This document shows positions 1 to 48,085 of a DNA stretch of 48,085 nt, piece after piece. Position 1 is the first letter of the stretch. Each line of letters starts with the position of its first letter. This stretch comes from Sulfuricella sp. T08 (GTDB lineage Bacteria; Pseudomonadota; Gammaproteobacteria; Burkholderiales; Sulfuricellaceae), in the NCBI RefSeq assembly GCF_000971475.1, contig NZ_DF967538.1, positions 1 to 48,085 of the forward strand, in the 5' to 3' direction. The notes below the pieces were generated by a model. That model saw only the letters and a program-made list of their open reading frames with translations. It had not been told where the DNA came from and made no database searches. Both the position numbers and the translations under genes were made by a program.

Positions 1-2
1 GC

Positions 3-77
3 CGTCACAGTTACACCGATGGCGATTCTCCGGTAGAGTTCGAAAAGAAGTATTTCAACCGGCTCGAAAGTGTCTAG
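3..77 (+). CDS. IS3-family transposase, C-terminal end (partial)
   Basis: An open frame enters from the left window edge and stops at the TAG at 75-77. Its 24 residues include RHSYTDGDSPVEF and end in FNRLESV. This is the usual C-terminal tail of IS3-family OrfB (DDE) transposases, where an RxHS(Y/L)xG...SPxxFE segment follows the catalytic core. The catalytic residues and any OrfA lie outside the window, so activity cannot be judged. A candidate right inverted repeat follows directly, which supports reading this as the 3' end of a real insertion sequence. The subgroup is not resolved. Confidence 0.72.
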   Translation, partial: RHSYTDGDSPVEFEKKYFNRLESV

Positions 78-94
78 TGGAGCGGGGCGATTCA
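71..94 (+). mobile_element. Right end of an IS3-family insertion sequence
   Basis: Read on the minus strand, the segment ending at 94 begins TGAATCGCCCCG. This fits the IS3-family rule that terminal inverted repeats start with TGA and are followed by a C-rich block. It overlaps the transposase stop codon, as is common at the right end of these elements. The coding remnant of another gene starts straight after it. The left end is outside the window, so neither the target duplication nor the other repeat can be checked. Confidence 0.6.
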
Positions 95-308
95 GGGTGA
101 TTCGAAGACATTTCAGGGAACCTGGGATATCGAACCGAATCAACATGGCAGCACGATCAAGTTTAAGGGATTGTGGGAACCGGACACCCTGATTCCTTTG
201 TCTATCATTGATCATTTTGCAAAAAACGGCCTAATTGACAGATTCAGTGCAATCGCCGAATTGGCAGAGAAACGCAAAGACATGTTGCCACCCAGTTGCG
301 TAGACTGA
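95..308 (+). pseudogene. SRPBCC (START-like) domain protein, 3' fragment cut by the IS
   Basis: Straight after the IS end an open frame runs to TGA at 306-308, giving about 70 residues with no start codon of its own near the beginning. It contains FQGTWDIEP, a strand pattern (STIKFKGLWEP) and a C-terminal amphipathic helix (LIDRFSAIAELAEKRK). This is the layout of the last strands and long C-terminal helix of SRPBCC/polyketide-cyclase-type proteins. The frame is the same as that of the transposase tail, but the TAG at 75-77 separates them. I infer that the IS inserted into this gene and removed its 5' part from expression. The family call rests on pattern only. Confidence 0.55.
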
Positions 309-714
309 CTGGTATCCGATCCCGAAATGGACTCAGAATCATTCTTTTCAGGGTTGCATCACGCCATCGGCCTACGGAATGGTGCGCACTAATGGCGGCT
401 TTGGAGTGAAGGCTTGATTGTCATGGCACGCAACGGCCGGTCTATATGGATGGCCCGTTCTCAGAGAAAGCAGTCATCTGCTTCGAGCCACTTATCTTAA
501 ACACCGGCAGCAAGCAATCATAGCCGGGTGACCAACTGGCGCCCCTGGACGCTAGTGAGGCCCCCGGTAACCGGTGCCGCACTAGCATACACACAAGGTC
601 CCTTAAACAATTTTCTGTAAGCTAAAAAATGGGGCGACGTTACTCCATGCCTTGTGAAAGGCCATTTGTTTTCAGTGAATCTTCTTTCCTCATTCCGGGG
701 AACACAGCAGATAT
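309..714. other. Non-coding stretch between the IS-damaged gene and the regulator
   Basis: About 400 bases with no convincing gene. Short open frames on both strands have no recognisable domain and no good ribosome binding site. A short stretch around 451-490 reads YMDGPFSEKAVI, faintly like YCII-family proteins, but it is too short to call. The region is probably decayed accessory DNA behind the insertion sequence. Confidence 0.5.
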
Positions 715-1365
715 CTACTGACCACATCCAGACACGCCGTGCCGCATGGCGATTAACGCAGCCTCGGTGCGTGAGCGCACATGCAGTTTTTGCAAGATAC
801 TCGTCATGTAATGCTTGACCGTCTTTTCCGCAAGGCACATGGCCTCACCGATTTCCCTGTTGGTGAGTCCCTGGCTAAGGAGCTTGAGGATTTTGGTCTC
901 GCGCTCTGTCAGTTCGGAATGCGAAGCAAGGGGGAGCGGGCGTGAGAACTCGGTTAGCATATCTGCCGCCAGGGCGGGGGTGACGTAAGCCTCACCATTG
1001 GCCACGCGGCGCGTGATGGCGCGCAACTCGCTTGCGGACACACCTTTTAATACGTAGCCATGCGCCCCGGCTTTGAGTGCTGCCATTAGATTTTCCCGGT
1101 TTTCGGAGACGGTGAGCATCATGATGCGCACTCCCAGTAAACTGGTGGCGATCATTCCGGCAGCCGCGATACCCCCCATTCCGGTCATCGTGACATCCAG
1201 CAGCACCATGTCGGGATGCAAGCGATTCGCCAGTTCCACCGCCTCCTCACCGCTGCCTGCCTGGGCGATCACCTCGAAATCCGGTTCTGTGCCAAGCGAG
1301 TGGGCGACTCCCTCGCGAAACAGGGGATGGTCGTCGGCGAGCAGAATACGGATCGGGCTAGGCAT
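715..1365 (-). CDS. NarL/FixJ-family response regulator
   Basis: A 216-residue two-component regulator. The receiver domain (about 5-120) has the acidic pair D11-D12, the phospho-acceptor D57 in VLLDV, and K107 in YVLK. The C-terminal LuxR-type helix-turn-helix (about 150-205) reads LTERETKILKLLSQGLTNREI, with the typical turn and a recognition helix around EKTVKHYM. The start ATG overlaps the end of the upstream histidine kinase gene by 8 bases, so the two are translationally coupled and almost certainly partners. The nearest divergent target is the cytochrome cluster starting at 3079, and the shared intergenic region carries two short dyads. The signal is unknown; NarXL, DegSU or UhpAB-like roles are all possible. 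Confidence 0.93.
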   Translation of the reverse strand: MPSPIRILLADDHPLFREGVAHSLGTEPDFEVIAQAGSGEEAVELANRLHPDMVLLDVTMTGMGGIAAAGMIATSLLGVRIMMLTVSENRENLMAALKAGAHGYVLKGVSASELRAITRRVANGEAYVTPALAADMLTEFSRPLPLASHSELTERETKILKLLSQGLTNREIGEAMCLAEKTVKHYMTSILQKLHVRSRTEAALIAMRHGVSGCGQ

Positions 1366-2773
1366 GGATCATTTCATCGGTTGATAGAGGGAGCCGGGCG
1401 CTGATACAGGTGCCGCGTCCGGGAGCGGAATCGATTTCAAAGATACCCCCGAGCAGCCGGACGCGCTCGCGCATGAATGTCAGTCCGAGCCGCCCCGCTG
1501 TGGCGGCCGCCTGAGGATCGAAACCGGCACCCTGGTCTGTGATCGTAACCAGTACCTGTCCCACAGCCTGTTGCACATGCACCTGAGGTGCGCCTCCGGG
1601 CGCGTGCCGCCAGCAGTTTGTAAGCGATTCCTGGAGTAGGCGGTATACCGTGATCTTGACTGCAAGTGGCGCCTTATCAAGGGCTTCATCGATCTCAGTC
1701 TTGACCGTTTGCCCGGACACGTGCTCGAAATTGCGCACAGCGTGTCGAGCGGTGTCGGCGAGCGAGAGATCGGCTATGCCAGGCATCGCCAGTCCGGAAG
1801 AAATTCTTCGCACATCCCGAAGCGAGGATTGCAGGGCACCGTGGATGCTGTGAAGGTCTTGCTTAACGCCACCCGGTGACAATCCACAGCTACGGCACGC
1901 GGCAGCAAATTCGTCGAAGCGCATCAGGGCGAAGGCAATAGCTTGCGCCGGTCCGTCGTGCAGGTCGGCGGCGATCCGGAAAAGAAACTCCTCGTTGAGC
2001 GTGGTCGTGCTAACGCCTGCCTCGCGCAACCGTTCGCGCATGTGATCGTTCTCGTCGAGAGAGGAGTGCAGTTGTTGTATCTGGTGGTGCAGGTCGCGCT
2101 GCTGGTCGCGGATGGTATCGTTGGCGCGACGCACCAGACCGAACAGCAACAGGTAGATCGCGAGAGTGATGACCGTGACAAGCAGCCAGCTGCGATGCTG
2201 GGCGGTGCGGATGTCGCGCCCCAGGCTCTCCATCGAGTGATAGAACTCGGCGACCGCAATAATCTCTCCCTGGGTGCCAGAACGGATCGGCACATAGACC
2301 TCGAGCAGTTGTGGCCAGCGCACATGCTCGGGCAGGTTGTCGGCTTCATCGAGATCGCTGATCCGGGCCTGCACTGTACCTGCGAAGGCTGTGGCAAGTT
2401 GCTTCCCGACCGGGAAGCGAAGTCCAATTTGTGCATCGTCGCTGCTGTAGACGATACGCCCGTCTGCGTCCCAGAGTTTGAAGCGAAGCACCTCGCGGTG
2501 TAACGGTCCTTTTACGAAAATCCGGTCGAGCACGGCATGCGTCTCGTTGTCCACTATTCCCCCGCCTGGCCAGTCATGCAGTTGCGCCGCGAAGATACTC
2601 TCCAGGTAAATCGCCGAGATTGCCGCAGCGCGGTCCACCTCGCTGTTTTCGATCTGTCGCCCCAGCCAGGTTCCGATGACTGCCATGCCGATCAAGAGGA
2701 CCGCGATGATCGCCAGCATGAACTGGCGCGAAAAACTCAGGCGGCTGAAGGGTTTCTTTGTGGCTAACGACAT
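1358..2773 (-). CDS. NarX/DegS-type sensor histidine kinase
   Basis: A 471-residue membrane sensor kinase. A membrane segment lies at about 18-38, followed by a periplasmic sensory region of roughly 155 residues. A second membrane segment lies at about 195-215, followed by a cytoplasmic coiled stretch. The HisKA_3 phospho-acceptor motif is at 270-274 (DLHDG, H272). A GHKL ATPase domain follows, with ITDQGAGF as the N-box/G1-like region and a GLTFMRERV segment. The periplasmic region has a PAS/double-Cache feel (WDADGRIVYSS) but no residue that identifies the ligand. It forms an operon with the regulator, which it overlaps by 8 bases. The HisKA_3 class and the LuxR-type partner match each other. 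Confidence 0.93.
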   Translation of the reverse strand: MSLATKKPFSRLSFSRQFMLAIIAVLLIGMAVIGTWLGRQIENSEVDRAAAISAIYLESIFAAQLHDWPGGGIVDNETHAVLDRIFVKGPLHREVLRFKLWDADGRIVYSSDDAQIGLRFPVGKQLATAFAGTVQARISDLDEADNLPEHVRWPQLLEVYVPIRSGTQGEIIAVAEFYHSMESLGRDIRTAQHRSWLLVTVITLAIYLLLFGLVRRANDTIRDQQRDLHHQIQQLHSSLDENDHMRERLREAGVSTTTLNEEFLFRIAADLHDGPAQAIAFALMRFDEFAAACRSCGLSPGGVKQDLHSIHGALQSSLRDVRRISSGLAMPGIADLSLADTARHAVRNFEHVSGQTVKTEIDEALDKAPLAVKITVYRLLQESLTNCWRHAPGGAPQVHVQQAVGQVLVTITDQGAGFDPQAAATAGRLGLTFMRERVRLLGGIFEIDSAPGRGTCISARLPLSTDEMIHA

Positions 2774-2868
2774 CGGAAACCCTCTGTATGTAATCGAGAA
2801 TGCTTGAATAAATCATTTTAACACGCGACGAACGTCATCGCGATTATCCCAATGGTCTGATAAAAATA

Positions 2869-2880
2869 AGACTTTAGTCT
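2869..2880. promoter_or_regulatory. Short dyad AGACT-TT-AGTCT, operator candidate
   Basis: A perfect 5-base inverted repeat separated by TT lies in the divergent intergenic region about 96 bases upstream of the kinase start. LuxR/NarL-type regulators usually bind short inverted repeats of about this size, and one is encoded next door. Function is inferred from position only. Confidence 0.3.
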
Positions 2881-2926
2881 GACTCAATCAAGGCTGATAG
2901 TCCGTTGCGGGGCTGTCTAGTATTTC

Positions 2927-2940
2927 GGATACTTGTATCC
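2927..2940. promoter_or_regulatory. Dyad GGATAC-TT-GTATCC, operator candidate
   Basis: A perfect 6-base inverted repeat around a TT centre lies about 20 bases upstream of a TATAAAAT block. That is a position where an activator of the Cyc2-like operon could sit. It has the same TT centre as the dyad at 2869-2880 but different arms. The link to the NarL-type regulator is an inference. Confidence 0.35.
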
Positions 2941-3078
2941 TAAGGAATTGGAGTGGTGACTATAAAATAGCAACACCCACAAAGTAATACCAAACTATTT
3001 GTAGTGGCCGTACATATTGATTCTAACGATGGTGAACCGGTCTGAGTTGGAAATGGTTGTTTTATGAAAGGGCGGATA

Positions 3079-4575
3079 ATGAATAAATTCACAAAGACGA
3101 TACAACGTAGCGTCTTGCGCAAGGCGGCTCTTGTCTTTGGCCTGCTGGGAATAACGGCGGCGCTATTCCCGGTGGATTCGCAGGCGCTCCCGCTTTTCGC
3201 GCGACAAACCGGGCAGAACTGCGTGGCTTGCCACGCCGGCGGACAATTTCCCGAACTGACGCCCTACGGTCGGTCGTTCAAGCTGACCGGCTACACCATC
3301 GGCGACCGCGTCTCAGTACCGTTGTCGGTAATGGGGCTCGCCACTTACACGAAGGTTCGTGACACTTCCAAAAGCGACAATCCGGCAGGGGATTTCTCTA
3401 AAAACGGGACTGCCCTTGCCTCGGGCGGGAGTCTCTTCCTCGGCGGCAAGATCACCGACAACATAGGCGCGTTCGTACAGTGGACCTACGACAACTTCGC
3501 CGTCCAGAATGCAGATGGCGGTTACTCAGGGCACTCCGGAACCGACAACGTTGACATCCGCTATGCCGATCGGTTCATCGATACGAACAGAGATCTGATC
3601 TTCGGCGTGAGTCTGAACAACAATCCGTCTATTTCCGATCCATGGAATACTGCCGCCGCCTGGATGCAATATGTTCCCGTGCCCAGCCCAACCAGCAGCC
3701 AGTTCATCGATGGGGCCGCCCCATACCCCGGCTTCGGTTCAGGCGGCAATCTCGCTGGCGTTAACCTGTATATGTATTTGAACAAGTTGGTCTATGCGGA
3801 ACTAGGCACTTACCAGACGGCAAATGGGATTTTCTCACCCATGAGTGCGGGCTTGACCGATGCGAGCAGGACAAAACTAAAGGGCGTCAACAATCCCTAT
3901 TGGCGACTGGCGCTAACACACGAATGGGGCCCACATAACATCATGGTCGGCACCTCCGGCATGATCGCACACCTCTACGACGACAACACAAATACATCGG
4001 ATCCAAACAGCGTTTACCGTGTATTGAATACCGGACTCGATGCTCAATACCAGTATATCCTCGATCCTCATACGATCACGGCGCAGGTTGCCTATATGAG
4101 GCAGAGAACAAACTATTCGGCAAATACTGTTGCTGCCAATGTCGGAGCTGGGTCACCTTCTGGCTTTTTTGCCGCCGACGGAAGTACGCTCTTGGCAGAT
4201 CCCAACGATTCCGACACGACCAACACGTTCCGGGGCAAATTAACTTATGTTTATCAGGCGAAATATGGCGGCAGTTTGGCCTACTTCAATCTAACCGGCA
4301 CGACTAACACCGCGCTCCAGACCTCGGGTTACGACGCCACGTCGACGATTGTTGTCGACCCCGCTGTCTCTCGCGTGAACGCCAACCTCTCAGGCAACCC
4401 CGCCACTCGCGGCTTGACCTATGAAGCGTTTTGGATGCCCGTGCAATATGCTCGCGTCGGCGTGCAATACACCGCCTATAGCAAATTCAACGGAGCCACC
4501 GACAATTACGATGGTTTGGGCAGAAACGCGAGTGACAACAATTCGCTCTTTTTCTATGTGTGGGGTGCGTATTGA
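3079..4575 (+). CDS. Cyc2-like outer-membrane cytochrome c-porin
   Basis: A 498-residue exported protein. A signal peptide (about 1-36) ends before LPLFARQTGQNCVACH, with a single c-haem site at 48-52. The next stretch, FPELTPYGRSFKLTGY, together with FARQTG, closely follows the signature of Cyc2-type fused cytochrome-porins. Those have one N-terminal haem followed by a beta-barrel. The remaining ~430 residues alternate polar and aromatic residues and end in aromatic YVWGAY, as outer-membrane barrels do. Characterised Cyc2 proteins take electrons from extracellular Fe(II). The haem motif here is followed by AGG rather than the FQ common in iron-oxidiser Cyc2, so the donor may differ. I chose the ATG at 3079 because GGGCGG lies just upstream; an in-frame ATG exists at 3064. 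It is first in an operon with a c4-type cytochrome and YceI. Confidence 0.75.
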   Translation: MNKFTKTIQRSVLRKAALVFGLLGITAALFPVDSQALPLFARQTGQNCVACHAGGQFPELTPYGRSFKLTGYTIGDRVSVPLSVMGLATYTKVRDTSKSDNPAGDFSKNGTALASGGSLFLGGKITDNIGAFVQWTYDNFAVQNADGGYSGHSGTDNVDIRYADRFIDTNRDLIFGVSLNNNPSISDPWNTAAAWMQYVPVPSPTSSQFIDGAAPYPGFGSGGNLAGVNLYMYLNKLVYAELGTYQTANGIFSPMSAGLTDASRTKLKGVNNPYWRLALTHEWGPHNIMVGTSGMIAHLYDDNTNTSDPNSVYRVLNTGLDAQYQYILDPHTITAQVAYMRQRTNYSANTVAANVGAGSPSGFFAADGSTLLADPNDSDTTNTFRGKLTYVYQAKYGGSLAYFNLTGTTNTALQTSGYDATSTIVVDPAVSRVNANLSGNPATRGLTYEAFWMPVQYARVGVQYTAYSKFNGATDNYDGLGRNASDNNSLFFYVWGAY

Positions 4576-4652
4576 AATCCCTGCTGAAGTTATTACCCGA
4601 AATCGTTATGCCGCATACCCGACATGAACGTCGGAATCTTCGGAGATTCGAG

Positions 4653-5294
4653 ATGAAAAAAATCATTTTAACATTGGCTGTCGGACTAGCCGCAGCCAGT
4701 TCTGGCTGCTCCAACCTCGAGCGCTCGCGTGATCTCGCCAACCCGAATGTTCCCCCGGCGGTGACCGCTGTCCAGGTTTGTTCGAACTGTCATGGTGTTG
4801 ACGGCAATTCCGTGTCGCCGAATTTCCCTCGACTCGCCGGGCAACAGCCAGCCTACATCATCGAACAGATGCAGAACTTCAGAAGCCAGCACCGCTCCGA
4901 CCCGGCCGGCTTTGAATATATGTGGGGCTTAAGCCACCATCTCACCGACGATCAAATCAAGGGACTCGCCGACTACTTCGCCAAGCAGGTTGCGCAGCCC
5001 AACGCTCCCGCCGACGTGCAGCAAATGGCTGCCGGCAAGGAGATATTCGAGAAAGGGTTGCCGGCCAAAGAGGCACCACCCTGCATGGCTTGCCATGGAC
5101 CTAAAGGGGAAGGACTCGCGAGTTTCCCCCGATTGGCGAATCAGCACCGGGACTACCTGGTGAAGCAGCTGCAAGTTTTTCAGAGAACGGATGAAAGGCC
5201 GAATACGCCGATGACACAAATCGCGCACCTGCTTTCCCACGAGGAAATGGAGTCCGTGGCCAGCTATTTGCAGGCGTTTCCCAACGACAAATAA
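4653..5294 (+). CDS. Di-haem cytochrome c4/c553-type protein
   Basis: A 213-residue exported cytochrome with two c-haem sites, CSNCH at 43-47 and CMACH at 144-148. Each sits in a class I cytochrome c fold typical of c4 proteins (FPRLAGQ...YIIEQMQNFR and FPRLANQ...YLVKQLQVFQ). Likely distal Met ligands are in YMWGLSHHLT and NTPMTQIAHLLS. The N-terminus (MKKIILTLAVGLAAASSGC) is a signal peptide. A Cys at 19 allows a lipoprotein reading, though the lipobox is not ideal. The start was set at 4653 by GGAG at 4642-4645. Located 77 bases after the Cyc2-like gene, it is the obvious periplasmic carrier to pass electrons on from the outer-membrane protein. That coupling is inferred. Confidence 0.9.
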   Translation: MKKIILTLAVGLAAASSGCSNLERSRDLANPNVPPAVTAVQVCSNCHGVDGNSVSPNFPRLAGQQPAYIIEQMQNFRSQHRSDPAGFEYMWGLSHHLTDDQIKGLADYFAKQVAQPNAPADVQQMAAGKEIFEKGLPAKEAPPCMACHGPKGEGLASFPRLANQHRDYLVKQLQVFQRTDERPNTPMTQIAHLLSHEEMESVASYLQAFPNDK

Positions 5295-5300
5295 CGGGAT

Positions 5301-5335
5301 TCTGTCTTTACCGGCGGCTCGCCGGTAAAGACAGA
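5301..5335 (+). terminator. Perfect 16-bp hairpin between cytochrome c4 and yceI genes
   Basis: Arms 5301-5316 and 5320-5335 are exact reverse complements around a 3-base loop (GCT). The hairpin starts 6 bases after the c4 stop codon and ends about 10 bases before the yceI ribosome binding site (GGAGG, 5346-5350). No T-run follows, so it is not a classic Rho-independent terminator. It may stabilise the upstream mRNA or act as an attenuator that lowers yceI expression. Confidence 0.55.
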
Positions 5336-5355
5336 TGTCCTCAACGGAGGTTTTC

Positions 5356-5922
5356 ATGAAAAGATATTTAACCGCTTTCGCAGTAATGACCGCTCTGGTC
5401 GCGCCAGCTCACGCTGCCGATAGCTACACCACCGACTCAGAGTTTACCGCCCCGGTTTTCGAAATCACTCATCTGGGTTTCACGACGCAACACGGCCGTT
5501 TTAACAAGACGAGCGGCAAAGTCATGATCGACTTCACGGCCAAGACGGGTAGCGTCGACTTTACGGTCTACACCGAGTCACTCGATATGGGCTGGGGGGC
5601 TTGGGCGAAACATTTAACCAGCGAGGGTTTGTTCAATGTGAAGAAATTTCCGACCATGACTTTCAAATCAGACAAACTGATTTTTGATGGCAACAAAGTT
5701 GTCGCGGCGGAAGGACAATTCACCATGATCGGCGTGACCAAACCCCTCAGGGTTACGGTGAACGGTTTCCAGTGTGGCAGCAACCCGGTGAGCAAGAAAC
5801 CGATGTGTGCCGGAGATGTCACGGCGACCCTCAGGCGCTCTGATTTCGGGTTGACCAAATACATACCGGCGGTTAGCGACGAAGTAAAAATCAACGTCCC
5901 GGTCGAAGCCTACAAGAACTGA
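5356..5922 (+). CDS. YceI-family periplasmic protein
   Basis: A 188-residue protein with a signal peptide (MKRYLTAFAVMTALVAPAHA) and a full YceI lipocalin-like domain. The domain shows FEITHLGFTTQHGRF near the start, VDFTVYTESLDMG, a K-F-P-TMTFKS strand and a C-terminal LRRSDFGLTKYIPAVSDEV. Family members bind isoprenoid/quinone-like lipids in the periplasm, and many sit beside cytochrome genes, often cytochrome b561. The start at 5356 is fixed by GGAGG five bases upstream; the in-frame ATG at 5335 lies inside the hairpin and has no such site. It is the third gene of the Cyc2-like cluster and may supply or sequester a hydrophobic redox cofactor. The ligand is unknown. Confidence 0.92.
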   Translation: MKRYLTAFAVMTALVAPAHAADSYTTDSEFTAPVFEITHLGFTTQHGRFNKTSGKVMIDFTAKTGSVDFTVYTESLDMGWGAWAKHLTSEGLFNVKKFPTMTFKSDKLIFDGNKVVAAEGQFTMIGVTKPLRVTVNGFQCGSNPVSKKPMCAGDVTATLRRSDFGLTKYIPAVSDEVKINVPVEAYKN

Positions 5923-5959
5923 GCGCTTCAAGATTCATGGAGACTACCTTTATTTGAAA

Positions 5960-5980
5960 CAGGCGCGTTGTCCGCGCCTG
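5960..5980. terminator. GC-rich hairpin between convergent yceI and DUF4337 genes
   Basis: CAGGCGCG (5960-5967) pairs with CGCGCCTG (5973-5980) around a 5-base loop. It lies between two converging genes, 38 bases after yceI. Neither side has a strong T-run, so termination efficiency is uncertain. Confidence 0.4.
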
Positions 5981-6079
5981 CTTCGCCCCTCGAAGATCCA
6001 GAGTGGAAATTCAAAAAATCAGGCCCTTTCACTAAATCAATGGGTGAACCCTACACCTGGGTCACGCTTTCAGTATGAC

Positions 6080-6619
6080 CTATGACAAGAAAACAAAAAA
6101 TCCGTCCGCAAAGTACACCAGCCCGACCAGGCCGGCTGCAATCCCGCCATACCAGACTACTTTCTTTTTCAACAGACCGGCAATTGATGAAAGCAATATG
6201 GCAATTTGCAGGTAGATGACTGCCACACCAAATGCCCTGGAATGTATTTGAGCTTCGTCTCGAATGCCTTCGAGTTGTTTCGCTTTTTCCTGAATTTCGG
6301 ATTTCTCTATTTCGTATTTATCCGTCTTCTTTTTGTAATCGGCGATTTTTTCCCTATAAGCAGTTACCACGCTCTCAGGAGCGGAGGTCGGTAGCGCAAG
6401 CTGTTCTATGGCCAGCTTATCTGCTTGCATTTGATAGAGGTAAGATTTGATGCTCTTTGCTTGATAGTACGCCCACTGATCGGAGGCTTGTGATTGGCTC
6501 ATCACAGAACGGGTAGAGAAACCGCCGCCTTTGAATGTGGAGAGCGTAGCGCAAACCGCAAATATCACAGTCGTCAGCGCCAAGTAGTTTAGCCACGCTT
6601 CTTTCTTTTCCTGTGCCAT
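6080..6619 (-). CDS. DUF4337-family membrane protein
   Basis: A 179-residue protein matching the DUF4337 layout. It has one membrane segment near the N-terminus (about 12-30), then the typical SQASDQWAYYQAKSIKSYLYQ stretch and a charged coiled coil (about 60-118) rich in K and E. Two closely spaced membrane segments follow at the C-terminus (about 128-148 and 155-176). The function of the family is unknown. The start codon lies at 6617-6619 with AGGGAAAT upstream on the minus strand. It is on the same strand as the TPR gene but more than 100 bases away. It faces the cytochrome cluster and has no evident functional link to it. Confidence 0.85.
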   Translation of the reverse strand: MAQEKKEAWLNYLALTTVIFAVCATLSTFKGGGFSTRSVMSQSQASDQWAYYQAKSIKSYLYQMQADKLAIEQLALPTSAPESVVTAYREKIADYKKKTDKYEIEKSEIQEKAKQLEGIRDEAQIHSRAFGVAVIYLQIAILLSSIAGLLKKKVVWYGGIAAGLVGLVYFADGFFVFLS

Positions 6620-6736
6620 GGAATTTCCCTCGGATTCATATCTTGTTTATATTCGATCGACTCAAAATGGGGCGGCTCGACTGCAACCCCGGGTTCAATT
6701 TCCTGAGGGCTAATTCGCGAGCTTGGATTGTTATAT

Positions 6737-7576
6737 CTAGCTCCAATCGTCCCCACCACCAACATCTATACTATCGGCAACGCTTGCGTTGTCGTCCCAA
6801 GAGGAGTTGTCGGCAATGCCAAAATCGGCACCACCCATGTTATTGGAAGACGAATCCCAATTATCCGCAACAGGCATGGGCGCATTATTCCCATTCCGAT
6901 TCCCGTCCATGAAGTGATGGGCAAGCGCTTCGCCAGCGACCACGCCCGCACCGACGGCAACACCCGTTGCAAGGCCGGAGACAATGCTTGATCCAATTCC
7001 ACCGCCTGTGGGTGCCATTGACGTGACGCCACCGGCTGCATTAGGCTGACCTGCATAGTGTTGCCCTGTTCCTCCGGTCGGTCCCATTTGATAGTTACCC
7101 ACGGACTGCACTGCATTGCGGGACGTTATGGCTCGCATCACCATGGTGATCACCACTATAGAACCGATGCCCAGCAGTAGCATACCCCACGGGAATCCGC
7201 TGGCGGTTTCTGCATTAACGCGGGTCATCATCTGCGGTCTCTGATGAGAAACAGCAATTCTTGATTTTAGTTCTTGTACAGACTGTGGTTTGGCAAAAGA
7301 AAGCCCGGGATCGAGTCGTTCGGCGGTGTTAAGTTCCTCTTCAGCATTCCCTAATCGTCCTTGTTTTGCCAAAATTTCGGCTTCCACAAAATGTGCCTTG
7401 CCGCTATTGGGGTGATCCTTCAGGACCTTTTCCATCATCCCCTGAGCCTCGTTCAGCTTGCCCGCCTGAGTTGCCTGATAGACCTGATGGAGTGTTGGAT
7501 CACCATCGGCAAAAGCGAGTCCATTCATTAAAAACATCGAGCCCAATAATAATCCATGTATTGTTTTGCTTAACAT
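6737..7576 (-). CDS. Exported TPR protein with glycine/asparagine-rich C-terminus
   Basis: A 279-residue protein with a signal peptide (about 1-23, ending LAFADG). Two to three tetratricopeptide-like helices (about 28-100) include LNEAQGMMEKVLKDHPNSGKA and LGNAEEELNTAERLDPGL. A membrane segment lies at about 130-148. A long low-complexity tail rich in G, N, A and D follows and ends in GGGDDWS. The tail resembles that of proteins in the DUF1542/YgiB-like 'GGDDW' group only in composition. TPRs mediate protein contacts, and the partner is unknown. No operon partner is obvious. Confidence 0.75.
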   Translation of the reverse strand: MLSKTIHGLLLGSMFLMNGLAFADGDPTLHQVYQATQAGKLNEAQGMMEKVLKDHPNSGKAHFVEAEILAKQGRLGNAEEELNTAERLDPGLSFAKPQSVQELKSRIAVSHQRPQMMTRVNAETASGFPWGMLLLGIGSIVVITMVMRAITSRNAVQSVGNYQMGPTGGTGQHYAGQPNAAGGVTSMAPTGGGIGSSIVSGLATGVAVGAGVVAGEALAHHFMDGNRNGNNAPMPVADNWDSSSNNMGGADFGIADNSSWDDNASVADSIDVGGGDDWS

Positions 7577-7774
7577 TTACTATCTCCTGATAAATCTAAA
7601 GTCTCATGTCTATATGAACATTTTGTGGAAGCGCTTTGTTTGCGCGCTTTCTGAGGTCACTAACCAAGGCAAAGCGCATCGAGTTCCCTGGCCCGGGACG
7701 CAACCGCTGTACTCGAGGGAATGGTGGACGGCGTTAATGACTCCATATAACAATTTTAAGCGGCTCAAAGCCAA

Positions 7775-7796
7775 ATCCCCCGGCATGCCGGGGGAT
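7775..7796. terminator. 22-bp perfect palindrome, likely terminator
   Basis: The sequence ATCCCCCGGC with its exact complement forms a 22-base palindrome. It lies about 43 bases downstream of the minus-strand heptad-repeat gene. On the minus strand it is followed by TTTGGCTTT, a weak U tract. This fits a Rho-independent terminator for that gene. Confidence 0.5.
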
Positions 7797-7838
7797 AGCT
7801 AAATTTGCGTCATAATGACGAAGAAACTCATGCGTTGA

Positions 7839-8228
7839 TTAGCTGCGATGTTTATCGTGACGTAACTCGCGGCGGTCTTGATGGCGATCCATTTTGTCCG
7901 AATGCAACTCTTTACGATCTTTACGAAGATCTTTGCGATCGGCCTGAATGTCTTTATTATCTTTTCTTAATTCCGCCCGCTCTTTTTGGGCGTCAGCCTT
8001 ATCGCCAGCTTTGAAATCCTGCTTTAGTTCCTGGCGGTCCGCATTACGAGTTTTCAGATCCTTCCGTAGATCGGCTTTATCCTTCACCAAATCACTCTTA
8101 TCTTGGCGGATATCTCGGGTGTCTTTCTGAATGTCTGCACGGTCTTGCTTGATATCGTCTGCGTGAACGGGAACCATGAATGCAAAAGCAACTAATGCCG
8201 TCGCGGCGTAAAAGGACTTTTTCAGCAT
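7839..8228 (-). CDS. Small exported charged heptad-repeat protein
   Basis: 129 residues. A signal peptide (MLKKSFYAATALVAFAFMVPVHA) is followed by a mature part made almost wholly of seven-residue units. The pattern is (D/E)-(I/L)-x-(K/Q)-D-x-x, as in DIKQDRA, DIQKDTR, DIRQDKS, DLVKDKA, DLRKDLK and, later, ELRKDNK, DIQADRK, DLRKDRK and ELHSDKM. With one hydrophobic residue per heptad it should form a long charged helix or a weak coiled coil. The C-terminus becomes His/Arg-rich (DRHQDRRELRHDKHRS). I do not recognise a characterised family. Periplasmic chaperone or metal/acid buffering roles are only guesses. The start at 8228 follows GGAGA; an in-frame start exists at 8270. Confidence 0.8.
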   Translation of the reverse strand: MLKKSFYAATALVAFAFMVPVHADDIKQDRADIQKDTRDIRQDKSDLVKDKADLRKDLKTRNADRQELKQDFKAGDKADAQKERAELRKDNKDIQADRKDLRKDRKELHSDKMDRHQDRRELRHDKHRS

Positions 8229-8371
8229 TTTGAATCTCCAGGTTTGGTTGAAATTTGTGGTTGTCACCAATTCTTATTGGCTAGGTCAATTAACGACCGA
8301 TACAAATTTTGGTTAACGCGGAAAAGTGAAACAAAATGTAACAAGGACAGTTGGATTTCAGGTGGCATTGT

Positions 8372-9109
8372 TTAGTGGGAGCAGGTCACAGCCACCATGT
8401 GCAAACGCCAGCGGATGGGAGGTTGCAAGGAAAGCCAGCCGACGGGCGAAGCATTGGCCACCAAAACTTCCCGCAGCCCCTCTTCTGCCCCGAGCCCCAA
8501 GGCTTGAGCAGCTTGACGATCAGCTCGCAGTTCAAAAAACCAATGTATGGCCAGCCAGCACACGAGAAATCCAGCCGAGCCGAGCCAAGTCATCGCGTCC
8601 CAGGGCGTATCGGGAAACGCCACCGTCAACACCAGTACCGGCAATAGAGCAGCCAGGCGCTGGGCCAAGCGGCTATGCACCAAGGCACGCGCCAAGAGAA
8701 AGCGTAGCCCGTTTATCCCAAGTTGCTCCGCCAAGGCGGAAGAGATAAAAACCTGGCTTTGTCCAGGCAACAATCCGGCAGTGACGATGAACGGGGCTGA
8801 ATATTCCGCCAGAATGACTGGTATCTCGGCCAGTTGGACATGCCCTTTGCTCTTGTGCAGCTCTGACAGAGCCCAGTCCACAGCTTGACGTAACGGCCCG
8901 ACAACCACCTTCTTCACAACGAGTGCCCGGCAGATAGCTGGCCCGTACCAGAACCACGCCATCACCAGTGTCCCCTGATAAAGATTGTAAAGCAGCAAAT
9001 AGGTCGCGTTCTTGTCCCAGGCCGCAGGCGCGAAAAGGCCCGGTCCATAAAAGGCCAGGGAACTGACCAGCAGGAATATCCAAGTGCGCCGAGGGGATGA
9101 AGGAATCAT
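8372..9109 (-). CDS. M48/M56-like membrane metallopeptidase homologue with lost zinc site
   Basis: A 245-residue protein with two N-terminal membrane segments (about 10-30 and 37-57). A peptidase-like domain follows with APFIVTAGLLPGQSQVFISSAL, the strand that precedes the active helix in M48/M56 enzymes. Further membrane segments lie around 150-192. The helix that should carry HExxH reads RALVH (141-145), so the first His and the catalytic Glu are gone. The later zinc-ligand motif ELRADR (193-198) is kept. I infer a catalytically inactive homologue. I chose the ATG at 9109 because the alternative GTG at 9196 would overlap the recombinase gene. Its role is unknown. Confidence 0.65.
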   Translation of the reverse strand: MIPSSPRRTWIFLLVSSLAFYGPGLFAPAAWDKNATYLLLYNLYQGTLVMAWFWYGPAICRALVVKKVVVGPLRQAVDWALSELHKSKGHVQLAEIPVILAEYSAPFIVTAGLLPGQSQVFISSALAEQLGINGLRFLLARALVHSRLAQRLAALLPVLVLTVAFPDTPWDAMTWLGSAGFLVCWLAIHWFFELRADRQAAQALGLGAEEGLREVLVANASPVGWLSLQPPIRWRLHMVAVTCSH

Positions 9110-9153
9110 TGTTCTATTGTGCCACGAACTCTTCTGGGCATATTCAAGTCTCT

Positions 9154-9855
9154 CTATACACTGGGGACGATTCGTTTCTGATACCTTAGCGACCACCTAT
9201 CCAGATGGCCGCTGGTTAGAGCAAGAATATATACTTCCGTCTGCTCGGCAATCTCCAAGGCATCATCGACCTCGATGCCAAGATACCGAACGGTGCTCTC
9301 CAGTTTGGTATGCCCGAGCAGCAGTTGAACAGCACGCAGGTTCTTGGTGCGTCGGTAAATCAATGTCGCTTTTGTTCTGCGCATGGTGTGAGTACCATAC
9401 GCCGATGGGTCCAAGCCAATCGAGGTAACCCATTTGTTGACTAGTCTGGCATATTGCCGTGTGGTGATGTGTGGCGAGGCATGTACCCGGCTCGAAAAAA
9501 GATACTGATCCGGCTTAAGCTGGGCCTTGGCAATCCAGGAGGATAGTGAATCACGTGTTTGGTCCGTGATCTCGAATTGCACCGGTCGCTGAGTCTTGCG
9601 TTGCATGACAATTGCTCGTGGTGCGATTTGGTTGCCATGGGTGATATCCAGCACCCGAAGTGCAACCAGATCACATCCACGCAACTTGCTATCAAGGGCT
9701 AGGTTGAACAACGCTAACTCCCGTGTTTGCCGGGTTAATTGAAGGCGGATTCGGATAGCCCAGATCTCCTTTAATTTTAGCGGTGGTTTTTGGCCGGTGA
9801 GTTTGCCCTTGTCCCAGGGAATATGGGCATGTGTGGTGTTTGAATTAACGTCCAT
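9154..9855 (-). CDS. Short tyrosine recombinase/integrase
   Basis: A 233-residue enzyme consisting essentially of the catalytic domain. The catalytic set is visible: R59 (SKLRGCDLVAL), K87, H156 and R159 in HTMRR, H182 (LLGHTKLEST), and nucleophile Y191 (VRYLGI). The usual SAM-like core-binding N-terminal domain is missing. In its place are about 45 residues beginning with a basic stretch (WDKGKLTGQKPPLKLKE). Short recombinases of this type occur as solitary genes in many proteobacteria. Here no cargo genes, attachment-site repeats or adjacent tRNA mark an integrated element. GGAG lies just before the start. A C-terminal tail of about 30 residues follows the normal end of the fold. Confidence 0.88.
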   Translation of the reverse strand: MDVNSNTTHAHIPWDKGKLTGQKPPLKLKEIWAIRIRLQLTRQTRELALFNLALDSKLRGCDLVALRVLDITHGNQIAPRAIVMQRKTQRPVQFEITDQTRDSLSSWIAKAQLKPDQYLFSSRVHASPHITTRQYARLVNKWVTSIGLDPSAYGTHTMRRTKATLIYRRTKNLRAVQLLLGHTKLESTVRYLGIEVDDALEIAEQTEVYILALTSGHLDRWSLRYQKRIVPSV

Positions 9856-9962
9856 GATGAAGCTCCTTCAAGTTGGAAAGGAACTTCATTTACAGGGGTT
9901 GGGCAGTCGTTACACGGCGCCATTAGCCGATTTACCCTCTTTATTAAGGTCTGCTGAAGTGC

Positions 9963-9984
9963 CGTAAACGGACCGTGGTTTACG
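9963..9984. repeat. Inverted repeat CGTAAAC / GTTTACG
   Basis: Two perfect 7-base arms around an 8-base spacer lie 108 bases upstream of the recombinase start. The geometry is that of a tyrosine-recombinase core site, but I see no second copy nearby. It may be chance. Confidence 0.25.
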
Positions 9985-10130
9985 ATTCGCTAATGACTTT
10001 TCCTGGCACATTCCCGCCTCTACGGCCACTCACAATCTGATACTAGCCGATCATTGGACCAAGCAATCAGCTGGTTGCGTATGCATCATTTCGAGTGGCG
10101 CTTTTCTAGCCGAATTGCATCTGAAACCAT

Positions 10131-10475
10131 TTACTGAAGCTTGATGGCAGGAGGCTCTTTTTCGTGCTCGATAGTGACGAAATTCTGCTGTCGCGTCGAT
10201 TCTGACAGTTTCTCTTTCTGATCGCTGCAAGTGCGTTCAAGCTCTTCGATACGCCGCTTCTGGCGACCCAGCTGCCACTGCAAACGAACTGTGGCTGGCG
10301 TCGTAACCAGGGCAACGATGATCGCTCCCAATGCGAGCGCCAGCAACAGAACCAATGCCAGGGAACTGTCGAAACGCCATAACAGGAAATTGACTGTCAC
10401 CGGTACGTTGTTTTGCATGGCGAAGACGACGCCGGCTATGGCGACGAATATGGCAGCTATAATCTTTAGTTGCAT
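10131..10475 (-). CDS. LapA-domain (DUF1049) inner-membrane protein
   Basis: 114 residues with the LapA layout. An N-terminal membrane segment (MQLKIIAAIFVAIAGVVFAMQN) is followed by NNVPVTVNFLLWRF and a second membrane segment (about 36-60). A basic cytoplasmic coiled coil (about 64-95, RRIEELERTCSDQKEKL) completes it. In E. coli LapA works with LapB in the control of lipopolysaccharide synthesis; here no LapB is nearby. The gene lies 14 bases after the damaged antiporter gene on the same strand, so they were probably co-transcribed. Its position at the end of an ion-transport series suggests an accessory or stability role, but that is inference. Confidence 0.85.
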   Translation of the reverse strand: MQLKIIAAIFVAIAGVVFAMQNNVPVTVNFLLWRFDSSLALVLLLALALGAIIVALVTTPATVRLQWQLGRQKRRIEELERTCSDQKEKLSESTRQQNFVTIEHEKEPPAIKLQ

Positions 10476-10489
10476 GGCACCTCCTGATC

Positions 10490-11691
10490 TCAGACTTGAT
10501 TGGCGCGTTCTTCCATGAGCGCTGTCTTTTCACTCTCGGGCCGCAAACGGGCCACCGCTACCAAGGCCGACGAGGCCAGCACCACCAGCATGACGGTTCC
10601 ACCAAGGAAACTGGGCAACGGCAACACCTCCTTGGCATGCAGGGATAGTAGCACGGTGATCAGGCCGCGAGGAGCAATCCAGGTCAGGGAGCTGGCTAGA
10701 GAATGTCGGCTCACCCGCAGCATGCCGTAACGCCAACCGTAGACAACCAGCAGCACAAGCGCTGCCGCCAGCCAGGCACGAAGGGAAGCCAGGTCGGACA
10801 ATTCGGTCCAATAACCCAGGAGGATAAAAAAGAACCCGCGTACCGCAAAAGTGAGTTCCTGTACCAGAACCTTGAACTCCTTGAGCGTGGCACCATAGGT
10901 ATGGTCCATCCAGCTCTGCAGAGGGCGGAAGCGTGTAATCAGCGTAGGGTTGTTAAGCGCCAACCCGAAGAGCAGTACCAGAATGAGCGGAGATAAATGC
11001 TGCAAATTGCCTGCGGCATACAGACCGAAGAGACCCGCGAGCAGTGGAATAAATCGAATATGGCCATCGATACGCATCAGCAGGAGAGCCAGCGCAACTG
11101 CGCTGACCAATGCCAGCAGCAGGGACATCACGCCGCCTCCCACAAGCCCCAGCAGGATGCCGCCAGCCGAGCCATCGGAATTAATCAGGGCAAAGAACAC
11201 CAGCACCCCCAGGATGTCCGATGCCGAACTTTCATACACAACGAACTCACGTCCGTGAACAGGAAGAAAATCACTGCTCGGTATAGCGATAGCGCTGCTG
11301 ATAACGGCGAAGGGCACCGCGAGGATCAGAGCCTGTAATAGAGTCAGATGAAGTGTCATGACCGCGACAGACGCAAACACGGCAAGACAAAGAAAAAAAC
11401 CCGCGCCTACCATTATGTGGGCGCCAGCAGCCGCCCTCAGGCGATCCCGACGCAACTCGATATCAAGAGCGCCTTCCAGAACGATCAGGACCAGGCCAAT
11501 GGCACCAACGACAGGAACAATGATTCGAGTCCATCCAGCGCTAGACCGGTAGCCTTGAGCAGAGGCCTGCTAGCAAGCCCGGTAGCGATCATGACGATCA
11601 CTGAAGGGACGCCAGATACCCGGCTAAACCGCTCAATAGCAAAAGCGATCAGCGACACGACCGAAGCGACCAGAATGGCGGAATAAATCAT
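10490..11691 (-). pseudogene. CPA-type sodium/proton antiporter broken by a single-base frameshift
   Basis: The N-terminal part (start 11691) reads SVVSLIAFAIERFSR...LDGLES and then leaves frame. The antiporter frame resumes as IVPVVGAIGLVLIVLEGALDI and continues to the stop at 10490. The switch lies near 11521-11524, where one base appears to be missing. Restoring one base gives 401 codons without further stops, so the rest of the gene is intact. About ten hydrophobic segments and a conserved SSDFL stretch support a cation:proton antiporter of the CPA superfamily. The lesion is either a recent mutation or a sequencing error. It sits downstream of the DUF1538/PII-like genes and just upstream of lapA. 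Confidence 0.8.
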
Positions 11692-11813
11692 CGATCCCCT
11701 TATAGAGTTATTTTAGCGTGAGCCAGTCAGTATGAAGTTATGGAACAGGCCACAACTACCAAGCCAGACTTTCTGGTGGAGGAACAAACACACCGGCTGA
11801 TGGTTTTCTCTTG

Positions 11814-12143
11814 CTACAACTCGACTGGCTCGACGATAGGCATCAACCGAGTGGTTTTTTCCATGACGATCATGCCCGCATGGGGCTCATCGATCCCGGT
11901 GGCGAAATACAGGAAACGAAAAATTTCATCTGCGCGATCAACTGGCACCAGTACCGTGAAGATTTCCCGCTCGATATAGAAAAGCTTCTTTTTCTGGACA
12001 TTACCGACTCCGATCCCGCGCGCATGATGCACGAACGCGCAGTTGATGCCCATCTCCTTGTGCAGTTCCTCAAGCACGCGCTGCCCACGCCCGGCCGGGC
12101 AGAAACAGGTGATAGCCTTGTAAGGGGTTGCGCCCGGTTTCAT
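11814..12143 (-). CDS. PII-like signalling protein (second copy)
   Basis: A 109-residue small protein with the ferredoxin-like alpha/beta pattern of PII and PII-like (CPII/SbtB-type) regulators. Strand ITCFCPAGRG, helix VLEELHKEMGI, strand FVHHARGIGVG, a loop region, strand IFTVLVPVDRA and helix DEIFRFLYFAT can be followed in order. The GIGVG segment corresponds to the ring of glycines around the T-loop. The classical uridylylation Tyr segment is not recognisable. It overlaps the preceding PII-like gene by 4 bases (ATGA), so the two are coupled. I infer that it senses a nucleotide and acts on the DUF1538 transporter encoded upstream. It is clearly divergent from its neighbour and is not a recent duplicate. 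Confidence 0.8.
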   Translation of the reverse strand: MKPGATPYKAITCFCPAGRGQRVLEELHKEMGINCAFVHHARGIGVGNVQKKKLFYIEREIFTVLVPVDRADEIFRFLYFATGIDEPHAGMIVMEKTTRLMPIVEPVEL

Positions 12144-12508
12144 GATTCTGAATCGGTGAACTTTTCGATGAGTTCGGCCGGGATGTGGGTGGCCATTTTT
12201 TCCAGCGGCGTAATGTAGGCCATCCCCATGCCGGGGGTGTCGAGCTTGGCAGTGGTGAAGATTCGCTCGAAGATGTGGTCGGCCTGGTCGGTGGAGGCAA
12301 CGATGTAGATGACCTCCTTTTCCGCATTGACCGTCACGCCGAGAACGCCCATGTGGCGCTGGCGCACACCCATGCCGCGGGCATAAAACACCGTCGCGCC
12401 CTGCGCACCGGCTCTGCGGGCGGCACGCACCACTTCATCGGCCACGCCGCGCTGAACAATCGCCGTAATCAGCACGGCATCCGTCAATACTATAATTTCG
12501 TCGCTCAT
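12140..12508 (-). CDS. PII-like signalling protein (first copy)
   Basis: A 122-residue protein of the P-II superfamily. Strand VLITAIVQRGVADEVVRAAR leads to GATVFYARGMGVRQ and a T-loop-like stretch, then EVIYIVASTDQADHIFERIF and a C-terminal segment with GMGMAYITPLEKM. PII trimers bind ATP/ADP and 2-oxoglutarate or, in PII-like members, other nucleotides, and gate membrane transporters. It overlaps the DUF1538 gene end by 4 bases (12505-12508) and the second PII-like gene by 4 bases. I chose the ATG at 12508 for this coupling rather than the longer frame from 12559. Co-translation with the transporter is the strongest hint to its target. Confidence 0.85.
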   Translation of the reverse strand: MSDEIIVLTDAVLITAIVQRGVADEVVRAARRAGAQGATVFYARGMGVRQRHMGVLGVTVNAEKEVIYIVASTDQADHIFERIFTTAKLDTPGMGMAYITPLEKMATHIPAELIEKFTDSES

Positions 12509-14214
12509 TCGATCACCACCCTGGCCCGCCGGTTCAGGGCGGTTCTCATGCGTATCCACAATCCTACCGCCAGCACGCTGACGATCGGGCCTATCGACGC
12601 CATCGCTAGGACACCAAATCCATCCTGCACTCCGACAGCTTTGCCCAGCCCCACACCCAGCGCGAGCACCAGGGGCACTGTCACTGGCCCGGTAGTGACA
12701 CCCGCGCTATCCCAGGCAAGGTTGACGTGCTCCTCGCCGGAAAGAAGAGTCATAAACAGCGCGAGCACATAGCCGGGCAACAATAGCCAGGCAATCGGCA
12801 AATCGAAAATGATCTTGGCAACGCCGATCGCGGTACCGACACCTACCCCGAAGGCGACTGCCCTGATCAGGGTATTTTTGGTGAAAGCGCCATCGGTCAA
12901 TTCCTGTACCTTCATGCCCATGGCGTTCAGGGCAGGCTCGGCCAGCGTTGCGCCAAAACCCATCAACAGGGCGAACAGCAAGGTCAGGGCTATGCCGACA
13001 CCATGAGAATACAAAGGCGAACCCGGTACGGATTCAAAACGGGCGAATGAAGCCGGAAAGAGTTCACCGGCCTGTGCGCCGAGCGCGGTCAGGCCGTAAT
13101 CCTGGCCGATGGAGAACAGGGCCATGCCGAGAATGGCCAGCGAAACGCCATACACGATAATGTTGAGGTTCTGCTGCTTTTCCTTCAGCAGGAAACGCTG
13201 CACCACCCACAGGAACAGTACCAGCGGCAGGATCGCGCGCAACGCCATGGAAATATGGGCAAACGGCGTCATGTGCTGTCCATGCTCGCTGGGTGCGTTT
13301 GTCATCAGGCCTTCGAGTGGGATGTTTGCCATCCACCCCCATTCCACAAACAGACCCAGCAGCATCACCGCCATCACCGGGAACAAGGAGGCCAATGTAA
13401 CGATGCCAAAGCCCGAAAGCGGGTTGTCCTCCTGGCCGGTTGCCGCGGAAACACCGATACCGACTGCCAGAACCAGCGGAACCGTTACCGGCCCGGCGGT
13501 GATCGCACCGCAATCCCAAGCCAATCCGAGTATCGGGGCAAGCCTGGGATCGGATGCCAGGTATGCCGTCAGCATCAGGCACGGAGGCACTGTGATAAGC
13601 AGAATAGTTTTCAGGCGCCAGTTGAAATAGAAGCGCAGAATGCCGACCAGCACGGCGAGTCCGACCCCGACAGCTACGGCGAATACCAGCCAATGCACCC
13701 GGTCATGCAGAAGGCTATAAAGATGAGGTGCGGTTTCCGCGCTGGTCAGGCTGCCGGCCGCCTTGAGCGCCCCGATAGCCGGCTCGGCCAGCGTTACCGC
13801 GGCACCCAGCACAAAAGCCACCAGCATCACTGTCAGAAGGGAAGAGCGGCCCGGCATGGTATAGCCGATGTTCTCGCTGAACGGCATCAGGCCATGCTTC
13901 ACCCCTTCCATAAACAGCATCAAACCAGTCATGATGGACAACAGGCCCATGGCCACTATCGCAGGCTGCTGAACCTGAACGTTCAGCACCGCCAGCAGGA
14001 ACAGCACCATGAACACGGCCAGTGGCACTACCGCTTGAATCTGATCCAGAAAACGCAAACCGATATAAGGTGCGATCAGGCGATACATATCCACTGCACG
14101 CAGACGCAGGCGACGCCGCAACGGCGCATGTGCCGTCACCACATTGTAGCTGATGGCATGCTGCCGGTGCCGGACGGCGCCGAGATAGTCTCCGTAACGG
14201 ATGCGGGTATTCAT
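12505..14214 (-). CDS. DUF1538-family polytopic membrane transporter
   Basis: A 569-residue integral membrane protein with about 12-14 hydrophobic segments arranged as two related halves. Each half repeats glycine-rich signatures: LGAAVTLAEPAIGAL in the first and MGFGATLAEPALNAM in the second, each followed by a DCGAITAGPVTVPLVLA or DSAGVTTGPVTVPLVLA element. DUF1538 proteins (UmpA/UmpB) from a halophile have been reported to act as a two-component cation/proton antiporter. In that system the two halves are separate genes, so here they look fused. The start at 14212-14214 (MNTRIRYGDYL) was chosen over a long 5' extension that overlaps the divergent DUF294 gene. It is first of an operon with two PII-like genes. 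The cation is not deducible. Confidence 0.82.
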   Translation of the reverse strand: MNTRIRYGDYLGAVRHRQHAISYNVVTAHAPLRRRLRLRAVDMYRLIAPYIGLRFLDQIQAVVPLAVFMVLFLLAVLNVQVQQPAIVAMGLLSIMTGLMLFMEGVKHGLMPFSENIGYTMPGRSSLLTVMLVAFVLGAAVTLAEPAIGALKAAGSLTSAETAPHLYSLLHDRVHWLVFAVAVGVGLAVLVGILRFYFNWRLKTILLITVPPCLMLTAYLASDPRLAPILGLAWDCGAITAGPVTVPLVLAVGIGVSAATGQEDNPLSGFGIVTLASLFPVMAVMLLGLFVEWGWMANIPLEGLMTNAPSEHGQHMTPFAHISMALRAILPLVLFLWVVQRFLLKEKQQNLNIIVYGVSLAILGMALFSIGQDYGLTALGAQAGELFPASFARFESVPGSPLYSHGVGIALTLLFALLMGFGATLAEPALNAMGMKVQELTDGAFTKNTLIRAVAFGVGVGTAIGVAKIIFDLPIAWLLLPGYVLALFMTLLSGEEHVNLAWDSAGVTTGPVTVPLVLALGVGLGKAVGVQDGFGVLAMASIGPIVSVLAVGLWIRMRTALNRRARVVIE

Positions 14215-14373
14215 CGCTGGTTCGGGATTGAGACAGATGGTGAAAGTATCGCACACTCCGGCATGGCAACAAAGAATGCCTTTTGACGAAATCCGCCTGC
14301 CGGGGCTATGATCATTCCAGCCGCGAACTCTATGGCTTGCATCTGCGGTTTTAAAGTTAATAAGGATTCCGAT

Positions 14374-16284
14374 ATGGCCAGCGCACCGTCCAACTCCCTG
14401 ATCCATGCGACCATGGACCACCTTCGCCGCTTCGCCCCATTCGACCGGATGGAGCACGATCATCTGGTGTGGCTGGCGCAGCGGCTTTCCCTGGGCTATT
14501 ACGCCAAGGGCGAGGTGATCGCCTCGCCCGAGCAGGGGGTGGCGTCCCGCTTCCTGGTGATCAAGCAGGGCGTGGTTCAGGGCGAGCAGGATGTGGTCCG
14601 GGCCCAGGAAGATGCCGCCTGGCTGGAGCTGCACGAGGGCGAGTGCTTCCCCTTGGGCGCACTGCTGTCCAAACGCGGTGTCACCAGCACCTATCGCGCT
14701 AAGCAGGATGTGTTCTGCTACGAGCTCGCTGCGGCGGATTTCCATGAGCTGATCCATTTGTCGCCGCCCTTTCAGGATTTTTGTACACGTCGCATCGCTT
14801 CCCTGCTCGAGCAGTCGAAGCAGATCATCCAGGCGCAGTATGCGCATTCGAGTTCGGAGCAGCAGTCGCTGTCCAGCCCCCTGTCGGCGATCATTCGCCG
14901 GGATCCGGTGACGTGCGCACCTGAAACGCCGGTGAGGTTGGTGCTGGAAACGATGCATGCCCTGGGAATCGGTTCAATGGTCGCAGTCGATAACACGCAG
15001 AAACCGATCGGCATCTTCACCCTGCACGACGTACTCAACCGGGTCGCCCTGGCGCAACTCGACCTGGACCAGCCGATCTCTTCCGTGATGAGTAGCAGCC
15101 TCACCGCCCTGCCACCCCAGGCATTCGCCTACGAGGCGGCGCTGGAAATGGCTAAGCATGGTTTCCGCCATGTGCTGGTGACGCAGAATGGAAAGCTGGT
15201 CGGGGTGATTTCGGAGAAGGATTTGTTTACGCTGCAGCGGGTGGGCCTGCGCCAGATCAGCGCGGCCATCCGCGGGGCAAACGATATCACCGCATTGCAG
15301 CATGCCGCCGGCGACATCCGCCAGCTCGCCCACAACATGATGGCGCAAGGGGTGGCGGCGGAGCAACTGACCCAGTTCATCTCTACCTTGAACGATTTGT
15401 TGACAGTGCGAATTATCGAGATGGAGTGCTTGGCAGCGGGACTGTTAGACAGTGCGCTGTGCCATACGGGATTCTGCTGGATCGCGCTCGGTTCGGAGGG
15501 GCGATACGAGCAGACACTGAATACCGATCAGGATAACGGGATTATTTTCCAGGAGCCGGAAGGGACGACCGCCGAGCAGGTCCGCATTCAACTCCTGCCG
15601 ATCGCCAGACGCATCAACGAGGCGCTTGATGCCTGCGGTTTCCCGCTATGCAAGGGCAACATCATGGCGAGCAACCCGCAGTGGTGCCTTTCCCTGGGTG
15701 AATGGAAGGACAGATTCGCAGGCTGGATACAGCGTGGCGATGCGCCAGTCCTGCTCAACGCGACGATTTTCTTTGATTTCAGACCACTGTTCGGCAAGCA
15801 CGAACTGGCTGAGAAACTTCGTATCTGGCTGCATTCAACGATCAAGGAAAATCGGCTGTTTCTCAAGCACATGGCAGCCAACGCACTGGCCAATCAGCCC
15901 CCTCTCGGACTGGTGCGCGATTTTGTGGTGGGCGAGGAACATACCCTCGACCTCAAGCTCAAAGGCATCACCCCGTTCGTCGATGCGGCGCGGATATTCA
16001 GCCTGTATGCCGGAGCCGGAGAAACCAGCACTATTCGACGGCTACGCGCATCCGGCGCGCAATGGCATATCGACCCTGCCACGATGGAAGCCTGGATTGA
16101 CGCCTTCCTGTTTATCCAGTTGCTGCGCCTGCGGACACAGCACGATCAGGACGAAAGAAACGTGCCGCTATCCAACAAGATCGACCCTGACAGCCTCAAC
16201 GACCTCGACCGCCGCATCCTGAAAGAAGCTTTCCGCCAGGCACGCAAGCTGCAGGCAACACTTGAGAAATACTTCCAGTTTTAA
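14374..16284 (+). CDS. cNMP-binding/CBS/DUF294 nucleotidyltransferase-like regulator (copy 1)
   Basis: A 636-residue cytoplasmic protein. An N-terminal cyclic-nucleotide-binding domain (about 10-140, with EGECFPLGALLSKR) is followed by two CBS motifs (about 165-290, with IGIFTLHDVLNRV and LVGVISEKDLF). A DUF294 nucleotidyltransferase-like domain follows, with GSEGRYEQT at about 373 and TDQDNG, the GS...D-x-D pattern of GlnD/KNTase folds. A DUF294_C helical domain (DLKLKGITPFVDAARIFSL) ends it. Such proteins commonly sit beside SSS carboxylate symporters and are thought to sense and modify. The start at 14374 has AAGGA upstream. It is a close paralogue of the gene at 23308. Its stop is 6 bases from the converging kinase gene. 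Confidence 0.9.
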   Translation: MASAPSNSLIHATMDHLRRFAPFDRMEHDHLVWLAQRLSLGYYAKGEVIASPEQGVASRFLVIKQGVVQGEQDVVRAQEDAAWLELHEGECFPLGALLSKRGVTSTYRAKQDVFCYELAAADFHELIHLSPPFQDFCTRRIASLLEQSKQIIQAQYAHSSSEQQSLSSPLSAIIRRDPVTCAPETPVRLVLETMHALGIGSMVAVDNTQKPIGIFTLHDVLNRVALAQLDLDQPISSVMSSSLTALPPQAFAYEAALEMAKHGFRHVLVTQNGKLVGVISEKDLFTLQRVGLRQISAAIRGANDITALQHAAGDIRQLAHNMMAQGVAAEQLTQFISTLNDLLTVRIIEMECLAAGLLDSALCHTGFCWIALGSEGRYEQTLNTDQDNGIIFQEPEGTTAEQVRIQLLPIARRINEALDACGFPLCKGNIMASNPQWCLSLGEWKDRFAGWIQRGDAPVLLNATIFFDFRPLFGKHELAEKLRIWLHSTIKENRLFLKHMAANALANQPPLGLVRDFVVGEEHTLDLKLKGITPFVDAARIFSLYAGAGETSTIRRLRASGAQWHIDPATMEAWIDAFLFIQLLRLRTQHDQDERNVPLSNKIDPDSLNDLDRRILKEAFRQARKLQATLEKYFQF

Positions 16285-16289
16285 GAGCT

Positions 16290-17660
16290 TTAAATCCCGC
16301 TGTGGTGCGGAAAATTCACCGTCACCAAGGTGCCCTTGCCATCCGTCCCCGCCCCGATGCTGATCCGCGCTTCGTGCAGATTGATCACTTCACGCACGAT
16401 CGCCAGCCCCAGGCCGCTGCCAACCTGGCCGCTACCGAGGATGCGGTAGAAGCGCTCGAATACCTGCCCGCGATGTTCCTCGGAAATACCTGGTCCGTTG
16501 TCTTCGATCCGCAGCACAGCCCCGCCCTCTTCATAGCCGGCACGTAGCGTCACCGTGCCGCCGGGCGGGGTATAGCGGATGGCGTTGTCGAGCAGATTGC
16601 CGATCATTTCCTGCAAGCCGATGGCGTCCCCACGCACCGGTAACACCTGCCTTGAACCTTCGAAGCCCAGATCGATATTTTTCTTGAGCGCCTCCGGTAC
16701 CCACAACATGGTGGTTTCCTTCGCCACCCGGTTCAGGTTCAACATCGCGAAAGAGCTGTAAGTATGACCACCCGGCTCGTTGCGCGCCAGTGACAGCAAC
16801 TGGTTCACAAGGTGACTGCAACGTTCGGCACTGGCGAGAATCTGATGCAGCGCATGGCGTAACAGCGCGGGATCGGCCTCGCGTAATGCAAGTTCCGCCT
16901 GCGTTTTCAGCCCGGCAAAAGGGGTACGCAGCTGGTGTGCGGCATCGGCGATGAAGCGCTTCTGCGACTCCATGACGTGCTTCAATCGCTGCAGCAGATC
17001 GTTGACCGCCTCGATCAGCGGCTGCACTTCCACCGGCGCCTTTTTTTCATCCAGCAGGCTCAGGTCGTCACGCGAGCGCCGCGCCACTTCCTGGCGCAAG
17101 TGTTCCAGTGGCATGAGTCCACGCTTCAAAGCATACCACACCGCGCCACCCGCCATGATGATAAGCAGCAATTGGGGAATCACGATGTTGCCCAGAATAC
17201 CCCGTGTCAATGCCTGACGCTTGCCGATGGTTTCAGCCATCTGCAACAGCGCATAACTGTTTGAATCCGCCGGATTGGTCTGGTAGCGCAAACTGACCAT
17301 GCGAATTTTCTGCCCTTTGAATTCACCATCGCTGAACACTGGCTCATTCCTGTTGGCCTGGAACACGGGGCGATGAGGTAGCGCTGCATTGCCGGCGATA
17401 ACGCGCCCCTCCCCCGTGGTGATGGCGTAAAACGTGCGGTCGCCGGATGCGGATGCTTGGTCAGGATACGTCTGCCCGCCCAGATTCATCTGCCCGGCCA
17501 AGGATAGTGCCCGCTCTTTCAAAGCAAGATCGTAAGGCTGATTGGCGTAATTCAGGGTCGCCATGTAACCCGCTGCCGTACTGAAAATCCACAATACGAA
17601 CAGGGGGGTGAACAGCCAGTTCATCAGATGGTTGCGCAGCGAAAGGATGTCATTGTCCAT
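16290..17660 (-). CDS. TctE/QseC-type sensor histidine kinase
   Basis: A 456-residue inner-membrane kinase. Membrane segment 1 lies at about 13-35. The periplasmic 2CSK_N-like region (about 36-155) has YDLALKERALSLAGQM and RTFYAITTGEGRVIAG, typical of tricarboxylate-sensor TctE relatives. Membrane segment 2 lies at about 155-178, followed by HAMP-like linkage. HisKA H242 is in ADAAHQLRTP. The GHKL domain has NLLDNAIRYTPPGG, DNGPGI and GSGLGLAIV. The start at 17660 (MDNDIL) is preferred over a longer reading. It is downstream of its response regulator gene, separated by 80 bases that hold heptameric repeats. The ligand class and the neighbouring symporters suggest sensing of organic acids, by inference. 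Confidence 0.92.
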   Translation of the reverse strand: MDNDILSLRNHLMNWLFTPLFVLWIFSTAAGYMATLNYANQPYDLALKERALSLAGQMNLGGQTYPDQASASGDRTFYAITTGEGRVIAGNAALPHRPVFQANRNEPVFSDGEFKGQKIRMVSLRYQTNPADSNSYALLQMAETIGKRQALTRGILGNIVIPQLLLIIMAGGAVWYALKRGLMPLEHLRQEVARRSRDDLSLLDEKKAPVEVQPLIEAVNDLLQRLKHVMESQKRFIADAAHQLRTPFAGLKTQAELALREADPALLRHALHQILASAERCSHLVNQLLSLARNEPGGHTYSSFAMLNLNRVAKETTMLWVPEALKKNIDLGFEGSRQVLPVRGDAIGLQEMIGNLLDNAIRYTPPGGTVTLRAGYEEGGAVLRIEDNGPGISEEHRGQVFERFYRILGSGQVGSGLGLAIVREVINLHEARISIGAGTDGKGTLVTVNFPHHSGI

Positions 17661-17670
17661 AGGGCAGCTT

Positions 17671-17737
17671 TCAGTCATCAGTTGTCAGTTGTCAGTTTTA
17701 GATGCCAGCCGTTCACTGATAGCTGATAGCTGACAAA
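17671..17737. repeat. Two blocks of 7-base tandem repeats inside a two-component operon
   Basis: On the plus strand four units (TCAGTCA, TCAGTTG, TCAGTTG, TCAGTTT) fill 17671-17698. At 17717-17737 a second block reads TGATAGC, TGATAGC, TGACAAA. The second block is roughly the reverse complement of the first, so the transcript could fold into a long imperfect hairpin. It occupies the gap between regulator and kinase genes. Heptameric intergenic repeats of this kind occur in several bacterial groups. Confidence 0.65.
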
Positions 17738-17740
17738 CTA

Positions 17741-18406
17741 TTAAATCTTATCCAGCAAATAACCCAGCCCGCGTATGGTGCGGATGGTAATGCCGGCCTC
17801 TTCGATTTTTTTACGCAGGCGGTGGACGTAAACCTCGATGGCATTGCTGCTGGCTTCCTCGTCGTGACTGTAAAGATGTTCCAGCAACAGTTCCTTGCTC
17901 GCCACCTTGCCCACCCGTGACAGCAGAATTTCCAGCACACCCAGTTCGCGCGGGGAAAGTTCGACAGGTTCGTCGTTGATCGCCACACGCCTCCCGACGC
18001 TGTCGAATGCGAGCGCCCCGTACACCATCATCGGACTGGCGCCGCACTGCCCGCGACGCAACAATGCGCGCACACGGGCTTCGAGCTCGGGCAGGTTGAA
18101 TGGCTTGGTGAGGTAATCGTCAGCGCCCAAGTCCAGGCCCTTGACGCGGTCTTCCACCCCGTCGCGGGCGGTCAGGATGATCACCGGCACATGCTGGTTG
18201 TGCACGCGCAATTGCTTCAGCACGCTCAGGCCGTCGAGCTTGGGCAGCCCCAGATCAAGGATAACCAGGTCGTACAATTCACCCAGCAGCATCTGGACAG
18301 CCTCTTTGCCGTTGCCGGCGCAGTCCACCGCATAGCCGGACTGGCGCATGGAACGGCACAATCCGTCACGCAGAACTTCGTCATCTTCAGCAATCAGGAT
18401 TCTCAT
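17741..18406 (-). CDS. OmpR-family response regulator (TctD/QseB-like)
   Basis: 221 residues. The receiver domain (1-120) has acidic D8-D9, phospho-acceptor D51 in VILDLGLP, and K in YLTKPF. A winged-helix DNA-binding domain (about 128-218) has VELSPRELGVLEIL, SNAIEVYVHRLRKK and TIRGLGYLL. It pairs with the kinase gene that follows and is divergent from the DUF485/ActP genes. A TGTAAGT direct repeat with 11-base spacing lies 18 bases upstream of its start, within the shared control region. That is the half-site geometry of OmpR-family dimers. Control of the symporter genes and autoregulation are therefore likely but inferred. Confidence 0.93.
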   Translation of the reverse strand: MRILIAEDDEVLRDGLCRSMRQSGYAVDCAGNGKEAVQMLLGELYDLVILDLGLPKLDGLSVLKQLRVHNQHVPVIILTARDGVEDRVKGLDLGADDYLTKPFNLPELEARVRALLRRGQCGASPMMVYGALAFDSVGRRVAINDEPVELSPRELGVLEILLSRVGKVASKELLLEHLYSHDEEASSNAIEVYVHRLRKKIEEAGITIRTIRGLGYLLDKI

Positions 18407-18423
18407 ATCACTTTTTATCCGGC

Positions 18424-18441
18424 TGTAAGTTCTGTGTAAGT
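18424..18441. promoter_or_regulatory. TGTAAGT direct repeat, 11-base period: OmpR-family operator candidate
   Basis: Exact copies of TGTAAGT begin at 18424 and 18435, one helical turn apart. This spacing is what tandemly bound OmpR/PhoB-family regulators require. The site lies between the divergent regulator gene and the DUF485-symporter operon. The protein that binds it is inferred to be the adjacent regulator. Confidence 0.5.
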
Positions 18442-18525
18442 ATGCTGGTATACCATGAAATGATGGCCTGCATGGAGTGGGCTACAGGCACCTACGGATA
18501 ATCAATTTTAATAGGAGGCGTTGAA

Positions 18526-18846
18526 ATGTCAAAACCTAGTATGAATTGGGCCGCGATCGATGCGGACCCTCGGTTCCAGGCCTTGCATCGCAAGAAGACC
18601 ACTTTTCTCTGGGGACTGATGTTTATCTCGACGGTGTATTACTTCCTGTTGCCGATCGGGGCAGCCTATTACCAGGATCTGTTCAAGATCAAGGTGTGGG
18701 GCGTAGTCAACGTCGGCATCCTGTTTGCGCTGTCGGAATTCATTGTAGCCTGGGCCATCGCCTTCATCTACTCGAAAAAGGCCAATGCCGAATTCGACGC
18801 CATGGCGCAGGAAATCATCAACGATGCGCACAAGATGGGAGCCTGA
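18526..18846 (+). CDS. DUF485 small membrane subunit of acetate-type symporter
   Basis: A 106-residue protein with two membrane segments (about 26-48 and 62-84), the DUF485/YjcH pattern. The N-terminal D-PRFQALHRKKTTF stretch is conserved just before the first segment. In E. coli yjcH lies next to actP, and the DUF485 protein is regarded as a companion of the symporter. AGGAGG precedes the ATG by a good distance. The symporter gene starts 2 bases after its stop, so the pair is co-translated. No enzymatic residue is expected. The function in transport is not well defined. Confidence 0.92.
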   Translation: MSKPSMNWAAIDADPRFQALHRKKTTFLWGLMFISTVYYFLLPIGAAYYQDLFKIKVWGVVNVGILFALSEFIVAWAIAFIYSKKANAEFDAMAQEIINDAHKMGA

Positions 18847-18848
18847 AC

Positions 18849-20885
18849 ATGACAAAAATATTTAACAAGCTCGCCTTATCCACCTCAGCGCTGCTCGCCA
18901 GCGGCTCCGCCCTGGCAGCTACCGGCGCAGTTGCCGACGAGTTCAAGTGGATGACCTTCGCGGTGTTCGGCGTCATCATCGCCATCACCATGGGCGTGAC
19001 TTACTGGGCGGCAAAGCACACCCACACCACCTCCGAGTTCTATGCCGCCGGACGTTCGGTGAGCGGAATCCAGAACGGCTGGGCGATTGCCGGCGACTAT
19101 CTGTCCGCCGCATCCTTCCTCGGTATCGCCGGCCTGATCTCACTCTATGGCTACGATGGCTTCATGTACTCGGTGGGCTGGCTGGTCGCTTACATCACCG
19201 TGCTGCTGGTGATCGCCGAACCCTGCCGCAACATCGGCAAGTACACTATGGGCGACATCCTGGCCTTCCGCAATGAGCCGAAGAAAGTCAAGACCGTGGC
19301 GGCGCTGTCCACCATCACCGTGTCCACCTTCTACCTGACCGCGCAAATGGTCGGTGGCGGCGTGCTGATCAAAACCCTGATCGGGATCGACTATGAAACC
19401 TCCATCGTCGGCGTTGGCATCCTGATGCTGGTCTATGTCGTGTTTGGCGGCATGAAAGCCACCACCTGGGTGCAAATCATCAAGGCCGGCCTGCTCGTGT
19501 GCGCCTCGCTTCTGCTGGTGTTCTTCGTGTGGATGCCCTACGGTTTCAGCCTGCCGGATTACCTGCAAGCGGTAGTCGGCGACACCAAGGTACAGGCGCA
19601 GGTCGCCAAGCTGCTGGGCGACAAGGCCACCACCATGACGGCGGCTGAACTCGGCCAGCGCTTCCTTGAACCCGGCCTGTTCCTGAAGAGCCCGATCGAC
19701 CAGATCTCCCTGGGCATGGCACTGGTGCTCGGCACCGCCGGAATGCCGCACATCCTGATGCGTTTCTTCACCGTGCCGACGGCCAAGGCAGCACGACTGT
19801 CCGTAATCTGGGCAATGGGCATCATCGGCGGCTTCTACGTGCTGACCCTGTTCCTCGGCACCGGTGCCGCGATGCTGGTCGGCCCGGCCAAGATCGCCTC
19901 GATCGACCCCGGCGGCAACATGGCCGGCCCGCTCCTGGCGCAATACCTGGGTGGCGGCGCAGACTCCCTGCTCGGCAACTTCTTCCTCGCCTTCGTCGCG
20001 GCCGTAGCCTTTGCCACCATCGTTGCAGTGGTGGCCGGCCTGGTACTGGCAGCGGCTTCCGCCATGGCGCATGACATCTACGTCGGTGTCATCCGCGGCG
20101 ACCATGCCACGCCACAGGAACAAGTGGTAGCGGCCCGCGTCGCCTCGGTGATCGTCGGCATCATGGCGATTACTGTCGGCATCATGGCCAAGGGTCAGAA
20201 CGTGGCTCACTTGGTAGCACTGGCTTTCGCCGTGGCTGCCTCGAGCAACTTGCCGGCTGTGATGCTCACGCTGTACTGGAAGAAGTGCAACACCGGCGGC
20301 ATCATCGCCGGTATGCTGATCGGTGCAATCACCGCCATCGCGCTGGTGATGATTTCCCCCAACATGACCTACCCGCAAGCCGTCATCAAGGCCGCGCACA
20401 AAGTCATTGATGGCGACCCTGCCTCTGAGGCCAAACCTGCGGTGGAAGCCAAGTCTGGCGAAGGCTTTAGCTGCGAGTTGTTCGCGACGTGCAAAAAGGC
20501 AGAACCTGCGAAAGCAGCCGAGGACGCCAAACCTGCCAAGCCCGGCACCAGGGAAAAACTGGTGACGCTCCAGGCCAAGCTGGATGCCGCGACGGACGAG
20601 GCCGACAAGAAGAAAGTCCAGGCCGACCTCGACAAGGTGAAGAAAGCCCACGACAAAGCCGAAGGCGACCTGAAGAAGTTCGATGGGCAGACCACCAGCA
20701 TGGTGGGCCTGGAGAAGCCTTTCTTCCTGCTCAAAAACCCCGGTCTGATCTCTATCCCGCTCGGCTTCCTGGCCGTAATCATCGGTTCGCTGCTGTACCG
20801 CGACCAACGCGCCGAAGACATGTGGGACGAGCTCTATGTGCGCCAGAACACCGGTATCAACGCAGAGGCCGCCAGCGCACACTAA
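18849..20885 (+). CDS. actP: ActP-like sodium:solute symporter with an extra C-terminal soluble insert
   Basis: A 678-residue SSS-family transporter. A cleavable or uncleaved signal-like N-terminus (about 1-24) leads into the ActP core: TSEFYAAGRSVSGIQNGWAIAGDYLSA, a Na+ site region with ASFLGIAG, and FGGMKATTWVQIIKA. Between membrane segments near the C-terminus, residues about 515-620 form a hydrophilic, Ala/Lys/Asp/Glu-rich insert (KPAKPGTREKLVTLQAK and onward) that looks like a coiled coil and holds two Cys (SCELFATC). Standard ActP lacks it. The predicted substrate is acetate or another short carboxylate. It pairs with DUF485 and is followed by a strong terminator. The symbol is given by similarity only; substrate identity is not proven. 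Confidence 0.85.
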   Translation: MTKIFNKLALSTSALLASGSALAATGAVADEFKWMTFAVFGVIIAITMGVTYWAAKHTHTTSEFYAAGRSVSGIQNGWAIAGDYLSAASFLGIAGLISLYGYDGFMYSVGWLVAYITVLLVIAEPCRNIGKYTMGDILAFRNEPKKVKTVAALSTITVSTFYLTAQMVGGGVLIKTLIGIDYETSIVGVGILMLVYVVFGGMKATTWVQIIKAGLLVCASLLLVFFVWMPYGFSLPDYLQAVVGDTKVQAQVAKLLGDKATTMTAAELGQRFLEPGLFLKSPIDQISLGMALVLGTAGMPHILMRFFTVPTAKAARLSVIWAMGIIGGFYVLTLFLGTGAAMLVGPAKIASIDPGGNMAGPLLAQYLGGGADSLLGNFFLAFVAAVAFATIVAVVAGLVLAAASAMAHDIYVGVIRGDHATPQEQVVAARVASVIVGIMAITVGIMAKGQNVAHLVALAFAVAASSNLPAVMLTLYWKKCNTGGIIAGMLIGAITAIALVMISPNMTYPQAVIKAAHKVIDGDPASEAKPAVEAKSGEGFSCELFATCKKAEPAKAAEDAKPAKPGTREKLVTLQAKLDAATDEADKKKVQADLDKVKKAHDKAEGDLKKFDGQTTSMVGLEKPFFLLKNPGLISIPLGFLAVIIGSLLYRDQRAEDMWDELYVRQNTGINAEAASAH

Positions 20886-20908
20886 GCGCTACCCTGCTGT
20901 CCCTTACC

Positions 20909-20937
20909 AGCCCCGGCCTTGCGGCCGGGGCTTTTTA
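20909..20937 (+). terminator. Rho-independent terminator after the ActP-like gene
   Basis: AGCCCCGGCC (20909-20918) pairs perfectly with GGCCGGGGCT (20923-20932) around TTGC, and a run of T follows. It lies 24 bases after the symporter stop codon and separates this unit from the second symporter operon. Confidence 0.9.
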
Positions 20938-21014
20938 TTGCGGTTTTTCTTTGCGAATTCAAACTGGCGGCGCTATGATCAACACCGGGTTTCAGCGCTC
21001 TCGTTACGATCATC

Positions 21015-21272
21015 ATGCCTCTATCCAAAACACACCAGGAATACTGGAACAAGAATCTGCGCATGACAGCGGCCTTGCTGCTGATCTGGTTTCTGGCCAC
21101 CTTCCCGGTCATCTGGTTTGTCCGCGACCTTAACACCCTTTCCTTCCTTGGCTTTCCGCTCGGCTTTTACATGGCGGCCCAGGGGTCGCTGATTATCTAC
21201 GTAGTGGTGGTATGGTTCTATGCCCGCTATATGCACAAACTCGATAAAAAATATGGCGTCGCAGAAGAATAA
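21015..21272 (+). CDS. DUF4212 small membrane subunit of second symporter
   Basis: 85 residues with two membrane segments (about 16-38 and 48-72). The conserved N-terminal K-x-H-QEYWNKNLRM motif and the ending W-x-Y-ARYMHKLDKKYG define DUF4212. These small proteins occur almost only next to SSS symporters of the VC_2705 type and are treated as their second subunit. Its 3' end overlaps the symporter start by 20 bases (21253-21272), which implies translational coupling. It plays the same role that DUF485 plays in the preceding unit, but the two are different families. Confidence 0.93.
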   Translation: MPLSKTHQEYWNKNLRMTAALLLIWFLATFPVIWFVRDLNTLSFLGFPLGFYMAAQGSLIIYVVVVWFYARYMHKLDKKYGVAEE

Positions 21273-23304
21273 ACACAAAATATTTTTCCTGAGCCTGTCC
21301 CGCTATTACGGGTTTTATACCGGCGGCTTCATCGGTTTCGTCATCCTGTTGGCGATTGCCGAGCAGATGGGAATGCCCAACGCCTGGATCGGCTATATCT
21401 TCATGGCCGCCACTTTCGGGCTCTATGCCGGCATCGGCGTAATGAGCCGCACCGCCGACATCTCCGAATATTACGTTGCCGGGCGGCGCGTACCCGCCGT
21501 GTTCAACGGCATGGCCACCGGCGCCGACTGGCTGAGCGCCGCCTCCTTTATCGGCATGGCGGGCACCTTGTATCTGTCCGGTTACGACGGCCTGGCCTTC
21601 ATCATGGGCTGGACCGGCGGATTCGTCCTGGTGGCGCTGTTCATTGCCCCCTATCTGCGCAAGTTCGGCCAGTTCACCATCCCCGACTTTCTCGGTGCCC
21701 GTTACGGTGGCAACGTGGTGCGCACCGTCGGTGTCTTTGCCGCCATCCTCGCCTCCTTCACCTACGTGGTCGCGCAAATTTACGGCGTCGGCCTGATCAG
21801 CAGCCGCTTTCTTGCCATCGACTTCACCACCGGCATTTTTGTCGGCATCGCCGGCATCCTGGTCTGCTCGATGCTGGGCGGCATGAAAGCGATTACCTGG
21901 ACGCAAGTGGCACAGTACGTCATCCTGATCATCGCTTACCTGGTACCGGTAGTGATGCTGTCGCAACGCATTACCGACGTTCCCATACCCCAGCTGATGT
22001 CGGGCCAGGTGCTGCAAAAGGTCACCGAACGCGAAAAGGACATCTTCAACGACCCTCAGCAGCTGAAGGCGCGTGAGATGTTCAGGCACAAGGCTGACGA
22101 AACCGATGCCAGAATTAAAGGGCTGCCCGGCTCCCTGACCACCGAACGGCACAATGCAGAGCGCGGCCTGGCCCACATGAAAGCAGCGTCTGCACCTGAC
22201 GCTAGCGCCATCCGGGATGCCGAACAGACTCTCCAGAATTTGCCCCGGAACGAGATTGAAGCCAGGGAAACCTGGGGACGAGAAACGGAAAAGCTGCGCG
22301 CCAGCGCCAAGGCGCCCCACCCCCATGCCGAGCCGTTCCCCGGCGAGAACGAAAAAGAGCGGGACACCGCCCGGCTCAACTTCATGGCTTTGGCCGCCTG
22401 CCTGATGATCGGTACCGCTGCGCTGCCGCATATCCTGATGCGCTATTACACCACGCCCAGCGTGAAGGAAGCGCGTCAGTCGGTGTTCTGGTCGCTGTTC
22501 TTCATTTTCCTGCTGTATTTCTCTGCGCCCGCGCTCGCGATCCTGGTCAAATTCGAAATCTACACCAAGCTGATCGGCAGCAGTATCGCCGACCTGCCTG
22601 CCTGGGTCGCGGCCTGGGGCAAAATCGGCCTGGTCAAGATCGACGACATCAACCAGGATGGCATCCTGCAGTTGGCCGAACTCACCCTCAACCCGGACGT
22701 AATCCTGCTCGCCACGCCCGAGATCGCGGGCCTGCCCTACGTCGTATCCGGCCTGGTGGCGGCGGGCGGTTTGGCGGCAGCGCTGTCGACCGCGGATGCG
22801 CTGTTGCTGACCATCGCCAACGCCTTGTCGCATGACGTCTACTACAAGATGATCGACCCCTATGCCTCGACCCCGCGGCGCATGATTATTTCCAAAATTC
22901 TGCTCTTGCTGGTGGCACTGATCGCCGCTTATTTCGCTTCCCTCAAACCCGACCACATCCTCTCCATGGTAGCCTGGGCCTTTTCGATTGCTGCCTCGGC
23001 CTTTTTCCCCGCGCTGGTGCTCGGAATTTTTTGGAAACGCGCCAACAAGTGGGGCGCGGTCGCGGGCATGGCGGTGGGGTTGGGCCTGTGTTTGTTCTAT
23101 CTGGTCAGCGTCAAGTTTTACGGCATGGCACCCTGGTTCGGCATCAAGGATATCGCCGCCGGAGCCTTCGGCGTGCCCGCCGGCATGCTCACCCTGGTCG
23201 TGGTCAGCCTGCTGACACCGTCACCCGACACAGCGGCTCAGAATCTGGTGGAACATTGTCGCTACCCGCACCTGAAAGCCGATGCCGACGGCAGATCCGC
23301 CTGA
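21253..23304 (+). CDS. SSS-family sodium:solute symporter (VC_2705 type) with central soluble insert
   Basis: A 683-residue transporter with about 12-13 membrane segments. Core motifs are ISEYYVAGRRVPAVFNGMATGADWLSA, SFIGMAG and LGGMKAITWTQVAQY. A later AALPHILMRYYTTPSVKEARQ segment is typical of this subfamily. Between residues about 245 and 375 lies a long hydrophilic, helix-rich insert (VLQKVTEREKDIF onward) that has no membrane segment. Members of the subfamily move short carboxylates with sodium. Substrate here is unknown; acetate, propionate or pyruvate are plausible. It overlaps the DUF4212 gene and is followed after 3 bases by the DUF294 regulator gene. Confidence 0.88.
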   Translation: MASQKNKHKIFFLSLSRYYGFYTGGFIGFVILLAIAEQMGMPNAWIGYIFMAATFGLYAGIGVMSRTADISEYYVAGRRVPAVFNGMATGADWLSAASFIGMAGTLYLSGYDGLAFIMGWTGGFVLVALFIAPYLRKFGQFTIPDFLGARYGGNVVRTVGVFAAILASFTYVVAQIYGVGLISSRFLAIDFTTGIFVGIAGILVCSMLGGMKAITWTQVAQYVILIIAYLVPVVMLSQRITDVPIPQLMSGQVLQKVTEREKDIFNDPQQLKAREMFRHKADETDARIKGLPGSLTTERHNAERGLAHMKAASAPDASAIRDAEQTLQNLPRNEIEARETWGRETEKLRASAKAPHPHAEPFPGENEKERDTARLNFMALAACLMIGTAALPHILMRYYTTPSVKEARQSVFWSLFFIFLLYFSAPALAILVKFEIYTKLIGSSIADLPAWVAAWGKIGLVKIDDINQDGILQLAELTLNPDVILLATPEIAGLPYVVSGLVAAGGLAAALSTADALLLTIANALSHDVYYKMIDPYASTPRRMIISKILLLLVALIAAYFASLKPDHILSMVAWAFSIAASAFFPALVLGIFWKRANKWGAVAGMAVGLGLCLFYLVSVKFYGMAPWFGIKDIAAGAFGVPAGMLTLVVVSLLTPSPDTAAQNLVEHCRYPHLKADADGRSA

Positions 23305-23307
23305 TTC

Positions 23308-25212
23308 ATGGCAACTGCCGCCAATTCACTGATTTACGCCACTGTGGACCATTTGGGTCGCCACGCCCCGTTCGACCAAATGGAACGTGAGCATGTGTTG
23401 TGGATGGCACAGCGGCTGGAATTGGGTTACTACGCCAAGGACGGAGTCATACTCTCTCCCGAACAAGGGTCGAACATCAAGTTCTATGTCATCAAGCAAG
23501 GCGTGGTTCAGGGGGAGCAAGCCGTGGCGCGTGCACAGGAAGGTACCGCCTGGCTCGAACTGCATGAAGGCGAATGCTTTCCCCTTGGCGCCTTGCTATC
23601 GAAGCGCCCCGTCACCAGCACCTACCGTGCACGGGAAAACGTCTTCTGCTACGAACTCTCGGCAGAAAATTTTCTCCAGCTCACCCACCTGAGTATCGCC
23701 TTCCACGACTTCTGTACCCGCCGTATCGCCAATCTGCTGGAGCAATCAAAACACGTCATTCAGGCGCAATACTCCCACTTCAGTGCCGAACAGCAATCCA
23801 TGTCCAGTCCTCTGTCCGCCATCATCCGCCGCGAGCCGGTGACCTGCTCTCCAGAAACACCGGTGCGAGAAGTACTGGAAACCATGCATGCTTTGGGCAT
23901 CGGCGCTATGGTGGCGACAGATCCGGATAACAAGCCGGTCGGCATCTTTACCCTGCACGATGTTTTGAACCGTGTGGCACTGGCTCAACTCGATCTGAGC
24001 CTGTCCATTTCCTCGGTGATGAGTACCGATCCCAAGACGTTGCCGCCCCAGGCACACGCTTATGAAGCGGCACTGGAAATGGCGACTCACGGCTTTCGCC
24101 ATATACTGGTGACAGAAAGCGAACGGCTGGTTGGGATTATTTCCGAGAAGGATCTGTTTTCGCTGCAGCGGGTGGGCTTGCGCCAGATCAGCTCAGCAAT
24201 TCGTAATGCCGACACGCTCGAGGCGTTAACACGGTCTGCCCACGATATCCGTCAACTGGCCCACAACATGATGGCTCAGGGCGTGGCGGCAGAACAGATG
24301 ACGCAGTTCATCTCCACCCTGAACGATCTGCTCACTGCCCGTATCATCGAGCTGGAGTGCATGGCGGCGGGCATCATGGAAAGTCCACTATACGCGGGCT
24401 TTTGCTGGATTGCGCTGGGATCGGAGGGGCGATACGAACAGACGCTCAACACCGACCAGGATAACGGGATCATCTTTCTGGTACCCGAGGAATCAAGCGC
24501 AGACCAGATGCGCCAGACTCTGCTCTCCATCGCACGCCACATCAACGAGGCGCTTGACGCCTGCGGCTTTCCATTATGCACGGGCAACATCATGGCATCC
24601 AACCCTGAGCTGTGCCTCTCCCTGGACGAGTGGAAAGAGAAATTTTCAAAATTGATCGACCACGGCGACCCACAAGCATTGCTCAACGCAACGATATTCT
24701 TTGATTTTCGACCCCTTTTCGGACAGTCCGAGCTGGCCGAAAAACTGCGCCTCTGGCTGGCCAAACAGGTCGAGAGCAACCCCCGCTTTCTCCACCAAAT
24801 GGCGACAAATGCGCTGCGCAACCGGCCTCCACTAGGGCTGGTGAGGGATTTTTCAATGGGCGAGGATCATACTCTGGACCTCAAGCTGAATGGGATATCG
24901 CCGTTTGTGGATGCTGCCCGCATCTTCAGCCTGGCTACCGGCGGACTGCAAGCAGGCACCTTGCAACGCCTGCGCCAAGCCGCAGAGCCATTGCACGTAC
25001 CCCCCAAGGAGGCAGAAGCCTGGGTGGAAGCCTTCCTTTTCATTCAGTTGTTGCGCTTGCGCCTGCATCACGAGCAGATTGAAGCCGCACAACCGCTGAG
25101 CAACCGGGTGGATCCCGATCATCTCAACAACCTCGACCGGCGCATCCTGAAAGAAGCGTTTCGCCAGGCGCGCAAGCTTCAAGCCCGGCTGGCGCTGAAT
25201 TACAATCTATGA
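23308..25212 (+). CDS. cNMP-binding/CBS/DUF294 nucleotidyltransferase-like regulator (copy 2)
   Basis: 634 residues with the same domain order as the gene at 14374: cNMP-binding (about 10-140), two CBS motifs (about 165-290), a nucleotidyltransferase-like domain with GSEGRYEQT at about 371, and a DUF294_C helical domain. The two are alike over their full length, so they come from a duplication. It begins 3 bases after the symporter stop and overlaps the exonuclease gene by 4 bases, so it belongs to the DUF4212-SSS-DUF294-exonuclease operon, a gene order seen widely in proteobacteria. Its job is probably to regulate the symporter, but the modified target is unknown. Confidence 0.9.
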   Translation: MATAANSLIYATVDHLGRHAPFDQMEREHVLWMAQRLELGYYAKDGVILSPEQGSNIKFYVIKQGVVQGEQAVARAQEGTAWLELHEGECFPLGALLSKRPVTSTYRARENVFCYELSAENFLQLTHLSIAFHDFCTRRIANLLEQSKHVIQAQYSHFSAEQQSMSSPLSAIIRREPVTCSPETPVREVLETMHALGIGAMVATDPDNKPVGIFTLHDVLNRVALAQLDLSLSISSVMSTDPKTLPPQAHAYEAALEMATHGFRHILVTESERLVGIISEKDLFSLQRVGLRQISSAIRNADTLEALTRSAHDIRQLAHNMMAQGVAAEQMTQFISTLNDLLTARIIELECMAAGIMESPLYAGFCWIALGSEGRYEQTLNTDQDNGIIFLVPEESSADQMRQTLLSIARHINEALDACGFPLCTGNIMASNPELCLSLDEWKEKFSKLIDHGDPQALLNATIFFDFRPLFGQSELAEKLRLWLAKQVESNPRFLHQMATNALRNRPPLGLVRDFSMGEDHTLDLKLNGISPFVDAARIFSLATGGLQAGTLQRLRQAAEPLHVPPKEAEAWVEAFLFIQLLRLRLHHEQIEAAQPLSNRVDPDHLNNLDRRILKEAFRQARKLQARLALNYNL

Positions 25213-25922
25213 GATCTATGAGCTGGCTATCCCGTTTTTTTACCGCCCACCCCGAGCTCACGCCGGAACAGGCCCAGCGTCTGGCGGCCTGGCAGGCCCT
25301 GCCGGCAGCCGACTTGCGGCAGTCTTTTTCCTTAAGCCGCTATGTAGTGGTAGACGTAGAAACCAGCGGCCTGAATCTCGCCAAGGATCACCTGATCGCA
25401 ATCGGTGCCGTAGCGGTACAAGGAGGGAAAATCAATCTCGCAGACAGTCTTGAAATCGTGTTGCAACAAAGACACGCCAGCAACAAAGACAACATCCTCA
25501 TTCACGGCATAGGCGGCACGGCGCAGGAAGAAGGGGTGCAACCAGTGGAGGCGTTACTGTTGTTCCTGGAGTATCTGGGCAAGTCGCCGCTCATTGCCTT
25601 TCATGTCGAGTTCGACGAAACCATGGTCAGGCGTGCGCTGAAAAGTAAAATCGGGATGGACTTCAAACACCCCTGGGTAGATCTGGCCTATATCGCACCC
25701 GCCCTTTACCCGGATTTGGCACGCCAATTCCGCGCACTGGACGACTGGACAAATTACTTCGGCATTCGCAACTATGCCCGCCATAATGCCTTGGCAGACG
25801 CGCTATCCACCGCACAATTGTTTCTTGCCTTGAGCGAACGCATGGCGGAAAAGTCTATCGAGCGCTACAAAGAACTGCAAGAACTGGATAAAGCCCAGCG
25901 CTGGGTGGATCGAATCGGCTGA
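25209..25922 (+). CDS. DEDDh-family 3'-5' exonuclease (DnaQ-like)
   Basis: 237 residues. After a 40-residue leader the exonuclease domain shows all DEDDh residues: D49 and E51 in VVDVETSGL, D136 in FHVEFDETMV, and H192 with D197 in RHNALADALST. Such enzymes remove nucleotides from 3' ends, but this subgroup lacks polymerase partners. It lies at the end of many symporter-DUF294 operons, where its purpose is unclear. Hydrolysis of a signal nucleotide or RNA is conceivable. The ATG overlaps the DUF294 stop; another ATG nine bases later (25218) is possible. Length fits the stand-alone family and not a full epsilon subunit replacement. Confidence 0.88.
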   Translation: MRSMSWLSRFFTAHPELTPEQAQRLAAWQALPAADLRQSFSLSRYVVVDVETSGLNLAKDHLIAIGAVAVQGGKINLADSLEIVLQQRHASNKDNILIHGIGGTAQEEGVQPVEALLLFLEYLGKSPLIAFHVEFDETMVRRALKSKIGMDFKHPWVDLAYIAPALYPDLARQFRALDDWTNYFGIRNYARHNALADALSTAQLFLALSERMAEKSIERYKELQELDKAQRWVDRIG

Positions 25923-26306
25923 TTCAAAACTCCCTTTCAGACTTGTCATAGTGAGCCGATTTATCCAGCATAAAACAGTCATTCAGGTGCCTGACTGGCA
26001 CTTCTCAACCATGGCCAGTCTCCAGACTACCCTCCTTAGTTTCACGCCTAACCTTGCAGAGCAAGCAAGGAGATGCTGATTGTTCCCGAGCTTTGAGTCG
26101 TCGATAGAAATATACGGTTCTGTCGTGTTGCCGGCGCCGTCTTTGACGCCGACTTGGCGGGGCTTTTTGGCAGATCCAACCATCTTGGCCAATCATAGAC
26201 AGAGTCTTCGCGCGGGCGCAATTGAGCTAAGATTTAATTCTGAGCTGCATCAGCCAATGAAGATCGCCAGAGGCGAACGGCTCCGGCAGCGTCAAAAGGA
26301 TCTCCC
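25923..26306. other. Non-coding gap before the cation ATPase
   Basis: About 380 bases without a supported gene. Overlapping short frames on both strands (for example a 69-codon minus-strand frame at 25983-26192 with a TTG start) have no recognisable domain. An AAAAGGATCTCCC block just before 26307 provides the ATPase ribosome binding site. No clear terminator follows the exonuclease gene. Confidence 0.5.
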
Positions 26307-29042
26307 ATGAAGATTCATCAACTTTCCGCCGATGAAGCGATCGCGAGCCTGCGCAGCACGCCGCAGGGGTTGTTGTCAGTCGAGGCGACACGCCGGCTCC
26401 TCGAATTCGGGCCCAACCGCGTCCAGAAAGTTACCCGCGAGTCATTGATACTGCGCTTTCTCAAGCAATTTACCCAATTCTTCTCCCTGATCTTGTGGAT
26501 TGCCGCCGGCCTGGCCTTTCTCGCCGAATGGAGCGCTCCCGTGCAGGGCATGGCAAAGGTGGGCTACGCCATCATCGCGGTGATCCTGGTTAGCGGCCTG
26601 TTCTCTTTCTGGCAGGAATACCGTGTCGAACAAACCCTGGTCGCATTGCGCAAGCTGCTGCCGCAGCAGGTCAAGGTGTCACGGGAAGACAAGGTGGACC
26701 AGATCGACGTGGAGCAACTGGTGCCGGGAGATATCGTCCTCCTGGAACAAGGCGACTACATTCCAGCAGACTGCCGCCTGATTGAGGCTTTCGGCGTCAG
26801 GGTCAATAACGCGACGGTAACCGGGGAATCACTCCCCAAAGCGCGAGATATTTCACCCTCCGAAGAAAGTGAATTGATCCACGGCAAAAACATATTGCTT
26901 GCCGGCACCTCGATGGTATCCGGGCAGGCCAAGGCGGTTGTCTTCGCTACCGGTATGCATACTGAACTCGGCAAAATTGCCCGTCTCACCCAGGTGAGTG
27001 GGGAAACGATTTCTCCTTTGCAAAAGGAGGTCGCGCACCTCAGTCGGCTGATTGCAGCCCTGGCCGTCCTGATCGGGTTGGTATTCTTCGCGATCGGCTG
27101 GGCAATCAACGTGCCTTTCTGGCAAGACTTCATTTTTGCCATCGGCATCATTGTCGCCATGGTGCCGGAAGGGCTGCTCCCGACCTTGACCTTGGCACTC
27201 GTTCTCGCCACCCAGCGCATGGCAAAACGAAATGTCCTTATCCGTTACCTGCCTTCGGTCGAAACGCTGGGAGCCGTCACGGTAATTTGTACGGATAAGA
27301 CCGGTACGCTGACCCAGAACCGGATGGCGGTAAAGCAGCTTTTCCTGGGAGGAACGTTCGTTTTGCCGGTTGCAGCCAAACAAGTGCGGCAGTTCGCGGA
27401 TCACTATCTGCCTTTCTTCCTGGCGGCGCATCTATGCCACGATCTCAAGGAAGGCGAGCAGCGTGGCGAAAAAGTTCTTTTCGGGGATCCCATGGAGATC
27501 GCATTGGTCAAAATGGCGCAGCAAGTCCTGCCTACGCCCCCTACGTACCGGAGGCTGGACGAAATCCCTTTCGACGCTGACCGCATGAGACTCAGCACGG
27601 TGCATGAAATGCCGGATGGCCCTACGCTGTTCTGCAAAGGCGCGCCGGAAACCGTCTTGCTTCTGTGCAACCGCATCCTGGTGGAGGGGGAGATGCACCC
27701 GTTCACCCCAGAACTGCGCGAGAAGGCCCGCGAATCCCAGGATGCCATGGCCCGGCAAGGGTTGCGTGTCCTCGCCTTTGCGTACCGTCAAGTGGAACAC
27801 CCAGGACAACATCAGCACCTGGAGGAGGAACTCGTTTTCACGGGACTTGCCGGCCTGGAAGACCCGCCGCGCCCGGAGGTGCCGGAGGCGATCCGCAAAT
27901 GCCACGGGGCGGGCATCAGGGTGATCATGGTTACCGGCGATCACCCTCACACTGCCCGGGCGATCGCCCGGGAAATAGGACTCGTCCAGTCAGACGACCC
28001 GCTCGTGATCACTGGGGAACAACTACGCGGTTTCTCTGTTACGCAACTTCGGCTCGTCCTGGATACGCCAGAGCTTATCTTTGCCCGGGTCGGCGCGGAC
28101 CAGAAAATGCGCATTGTGGACGCACTGAAACAAAAGCAGCATGTGGTGGCAGTGACGGGCGATGGTGTAAACGACGCTCCGGCCCTGAAAAGCGCGCACA
28201 TTGGCATCGCCATGGGGATTACCGGCACCGACGTGGCTAAAGAAGCAGCCGACATGGTCTTGCTGGACGACAATTTCGCCAGCATCGTGAACGCCATCGA
28301 GGAAGGGCGTGCCGTCTTCGAAAATATCCGCAAGTTCCTCACCTATATCCTGGCGCACAATGTTCCGGAATTGATTCCATATCTCGGCTTTGCGCTGTTT
28401 AATATTCCGCTCCCATTGACACCCGTCCAGATTCTATCCATCGACATGGCAACCGATTCGCTCACCGCCCTCGGACTTGGTATCGAAAAGCCCGACCCGC
28501 AGGTCATGCAGCGACCTCCCCGCTCGCAGCGCGAGCGGCTGTTCGATTGGTCTCTGGCGCTGCGTGCCTACCTGTTCCTGGGCCTGATCGAAGCTGTCGC
28601 AAGCATGGCGGCTTTCTTTTTCGTCCTCAACGGAGGAGGCTGGAAATACGGCCATAATCTGGCAACCAACGATCCGCTTTACCTACAAGCCACCACCGCC
28701 TGCCTGAGCGCCATTGTTGTGATGCAAATCGTGAACGTATTCCTGTGTCGGAGTGACATCAGGTCTGTAGTTTCCACCGGCCTCTTCAGCAACCGGTTGA
28801 TTGTTTGGGGCGTCATACTGGAGATTGCGCTGATTCTGCTCATCGACTATACCCCCTGGGGCAATGTCATCTTGGGAACGGCGCCGATTGTGGGGAAAGT
28901 TTGGCTTTTTGTTCTTCCTTTCGCAGTCGGCCTTCTGATCCTGGAAGAATTTCGGAAGTGGAGCGTCCGGGTGAGACTGTTCAATCGCGTTTGGGGTTCA
29001 ATATGCAGTCTCATCAAGGTCAGCCTCGGCAGCCGGCCGTAG
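26307..29042 (+). CDS. P2-type cation-transporting ATPase
   Basis: A 911-residue P-type ATPase of full length. The N-terminal cation-ATPase domain (about 3-60) is followed by TM1-TM2 and the actuator domain with TGES near 172. TM3-TM4 contains VPEGLLPT, a PEGL motif of P2 pumps. The phosphorylation site DKTGTLT lies near 330, the nucleotide-binding domain has KGAPE, the hinge TGDGVND lies near 618, and the C-terminal transport helices complete it. The PEGL motif and the C-terminal helices place it with Ca2+ or Na+/K+-type pumps rather than heavy-metal P1B pumps, and no CPC motif is seen. Ion choice cannot be read from sequence by eye. It converges with kup across a 76-base gap and fits the ion-homeostasis theme of the region. 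Confidence 0.93.
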   Translation: MKIHQLSADEAIASLRSTPQGLLSVEATRRLLEFGPNRVQKVTRESLILRFLKQFTQFFSLILWIAAGLAFLAEWSAPVQGMAKVGYAIIAVILVSGLFSFWQEYRVEQTLVALRKLLPQQVKVSREDKVDQIDVEQLVPGDIVLLEQGDYIPADCRLIEAFGVRVNNATVTGESLPKARDISPSEESELIHGKNILLAGTSMVSGQAKAVVFATGMHTELGKIARLTQVSGETISPLQKEVAHLSRLIAALAVLIGLVFFAIGWAINVPFWQDFIFAIGIIVAMVPEGLLPTLTLALVLATQRMAKRNVLIRYLPSVETLGAVTVICTDKTGTLTQNRMAVKQLFLGGTFVLPVAAKQVRQFADHYLPFFLAAHLCHDLKEGEQRGEKVLFGDPMEIALVKMAQQVLPTPPTYRRLDEIPFDADRMRLSTVHEMPDGPTLFCKGAPETVLLLCNRILVEGEMHPFTPELREKARESQDAMARQGLRVLAFAYRQVEHPGQHQHLEEELVFTGLAGLEDPPRPEVPEAIRKCHGAGIRVIMVTGDHPHTARAIAREIGLVQSDDPLVITGEQLRGFSVTQLRLVLDTPELIFARVGADQKMRIVDALKQKQHVVAVTGDGVNDAPALKSAHIGIAMGITGTDVAKEAADMVLLDDNFASIVNAIEEGRAVFENIRKFLTYILAHNVPELIPYLGFALFNIPLPLTPVQILSIDMATDSLTALGLGIEKPDPQVMQRPPRSQRERLFDWSLALRAYLFLGLIEAVASMAAFFFVLNGGGWKYGHNLATNDPLYLQATTACLSAIVVMQIVNVFLCRSDIRSVVSTGLFSNRLIVWGVILEIALILLIDYTPWGNVILGTAPIVGKVWLFVLPFAVGLLILEEFRKWSVRVRLFNRVWGSICSLIKVSLGSRP

Positions 29043-29118
29043 AATGCACTGTAGTGAAGTACCCCTGAACCTTGCCTCTTAGCTGCCGCTTATCCAGTAG
29101 CCCGCCTTCATCACCATT

Positions 29119-30999
29119 TCAAAGCACCACCTGAGTACCAACCTCGACTACCCGGTTGGGAGGGATTTTGAAAAAGCTGGCCGCACTACCTGCATTACGG
29201 AACATGGCAATAAACAACTTCTCGCGCCACATCGCCATTTCCGAGCCCAGCCGGGGAATCAGCGTTTCCCTGCCGAGGAAGTAAGAGGTGGTCATCATAT
29301 CGAAAGACAGGCCATATCGCTCACAGAGTTCCAGGGCCTTGGGTATGTCGGGATCATCCTTGAAACCGTAGCGAACGATCACACGGTAGAAATTGTTCGG
29401 CAGTACCTGCACCTCGACCCAGTCAATCTCCGGGACATGGGGTACGTCTTCCACTAGCACGGTCACAATGGCGATACGCTCATGCAGCACCATATTGTGT
29501 TTCAGGTTGTGCAACAGTGCATGGGGCACGGCGTCGGGATTGCCCGACAGAAACACCGCCGTGCGCGGCACCCGCGTTAACGAGCCAGAATCCAACCCCC
29601 GGATAAACGGTTCAATAGCGATCGCTTCGCTCTCCATGCGGGTACGCAAGAGTTTACGTCCCTGTTTCCAGGTGCTCATCAGGGTGAACACGCCCAGGCC
29701 GAATACCAGTGGGAACCAGCCGCCATCCTCGATTTTGATGGCGTTGGCGGCGAAGAAGGCAAGATCGATCGCCAGAAAGAATGAGATCAGCAGCCCGCTC
29801 CGAATCCATCCCCACCCCCACAGATGGCGCACGACGATGAAAGCGAGGATAGAGGTGATGGTCATCGTGCCAGTCACGGCGATACCGTAAGCCGCCCCCA
29901 GATTGGTAGAGCTGCGGAACCCCAGAACCAGGGCAATCACCGCGAGCAGCAGCGCCCAGTTGATTCCAGGCAGATAGATTTGCCCGATCTCCCGCTCCGA
30001 TGTTTGCTGCACCTCCATGCGCGGCGAATAACCCAATTGGATCGCCTGCCGGGTTATCGAAAATGCCCCGGAGATCACTGCCTGCGAGGCGATCACCGTG
30101 GCCGCCGTGGCCAGGGCAACCAAGGGATAGAGCGCCCAGTTCGGGGCCAGCAGGTAAAACGGGTTCTGGATCGCAGCCGAGTTATGCAGCAATAGCGCGC
30201 CCTGGCCGAAATAATTGAGCACCAGAGCGGGCAGAACGAGGCCGAACCAGGCGAGCTGAATGGGCTTGCGGCCGAAGTGTCCCATGTCGGCATAAAGCGC
30301 CTCGGCACCGGTCAGCGCCAGCACCACCCCGCCCAGCGCGAGAAATCCAAGCCAGGGGTTTGATGCGAGAAAAACAAAGCCATAGGCTGGGTTGAGCGAC
30401 TTGACTACATTCGGCTCGGTCAGGATGTTGACGATCCCCAGCAGCGCCAGAGTTCCGAACCACAGGCACATGATCGGGCCGAACAGGGCGCCGATGCCCG
30501 CCGTGCCTTTGCGCTGGAAGGAGAACAGGGCGACCAGCACCCCAATGGTAACTGGGATCACGTAAGCCTTGAGCGCCGGAGTGGCCACCTCCAGTCCCTC
30601 GACGGCGGAGAGCACCGAAATGGCTGGGGTGATCACACCGTCCCCGTAAAACAGTGCTGCGCCGACGATGCCCGCCAGCATGATCGCCGCCCGCCCGCGT
30701 TGGCCCTCGGCCTTATGCAGGGCTAGGGCCATCAGCGCCATGATGCCGCCTTCGCCCCGGTTATCGGCGCGCATGATGAAGGCAACGTATTTGATTGACA
30801 CTACGATCACCAGCGACCAGAAGATCAGGGACAGGATGCCGAGGACGTTATCCGGCGTAACTGGAACCGGATGCGCACCGGCGAATACTTCCTTGATGGC
30901 GTAGAGCGGGCTGGTGCCGATGTCGCCGTAAACGATTCCCAGCGCAGCCAAGGAAAGTGGGGCCAGGCGGTGGTCTTGGTGTGCCTCTTGTTGGGTCAT
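29119..30999 (-). CDS. kup: Kup potassium transporter
   Basis: 626 residues, close to the E. coli Kup length. The N-terminal signature GIVYGDIGTSPLYAIKE, then RADNRGEGGIMAL, FYGDGVITPAISVLSAVEGL and twelve membrane segments identify the KUP/HAK/KT family. A cytoplasmic C-terminal domain of about 170 residues follows. The family takes up K+ with protons. AGGAGA precedes the ATG. It is the third gene of an operon after kdpD and kdpE (23-base gap to kdpE), an unusual pairing because KdpDE normally controls kdpFABC. No kdpFABC genes are present in the window. K+-limitation control of kup by this pair is the natural inference. Confidence 0.96.
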   Translation of the reverse strand: MTQQEAHQDHRLAPLSLAALGIVYGDIGTSPLYAIKEVFAGAHPVPVTPDNVLGILSLIFWSLVIVVSIKYVAFIMRADNRGEGGIMALMALALHKAEGQRGRAAIMLAGIVGAALFYGDGVITPAISVLSAVEGLEVATPALKAYVIPVTIGVLVALFSFQRKGTAGIGALFGPIMCLWFGTLALLGIVNILTEPNVVKSLNPAYGFVFLASNPWLGFLALGGVVLALTGAEALYADMGHFGRKPIQLAWFGLVLPALVLNYFGQGALLLHNSAAIQNPFYLLAPNWALYPLVALATAATVIASQAVISGAFSITRQAIQLGYSPRMEVQQTSEREIGQIYLPGINWALLLAVIALVLGFRSSTNLGAAYGIAVTGTMTITSILAFIVVRHLWGWGWIRSGLLISFFLAIDLAFFAANAIKIEDGGWFPLVFGLGVFTLMSTWKQGRKLLRTRMESEAIAIEPFIRGLDSGSLTRVPRTAVFLSGNPDAVPHALLHNLKHNMVLHERIAIVTVLVEDVPHVPEIDWVEVQVLPNNFYRVIVRYGFKDDPDIPKALELCERYGLSFDMMTTSYFLGRETLIPRLGSEMAMWREKLFIAMFRNAGSAASFFKIPPNRVVEVGTQVVL

Positions 31000-31022
31000 A
31001 AATTCTCCTGATTCCGAATGGA

Positions 31023-31712
31023 TTAAGACTTGAAACGGTAGCCCACGCCGGTCTCGGTCAGGAGGTACTTCGGCTGGGCGGGATCGGCTTCCAGTTTCTG
31101 GCGAAGATGGCCGACGTAGATCCGCAGATAATGGTTGCTCTCGACGAAAGACGGCCCCCAGACCTCGCGCAGCAGATGACGATGGGTCAGGACCTTGCCC
31201 GGATTGGCCATCAGGATGGCGAGCAGGCGGTATTCGATTTGCGTGAGGTGGACGGGCTCGCCGCTTCGTGTGACCACACGCTTGGAAAGGTCGGCCTGGA
31301 CATCGCCAAAAGAGACTACGGGGCTGCTCTCGCTGCTTTTGCCTTGCCGCCGCAAGAGTGCGCGCACGCGAGCGAGCAACTCACCGACGCCGAAGGGTTT
31401 GGTCAGGTAATCATCTGCCCCGGCGTCCAGCGCGACGATCTTGTCGTTCTCGGTGGAGCGCGCCGACAGGATCAGGATCGGCACCGCGGACCAGCCGCGT
31501 AGGTCGCGGATGAATTCAACGCCATCCAGATCGGGCAGACCGAGATCGAGAACGATCAGGTCGGGCTTGCGGGTGCCGGCCTCGACCAGCCCCTGCTTGC
31601 CGCTTTCCGCCTCGAACACGCGGCAGCCTTCGGCCTCCAGCGCGGAACGGACGAAGCGGCGAATCTGCTTCTCGTCTTCGACGATGACGACGCTCGGAGA
31701 GATTTCGCTCAT
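31023..31712 (-). CDS. kdpE: KdpE-type response regulator
   Basis: 229 residues. The receiver has E12-D13 and phospho-acceptor D56 (LIVLDLGLPDLDG), and the switch Lys is in YLTKPFGVGELLARV. The winged helix ends with LRIYVGHLRQKLE and TETGVGYRF, as in KdpE. The start codon lies 2 bases after the kdpD stop, and GAGGAGAG inside the end of kdpD serves as its ribosome binding site, so translation is coupled. Regulation of the downstream kup gene, 23 bases away in the same transcript, implies positive feedback or autoregulation. Family assignment is firm; the target is inferred. Confidence 0.93.
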   Translation of the reverse strand: MSEISPSVVIVEDEKQIRRFVRSALEAEGCRVFEAESGKQGLVEAGTRKPDLIVLDLGLPDLDGVEFIRDLRGWSAVPILILSARSTENDKIVALDAGADDYLTKPFGVGELLARVRALLRRQGKSSESSPVVSFGDVQADLSKRVVTRSGEPVHLTQIEYRLLAILMANPGKVLTHRHLLREVWGPSFVESNHYLRIYVGHLRQKLEADPAQPKYLLTETGVGYRFKS

Positions 31713-31714
31713 AT

Positions 31715-33241
31715 TCAGCTCTCCTCTTCAACCGTGGGCGGCGTACCGCTCGGCAGGGTGAACGTCACGCAGGCGCCGCCTTCCGGCCTGTTCGCCGCAT
31801 AAATCTTCCCGCCATGCGCGTCGACAATCGCCCGGCAGATCGCCAGCCCCAACCCGACGCCGGGGGTCGCTGATTCTGGAACCCCGCGCACGAACATCTC
31901 GAACAGCGCGTGTTGCTTGTCCGGAGGAAAACCAGGCCCCTGGTCGCAAATGGAGACTTCGACGTATCCCCCTTTCACGTTTCCCGCGATTTCGATCAAA
32001 GAGTCGGGCGGCGCGTATTTGGCCGCATTCTCCAGCAGGTTGCAGAACACCCGCTCAATCAATACCGCATCGAACTCAACTAGGGGCATGTCCTTGGGCA
32101 GAGCGACACGGATCTGATGGTTCGCCAAGCTGCGCCCCAGAATCTGAATACTTGCCCCAATCACTTCCTCGATCAATTGCCATTCCTTGCGCAGCGTGAC
32201 GCGGCCGGCGTGGAGGCGGGCCATGTCCAAAAGATTTCCGACCAGGCTGGAGAGGCGCAGCGCCTGTTCGCGGAGGGCCTCCGCCGTCTCCATGGCCTCG
32301 GCGGAAAGCGGCGGCTTGGCCAGCGCCAGTGAATCGGCCAGCCCCACCAGAGCGGTGAGCGGCGTGCGCAGGTCGTGGGACAGGGCGGAGAGAATCGAGC
32401 TACGCAGCCGCTCGGAAACGATTTGCACTTGGGTGGATTGGGCAACCTCCACGTAATGCAGACGCTCTACGGCAATGGCAACTACCGACGATAGGGTCGC
32501 CAGCAGCGGTTTTTGCTCCCGCACTGCGTGAGGATTCTGGCTGTTGGGGGCGAAGACGATCACACCGCGTACCTTCATCGGCGCCTTGAGCGGAAAATAG
32601 CCCGCCCCGTAGCCATACCCCGACAGTGAGTAGTCCTCGACCGGCTCGCCTTGATCGAAGGCGATCAGCGCGAAGCGCTGCTCGATATGCAGCCGGCTAT
32701 CCAGTTGGGCGATCGGTTTCAGGTTGTCTTGTTCATCGGGCAGTAGCAGGGCCGCATCGAGAGCGAACCCATCATGCAGGAAGCGGCGGACGATCTCGGA
32801 CACCTGCCCGATGGTAAGCGCTCCGGCCAGATCCCGCGCCATTTCGTAAAGCGCCCGGGTTTGCTGCTCCTTGAGAGAGGCGCTGTCGGCCTGCCGGCGC
32901 AGGCCGGCAGCGAGCTGGCCGGTGATCAGGGCGACCGCGAGCATGACGGCAAATGTCACCAGGTATTGGACGTCATTTACCGTAAATGAAAGCCGCGGCG
33001 GCACAAAGAAGAAGTCGAATAGGGCGACACTGAGGAATGCCGCCAGTACCGCTGGCCCGCGACCGAAGCGCACCGCGACCAGCAGCACCGTCAGCAGGAA
33101 CAGCATGACGATGTTAGTGAGGGCTAGATGCTCCCTGAGCGGCGTGGCGACAAGGGTCGTAATCACGCAGGCAATCAGTGTCCAGCCATATCCTTTTGGA
33201 GAGTCGGAACGGGGTGATGGCACAGGCGAATCGGCGTTCAT
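31715..33241 (-). CDS. kdpD: KdpD-like sensor kinase lacking the N-terminal sensor half
   Basis: 508 residues against about 890 in typical KdpD. The N-terminal KdpD and Usp-like cytoplasmic domains are absent. The protein starts directly before a DUF4118 four-helix membrane block (about 20-112: LTNIVMLFLLTVLLVA, LFDFFFVPPRLSFTV). A GAF-like domain (about 135-265) and HisKA follow with H289 in ALSHDLRTPL, then a GHKL ATPase domain (NLLENAAKYAPP, DQGPGFPP, GVGLGLAICRAI). In E. coli the missing part carries the Walker motifs, c-di-AMP/ATP binding and inhibitory functions. The start has AGGGAA upstream. I see no KdpD N-terminal sequence in the 232 bases before it, so the shortening looks evolutionary, not a frameshift. 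Confidence 0.9.
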   Translation of the reverse strand: MNADSPVPSPRSDSPKGYGWTLIACVITTLVATPLREHLALTNIVMLFLLTVLLVAVRFGRGPAVLAAFLSVALFDFFFVPPRLSFTVNDVQYLVTFAVMLAVALITGQLAAGLRRQADSASLKEQQTRALYEMARDLAGALTIGQVSEIVRRFLHDGFALDAALLLPDEQDNLKPIAQLDSRLHIEQRFALIAFDQGEPVEDYSLSGYGYGAGYFPLKAPMKVRGVIVFAPNSQNPHAVREQKPLLATLSSVVAIAVERLHYVEVAQSTQVQIVSERLRSSILSALSHDLRTPLTALVGLADSLALAKPPLSAEAMETAEALREQALRLSSLVGNLLDMARLHAGRVTLRKEWQLIEEVIGASIQILGRSLANHQIRVALPKDMPLVEFDAVLIERVFCNLLENAAKYAPPDSLIEIAGNVKGGYVEVSICDQGPGFPPDKQHALFEMFVRGVPESATPGVGLGLAICRAIVDAHGGKIYAANRPEGGACVTFTLPSGTPPTVEEES

Positions 33242-33473
33242 TCTTGCATTCCCTGAAGAGGTTGCTTGATTAGCAGTCTAGTCGGGACTACGTAAAACTC
33301 ACGGAAATTATGGTCATGTCGGCATAAAAAAACCGTAAAAACTGACATTATTGCGCTACGCTGAACAACCGCTGTGCTAGTGCCACTGAAAAAGGCATTT
33401 CACCACCAAGGCACTCGGACAATATTTTCACGGCAGGAAAGCCGCCATTGCACACCCTGCGCGGTTTAAGCTG

Positions 33474-34388
33474 CTAGGCGGGATACACTGCTGTCAGTTC
33501 CGTGCCCTTGATGCGGTCATAGTAGCGAGCACGGTATAGCAGACGTCGACAGCTCTCATCGTCGCTGAATGCGGCGCGGTCATGTAGCACGTTGTTGCAG
33601 ATCAGGCCCATGCCCGGTTCCATGCGGCCACGGAAAATATAGGGCGAATCACTGTTCAATAACTGATCGAGAAAGGCGACGGCAGCTTCCACCAAGGGCG
33701 TCCTTTTCCAGCTGATGCTACGCGTTCTGGCGGTGTAGCGCATGTGCAGATCACCGCTTGCTGGGTGCAGGGAAAACACCGGGCCGGTTTGGTCCGGCCG
33801 TGCAATACCGTCATCATCCATGCGCGCGGGAATGGTCATGACATCCGGCTCCATCAGGGCGCGAATGTAGTCTGGATTGGCATCGCGCAGCAGAATGTAA
33901 GCAATTTCATGATCCATCAAACCATTGGATCCGCCGCTGGCCGCGCTGCACACGCAGTGCAGCTGCACCGCCCAGATCTTGCGCTCGGGCGGGTTGTAAT
34001 AGCCGTCGGTGTGCCACTTGATCGGCCGGTCGGTATAAGGGATGTAATGCTGACGCTCACCACTGGCATGCACGGCGATCGAAGTGATGCCATCGTCATC
34101 GGCAAGCAGATTACGGTCGAGTCGCTCCAGGCCGAACTGCAGGCCCAGCTGGCGTGCAATTTCCTTATCGGCTTCCTGACCCACCTTGCTGACGTGTAGC
34201 GCCATGTTGGCCTTGCGGCACAGAGCCAGAAGGGCATCACGCTCGGACGGAGTCAGGTACCGCGGATCGTTGATCTGCACCACCAGATCAGCGAAGCTGG
34301 CTGGATAGTTTTCCAGCTTGCGGCTGCGCCAGTTCTGGTAATCGGCATCGTTGTCGAGTGCGAAGGGATTGAAGCGGGGATGACTCAT
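33474..34388 (-). CDS. TauD/TfdA-family Fe(II)/2-oxoglutarate dioxygenase-like protein
   Basis: 304 residues. The iron triad is visible: H126 and D128 in WHTDGYYN, and H269 in NNVLHDRAAF. The 2-oxoglutarate-binding Arg is probably R281 or R282 (RRLLYRARYYD). Members oxidise taurine, sulfonates, gamma-butyrobetaine or other small acids using O2 and 2-oxoglutarate. The substrate is not deducible, and no transporter or pathway gene adjoins it. I chose the ATG at 34388 (MSHPRFNPF) with GAGG upstream instead of a longer frame from 34499. It stands alone, with more than 400 bases upstream. Confidence 0.85.
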   Translation of the reverse strand: MSHPRFNPFALDNDADYQNWRSRKLENYPASFADLVVQINDPRYLTPSERDALLALCRKANMALHVSKVGQEADKEIARQLGLQFGLERLDRNLLADDDGITSIAVHASGERQHYIPYTDRPIKWHTDGYYNPPERKIWAVQLHCVCSAASGGSNGLMDHEIAYILLRDANPDYIRALMEPDVMTIPARMDDDGIARPDQTGPVFSLHPASGDLHMRYTARTRSISWKRTPLVEAAVAFLDQLLNSDSPYIFRGRMEPGMGLICNNVLHDRAAFSDDESCRRLLYRARYYDRIKGTELTAVYPA

Positions 34389-34807
34389 GGAAAACCTCGA
34401 AATGGCGTGTATCCTGTCTGCCGGGGAGTATACCGGCCTTTGCCGGAGCGATAAAGAAGCGCCATGCGTGCGATTTAGGTTCAATTCGAATGCTGGCAAC
34501 CAGTCTCCTGCGCACGCAGGCGGAAGTCGCGGATATTGCCCTGCCCGGCCATCCGGCCATGCGATTGATCGCGCCGCGCCTCATCATCGCCCCGCGCCTT
34601 CCCTTTCAGGCTTTATTCCTGCTGTTCTGGCTATGGCGGGCACTGGCGGTGTTTCTCAAGTGCTCTCTTTGCACCCTCTATGGGCTTGAATGCTGACGGT
34701 AGTCTGCACTTTCAAGGCGGCGCGTGCAGAAAGTGTTTGGCTTAAACTGCGGCTGCTTTGAGCCTGAAACCCTCAGTTGACCACTCGACTGAGGTTTCCA
34801 GATTGAA
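34389..34807. other. Intergenic region with a small hairpin repeat
   Basis: About 420 bases. A CCGGC-CTTT-GCCGG hairpin at 34433-34446 resembles the small GC-rich intergenic palindromes common in proteobacteria. A 68-codon plus-strand frame (34490-34696) has a hydrophobic C-terminal half but no family resemblance or clear ribosome binding site, so I do not call it a gene. Confidence 0.4.
34767..34797 (-). terminator. Hairpin downstream of the GGDEF gene
   Basis: AAACCCTCAGT pairs with ACTGAGGTTT across a 10-base loop, with one bulge. It lies about 11 bases after the stop of the minus-strand GGDEF gene. The T-run on that strand is only three bases, so this is a weak terminator candidate. Confidence 0.4.
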
Positions 34808-36487
34808 TCACACAGCACCCTCGGCATGGGATATGTGGACACGGTTCCGGCCTTCATTTTTGGCGGCATAACACGCAGCGTCGGCCAGATTCAGCGTATC
34901 AGAAATCGAACGCCCGCTCCGGATGGGAACCAGCCCGATACTGACCCCCAGGGAAAAATGATGGGAACGCCAATGAAACACAAAATTTTCAATCGTCACG
35001 CGAATTTTTTCGGCAAAACTCGCGGCTTGGTCCAGGGTGCAATGTTCCATCAAGACGCCGAATTCATCACCACCCAGCCGGGCCAGCGTGTCACGCGAAC
35101 GCATTTGTCCTTCCAGCAGCGTGGCAATCTGCCGCAATAATTCGTCTCCGGCAATATGGCCACAGGTGTCGTTGATGATCTTGAATTTGTCGAGATCGAG
35201 AAAACACAGCACATGCTGTTCTGGAGATGTGGCGGTGCCAGCCAGAACCCGCTGCAGCCGCTTCTCGAATTCACGCCGGTTGATCAGGTTGGTGAGCGCA
35301 TCATGCGCTGCCTGGTGCGCCAGTTGTTCTTCCAGCTTGCGCTTTTCCGTGACATCCCGGCAGATAACCAGCAATCGCGGCTCTTGCACGCCCGGTTCCA
35401 GGCTGACGCGCTGATGGACCCAAAAAACCGAACCATCCTTCCTGATTTTCCGGTATTCGATACCATTGTCATCGGATGGGTTGTGGAAATGCTTTCCCAC
35501 ATACTCGAACACTGCGCGCTGATCTTCGGGGTGAATCACTATTGCCGCAGACTCGCCTATCAGTTCTTCGACTTCATAGCCGAGCATCCTGGCACCTGTG
35601 TGATTGATGGACAGGATCTCGCCCACTGCATTGATTGAAGTATAAATATCCGGGGCATTTTCGTACAAAGCCTGGTAACGTGCCTCGCTGGCTTTTAAAG
35701 CTTCTTCCGCCCGCACGGTATCCGTAATATTTCTGAAGATACCCCGCGTCGATATGGATACCCCTTCTTTGATGATCGATCCGCAATCACCGGCCAGATG
35801 AACAGTTTCACCCGACTTGTTCAGGAACTTGAATTCGATGCACGTCAATGCTTCACCATTGAGCAGGCGCTTGAAGCGGTCCCGGCAACAGAGCTGGCTA
35901 TCCGGATGCAACACATCCAGAAGGTTCAGCGACTTCAACTCCTCTTCGGTATACCCCATGGCTGTTCGCCATGCGGGATTCGTGTAGATGAAGGAGCCAT
36001 CTGGCGCAATGCACTGGATCAGATCGCTGGTGTGATCAAAAATATCCAGGTGGCGCTCCTCGCTTTCGACCAGTTTCTTCTCGACCTTGCACCGGGCCTT
36101 CTCTTGCTCTGCATGCTTCAGGAAGGCATCGATCAGGTCGGGAAGGCGTTCCAGGTATTGATCGTTGCACCGGATAAACTGATACACGCCAGCTTCCAGG
36201 CAACGAATTGCGATTTCTTCATCCCCCGTGCCCTTGATCACGACGATGGGAATTTCAATGCCCTTTTCGCGCAGCGTTGTTGCAAACTCAAGGGCGGAAA
36301 AGTCGGAAAGCTCGAGATCGCTGAAAGCCATGTGCCAATCCTGGCTTTCCAGCGCCTGGTGCAAGTCTTGTTGCTTATCGATACGATGGACGAAAATCTC
36401 GGCATCGTGCGGCTGCAGCGCTTGCTTGATGGCAGCGACCGTTTCAGCCGAGCTTGCCATCAGCAGATTAATCATCTTTGCAGACAT
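34808..36487 (-). CDS. REC-PAS-PAS-GGDEF diguanylate cyclase
   Basis: 559 residues. An N-terminal receiver-like domain (1-125) has D57 in AFSDLELSD, but the usual acidic pair is absent (INLLMASSAE) and the switch Lys is replaced (FIRCND), so it is degenerate. Two PAS domains follow (about 145-265, 270-390), with NPAWRTAMGYTEEEL in the first. The GGDEF domain (about 400-555) has an intact active site GGDEF at 472-476 and an RxxD inhibitory site (RSRD) five residues before it. It should make c-di-GMP and be subject to product inhibition. It is a single gene, not in an operon. The start at 36487 lies 9 bases after AGGA. Confidence 0.92.
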   Translation of the reverse strand: MSAKMINLLMASSAETVAAIKQALQPHDAEIFVHRIDKQQDLHQALESQDWHMAFSDLELSDFSALEFATTLREKGIEIPIVVIKGTGDEEIAIRCLEAGVYQFIRCNDQYLERLPDLIDAFLKHAEQEKARCKVEKKLVESEERHLDIFDHTSDLIQCIAPDGSFIYTNPAWRTAMGYTEEELKSLNLLDVLHPDSQLCCRDRFKRLLNGEALTCIEFKFLNKSGETVHLAGDCGSIIKEGVSISTRGIFRNITDTVRAEEALKASEARYQALYENAPDIYTSINAVGEILSINHTGARMLGYEVEELIGESAAIVIHPEDQRAVFEYVGKHFHNPSDDNGIEYRKIRKDGSVFWVHQRVSLEPGVQEPRLLVICRDVTEKRKLEEQLAHQAAHDALTNLINRREFEKRLQRVLAGTATSPEQHVLCFLDLDKFKIINDTCGHIAGDELLRQIATLLEGQMRSRDTLARLGGDEFGVLMEHCTLDQAASFAEKIRVTIENFVFHWRSHHFSLGVSIGLVPIRSGRSISDTLNLADAACYAAKNEGRNRVHISHAEGAV

Positions 36488-36532
36488 TAAAGCCGTATCC
36501 TGAAAGAAGTTACATTAGGCCAGTTCACGGCC

Positions 36533-36676
36533 TTAGGCAAAATGAAGATCGCTTGCACCAGCACAATGGCGAACTTCAACGCGTACCGCCGACATCTTGA
36601 ACCGACTGACCTCGCTTTGCAACTGTTGCACCAGGCGGTTCAAATGCTGAGCGGTATCCGCCGCCAGAGCTTCCCC
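36533..36676 (-). pseudogene. C-terminal remnant of a methyl-accepting chemotaxis protein
   Basis: A 47-codon minus-strand frame with no start begins directly after the stop of the cytochrome b561 gene (36677-36679). It reads EALAADTAQHLNRLVQQLQ and SEVSRFKMS before a TAA at 36533-36535. Endings of the form A-x-x-L-x-x-L-V-x-x-L-x-x-x-V-x-x-F are the usual C-termini of chemotaxis receptors, after the signalling hairpin. The rest of the gene is absent. This is a leftover of a deletion or rearrangement. It is short, so the identity rests on this pattern. Confidence 0.55.
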
Positions 36677-37285
36677 TCAGGGCAGAAAAGCCGCCACTGC
36701 AGCCCATCCAGCAAGCCCGATCAGCAACACTGCCCACAGCACCCGCCGTGAAGAAATCGCCTCATCATTGTTTCCGTTCTTGTACCCATTGATCATGCTG
36801 CGCACCAGGTTCTCGCGATGAAGCAATCCGCTCACCACTACACCAGCCACGTGAAATCCGACCACGGCAAGCATGGTGCTGGCCAGGACATCATGGAATT
36901 TTTCCAGCCATTCGCCGCCAAGTTCATTATAGGCCAACCAGCCACTGCCTGCCGTGGCGAATCCGAGCAGGACCAGCAGATAGATTGCATAGCTGCCTGC
37001 CGGGTTGTGGCCGATCCAGTGGCTCTTCTCTCCACGCAACAACCCGGCGAGATAATCCAGCGCCTGCCGCGGCGAAAACAGAAACGAGCTGAAGCGTGCG
37101 TAACGTGTACCGGCGATTCCCCAGAATATCCGGAAAGCCAGCACGGCCACCATCACATACCCGGCAGCCACATGAACCAGCCGAAAAGTTTCACTCTCGC
37201 CGGTCAGCCACGCCACAGCGAAACTCGCCACCAGCAGCCAGTGACCGACGCGCGTCGGCAGATCCCAAACCAGTATCTTGTTCAT
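36677..37285 (-). CDS. Cytochrome b561-type membrane subunit
   Basis: 202 residues with four to five membrane segments and haem-ligand candidate histidines: H15 in RVGHWLL, H38 in RLVHVAAGY, H130 in EKFHDVLAS and H144 in GFHVAGVV. This is the pattern of bacterial cytochrome b561/Ni-Fe hydrogenase b-type subunits. It should pass electrons between the quinone pool and periplasmic cytochromes. It lies 12 bases downstream of the DHC gene, with AAGGAGAAGG before its ATG, as the third gene of the SHP-DHC-cytochrome b operon. A C-terminal extra hydrophobic segment (about 182-200) follows a polar linker. Confidence 0.92.
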   Translation of the reverse strand: MNKILVWDLPTRVGHWLLVASFAVAWLTGESETFRLVHVAAGYVMVAVLAFRIFWGIAGTRYARFSSFLFSPRQALDYLAGLLRGEKSHWIGHNPAGSYAIYLLVLLGFATAGSGWLAYNELGGEWLEKFHDVLASTMLAVVGFHVAGVVVSGLLHRENLVRSMINGYKNGNNDEAISSRRVLWAVLLIGLAGWAAVAAFLP

Positions 37286-37297
37286 GATGCCTTCTCC

Positions 37298-37759
37298 TTA
37301 TTCCCAGCGCCGCCCATCAGGCATGCGGATGCTGTGCTCCGACCAGTCGCCGCGCTCGGCGGTCACATGGCAGGCAGTGCAGTTGGCGCGACTTTTAACC
37401 TTGGCATGCGTCCAGACTGAATTTGACACCTCGCGGTGCTCGCGCTGAAACCACGCCGTGTCGGTGATGCGCAGCGTGTTCGCGCTGTACCTCTGATCCC
37501 GCGCCGCATAGCGCTCAAGGAAGGCCAGTATTTCGACTCCTTCCTTCGCATCCAGTGTGGCGTTGGCGCCAAAGTGGCGATCCAGCTCCTTCATCATCTG
37601 CCGCCAGTTTGCCGCTGTCAGCAATTGGGGAGGATAGGCCATGTGACAGCTGCCGCACTCGGTCTGCCATTGTGGGTTGCCGGGTACGGTAAGCTTGTGG
37701 CCATCGGCAAGCGCCGAAGATGAAAGCGCAATTAGCAGGATGGCAATGAACGTTTTCAT
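37298..37759 (-). CDS. Di-haem cytochrome c (DHC family)
   Basis: 153 residues with a signal peptide (about 1-18, ALSSSALADG). Two haem sites are CGSCH (35-39) and CTACH (127-131). The stretch CGSCHMAYPPQLLTAANWRQMM is the DHC signature, and WTHAKVKSRANCTACH holds the second site. In Rhodobacter and Shewanella DHC is the electron donor or partner of the oxygen-binding cytochrome SHP and is encoded with a cytochrome b. The ATG overlaps the SHP stop by 4 bases. A single transcript with the flanking genes is nearly certain. Confidence 0.93.
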   Translation of the reverse strand: MKTFIAILLIALSSSALADGHKLTVPGNPQWQTECGSCHMAYPPQLLTAANWRQMMKELDRHFGANATLDAKEGVEILAFLERYAARDQRYSANTLRITDTAWFQREHREVSNSVWTHAKVKSRANCTACHVTAERGDWSEHSIRMPDGRRWE

Positions 37760-38175
37760 ACCCGACCTCCCTTACTGACAAATTGAATAAAATCGGCTTT
37801 TTCCGCAGTGCTGCACTCGCGCCCGACCACCTCCTGGCAATTTCGCCTGAACCATTTTTCGACCTTGGCCGAACTGGTAAAGCGTTGCGGGTTTACGGCG
37901 GGAGAAAGCGGGGCGATGCGCTTGCTGGTCACCACATGCTTTCCTTCCGCCGCAGGCTGGTCGCTATGGCAGGTTGCGCAACTCGGCATGGTTTGCGACA
38001 CGCCCCATTTGCGCGTAAAAAAACCCTGCCCGCGCTCCGCTGAAGGGGCGAAACCCGGCGTGGCGCGTGCAGCCTCTGCCGAGTAGCCGGCAATCAGGCT
38101 GGACGGGTTTTCCGCGTAGGCGCCGCCGGCGCCTACAATAAACAGAATGGCGACGCCTATTTTCTTTGCAGTCAT
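37756..38175 (-). CDS. SHP-type cytochrome c (DUF1924)
   Basis: 139 residues. A signal peptide (MTAKKIGVAILFIVGAGGAYA) is followed by a class I cytochrome c with one haem site, CATCH, at 66-70. The C-terminal FTSSAKVEKWFRRNCQEVVGRECSTAEKADF segment, with a Cys pair likely to form a disulphide, is the SHP/DUF1924 hallmark. SHP from Rhodobacter binds O2 or NO after an Asn ligand leaves the haem. TAAAGGAGA before the ATG at 38175 fixes the start; an upstream frame start at 38247 lacks one. It is the first gene of the SHP-DHC-cytochrome b561 operon, divergent from the QseBC-like pair. Confidence 0.93.
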   Translation of the reverse strand: MTAKKIGVAILFIVGAGGAYAENPSSLIAGYSAEAARATPGFAPSAERGQGFFTRKWGVSQTMPSCATCHSDQPAAEGKHVVTSKRIAPLSPAVNPQRFTSSAKVEKWFRRNCQEVVGRECSTAEKADFIQFVSKGGRV

Positions 38176-38251
38176 AATACAATCTCCTTTATCCAACAAA
38201 CATTTCCGATGTGCTTTTCCTGAGGCTCGGAACAGAGTGTGAACCATGAGT

Positions 38252-38267
38252 CTTAACCGATGCTTAA
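38252..38267. promoter_or_regulatory. CTTAA-N6-CTTAA operator candidate
   Basis: CTTAA at 38252-38256 is repeated at 38263-38267, 11 bases apart. The arrangement CTTAA-N6-CTTAA is the known recognition pattern of QseB/PmrA-type regulators. It lies between the divergent SHP operon and the regulator gene, which encodes just such a protein. It could control both directions. This is the best-supported operator in the window. Confidence 0.6.
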
Positions 38268-38297
38268 TGGACTGAAAACAGCTGTAAAGGCACTGCG

Positions 38298-38957
38298 ATG
38301 AGAGTCCTTCTGGTCGAGGATGACCTTCTGCTTGGCGACGGCATGCGGAAAAGCCTTGGCCACCTGGGCTTCACCGTCGACTGGCTGCGCGACGGCAAAC
38401 AGGCGGAGCACGCCCTGGCCAGCGAGGCTTATGACGCAGTAGTGCTTGACCTCGGATTGCCGCAGCTCGACGGCCTTGCCGTGCTGCACTCGGCACGGGA
38501 AGCCGGATTGCGCACCCCGGTGCTGATCCTGACCGCGCGCGACACCAAGCCGGACAAGCTCAAGGGCTTCAGCCTGGGCGCCGACGATTACGTCATCAAA
38601 CCGGTCGACATGGAAGAACTGGCCGCACGGCTGCACGCGCTGATTCGCCGTTCCGGCGGCCATGCCGCGCCGCGCCTGCGCATCGGCGCCATAGAGCTCG
38701 ACCCGGCCGCGCGCCAGGCCTGGCGGGAAGGCGAGGCGGTTGAATTATCGGCAAAGGAATTCGCCATCCTCGAACAGCTGATGCAGAACGCCGGCCGCGT
38801 CCTGACCCGCGCGCAGCTTGAAGAAAGCCTGTACGGCTGGGGTGACAGCGTCGACAGCAACACCGTCGAAGTCTTCGTCCACCACCTGCGCAAGAAGCTC
38901 GGCGCCGGTTTCATCCGCACCCTGCGCGGCATCGGTTACAGCGTGGAGCGGCCATGA
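38298..38957 (+). CDS. QseB/PmrA-like OmpR-family response regulator
   Basis: 219 residues. The receiver has E7-D8-D9, phospho-acceptor D51 in VVLDLGLPQLDG, and K in YVIKPVDMEEL. The winged helix has VELSAKEFAILEQLMQNAG, SNTVEVFVHHLRKKLG and LRGIGYSVE. Spacing and motifs match the QseB/PmrA/TctD branch. The gene overlaps its kinase partner by 4 bases (ATGA) and is divergent from the SHP-DHC-cytochrome b561 operon. The CTTAA direct repeat lies 31 bases upstream of its start. SHP operons in other proteobacteria are also reported beside a two-component pair, so control of that operon is likely. Confidence 0.92.
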   Translation: MRVLLVEDDLLLGDGMRKSLGHLGFTVDWLRDGKQAEHALASEAYDAVVLDLGLPQLDGLAVLHSAREAGLRTPVLILTARDTKPDKLKGFSLGADDYVIKPVDMEELAARLHALIRRSGGHAAPRLRIGAIELDPAARQAWREGEAVELSAKEFAILEQLMQNAGRVLTRAQLEESLYGWGDSVDSNTVEVFVHHLRKKLGAGFIRTLRGIGYSVERP

Positions 38958-40315
38958 GCCTCCGCCAGCATTCCCTGCAAATCCGGCTGATCGGCCTGAT
39001 GCTGGCCGCTGTGCTGATTTTCGGCTTGGCTGCGGGCATCCAGAGCTACCACAATGCCCTGCACGAAGCCGACGAAATCTTCGATGCCCAGCTCGCCCAA
39101 CTTGGCCAGACCCTGCTAGCCGTCGCCATCCATGCCGACGACGACGAAACCGCAAGCAACGGACCGATCGCCCACAAATACCAACGCAGTTTGGCCTTCC
39201 AGGTTTGGAGCACAGAACATGACCAGCCTCGCCTGCTCCTGCATTCCGGCAAATCCACGTCGGTGCTGCCCGACCCGTTGCCGGAAGAGGGCTTTAGCCA
39301 TGGCGAATTGCAGGGGGAACGCTGGCGCTACTACCGGCAGCGCGACCCCAGCCGCGAACTGGAAGTAATCGTCGGCCAAAGCGATCTGGCGCGCAACGAT
39401 CTCGCCAGGGAAGTCGCCTGGCATAACCTGCAGCCCTTCCTGTTCGGCCTCCCGCTGCTGGCTATCGCGGCGCTGATCGCCATCCGCCTCGGCCTGCAGC
39501 CGCTGCGCAAGCTGGCCCACGAACTGCAACAGCGCTCGCCGGAACGGCTCGACCCGGTTCGCCTGGAAGACAGCCCGACCGAAATCGCGCCGGTAATCGA
39601 AGCGCTCGACCGCCTGTTCGCCCGTGTCGCCGCAACCCTGGAGAACGAGCGGCGTTTCACCAGCGATGCCTCGCACGAACTGCGCACCCCGCTTGCCGCG
39701 TTACGGGCGCAAGTACAGGCCGCCATGCTGACCGAGAATTCGGTGGAACGCCTGGAAAGCCTGCACAAGGCATTGCAGGGGACTGACCGGATGAGCCATC
39801 TGGTCGGGCAGTTGCTGACACTGGCCCGGCTTGATGAGCTTTCCGCCTCGACTCACCTCGAACCGGTAGACCTTGCCGCAGTGACCCGCGAATGCTGCGC
39901 CGAACTGGGGCCCGAGGCACTCGCCAGAAATATCGAGCTGGAATTGAATGGGGAAGACACCGCGCCCATTTCAGGTTCGCCTGACCTTCTGCGTGTGCTG
40001 GTGCGCAACCTGCTGGACAACGCCATCCGTTATACGCCCGTAGGGGGGCATATCATTGTGGCGATAAGAATCCTGAAAAATTCAGCGCAGCAACTTGAAG
40101 TCTGCGATAGCGGCCCAGGCGTGCCAGACGAGCAACTCGCCCAGCTGGGTCAACGCTTTAGCCGCTTCAACCCAACTCAGGCCGAGGGCGTCGGGCTGGG
40201 GTTATCCATCGCCCTGCGGATTGCGGAAATTCACCGGGCCCGTATTGCCTTTTCCCGTGGCACTGCGGCCGGCGGACTCAGGGTGAGCGCCGAATTCCCG
40301 CCCCTTTCCCATTAA
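38954..40315 (+). CDS. QseC-like sensor histidine kinase
   Basis: A 453-residue membrane kinase. Segment 1 lies at about 10-30. The periplasmic domain (about 31-158) starts with HEADEIFDAQLAQLGQ, characteristic of QseC/TctE relatives, and includes LAFQVWS and RWRYYRQRD. Segment 2 lies at about 160-180. HisKA H241 is in SDASHELRTPLAAL. The GHKL domain has LLDNAIRYTPVGG, DSGPGVP and GVGLGLSIALRI. It overlaps the regulator by 4 bases. The signal is unknown; redox state or a small ligand are possible. With the regulator it probably sets expression of the divergent cytochrome operon. It ends about 140 bases before tRNA-Phe. Confidence 0.93.
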   Translation: MSLRQHSLQIRLIGLMLAAVLIFGLAAGIQSYHNALHEADEIFDAQLAQLGQTLLAVAIHADDDETASNGPIAHKYQRSLAFQVWSTEHDQPRLLLHSGKSTSVLPDPLPEEGFSHGELQGERWRYYRQRDPSRELEVIVGQSDLARNDLAREVAWHNLQPFLFGLPLLAIAALIAIRLGLQPLRKLAHELQQRSPERLDPVRLEDSPTEIAPVIEALDRLFARVAATLENERRFTSDASHELRTPLAALRAQVQAAMLTENSVERLESLHKALQGTDRMSHLVGQLLTLARLDELSASTHLEPVDLAAVTRECCAELGPEALARNIELELNGEDTAPISGSPDLLRVLVRNLLDNAIRYTPVGGHIIVAIRILKNSAQQLEVCDSGPGVPDEQLAQLGQRFSRFNPTQAEGVGLGLSIALRIAEIHRARIAFSRGTAAGGLRVSAEFPPLSH

Positions 40316-40454
40316 CCCTTTGCAACCTGGGCAGACAGGCGCGCGCCAATCTGTTCTTGACTAATGCCCGGTTTAACGCTTTAATAGCGCGCTTCGGTTT
40401 TAGCTGGTTTGATCTATCATTCCGACGTAAAATCAGTTCCCGCTTAAATAGCAC

Positions 40455-40530
40455 GGCCCGGTAGCTCAGTCGGTAGAGCAGAGGATTGAAAATCCTTGTG
40501 TCGGTGGTTCGATTCCGCCCCGGGCCACCA
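40455..40530 (+). tRNA. tRNA-Phe (GAA)
   Basis: A 76-base cloverleaf. The acceptor stem GGCCCGG pairs with CCGGGCC, with discriminator A and encoded CCA (40528-40530). The D arm is GTAGCTCAGTCGGTAGAGC. The anticodon stem-loop has TTGAAAA, so the anticodon is GAA (Phe). The T arm GTCGGTGGTTCGATTCCGCC follows. It stands alone on the plus strand, followed by a hairpin terminator. Confidence 0.98.
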
Positions 40531-40547
40531 GAATTTGTAGTGAATAA

Positions 40548-40564
40548 AAACCCCCTGGGGGTTT
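40548..40564 (+). terminator. Terminator after tRNA-Phe
   Basis: AAACCCCC and GGGGGTTT form a compact GC-rich stem around a very short loop, 18 bases past the tRNA end. Only three T follow. It probably ends the tRNA transcript. Confidence 0.55.
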
Positions 40565-40650
40565 GCCCTTGGTCACCATGATGGGGGGGCTGCCTCATCG
40601 AACGGCCTCGCTCCTTGCCAAGCCTGCGGCGAAAAGGGCACAATTGAGCC

Positions 40651-41901
40651 ATGCAGTTATTCACCCTCGGAATCAATCACCAAACCGCCCCCCTGGCAGT
40701 TCGCGAACAGGTCGCCTTCCATGCTGAAACCCTGGAACAGGCGCTGCACGACCTGGTCGGCCATCACCCGGTAAAAGAGGCAGCGATTCTTTCCACCTGC
40801 AACCGTACTGAAATCTACTGCAACACCGACAGCCCACAGCAAGCCATCGAATGGCTGGCGGATTACCACCACATCAAGCCGCAGGCGATCGCGCCACACC
40901 TCTACACTCTGCCGCAAAGCGAGGCGGTAAAACACGCTTTCCGTGTCGCCAGCGGGCTGGATTCGATGGTGCTGGGCGAGACCCAGATTCTCGGCCAGCT
41001 GAAGCAGGCGGTGAACACCGCCGAACGAGCCGGCACCCTGGGCACACTGCTGCACAAACTGTTCCAGCGTACCTTTTCGGTTGCCAAGGAAGTCCGCACC
41101 CAGACCGAGATCGGCGCCAACAGCGTTTCCATGGCCGCCGCCGCGGTACGGCTGGCGGAACGCATCTTCCCCTCAATCAGCGAGCAGCGCGTCCTGTTCA
41201 TCGGCGCGGGCGAGATGATTGAGCTGTGCGCCAACCATTTCGCGGCGCAGCACCCCAAGCACATCACCGTTGCCAACCGCACCCTGGAGCGCGCCAGCGC
41301 GCTGGCCCTGCGACTGGGCGGCAGCGCCATTACCCTGAACGAACTGCCGGATCACCTCGCCACCCACGACATCATCGTCACCTCCACCGCCAGCCCCCTG
41401 CCGATTCTGGGCAAAGGCCTGGTCGAGCGCGTCATCAAGCAGCGCAAGCACCGGCCGATATTCATGGTGGACCTGGCGGTGCCGCGCGACATCGAGGCCG
41501 AGGTCGGCGAGCTGGACGACGTGTTCCTCTACACCGTGGACGACCTCGCCCAAGTGATCGAAGCCGGTCTCGGCAATCGTCAACTGGCCGCCGAGGAAGC
41601 CGAGGCGATCATCGAGGTTCAGGTGGAAGATTTCATGCACTGGATGGATACGCGCAGCGTCGTGCCCACCATCCGCGCCCTGCGCGACCACGCCGAACGG
41701 CAGCGCCGCCACGAGCTGGAACGCGCCCAGCGCCTGCTCGACAAGGGAGAAGACCCGCGCGAAGTGCTCGAACAGATGAGCCGTGCACTCGCCAACAAAT
41801 TCCTGCACGACTCCAGCCACGCTCTCAACCATGCCAGCGGAGAAGACCGCGCCCAGCTCGAAGCGCTGCTGCGCCGTCTGTATCACATTCACCCCGAATA
41901 A
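40651..41901 (+). CDS. hemA: Glutamyl-tRNA reductase
   Basis: 416 residues, normal for the family. The N-terminal domain carries [14 protein letters not shown] and the nucleophile Cys in [12 protein letters not shown] (about C50). The central stretch has [18 protein letters not shown]. The NADPH-binding domain has VLFIGAGEM and [11 protein letters not shown], and a C-terminal dimerisation helix bundle ends it. It makes glutamate-1-semialdehyde from Glu-tRNA, the first step of the C5 route to haem. That fits the many cytochromes in this window. It is followed by prfA and prmC, a common order in beta- and gammaproteobacteria. Confidence 0.98.
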
Positions 41902-41929
41902 TCCCCACGAATAACCCAAAGACTTCCCC

Positions 41930-43012
41930 TTGAAACCATCCATCCAATCCAAGCTCGATCAGCTTGCAGAGCGCCTGGTTGAATTAACCCAGCGACTGAG
42001 CAGCAACGACGCCACGTCGGACCTGGATAACTATCGCCGCCTCACCCGCGAGCACGCTGAAATCACGCCGGTAGTCGAACTCTATCAGCGCTTCCAGCAA
42101 GCCGAACTGGATCTGAAAACCGCCCAGGAGATGCTTGCCGACCCGGAGATGAAGTCGTTTGCCGAAGACGAGGCCAATAGCGCCAGGGAGCAACTCGCGC
42201 AGATTGAAATCGACCTGCAAAAGCTCCTGCTGCCGAAGGACCCCAACGACGAACGCAATATTTTCCTGGAAATCCGCGCCGGCACCGGCGGCGACGAATC
42301 GGCCCTGTTCTCCGGCGATCTGTTCCGCATGTATGCGCGCTACGCCGAAAGGCAGCGCTGGAATGTGGAAATCCTGTCGGAAAGCCCAGGCGAGATGGGC
42401 GGCTACAAGGAGATCATCGCCAAGATTATTGGCCAGGGCGCCTATTCCAAACTCAAGTTCGAGTCCGGCGGCCACCGCGTGCAACGCGTACCCGCGACCG
42501 AAACCCAGGGGCGTATTCATACTTCAGCCTGCACCGTCGCCATCATGCCGGAAGCGGACGAACTGGCGGAAGTTAATCTCAACCCCGCCGACCTCAGGAT
42601 CGACACCTACCGCGCATCGGGCGCGGGCGGCCAGCACATCAACAAGACCGATTCGGCGGTACGCATTACTCACCTGCCTACCGGCATTGTGGTGGAGTGC
42701 CAGGACGACCGCTCGCAGCACAAGAACAAGTCGCAGGCGATGTCGGTGCTGGCGGCGCGCATCATGGATATGCAGCTGCGCGAACGCCAGTCCAAGGAAG
42801 CCGCCACCCGCAAATCGCTGATCGGCAGCGGCGACCGCTCCGAACGCATCCGCACCTACAACTTCCCGCAGGGGCGCATCACCGATCACCGCATCAACCT
42901 TACCCTGTACAAGATCGATCAGATCATGGACGGCGACCTGGATGAACTGGTCGGTGCGCTGATGTCTGAACATCAGGCGGAGCTGCTGGCGTCCTTGGGC
43001 GGGGAAGAATAG
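41930..43012 (+). CDS. prfA: Peptide chain release factor 1 (TTG start)
   Basis: A full-length 360-residue RF1. The domain 2 stop-codon-recognition segment has PATETQGR (PxT, reading UAA/UAG). The peptidyl-hydrolase GGQ is at 233-235 in [16 protein letters not shown] helical N-terminal domain and the C-terminal [17 protein letters not shown] region complete it. The frame that gives [12 protein letters not shown] begins with TTG at 41930; there is no nearby in-frame ATG and no strong Shine-Dalgarno sequence. Expression may rely on coupling to hemA 28 bases upstream. prmC, whose product methylates the GGQ Gln, follows 15 bases later. Confidence 0.98.
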
Positions 43013-43027
43013 CAACCCGCCAGCGCT

Positions 43028-43885
43028 ATGCCCGCCACTCTGGACACCAATCTGCGGCAAGGCGCCGATGCGCTTGGTGCTGCGCTATATCTCGACCAGC
43101 GCGAGTCCCGGCTCGAAACGCAAATTCTGCTCTGCCATATACTCCAGCAACCCCGCTCCTGGCTGGTCGCTCATGACCGTGACCCCCTCACCCCGGAACA
43201 GACCGCGGCTTTCGCCGCCCTGCTGCATCGCCGCCTCGGCGGCGAGCCCATCGCTTACATACTCGGCGAACGTGAGTTCTACAGCCTTGATTTCAAGGTC
43301 ACCCCGGCGGTGCTGATCCCGCGCCCGGAAACAGAGCTGCTGGTGGAGTTGGCACTGGAACGCCTGCCTGCCGACCACCCCTGCCGAGTGCTGGATCTGG
43401 GCACCGGCAGTGGCGCGGTGGCTGTAACGCTGGCACGACACCGCCCCCAGGCTGAAGTGGTTGCGGTGGATCAATCCGCCGCAGCGCTGGAAGTCGCGCG
43501 CGAAAATGCGCAACGACTGGGTGCCGGCAACCTGCGCCTGACCCAAAGCGACTGGTACAGCGCCCTGGATGAAGAGAAATTCGACTTGATCGTTTCCAAC
43601 CCGCCTTACATCGCCGCCGCCGACCCTCACCTGACACAGGGCGATGTGCGCTTCGAACCCCCCGCCGCGCTGGCCTCAGGCGTGGATGGGTTGGATGACA
43701 TCCGCACCATCATCCGGGGTGCCGTCGCCCACCTCAAGCCCGGCGGCTGGCTGCAGTTCGAACACGGCTACGACCAGGCGGCGGCGTGCCGCAAATTGCT
43801 GGTCCAGTCGGGCTTCGAGCGAGTTGACTCGGCCGCCGATCTGGCCGGCATCGAGCGCGTGAGTTATGGCCTATGGACGCCTTGA
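43028..43885 (+). CDS. prmC: Release factor glutamine methyltransferase
   Basis: 285 residues, normal for PrmC/HemK. An N-terminal helical domain (about 1-75) is followed by the Rossmann-type methyltransferase fold. It shows VLIPRPETELLVE, the SAM-binding VLDLGTGSGAVAVTLA and the substrate-gripping NPPY motif at about 188-192 (IVSNPPYIAAAD). It N5-methylates the Gln of the GGQ motif of release factors 1 and 2. It directly follows prfA, its substrate gene. The ATG at 43028 is 15 bases past the prfA stop. Confidence 0.97.
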   Translation: MPATLDTNLRQGADALGAALYLDQRESRLETQILLCHILQQPRSWLVAHDRDPLTPEQTAAFAALLHRRLGGEPIAYILGEREFYSLDFKVTPAVLIPRPETELLVELALERLPADHPCRVLDLGTGSGAVAVTLARHRPQAEVVAVDQSAAALEVARENAQRLGAGNLRLTQSDWYSALDEEKFDLIVSNPPYIAAADPHLTQGDVRFEPPAALASGVDGLDDIRTIIRGAVAHLKPGGWLQFEHGYDQAAACRKLLVQSGFERVDSAADLAGIERVSYGLWTP

Positions 43886-43893
43886 TTTGTAAC

Positions 43894-43921
43894 TTGCATT
43901 TTTAATACATCTTATTAAAAT
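43894..43921 (+). promoter_or_regulatory. Likely sigma-70 promoter of the DUF2249 gene
   Basis: TTGCAT (43894-43899) and TAAAAT (43916-43921) are separated by 16 bases in an AT-rich gap 47 bases before the DUF2249 ATG. A TTGATTTGT segment at 43882-43890 faintly recalls an FNR/CRP half-site but is too far from consensus to assign. Confidence 0.4.
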
Positions 43922-43967
43922 AGTCGGACATTAGCCTCCGATTAACTGTTTTATAAGGAACCCAAAA

Positions 43968-44228
43968 ATGTCCCACAACTGCGCCAACATCATTTCCCCT
44001 GACATGCGCTACCCGTTCGACGCCCGCGGCGTTGCCAAGCGCTTCCGCCATGCCGCCATCTTCGGCGCGCTGGATTCGCTGCATCCGGGCGAGACCATGC
44101 GCTTCGTCAACGACCATGACCCGCTGCCGCTGCTCGCTCAATTGATGGAGCGCTACGGTGACGCCATCGAAATTGCGTACGTCGCCCGCGAACCCGGCCA
44201 GATCGTGATCGATTTCTCCCGTAAGTAG
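43968..44228 (+). CDS. DUF2249 protein
   Basis: An 86-residue TusA-like small protein. The DUF2249 pattern is visible: DARGVAKRFRHAAIFGALDSL, then GETMRFVNDHDPLPLLAQLMERYG and a terminal strand pair with AREPGQIVIDF. Family members are often encoded near denitrification, nitric-oxide or hemerythrin genes; the molecular function is unclear. The aligned Cys of TusA is not present at the usual place (one Cys, C5, lies at the N-terminus). AAGGAAC precedes the ATG. It is followed after 9 bases by a polytopic membrane protein, with which it forms an operon. Confidence 0.9.
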   Translation: MSHNCANIISPDMRYPFDARGVAKRFRHAAIFGALDSLHPGETMRFVNDHDPLPLLAQLMERYGDAIEIAYVAREPGQIVIDFSRK

Positions 44229-44237
44229 AGAGCCGGC

Positions 44238-45359
44238 ATGCTGGTTACGCTGGCACTGACGGCGCTGGCAAGCTTTGCCGGCGCCGTCATCCTGGCCTGG
44301 TTCCAGCCCCTGCCTCCAGCCGCACACCTCCATCTCGCCCTGGCTGCGGGCGTCATGCCGCTGATCCTGGGTGCAATGAGCCATTTCGTGCCGGTACTGA
44401 CGCGCAGCGGCGCGCCCGCCGCCGGCGTGCACACAATCCCCTTGCTGGCGCTGGCGGCAGGGGCGCTTGCCGTTTTCTCCTTTATCGCACCCAGTCAGGC
44501 TTATTACTTCGCCGCGCTGCTCGCGCTAGCCGCTGCTGCCGCGTTTGCCGGCTGGATCGCCAGTCGCGGCCGATCAGCCCTGGGCAAACCCCATCCCTGC
44601 CTGTACTGGTACCTCGCCGCTATCGCCTGCCTGATGCTGGCGCTGGCGGCGGTAGCCGCCATGGCAATCTGGCCGGAGCAGCGGCTGGCGCTGAAGCGGC
44701 TGCATCTTCATCTCAACACCCTGGGTTTCATTGGGCTGACCGCCATCGCCACCCTGCAGGTGCTGCTGCCCACGGCGGTCGGGCGACTGGATCCGCAAGC
44801 CGCAACCCGGTTGCGGCAGGATTTGAAATGGGCGCTGGGCGGCACCCTGCTGATCGCAGTCGGGACCGCCTGGTTCGCGCCGCTGGCATGGCTAGGCACG
44901 CTATTGTGGGTGCTGCCGGTATTGCGGATGGGGATGGCCTGGCTCACGCTGTATCGCGCTGAAATTCTGCATGCGCATGGCGCAGTGCCCTCGCTCGCCG
45001 CGGCCTTGACCGGATTTGCCGCCGCCCTGCTGTTTGGAATCCTGCACTCTGCCGGTGTACTCCTCCCCAGCGATAGCGCTCATGCCTTCATCCTCGCCTT
45101 CCTGTTCCCGCTGGTGACCGGCGCAGTCAGCCAGTTGCTGCCGGTATGGCTAAAACCCGGCCCGCAAACCGCCTGGCACAGCCAAATACGGCAACGACTG
45201 CAGTGGGGCGGCGGGATACGCGGCCTGATGTTTATTGGCGGCGGCCTGATTCTTGCCTGCGGCTGGCGCGCCGGGATGATACTGGCAGTGGCAGCGCTCG
45301 CACTGTTCCTGCTACAGCTGATCGGCGCGGCCAAAACCCTGCTTAGCCGGGGCGACTGA
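44238..45359 (+). CDS. Polytopic membrane protein with haem-copper/NnrS-like histidines
   Basis: 373 residues with about ten membrane segments. Three histidine-bearing segments stand out: HLHLALAAGVMPLILGAMSHF (H30, H32, H48), KRLHLHLNTLGFIGLTAIA in the middle, and LYRAEILHAHG later. Pairs of HxH before and within helices are reminiscent of NnrS and of subunit I of haem-copper oxidases, in which they bind haem. It is not an oxidase: no CuB triad can be read. Its place beside DUF2249 supports a link to nitric oxide or low-oxygen physiology. The family is not one I can name with certainty. Confidence 0.7.
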   Translation: MLVTLALTALASFAGAVILAWFQPLPPAAHLHLALAAGVMPLILGAMSHFVPVLTRSGAPAAGVHTIPLLALAAGALAVFSFIAPSQAYYFAALLALAAAAAFAGWIASRGRSALGKPHPCLYWYLAAIACLMLALAAVAAMAIWPEQRLALKRLHLHLNTLGFIGLTAIATLQVLLPTAVGRLDPQAATRLRQDLKWALGGTLLIAVGTAWFAPLAWLGTLLWVLPVLRMGMAWLTLYRAEILHAHGAVPSLAAALTGFAAALLFGILHSAGVLLPSDSAHAFILAFLFPLVTGAVSQLLPVWLKPGPQTAWHSQIRQRLQWGGGIRGLMFIGGGLILACGWRAGMILAVAALALFLLQLIGAAKTLLSRGD

Positions 45360-45475
45360 TTGGAGCATTACACGCATTCATGATGAGGTAACCTTATCAA
45401 CCAAGGCCAAATTTAGATCAATCCAGCAATGTCCAAGTTCAACTGCCGTGGGAGAAGATCTTCTGGCGCGTGTCG

Positions 45476-46198
45476 TCAGGCATAACGTAACTCAAGTACA
45501 ACGCTTATTGCCAGAGGCAGAAACGCTCCGATGCACGTGGCGACCAATACGTCAGTCGGCCAGTGCACACCAAGTACCAGACGCGAAATGGCGACAAGAG
45601 ATATCCATAAGATTGCTAGTGACAGCGCGAGGTTGCGCGACGCCGGCCTGATTCGACTCACGCAAAGAACGGCGGCTGTAGCGAACGCGGCGACGGCTAG
45701 GGTATGTCCGCTGGGAAAGCTGGAGCCCCAATACCAATCCGTGTCCCAGAGCGCTGGCCGAGCTCTGCCAACCACCATTTTTATAACGTAAATCGCTATC
45801 GTAGCGCTGATCACCGAAGCTGCAACAAGTAGCGCTTCGAAGCGATGCCTTGCCCACAAAAGTGCGATTGTCGTCACGACCGCGAGCGGAAACAGAACCC
45901 ATGATGATCCAGTAAATGTGACCATTTCGAAGAATCTGGATAGTGTGCTCGGAACGTGATTATGGATGAAAAGCAAGATAATCTTGTCGATCGGACCTGA
46001 TTCTCCACCGAGCACATCTTCGCTCACTTTAACTGCGAATGCCGCGAGGACTAGCACCAATATCGTGGTCAATCGGCGCTTCTCGAGCGGTTCGTACCAT
46101 GAAGGTTGCTTGCGGCACACATAAGCACCCAGGACGAAATAAAGGCAGGCGACAATAAGAGCCAGCTTCGCGATGTCTTCGATCAGCTCGAAAATCAT
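45476..46198 (-). CDS. PAP2-family phosphatase
   Basis: A 240-residue membrane protein with six hydrophobic segments. The three catalytic motifs are intact: KMVVGRARP (motif 1), PSGHT (motif 2) and SRLVLGVHWPTDV (motif 3 with catalytic H). Members remove phosphate from phosphatidate, undecaprenyl pyrophosphate or similar lipids at the periplasmic face. GGAG lies before the ATG. It has no operon partner and faces the DUF2249 operon across a gap of about 115 bases. Substrate is open. Confidence 0.94.
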   Translation of the reverse strand: MIFELIEDIAKLALIVACLYFVLGAYVCRKQPSWYEPLEKRRLTTILVLVLAAFAVKVSEDVLGGESGPIDKIILLFIHNHVPSTLSRFFEMVTFTGSSWVLFPLAVVTTIALLWARHRFEALLVAASVISATIAIYVIKMVVGRARPALWDTDWYWGSSFPSGHTLAVAAFATAAVLCVSRIRPASRNLALSLAILWISLVAISRLVLGVHWPTDVLVATCIGAFLPLAISVVLELRYA

Positions 46199-46802
46199 GG
46201 GCGCTCCGCTTGATATCTGCCAAATGAAGCAACGAGCAGGGGAACTGAAAGATCAAATCTCAGGGCAACTCGCGACTGATGGGAACTCATAAGCTTTTGT
46301 TCTTCCTGGTAGTCGGTGAAATGCCAAACAGTTATTAAACGGGACGCGAGTGAACTCGACTTGCAAGCTGTCTTCAAGGATTTCACCCGGAAATTCCACT
46401 GGATGAATTGTGGCCAATCCCATTTACTCTAATTTATTATGCCTCATATTCATTTGTCTTTAGACTTCGCCTTATGCATTTCCTATTTTTGGCGCCATCA
46501 TTTTTGACTGTGTCTCATATTGAGGATCCAGGTTTTTATGTGGGGTGGGTTTTCCCTAACGAGCATTGCCAGCGCGATGCAACAAGCTCAAGTACTGATC
46601 GTAAAATTATGAACCTCCTTGGAATTACAGTTGGCCTTGCAATGTAAATTCAATTAATCCCATCAAGTTTCAATCGATGGATATCAACCGTCTGGCGACA
46701 ATCTGCTTTATTTAAAAAGTGCTCTGTGCGCTAACGCACGGACTAGATCTGAAAATTGCAGGATCATCCGTAGCTCCACCTCAATAAATGAAAAGGCAGA
46801 CC
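46199..46802. other. AT-richer intergenic region
   Basis: About 600 bases, visibly richer in A/T than the rest. A 79-codon plus-strand frame (46408-46647) and a 63-codon minus-strand frame (46195-46386) show no domain, and the latter overlaps the PAP2 start. I see no repeat, tRNA or convincing sRNA. The base composition may mark transferred or decayed DNA. Confidence 0.45.
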
Positions 46803-47132
46803 ATGAAAACCAAACTAGTAACAGCATGTCTCGTCATCGGCACCTTGCTGGCCCCGATTGCGGCCTATTCCGCCGATTCTGACAAAGACCGTTCACACCC
46901 CATGACGTACGTCAAAGACTCGGTAATTACAGCCAAAATCAAGGCTAAGCTGGCCGCGGATCATCCGGGCAGCATGAAGCATATCCAGGTTGATACTGAT
47001 AAAGATGGTGTTGTGTGGTTGACTGGCACTGCCAATACGCAGGAAGAAATTAACCAGGCGATTGCAACAGCCCGCAACACCGAAGGTGTGAAATCGGTGT
47101 GGAGTGATCTCAAAATCAAGATGGACAAATAA
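46803..47132 (+). CDS. BON-domain periplasmic protein
   Basis: 109 residues. A signal peptide (MKTKLVTACLVIGTLLAPIAAYSA) is followed by one BON domain (about 36-108): YVKDSVITAKIKAKL, VDTDKDGVVWLTGTANTQEEI and VKSVWSDLKI. BON domains, as in OsmY, bind membranes or lipids, and members are often induced by osmotic or envelope stress. The ATG at 46803 follows AAAAGG; an ATG at 46788 is in frame but lacks a ribosome binding site. A strong hairpin follows downstream. Confidence 0.92.
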   Translation: MKTKLVTACLVIGTLLAPIAAYSADSDKDRSHPMTYVKDSVITAKIKAKLAADHPGSMKHIQVDTDKDGVVWLTGTANTQEEINQAIATARNTEGVKSVWSDLKIKMDK

Positions 47133-47183
47133 GGTTCCGGATCGACGCTAATGCAGGGACCGCGGCGCGTGCTTCGCGCTACG

Positions 47184-47221
47184 AAAAAATGGCCAGAGGA
47201 CGATGTGTGCCTCTGGCCTTT
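47184..47221. terminator. Bidirectional Rho-independent terminator
   Basis: GGCCAGAGG (47191-47199) pairs perfectly with CCTCTGGCC (47210-47218). A run of A precedes it and TTT follows, so it can stop transcripts from both sides. It lies between the BON gene and the converging lipase gene. Confidence 0.8.
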
Positions 47222-47364
47222 CATGTCTGCCGATTCCAAATGCAATACCCCGGTGCTAAGCGCTCACGTAGGCCTGGAGAGCCTCCCAGTGGATTATCTG
47301 GGTTCAACACTTATTCGTTTCTGCACTGGGCGCTGATTCGGTATCGATTGCGCTCAAGGGGTTT

Positions 47365-48085
47365 TCATATCCTGTCCACATAGTTGACTGGGGCGTGATC
47401 GGCTAATGGTTTCGGGGGGGTGAAAACTTGATTGAGGGAAAACTCATGCCTGGGGCCGATCAATAGTAACTCTGTCCCGACATGCCGGAATCCCAGCGAT
47501 TCTGAAGGGACTGTCGTAACGACATCTTCATCATCAACAATCCGATAGATGGGAACGTTGCAGAGTGAAGCGATGAACGCCTGGTTGCCAACCCGTGGCG
47601 AGCCGAATGTGTAAACCGCGCTTGGCGCATGACGTGCTGCTGCCAGCGTGGCAAGAGCCGCACCCAGACTATGCCCTGTATAGAAAACCGGGCAATTATA
47701 TTGGGCAAGTACTCCATCAATTTCGCTCCATACCGAATCGAGCGCTTCCGTAAATCCTGCGTGCGCATCTTTTTGGTTTTTAACCAACGACAATTTACCG
47801 ATCTCAAGATCGGTGAGGTAGTCCTTGATGTTTTGTTCGGTGCCTCGAAATACCAGCACGCTGAATGGCGATGTGCGTCCAAACTCGACCAACATGGCTT
47901 GAGTACCTGTTTCCAGCGAAACAAAGAATCTTCGTTGCTTGAACCCGATATTCTCCAGAATGCTGGTTCGGGTTGGCTGTGGAGGCGGATTCTGTTGATT
48001 TGCGTTTAAAACTGACCCACTAACCATAGAGATTTGCATGGAATTTTGACCCACGTTTATACACTGACCTACTCGGGAACGAGTG
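47365..48085 (-). CDS. Class 3 lipase family protein (5' end beyond the window)
   Basis: At least 229 residues from an internal GTG at 48054, with the frame still open to the window edge, so the true start is outside. The alpha/beta-hydrolase core of class 3 lipases is clear: VLVFRGTE, DAHAGFTEALDSVW, the nucleophile elbow GHSLGAALA, TFGSPRVGNQAF and the acidic/His part with RIVDDEDVVTTVPS. The terminal His is in DHAPVNYV. It likely hydrolyses acyl esters. No secretion signal can be judged because the N-terminus is missing. Confidence 0.88.
   Translation of the reverse strand, partial: TRSRVGQCINVGQNSMQISMVSGSVLNANQQNPPPQPTRTSILENIGFKQRRFFVSLETGTQAMLVEFGRTSPFSVLVFRGTEQNIKDYLTDLEIGKLSLVKNQKDAHAGFTEALDSVWSEIDGVLAQYNCPVFYTGHSLGAALATLAAARHAPSAVYTFGSPRVGNQAFIASLCNVPIYRIVDDEDVVTTVPSESLGFRHVGTELLLIGPRHEFSLNQVFTPPKPLADHAPVNYVDRI

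Follow-up and report, generated by a model that had tools for sequence, protein, structure and literature searches.

The operon that starts at position 3079 of the window (the whole analysed stretch of 48,085 nucleotides from Sulfuricella sp. T08) probably encodes an electron-uptake conduit of the Cyc2/Cyc1 kind, most likely serving Fe(II), in which the cytochrome c4 would be lipid-anchored at the outer membrane; the probability that we attach to this reading is roughly 0.6. Cyc2 has a single haem, and there is the question of how its electron crosses the periplasm where rusticyanin is missing. An outer-membrane-tethered c4, predicted in 96 distinct loci, is a concrete candidate answer for one large clade. 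If correct, a CHxGG[QEM][FY]P[EQ]LT haem loop combined with a lipobox-bearing c4 would be a mark by which environmental surveys could separate this clade from the proven iron oxidases.

Gene content and divergent control region

The features of the locus are as follows, with the evidence for each in parentheses.

715 to 1365, minus strand: LuxR/NarL-class response regulator (ORF; Pfam Response_reg and GerE; NCBIfam)
1358 to 2773, minus strand: sensor histidine kinase, HisKA_3/HATPase_c (ORF, Pfam, NCBIfam)
2774 to 3078, no strand: divergent promoter region (partly conserved with loci G293 and L002)
2869 to 2880, no strand: inverted repeat AGACTTTAGTCT, candidate operator (alignment; kept in G293 and L002, each with a single change)
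2927 to 2940, no strand: palindrome GGATACTTGTATCC, candidate operator (outer half-sites kept in three genomes)
3079 to 4575, plus strand: Cyc2-type fused monohaem cytochrome-porin, 498 aa (ORF, Cyc2 motif, AlphaFold2)
3220 to 3234, plus strand: haem motif CVACH, then AGGQF-PEL (translation, comparison with Cyc2 rows)
3322 to 4569, plus strand: 16-strand beta-barrel region, residues 87-502 numbered from 3064 (DSSP on the model, Foldseek)
4653 to 5294, plus strand: dihaem cytochrome c4, Cyc1-like, predicted lipoprotein (CxxCH at 4779-4793 and 5082-5096)
4707 to 4709, plus strand: lipobox-like Cys codon of c4, residue 19 (translation, partner comparison)
5356 to 5922, plus strand: YceI family periplasmic protein (Pfam PF04264, E 1.1e-32)

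An earlier note on this DNA had named these genes from the sequence, and its gene set is real: each is an intact ORF in the ORF listing, and homologous loci recur in other genomes. The response regulator falls beyond the 1358-5922 span of that note. For the Cyc2-like gene an alternative in-frame ATG lies at 3064, the start at 3079 giving 498 residues; the c4 ORF is listed from a GTG at 4560 and that of YceI from 5335, the ATG codons at 4653 and 5356 being the likelier starts. Chance ORFs are ruled out by relatives in 82 stretches of named genomes (80 of them retained), by c4 adjacency and by the partly conserved promoter region. In the neighbourhood survey, which comprised 84 loci including the window and counted one genome twice (L063/L132), c4 adjoins the Cyc2-like gene in 81 of the 83 loci whose downstream sequence reaches 900 bases or more. 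Beside the Cyc2-like gene of L038 and of L055 no c4 was found, and L084 has no partner downstream, a c-type cytochrome standing upstream instead.

YceI is a less regular companion. It comes next in the operon in 24 of 70 loci, a denominator that excludes three loci (L002, L033, L035) in which YceI is present and the downstream sequence is too short. This frequency led us to reject YceI as a constant part of the system, and the role suggested for it earlier, with a possible quinone or lipid cofactor, is not supported. No description of YceI beside Cyc2 appears among the literature matches listed, a scope outside which most subscription papers lie.

The two-component pair had been described as NarXL-type. 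A kinase and a regulator are indeed present and divergently transcribed, but the regulator scores 172.6 bits against the NCBIfam NarL model (cut-off 250) and the kinase 44.2 bits against NarX (cut-off 578), the latter over the kinase part only, so that the assignment to the NarX/NarL nitrate system is rejected and nitrate-type control is unsupported. Within the 84 loci, some of them with little sequence upstream, close copies of the pair were confined to two near kin, L002 and G293; in the host lineage the pair probably sets operon expression. Of the two candidate operators, the AGACTTTAGTCT repeat was read by eye and is absent from the repeat-search listing; a promoter scan gave no clear signal over shuffled sequences (3 found, mean 2.2).

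A predicted Cyc2-type barrel resembling the rusticyanin-operon proteins

On the evidence of its motif and predicted fold, the 498-residue protein is a Cyc2-type fused cytochrome-porin. The published Cyc2 motif, AXPXFAR[Q/K][T/Y] upstream of CXXCH (PMC8406198), is found as ALPLFARQT, followed by GQN and then CVACH, the only CxxCH of the protein, with PEL after it. One Cyc2 criterion places PXL 4 residues downstream of CXXCH. The proline is the 6th residue after the haem His in the window protein, the 4th in rusticyanin-operon Cyc2 and the 5th in Cluster-1-like Cyc2; thus, the exact PXL spacing varies among accepted Cyc2 types. The protein also exceeds the FeGenie length rule for Cyc2 (>365 residues), and the signature is conserved among relatives in a 67-row alignment, hand-picked from the window and 80 reference relatives. 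Met90 is invariant in these 67 rows and is not kept in rusticyanin-operon or Cluster-1-like Cyc2, which excludes it as a universal haem ligand. When Met, His, Lys and Tyr columns were inspected across 110 rows, only His57 (110/110) and Lys73 (108/110) were conserved in more than 105.

The beta-barrel tail proposed from the sequence is borne out by prediction. The AlphaFold2 model has 16 long strands by DSSP (pLDDT 86.3, pTM 0.83), with low confidence in the haem-plug part (pLDDT about 55), and on this predicted barrel a periplasmic cytochrome lacking one is rejected; nor does the protein group with periplasmic cytochromes, the placement that would have told against Cyc2. In Foldseek the model resembles OmpF/OmpC-type porins (best E 1.6e-9), and 46 of the 50 PDB matches listed are named as porins or outer-membrane channels, the other 4 being named as artificial Zn metalloproteins. 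The TM-scores, at 0.36-0.45 by query and 0.50-0.62 by target, are moderate. A sequence search of the PDB returned only a chance-level match (E 0.39), and Pfam and NCBIfam contain no match at E <= 0.1. Because one rusticyanin-operon Cyc2 and one Cluster-1-like Cyc2 are likewise without a Pfam match at E <= 0.001, the absence of a domain match seems to reflect missing coverage in the library.

Among Cyc2 types, profile comparison suggests that the window barrel is far closer to the rusticyanin-operon (Cluster 2) type than to Cluster-1-like Cyc2. A barrel-only profile matches the former with a probability of 99.8 (E 3.5e-29, 339 columns) and the latter with 38.6 (E 3.2e-4, 195 columns), against 0.2 for a one-sequence control, the MtrB-like porin of the host; the full-length profile, which includes the haem domain, matches Cluster-1-like Cyc2 strongly (E 8.4e-19). 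The trees, which used 53 of the 110 rows, picked by hand, are consistent with this kinship: a 100/100 branch sets the Cluster-1-like rows apart, and on the side of the window the rusticyanin-operon rows form a separate subclade, with cluster labels set by gene context and motif rather than by a published tree. The AU test does not reject a grouping of the lipoprotein-partner rows with the Cluster-1-like rows (p 0.236). The haem motif, which the earlier note had thought unlike that of well-known Cyc2, does differ from both reference types, but as a trait of a large clade rather than of this operon. Downstream of the reference Cyc2 of L126 come interrupted c4-like frames, COX2, COX1, UbiA, a rusticyanin-like protein and CtaG, interspersed with two ORFs without a Pfam match; in G274, which has two Cyc2 copies, the c4-like frames beside them are interrupted as well.

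A c4 partner with a lipobox-like cysteine

The dihaem carrier recognised earlier in the operon is confirmed by Pfam (Cytochrom_C, E 2.8e-17) and by its best solved match, PDB entry 1h1o, "cytochrome C-552" (E 4.8e-32), which we take to be Acidithiobacillus ferrooxidans Cyc1; by sequence, the window c4 is akin to the Cyc1-type c4. The cyc2-cyc1 gene order is already known and is matched by the start of the window operon, a point that had passed unremarked, as had the lipoprotein look of the c4.

Residue 19 of this c4 is a lipobox-like cysteine; Ser comes next, and the first haem Cys stands 24 residues further on. Such a cysteine is present in 96 of the 96 partners found for the CHxGG clade (CHAGGQFPEL loop), 95 of them by pattern and that of L053 once its correct frame had been read by eye; among 28 partners of other Cyc2 types it occurs in none. 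This contrast leads to the predicted tethering of c4 at the outer membrane. The count covers 99 Cyc2-like proteins after 18 duplicate matches were merged and L058 and L081 excluded; an earlier tally with duplicates left in gave the pattern in 95 of 97 partners (all except L137 and L053). The L024 partner is split over two frames, and L022 stops at its contig end, its duplicate L080 being used. Position +2 is never Asp in the 95 pattern-scored partners, an ERSRDLANP-like linker often follows the cysteine in the clade, and inspection by eye shows no such cysteine at the host genome's seven other c4-like places. Of two lipobox patterns, a PROSITE-like form fits 92 of the 96 partners, including that of the window, and a strict [LVI][ASTVI][GAS]C box fits 27 of 97 (duplicates unmerged), the window c4 not among them. 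A possible exception is L058, in which a Cyc2 73% identical over its present part is truncated before the haem motif and the c4 has no Cys at this place; the Cyc2 of L081 is also truncated, and its c4 has the Cys. On the trees the lipoprotein trait requires two changes, a single clade not being rejected (AU test, p 0.303).

Lipidation of the c4 and its sorting to the outer membrane are predictions. The conserved cysteine of these partners is apparently new: no lipoprotein c4 beside Cyc2 is described among the literature matches listed, most subscription papers being outside their scope.

Proposed electron path and its relation to known systems

In the proposed conduit, the 16-strand outer-membrane barrel would house a single c-type haem in its N-terminal plug. 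A soluble reductant, with Fe(II) the likeliest, could enter the barrel and reduce this haem. The electron would then pass to the dihaem c4 on the periplasmic side of the outer membrane. An anchor made up of a lipid and a roughly 23-residue linker would make this c4 a relay beside the barrel, neither diffusing nor fixed to the inner membrane. From there the electron may reach terminal oxidases by way of periplasmic cytochromes, for which the seven other c4-like places offer candidates, with YceI as an optional periplasmic accessory. Three COX1-type oxidases score above cut-off in the host, in which the rusticyanin model TIGR03095 finds no match. Fe(II) is the likeliest donor. Growth on Fe(II) is reported for Sulfuriferula strains (assigned there to Sulfuricellaceae) that have Cyc1 and a Cluster-2-like Cyc2 (PMC12285272), and Cyc2-like genes are listed for Sulfuricella denitrificans skB26 (PMC5566968). 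Verification is said to be still required for homologues that lie far from the tested Cyc2 proteins (PMC8406198) and for a single Cluster 2 homologue of Ca. Nitrotoga (PMC10734462).

It could also be, although we consider it unlikely at about the level of one chance in several, that the same conduit has another job, taking electrons from Mn, humics or an electrode, or exporting them at low oxygen. Many carriers in this widespread clade, among them Paraburkholderia, Ramlibacter, Roseateles and Caballeronia, are not known as iron oxidisers; the haem loop exceeds that of rusticyanin-operon Cyc2 by two residues; and an MtrA/MtrB-like cluster is also present in the host, so its conduits may serve different substrates. 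Set against this are a barrel and partner closest to the Fe(II) system and the Fe(II) growth of the family-level relatives (PMC12285272). Somewhat more plausible, and still tentative, is the idea that these proteins form a separate, widespread Cyc2 class with a longer haem loop and a lipid-anchored relay, a stationary Cyc2-c4 unit replacing the rusticyanin shuttle, perhaps with another donor or direction.

The anchor itself might be questioned, and the poor fit of the strict lipobox, together with the L058 c4, would suit an unlipidated cysteine and an ordinary soluble periplasmic carrier. This seems improbable given that the cysteine ends the signal peptide in all 96 partners found in the clade, that a non-Asp residue (in the 95 scored) and often the linker come after it, and that it is missing from the 28 other-type partners and the host paralogous places. 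Least probable by a wide measure is a solute-specific porin with a structural or sensory haem and no electron transfer, which the OmpF/OmpC-like barrel would allow and against which the near-constant c4 pairing and the conserved Cyc2 signature speak.

The Fe(II) conduit outlined above can be compared with several known systems. The regulatory pair is like NarX/NarL and related LuxR-type pairs in combining a HisKA_3 kinase with a LuxR-type regulator, and differs in falling under the curated cut-offs. Cluster 1 Cyc2 (Gallionellaceae, Mariprofundus PV-1) shares the N-terminal motif and haem domain, whereas the Cluster-1-like rows fetched have a CH-xQHF-PxLN loop, weak barrel similarity to the window and a haem protein within 1.5 kb downstream in 3 of 19 cases, a count partly limited by short flanks. 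Rusticyanin-operon Cyc2 (Cluster 2, Acidithiobacillus and relatives) is alike in the N-terminal motif, the single CxxCH, barrel similarity over the full length and the dihaem c4 that comes next; relative to its CH-TSF-PQL, the window loop has two additional residues between CxxCH and PxL, and no oxidase genes lie 3′ of c4 within the window. Cyc1 (cytochrome c-552, 1h1o) and the window c4 are both dihaem c4 cytochromes adjoining cyc2, in the rus operon and the window, respectively, and the lipobox and ERSRDLANP-type linker belong to the window protein. In contrast to the lipobox-like Cys of the window c4, a transmembrane helix is the predicted membrane attachment of A. ferrooxidans Cyc1 (PMC4725956).

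The Cyc2-type operon and its genomic setting

The window is one entire contig of the 3.42 Mb host assembly, in which the Cyc2-like gene occurs as a single copy, and the locus is arranged as follows:
715-1365, regulator of a two-component pair
1358-5922, sensor kinase (minus strand), then the Cyc2-like (3079-4575, 498 residues), dihaem cytochrome c4 (to 5294) and YceI (to 5922) genes, all on the plus strand

The sequence mark of Cyc2, given in an excerpt of PMC8406198 as AXPXFAR[Q/K][T/Y], CXXCH and PXL, is present in the window protein as the run ALPLFARQT-GQN-CVACH-AGGQF-PEL. The AlphaFold2 model (67 aligned rows) has 16 long strands (pLDDT 86.3, pTM 0.83) and a haem plug of low confidence, and this predicted barrel, together with the signature, bears out the Cyc2 layout proposed in the earlier note. 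Foldseek matched the model to 262 PDB chains at E <= 0.001; by name, 46 of the best 50 of these are porins or outer-membrane channels, and the other 4 are artificial Zn metalloproteins. The operon is Cyc2-type and ordinary in kind.

YceI lies within 3 kb downstream in 24 of the 70 loci with at least 1800 downstream bases, in five of them more than once. Among the loci compared, close copies of the kinase-regulator pair were found only in one genome (G293, 97-98%) and at one locus (L002, 74-81%); at locus L009 a weaker pair (35-37%) stands upstream. In three Paraburkholderia/Burkholderia loci, a regulator match of 37-38% lies more than 5 kb off. Two inverted repeats in the divergent region (305 bases) are largely kept across the host, G293 and the genome of L002. 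The "NarXL-type" label given to the pair is not supported, the regulator scoring below the NarL cut-off and the kinase below the NarX cut-off.

The window also encodes:
12505-14958, large DUF1538 protein (E 3.4e-106)
14308-16284 and 23308-25212, two DUF294/CBS/cNMP-binding nucleotidyltransferase-like proteins
16290-17678, sensor kinase, between both DUF294 proteins
18546-20885 and 21220-23304, two SSF symporters, between both DUF294 proteins

Elsewhere in the host is a second outer-membrane conduit (G000:C59:61482-67446; L205:4483-10447), comprising an MtrB/PioB porin (TIGR03509, 399.2 bits against a cut-off of 240.05) and a DmsE-type decahaem protein (265.6 against 192.2), alongside a monohaem protein and another of 694 residues bearing 8 CxxCH motifs.

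Probable affinity with rusticyanin-operon Cyc2

Reference Cyc2 rows were picked from genomes by gene context. Locus L126 holds one of two Cyc2 copies in genome G274. Downstream of it come, in order, c4-like frames that are interrupted, a first ORF with no Pfam match, COX2, COX1, a second ORF of this kind, UbiA, a protein resembling rusticyanin (83.7% identity to a protein over the TIGR03095 cut-off) and CtaG, which matches the published Acidiferrobacter rus-operon order (PMC10654088, in excerpt). The c4-like frames are interrupted beside both rusticyanin-type copies of G274 (L125, L126), and not in genome G286 (L103, L111). The Cluster-1-like references carry an xQHFPxLN loop; most belong to two families in the host's order, which we infer to be Gallionellaceae.

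When the haem domain was cut away and profiles were compared on the barrel alone, the 23-row family of the window matched the 8 rows of rusticyanin-operon Cyc2 at E 3.5e-29 (339 columns), whereas its match to Cluster-1-like Cyc2 (17 rows) reached a probability of only 38.6 (E 3.2e-4) and an MtrB-like control 0.2. With the haem domain kept, the family matched Cluster-1-like Cyc2 as well (E 8.4e-19). Two trees, with 110 and 53 rows, each set the Cluster-1-like rows apart across a fully supported branch; the window and rusticyanin-operon rows lie opposite, in separate subclades. Joining the window's clade with Cluster-1-like rows was not rejected by the AU test (p 0.236); barrel similarity is therefore the main ground for the placement. 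Genome G294, of the window's genus, yielded no full-length match of the window's Cyc2 type; it encodes a Cluster-1-like Cyc2 (L123/L128), CHFQHYPTLNEYGR, and downstream of this gene lie two weak matches to c4.

Distribution and probable donor

Relatives of the Cyc2-like protein are encoded in 82 stretches of named genomes (80 kept), whose titles name Pseudomonadota such as Paraburkholderia, Caballeronia, Ramlibacter, Roseateles, Rudaea and Chromobacterium. Matches occur in 92 of 399 genomes of the host's order (E <= 0.001, Cluster-1-like included) and in 9 of 22 of its family (E <= 0.01), seven of them full-length. AfCyc2-connected homologues were already reported, in the same excerpt of PMC10654088, from Rhodanobacteraceae, Burkholderiales, Chromobacteriaceae and Nitrosomonadales. 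Matches were also obtained in nine plasmid records. Plasmids from A. ferrooxidans YQ-N3 and Acidiphilium multivorum (L082, L087) share a similar gene order around the Cyc2-like gene, beside transposase genes, which suggests mobility between acidophiles. On the A. multivorum plasmid the gene is annotated in two pieces.

The Cyc2-like protein would pass electrons to c4 in an uptake path. Fe(II) is the likeliest donor: growth on Fe(II) is reported for Sulfuriferula strains that have Cyc1 and a Cluster-2-like Cyc2 (PMC12285272), and Cyc2-like genes are listed for Sulfuricella denitrificans skB26 (PMC5566968). To judge from these excerpts, the basic finding was already known; further related literature, likewise in excerpt, is PMC10734462, PMC7029218, PMC5371394, PMC5982212, PMC11475568, PMC12094003 and PMC2621215.

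The c4 partner and its lipobox-like cysteine

The c4 gene adjoins the Cyc2-like gene in 81 of the 83 loci with room for it. The best solved match of the window's c4 is cytochrome c-552 (1h1o), which we take to be A. ferrooxidans Cyc1. The N-terminus of the window's c4, MKKIILTLAVGLAAASSGC-SNLERSRDLANP, has a cysteine 24 residues ahead of the first haem cysteine. After merging of duplicates, the loop CH[AV]GG[QEMH][FY]P[EQ]LT occurs in 99 distinct Cyc2-like proteins. For 96 of these, a gene for a haem-protein partner lies no more than 1.5 kb downstream; an [AGS]C cysteine was found by pattern in 95 partners and by eye, in the right frame, in the 96th (L053). At the +2 position, S stands in 38 partners, A in 31, T in 13, H in 10, V in 2 and N in 1; D never occurs there. 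The membrane reading of c4 assumes the usual +2 rule for lipoproteins.

No lipobox-like cysteine was found in partners of other Cyc2 types (0/21, 0/3 and 0/4) or, by eye, in the host's seven other c4-like places. Three c4-like dihaem genes stand in a row at G000:C76:141208-143485 (L206), with ordinary-looking signal peptides; their products are possible periplasmic acceptors. A possible exception to the clade-wide cysteine is locus L058, where c4 lacks it at the corresponding position and the Cyc2-like gene is truncated before its own haem motif (73% identity over the remaining part). Because the rows are related, the 96 cysteine-bearing partners represent one or two evolutionary events, not 96. 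The lipobox c4 going with the longer haem loop is a single clade-wide feature, of which no description was found in the literature searched.

For A. ferrooxidans Cyc1, others have predicted a transmembrane helix (PMC4725956, in excerpt), whereas the window's c4 has the lipobox-like cysteine. Should the lipobox prove genuine and the +2 rule apply here, the two systems may fix a like carrier to different membranes.
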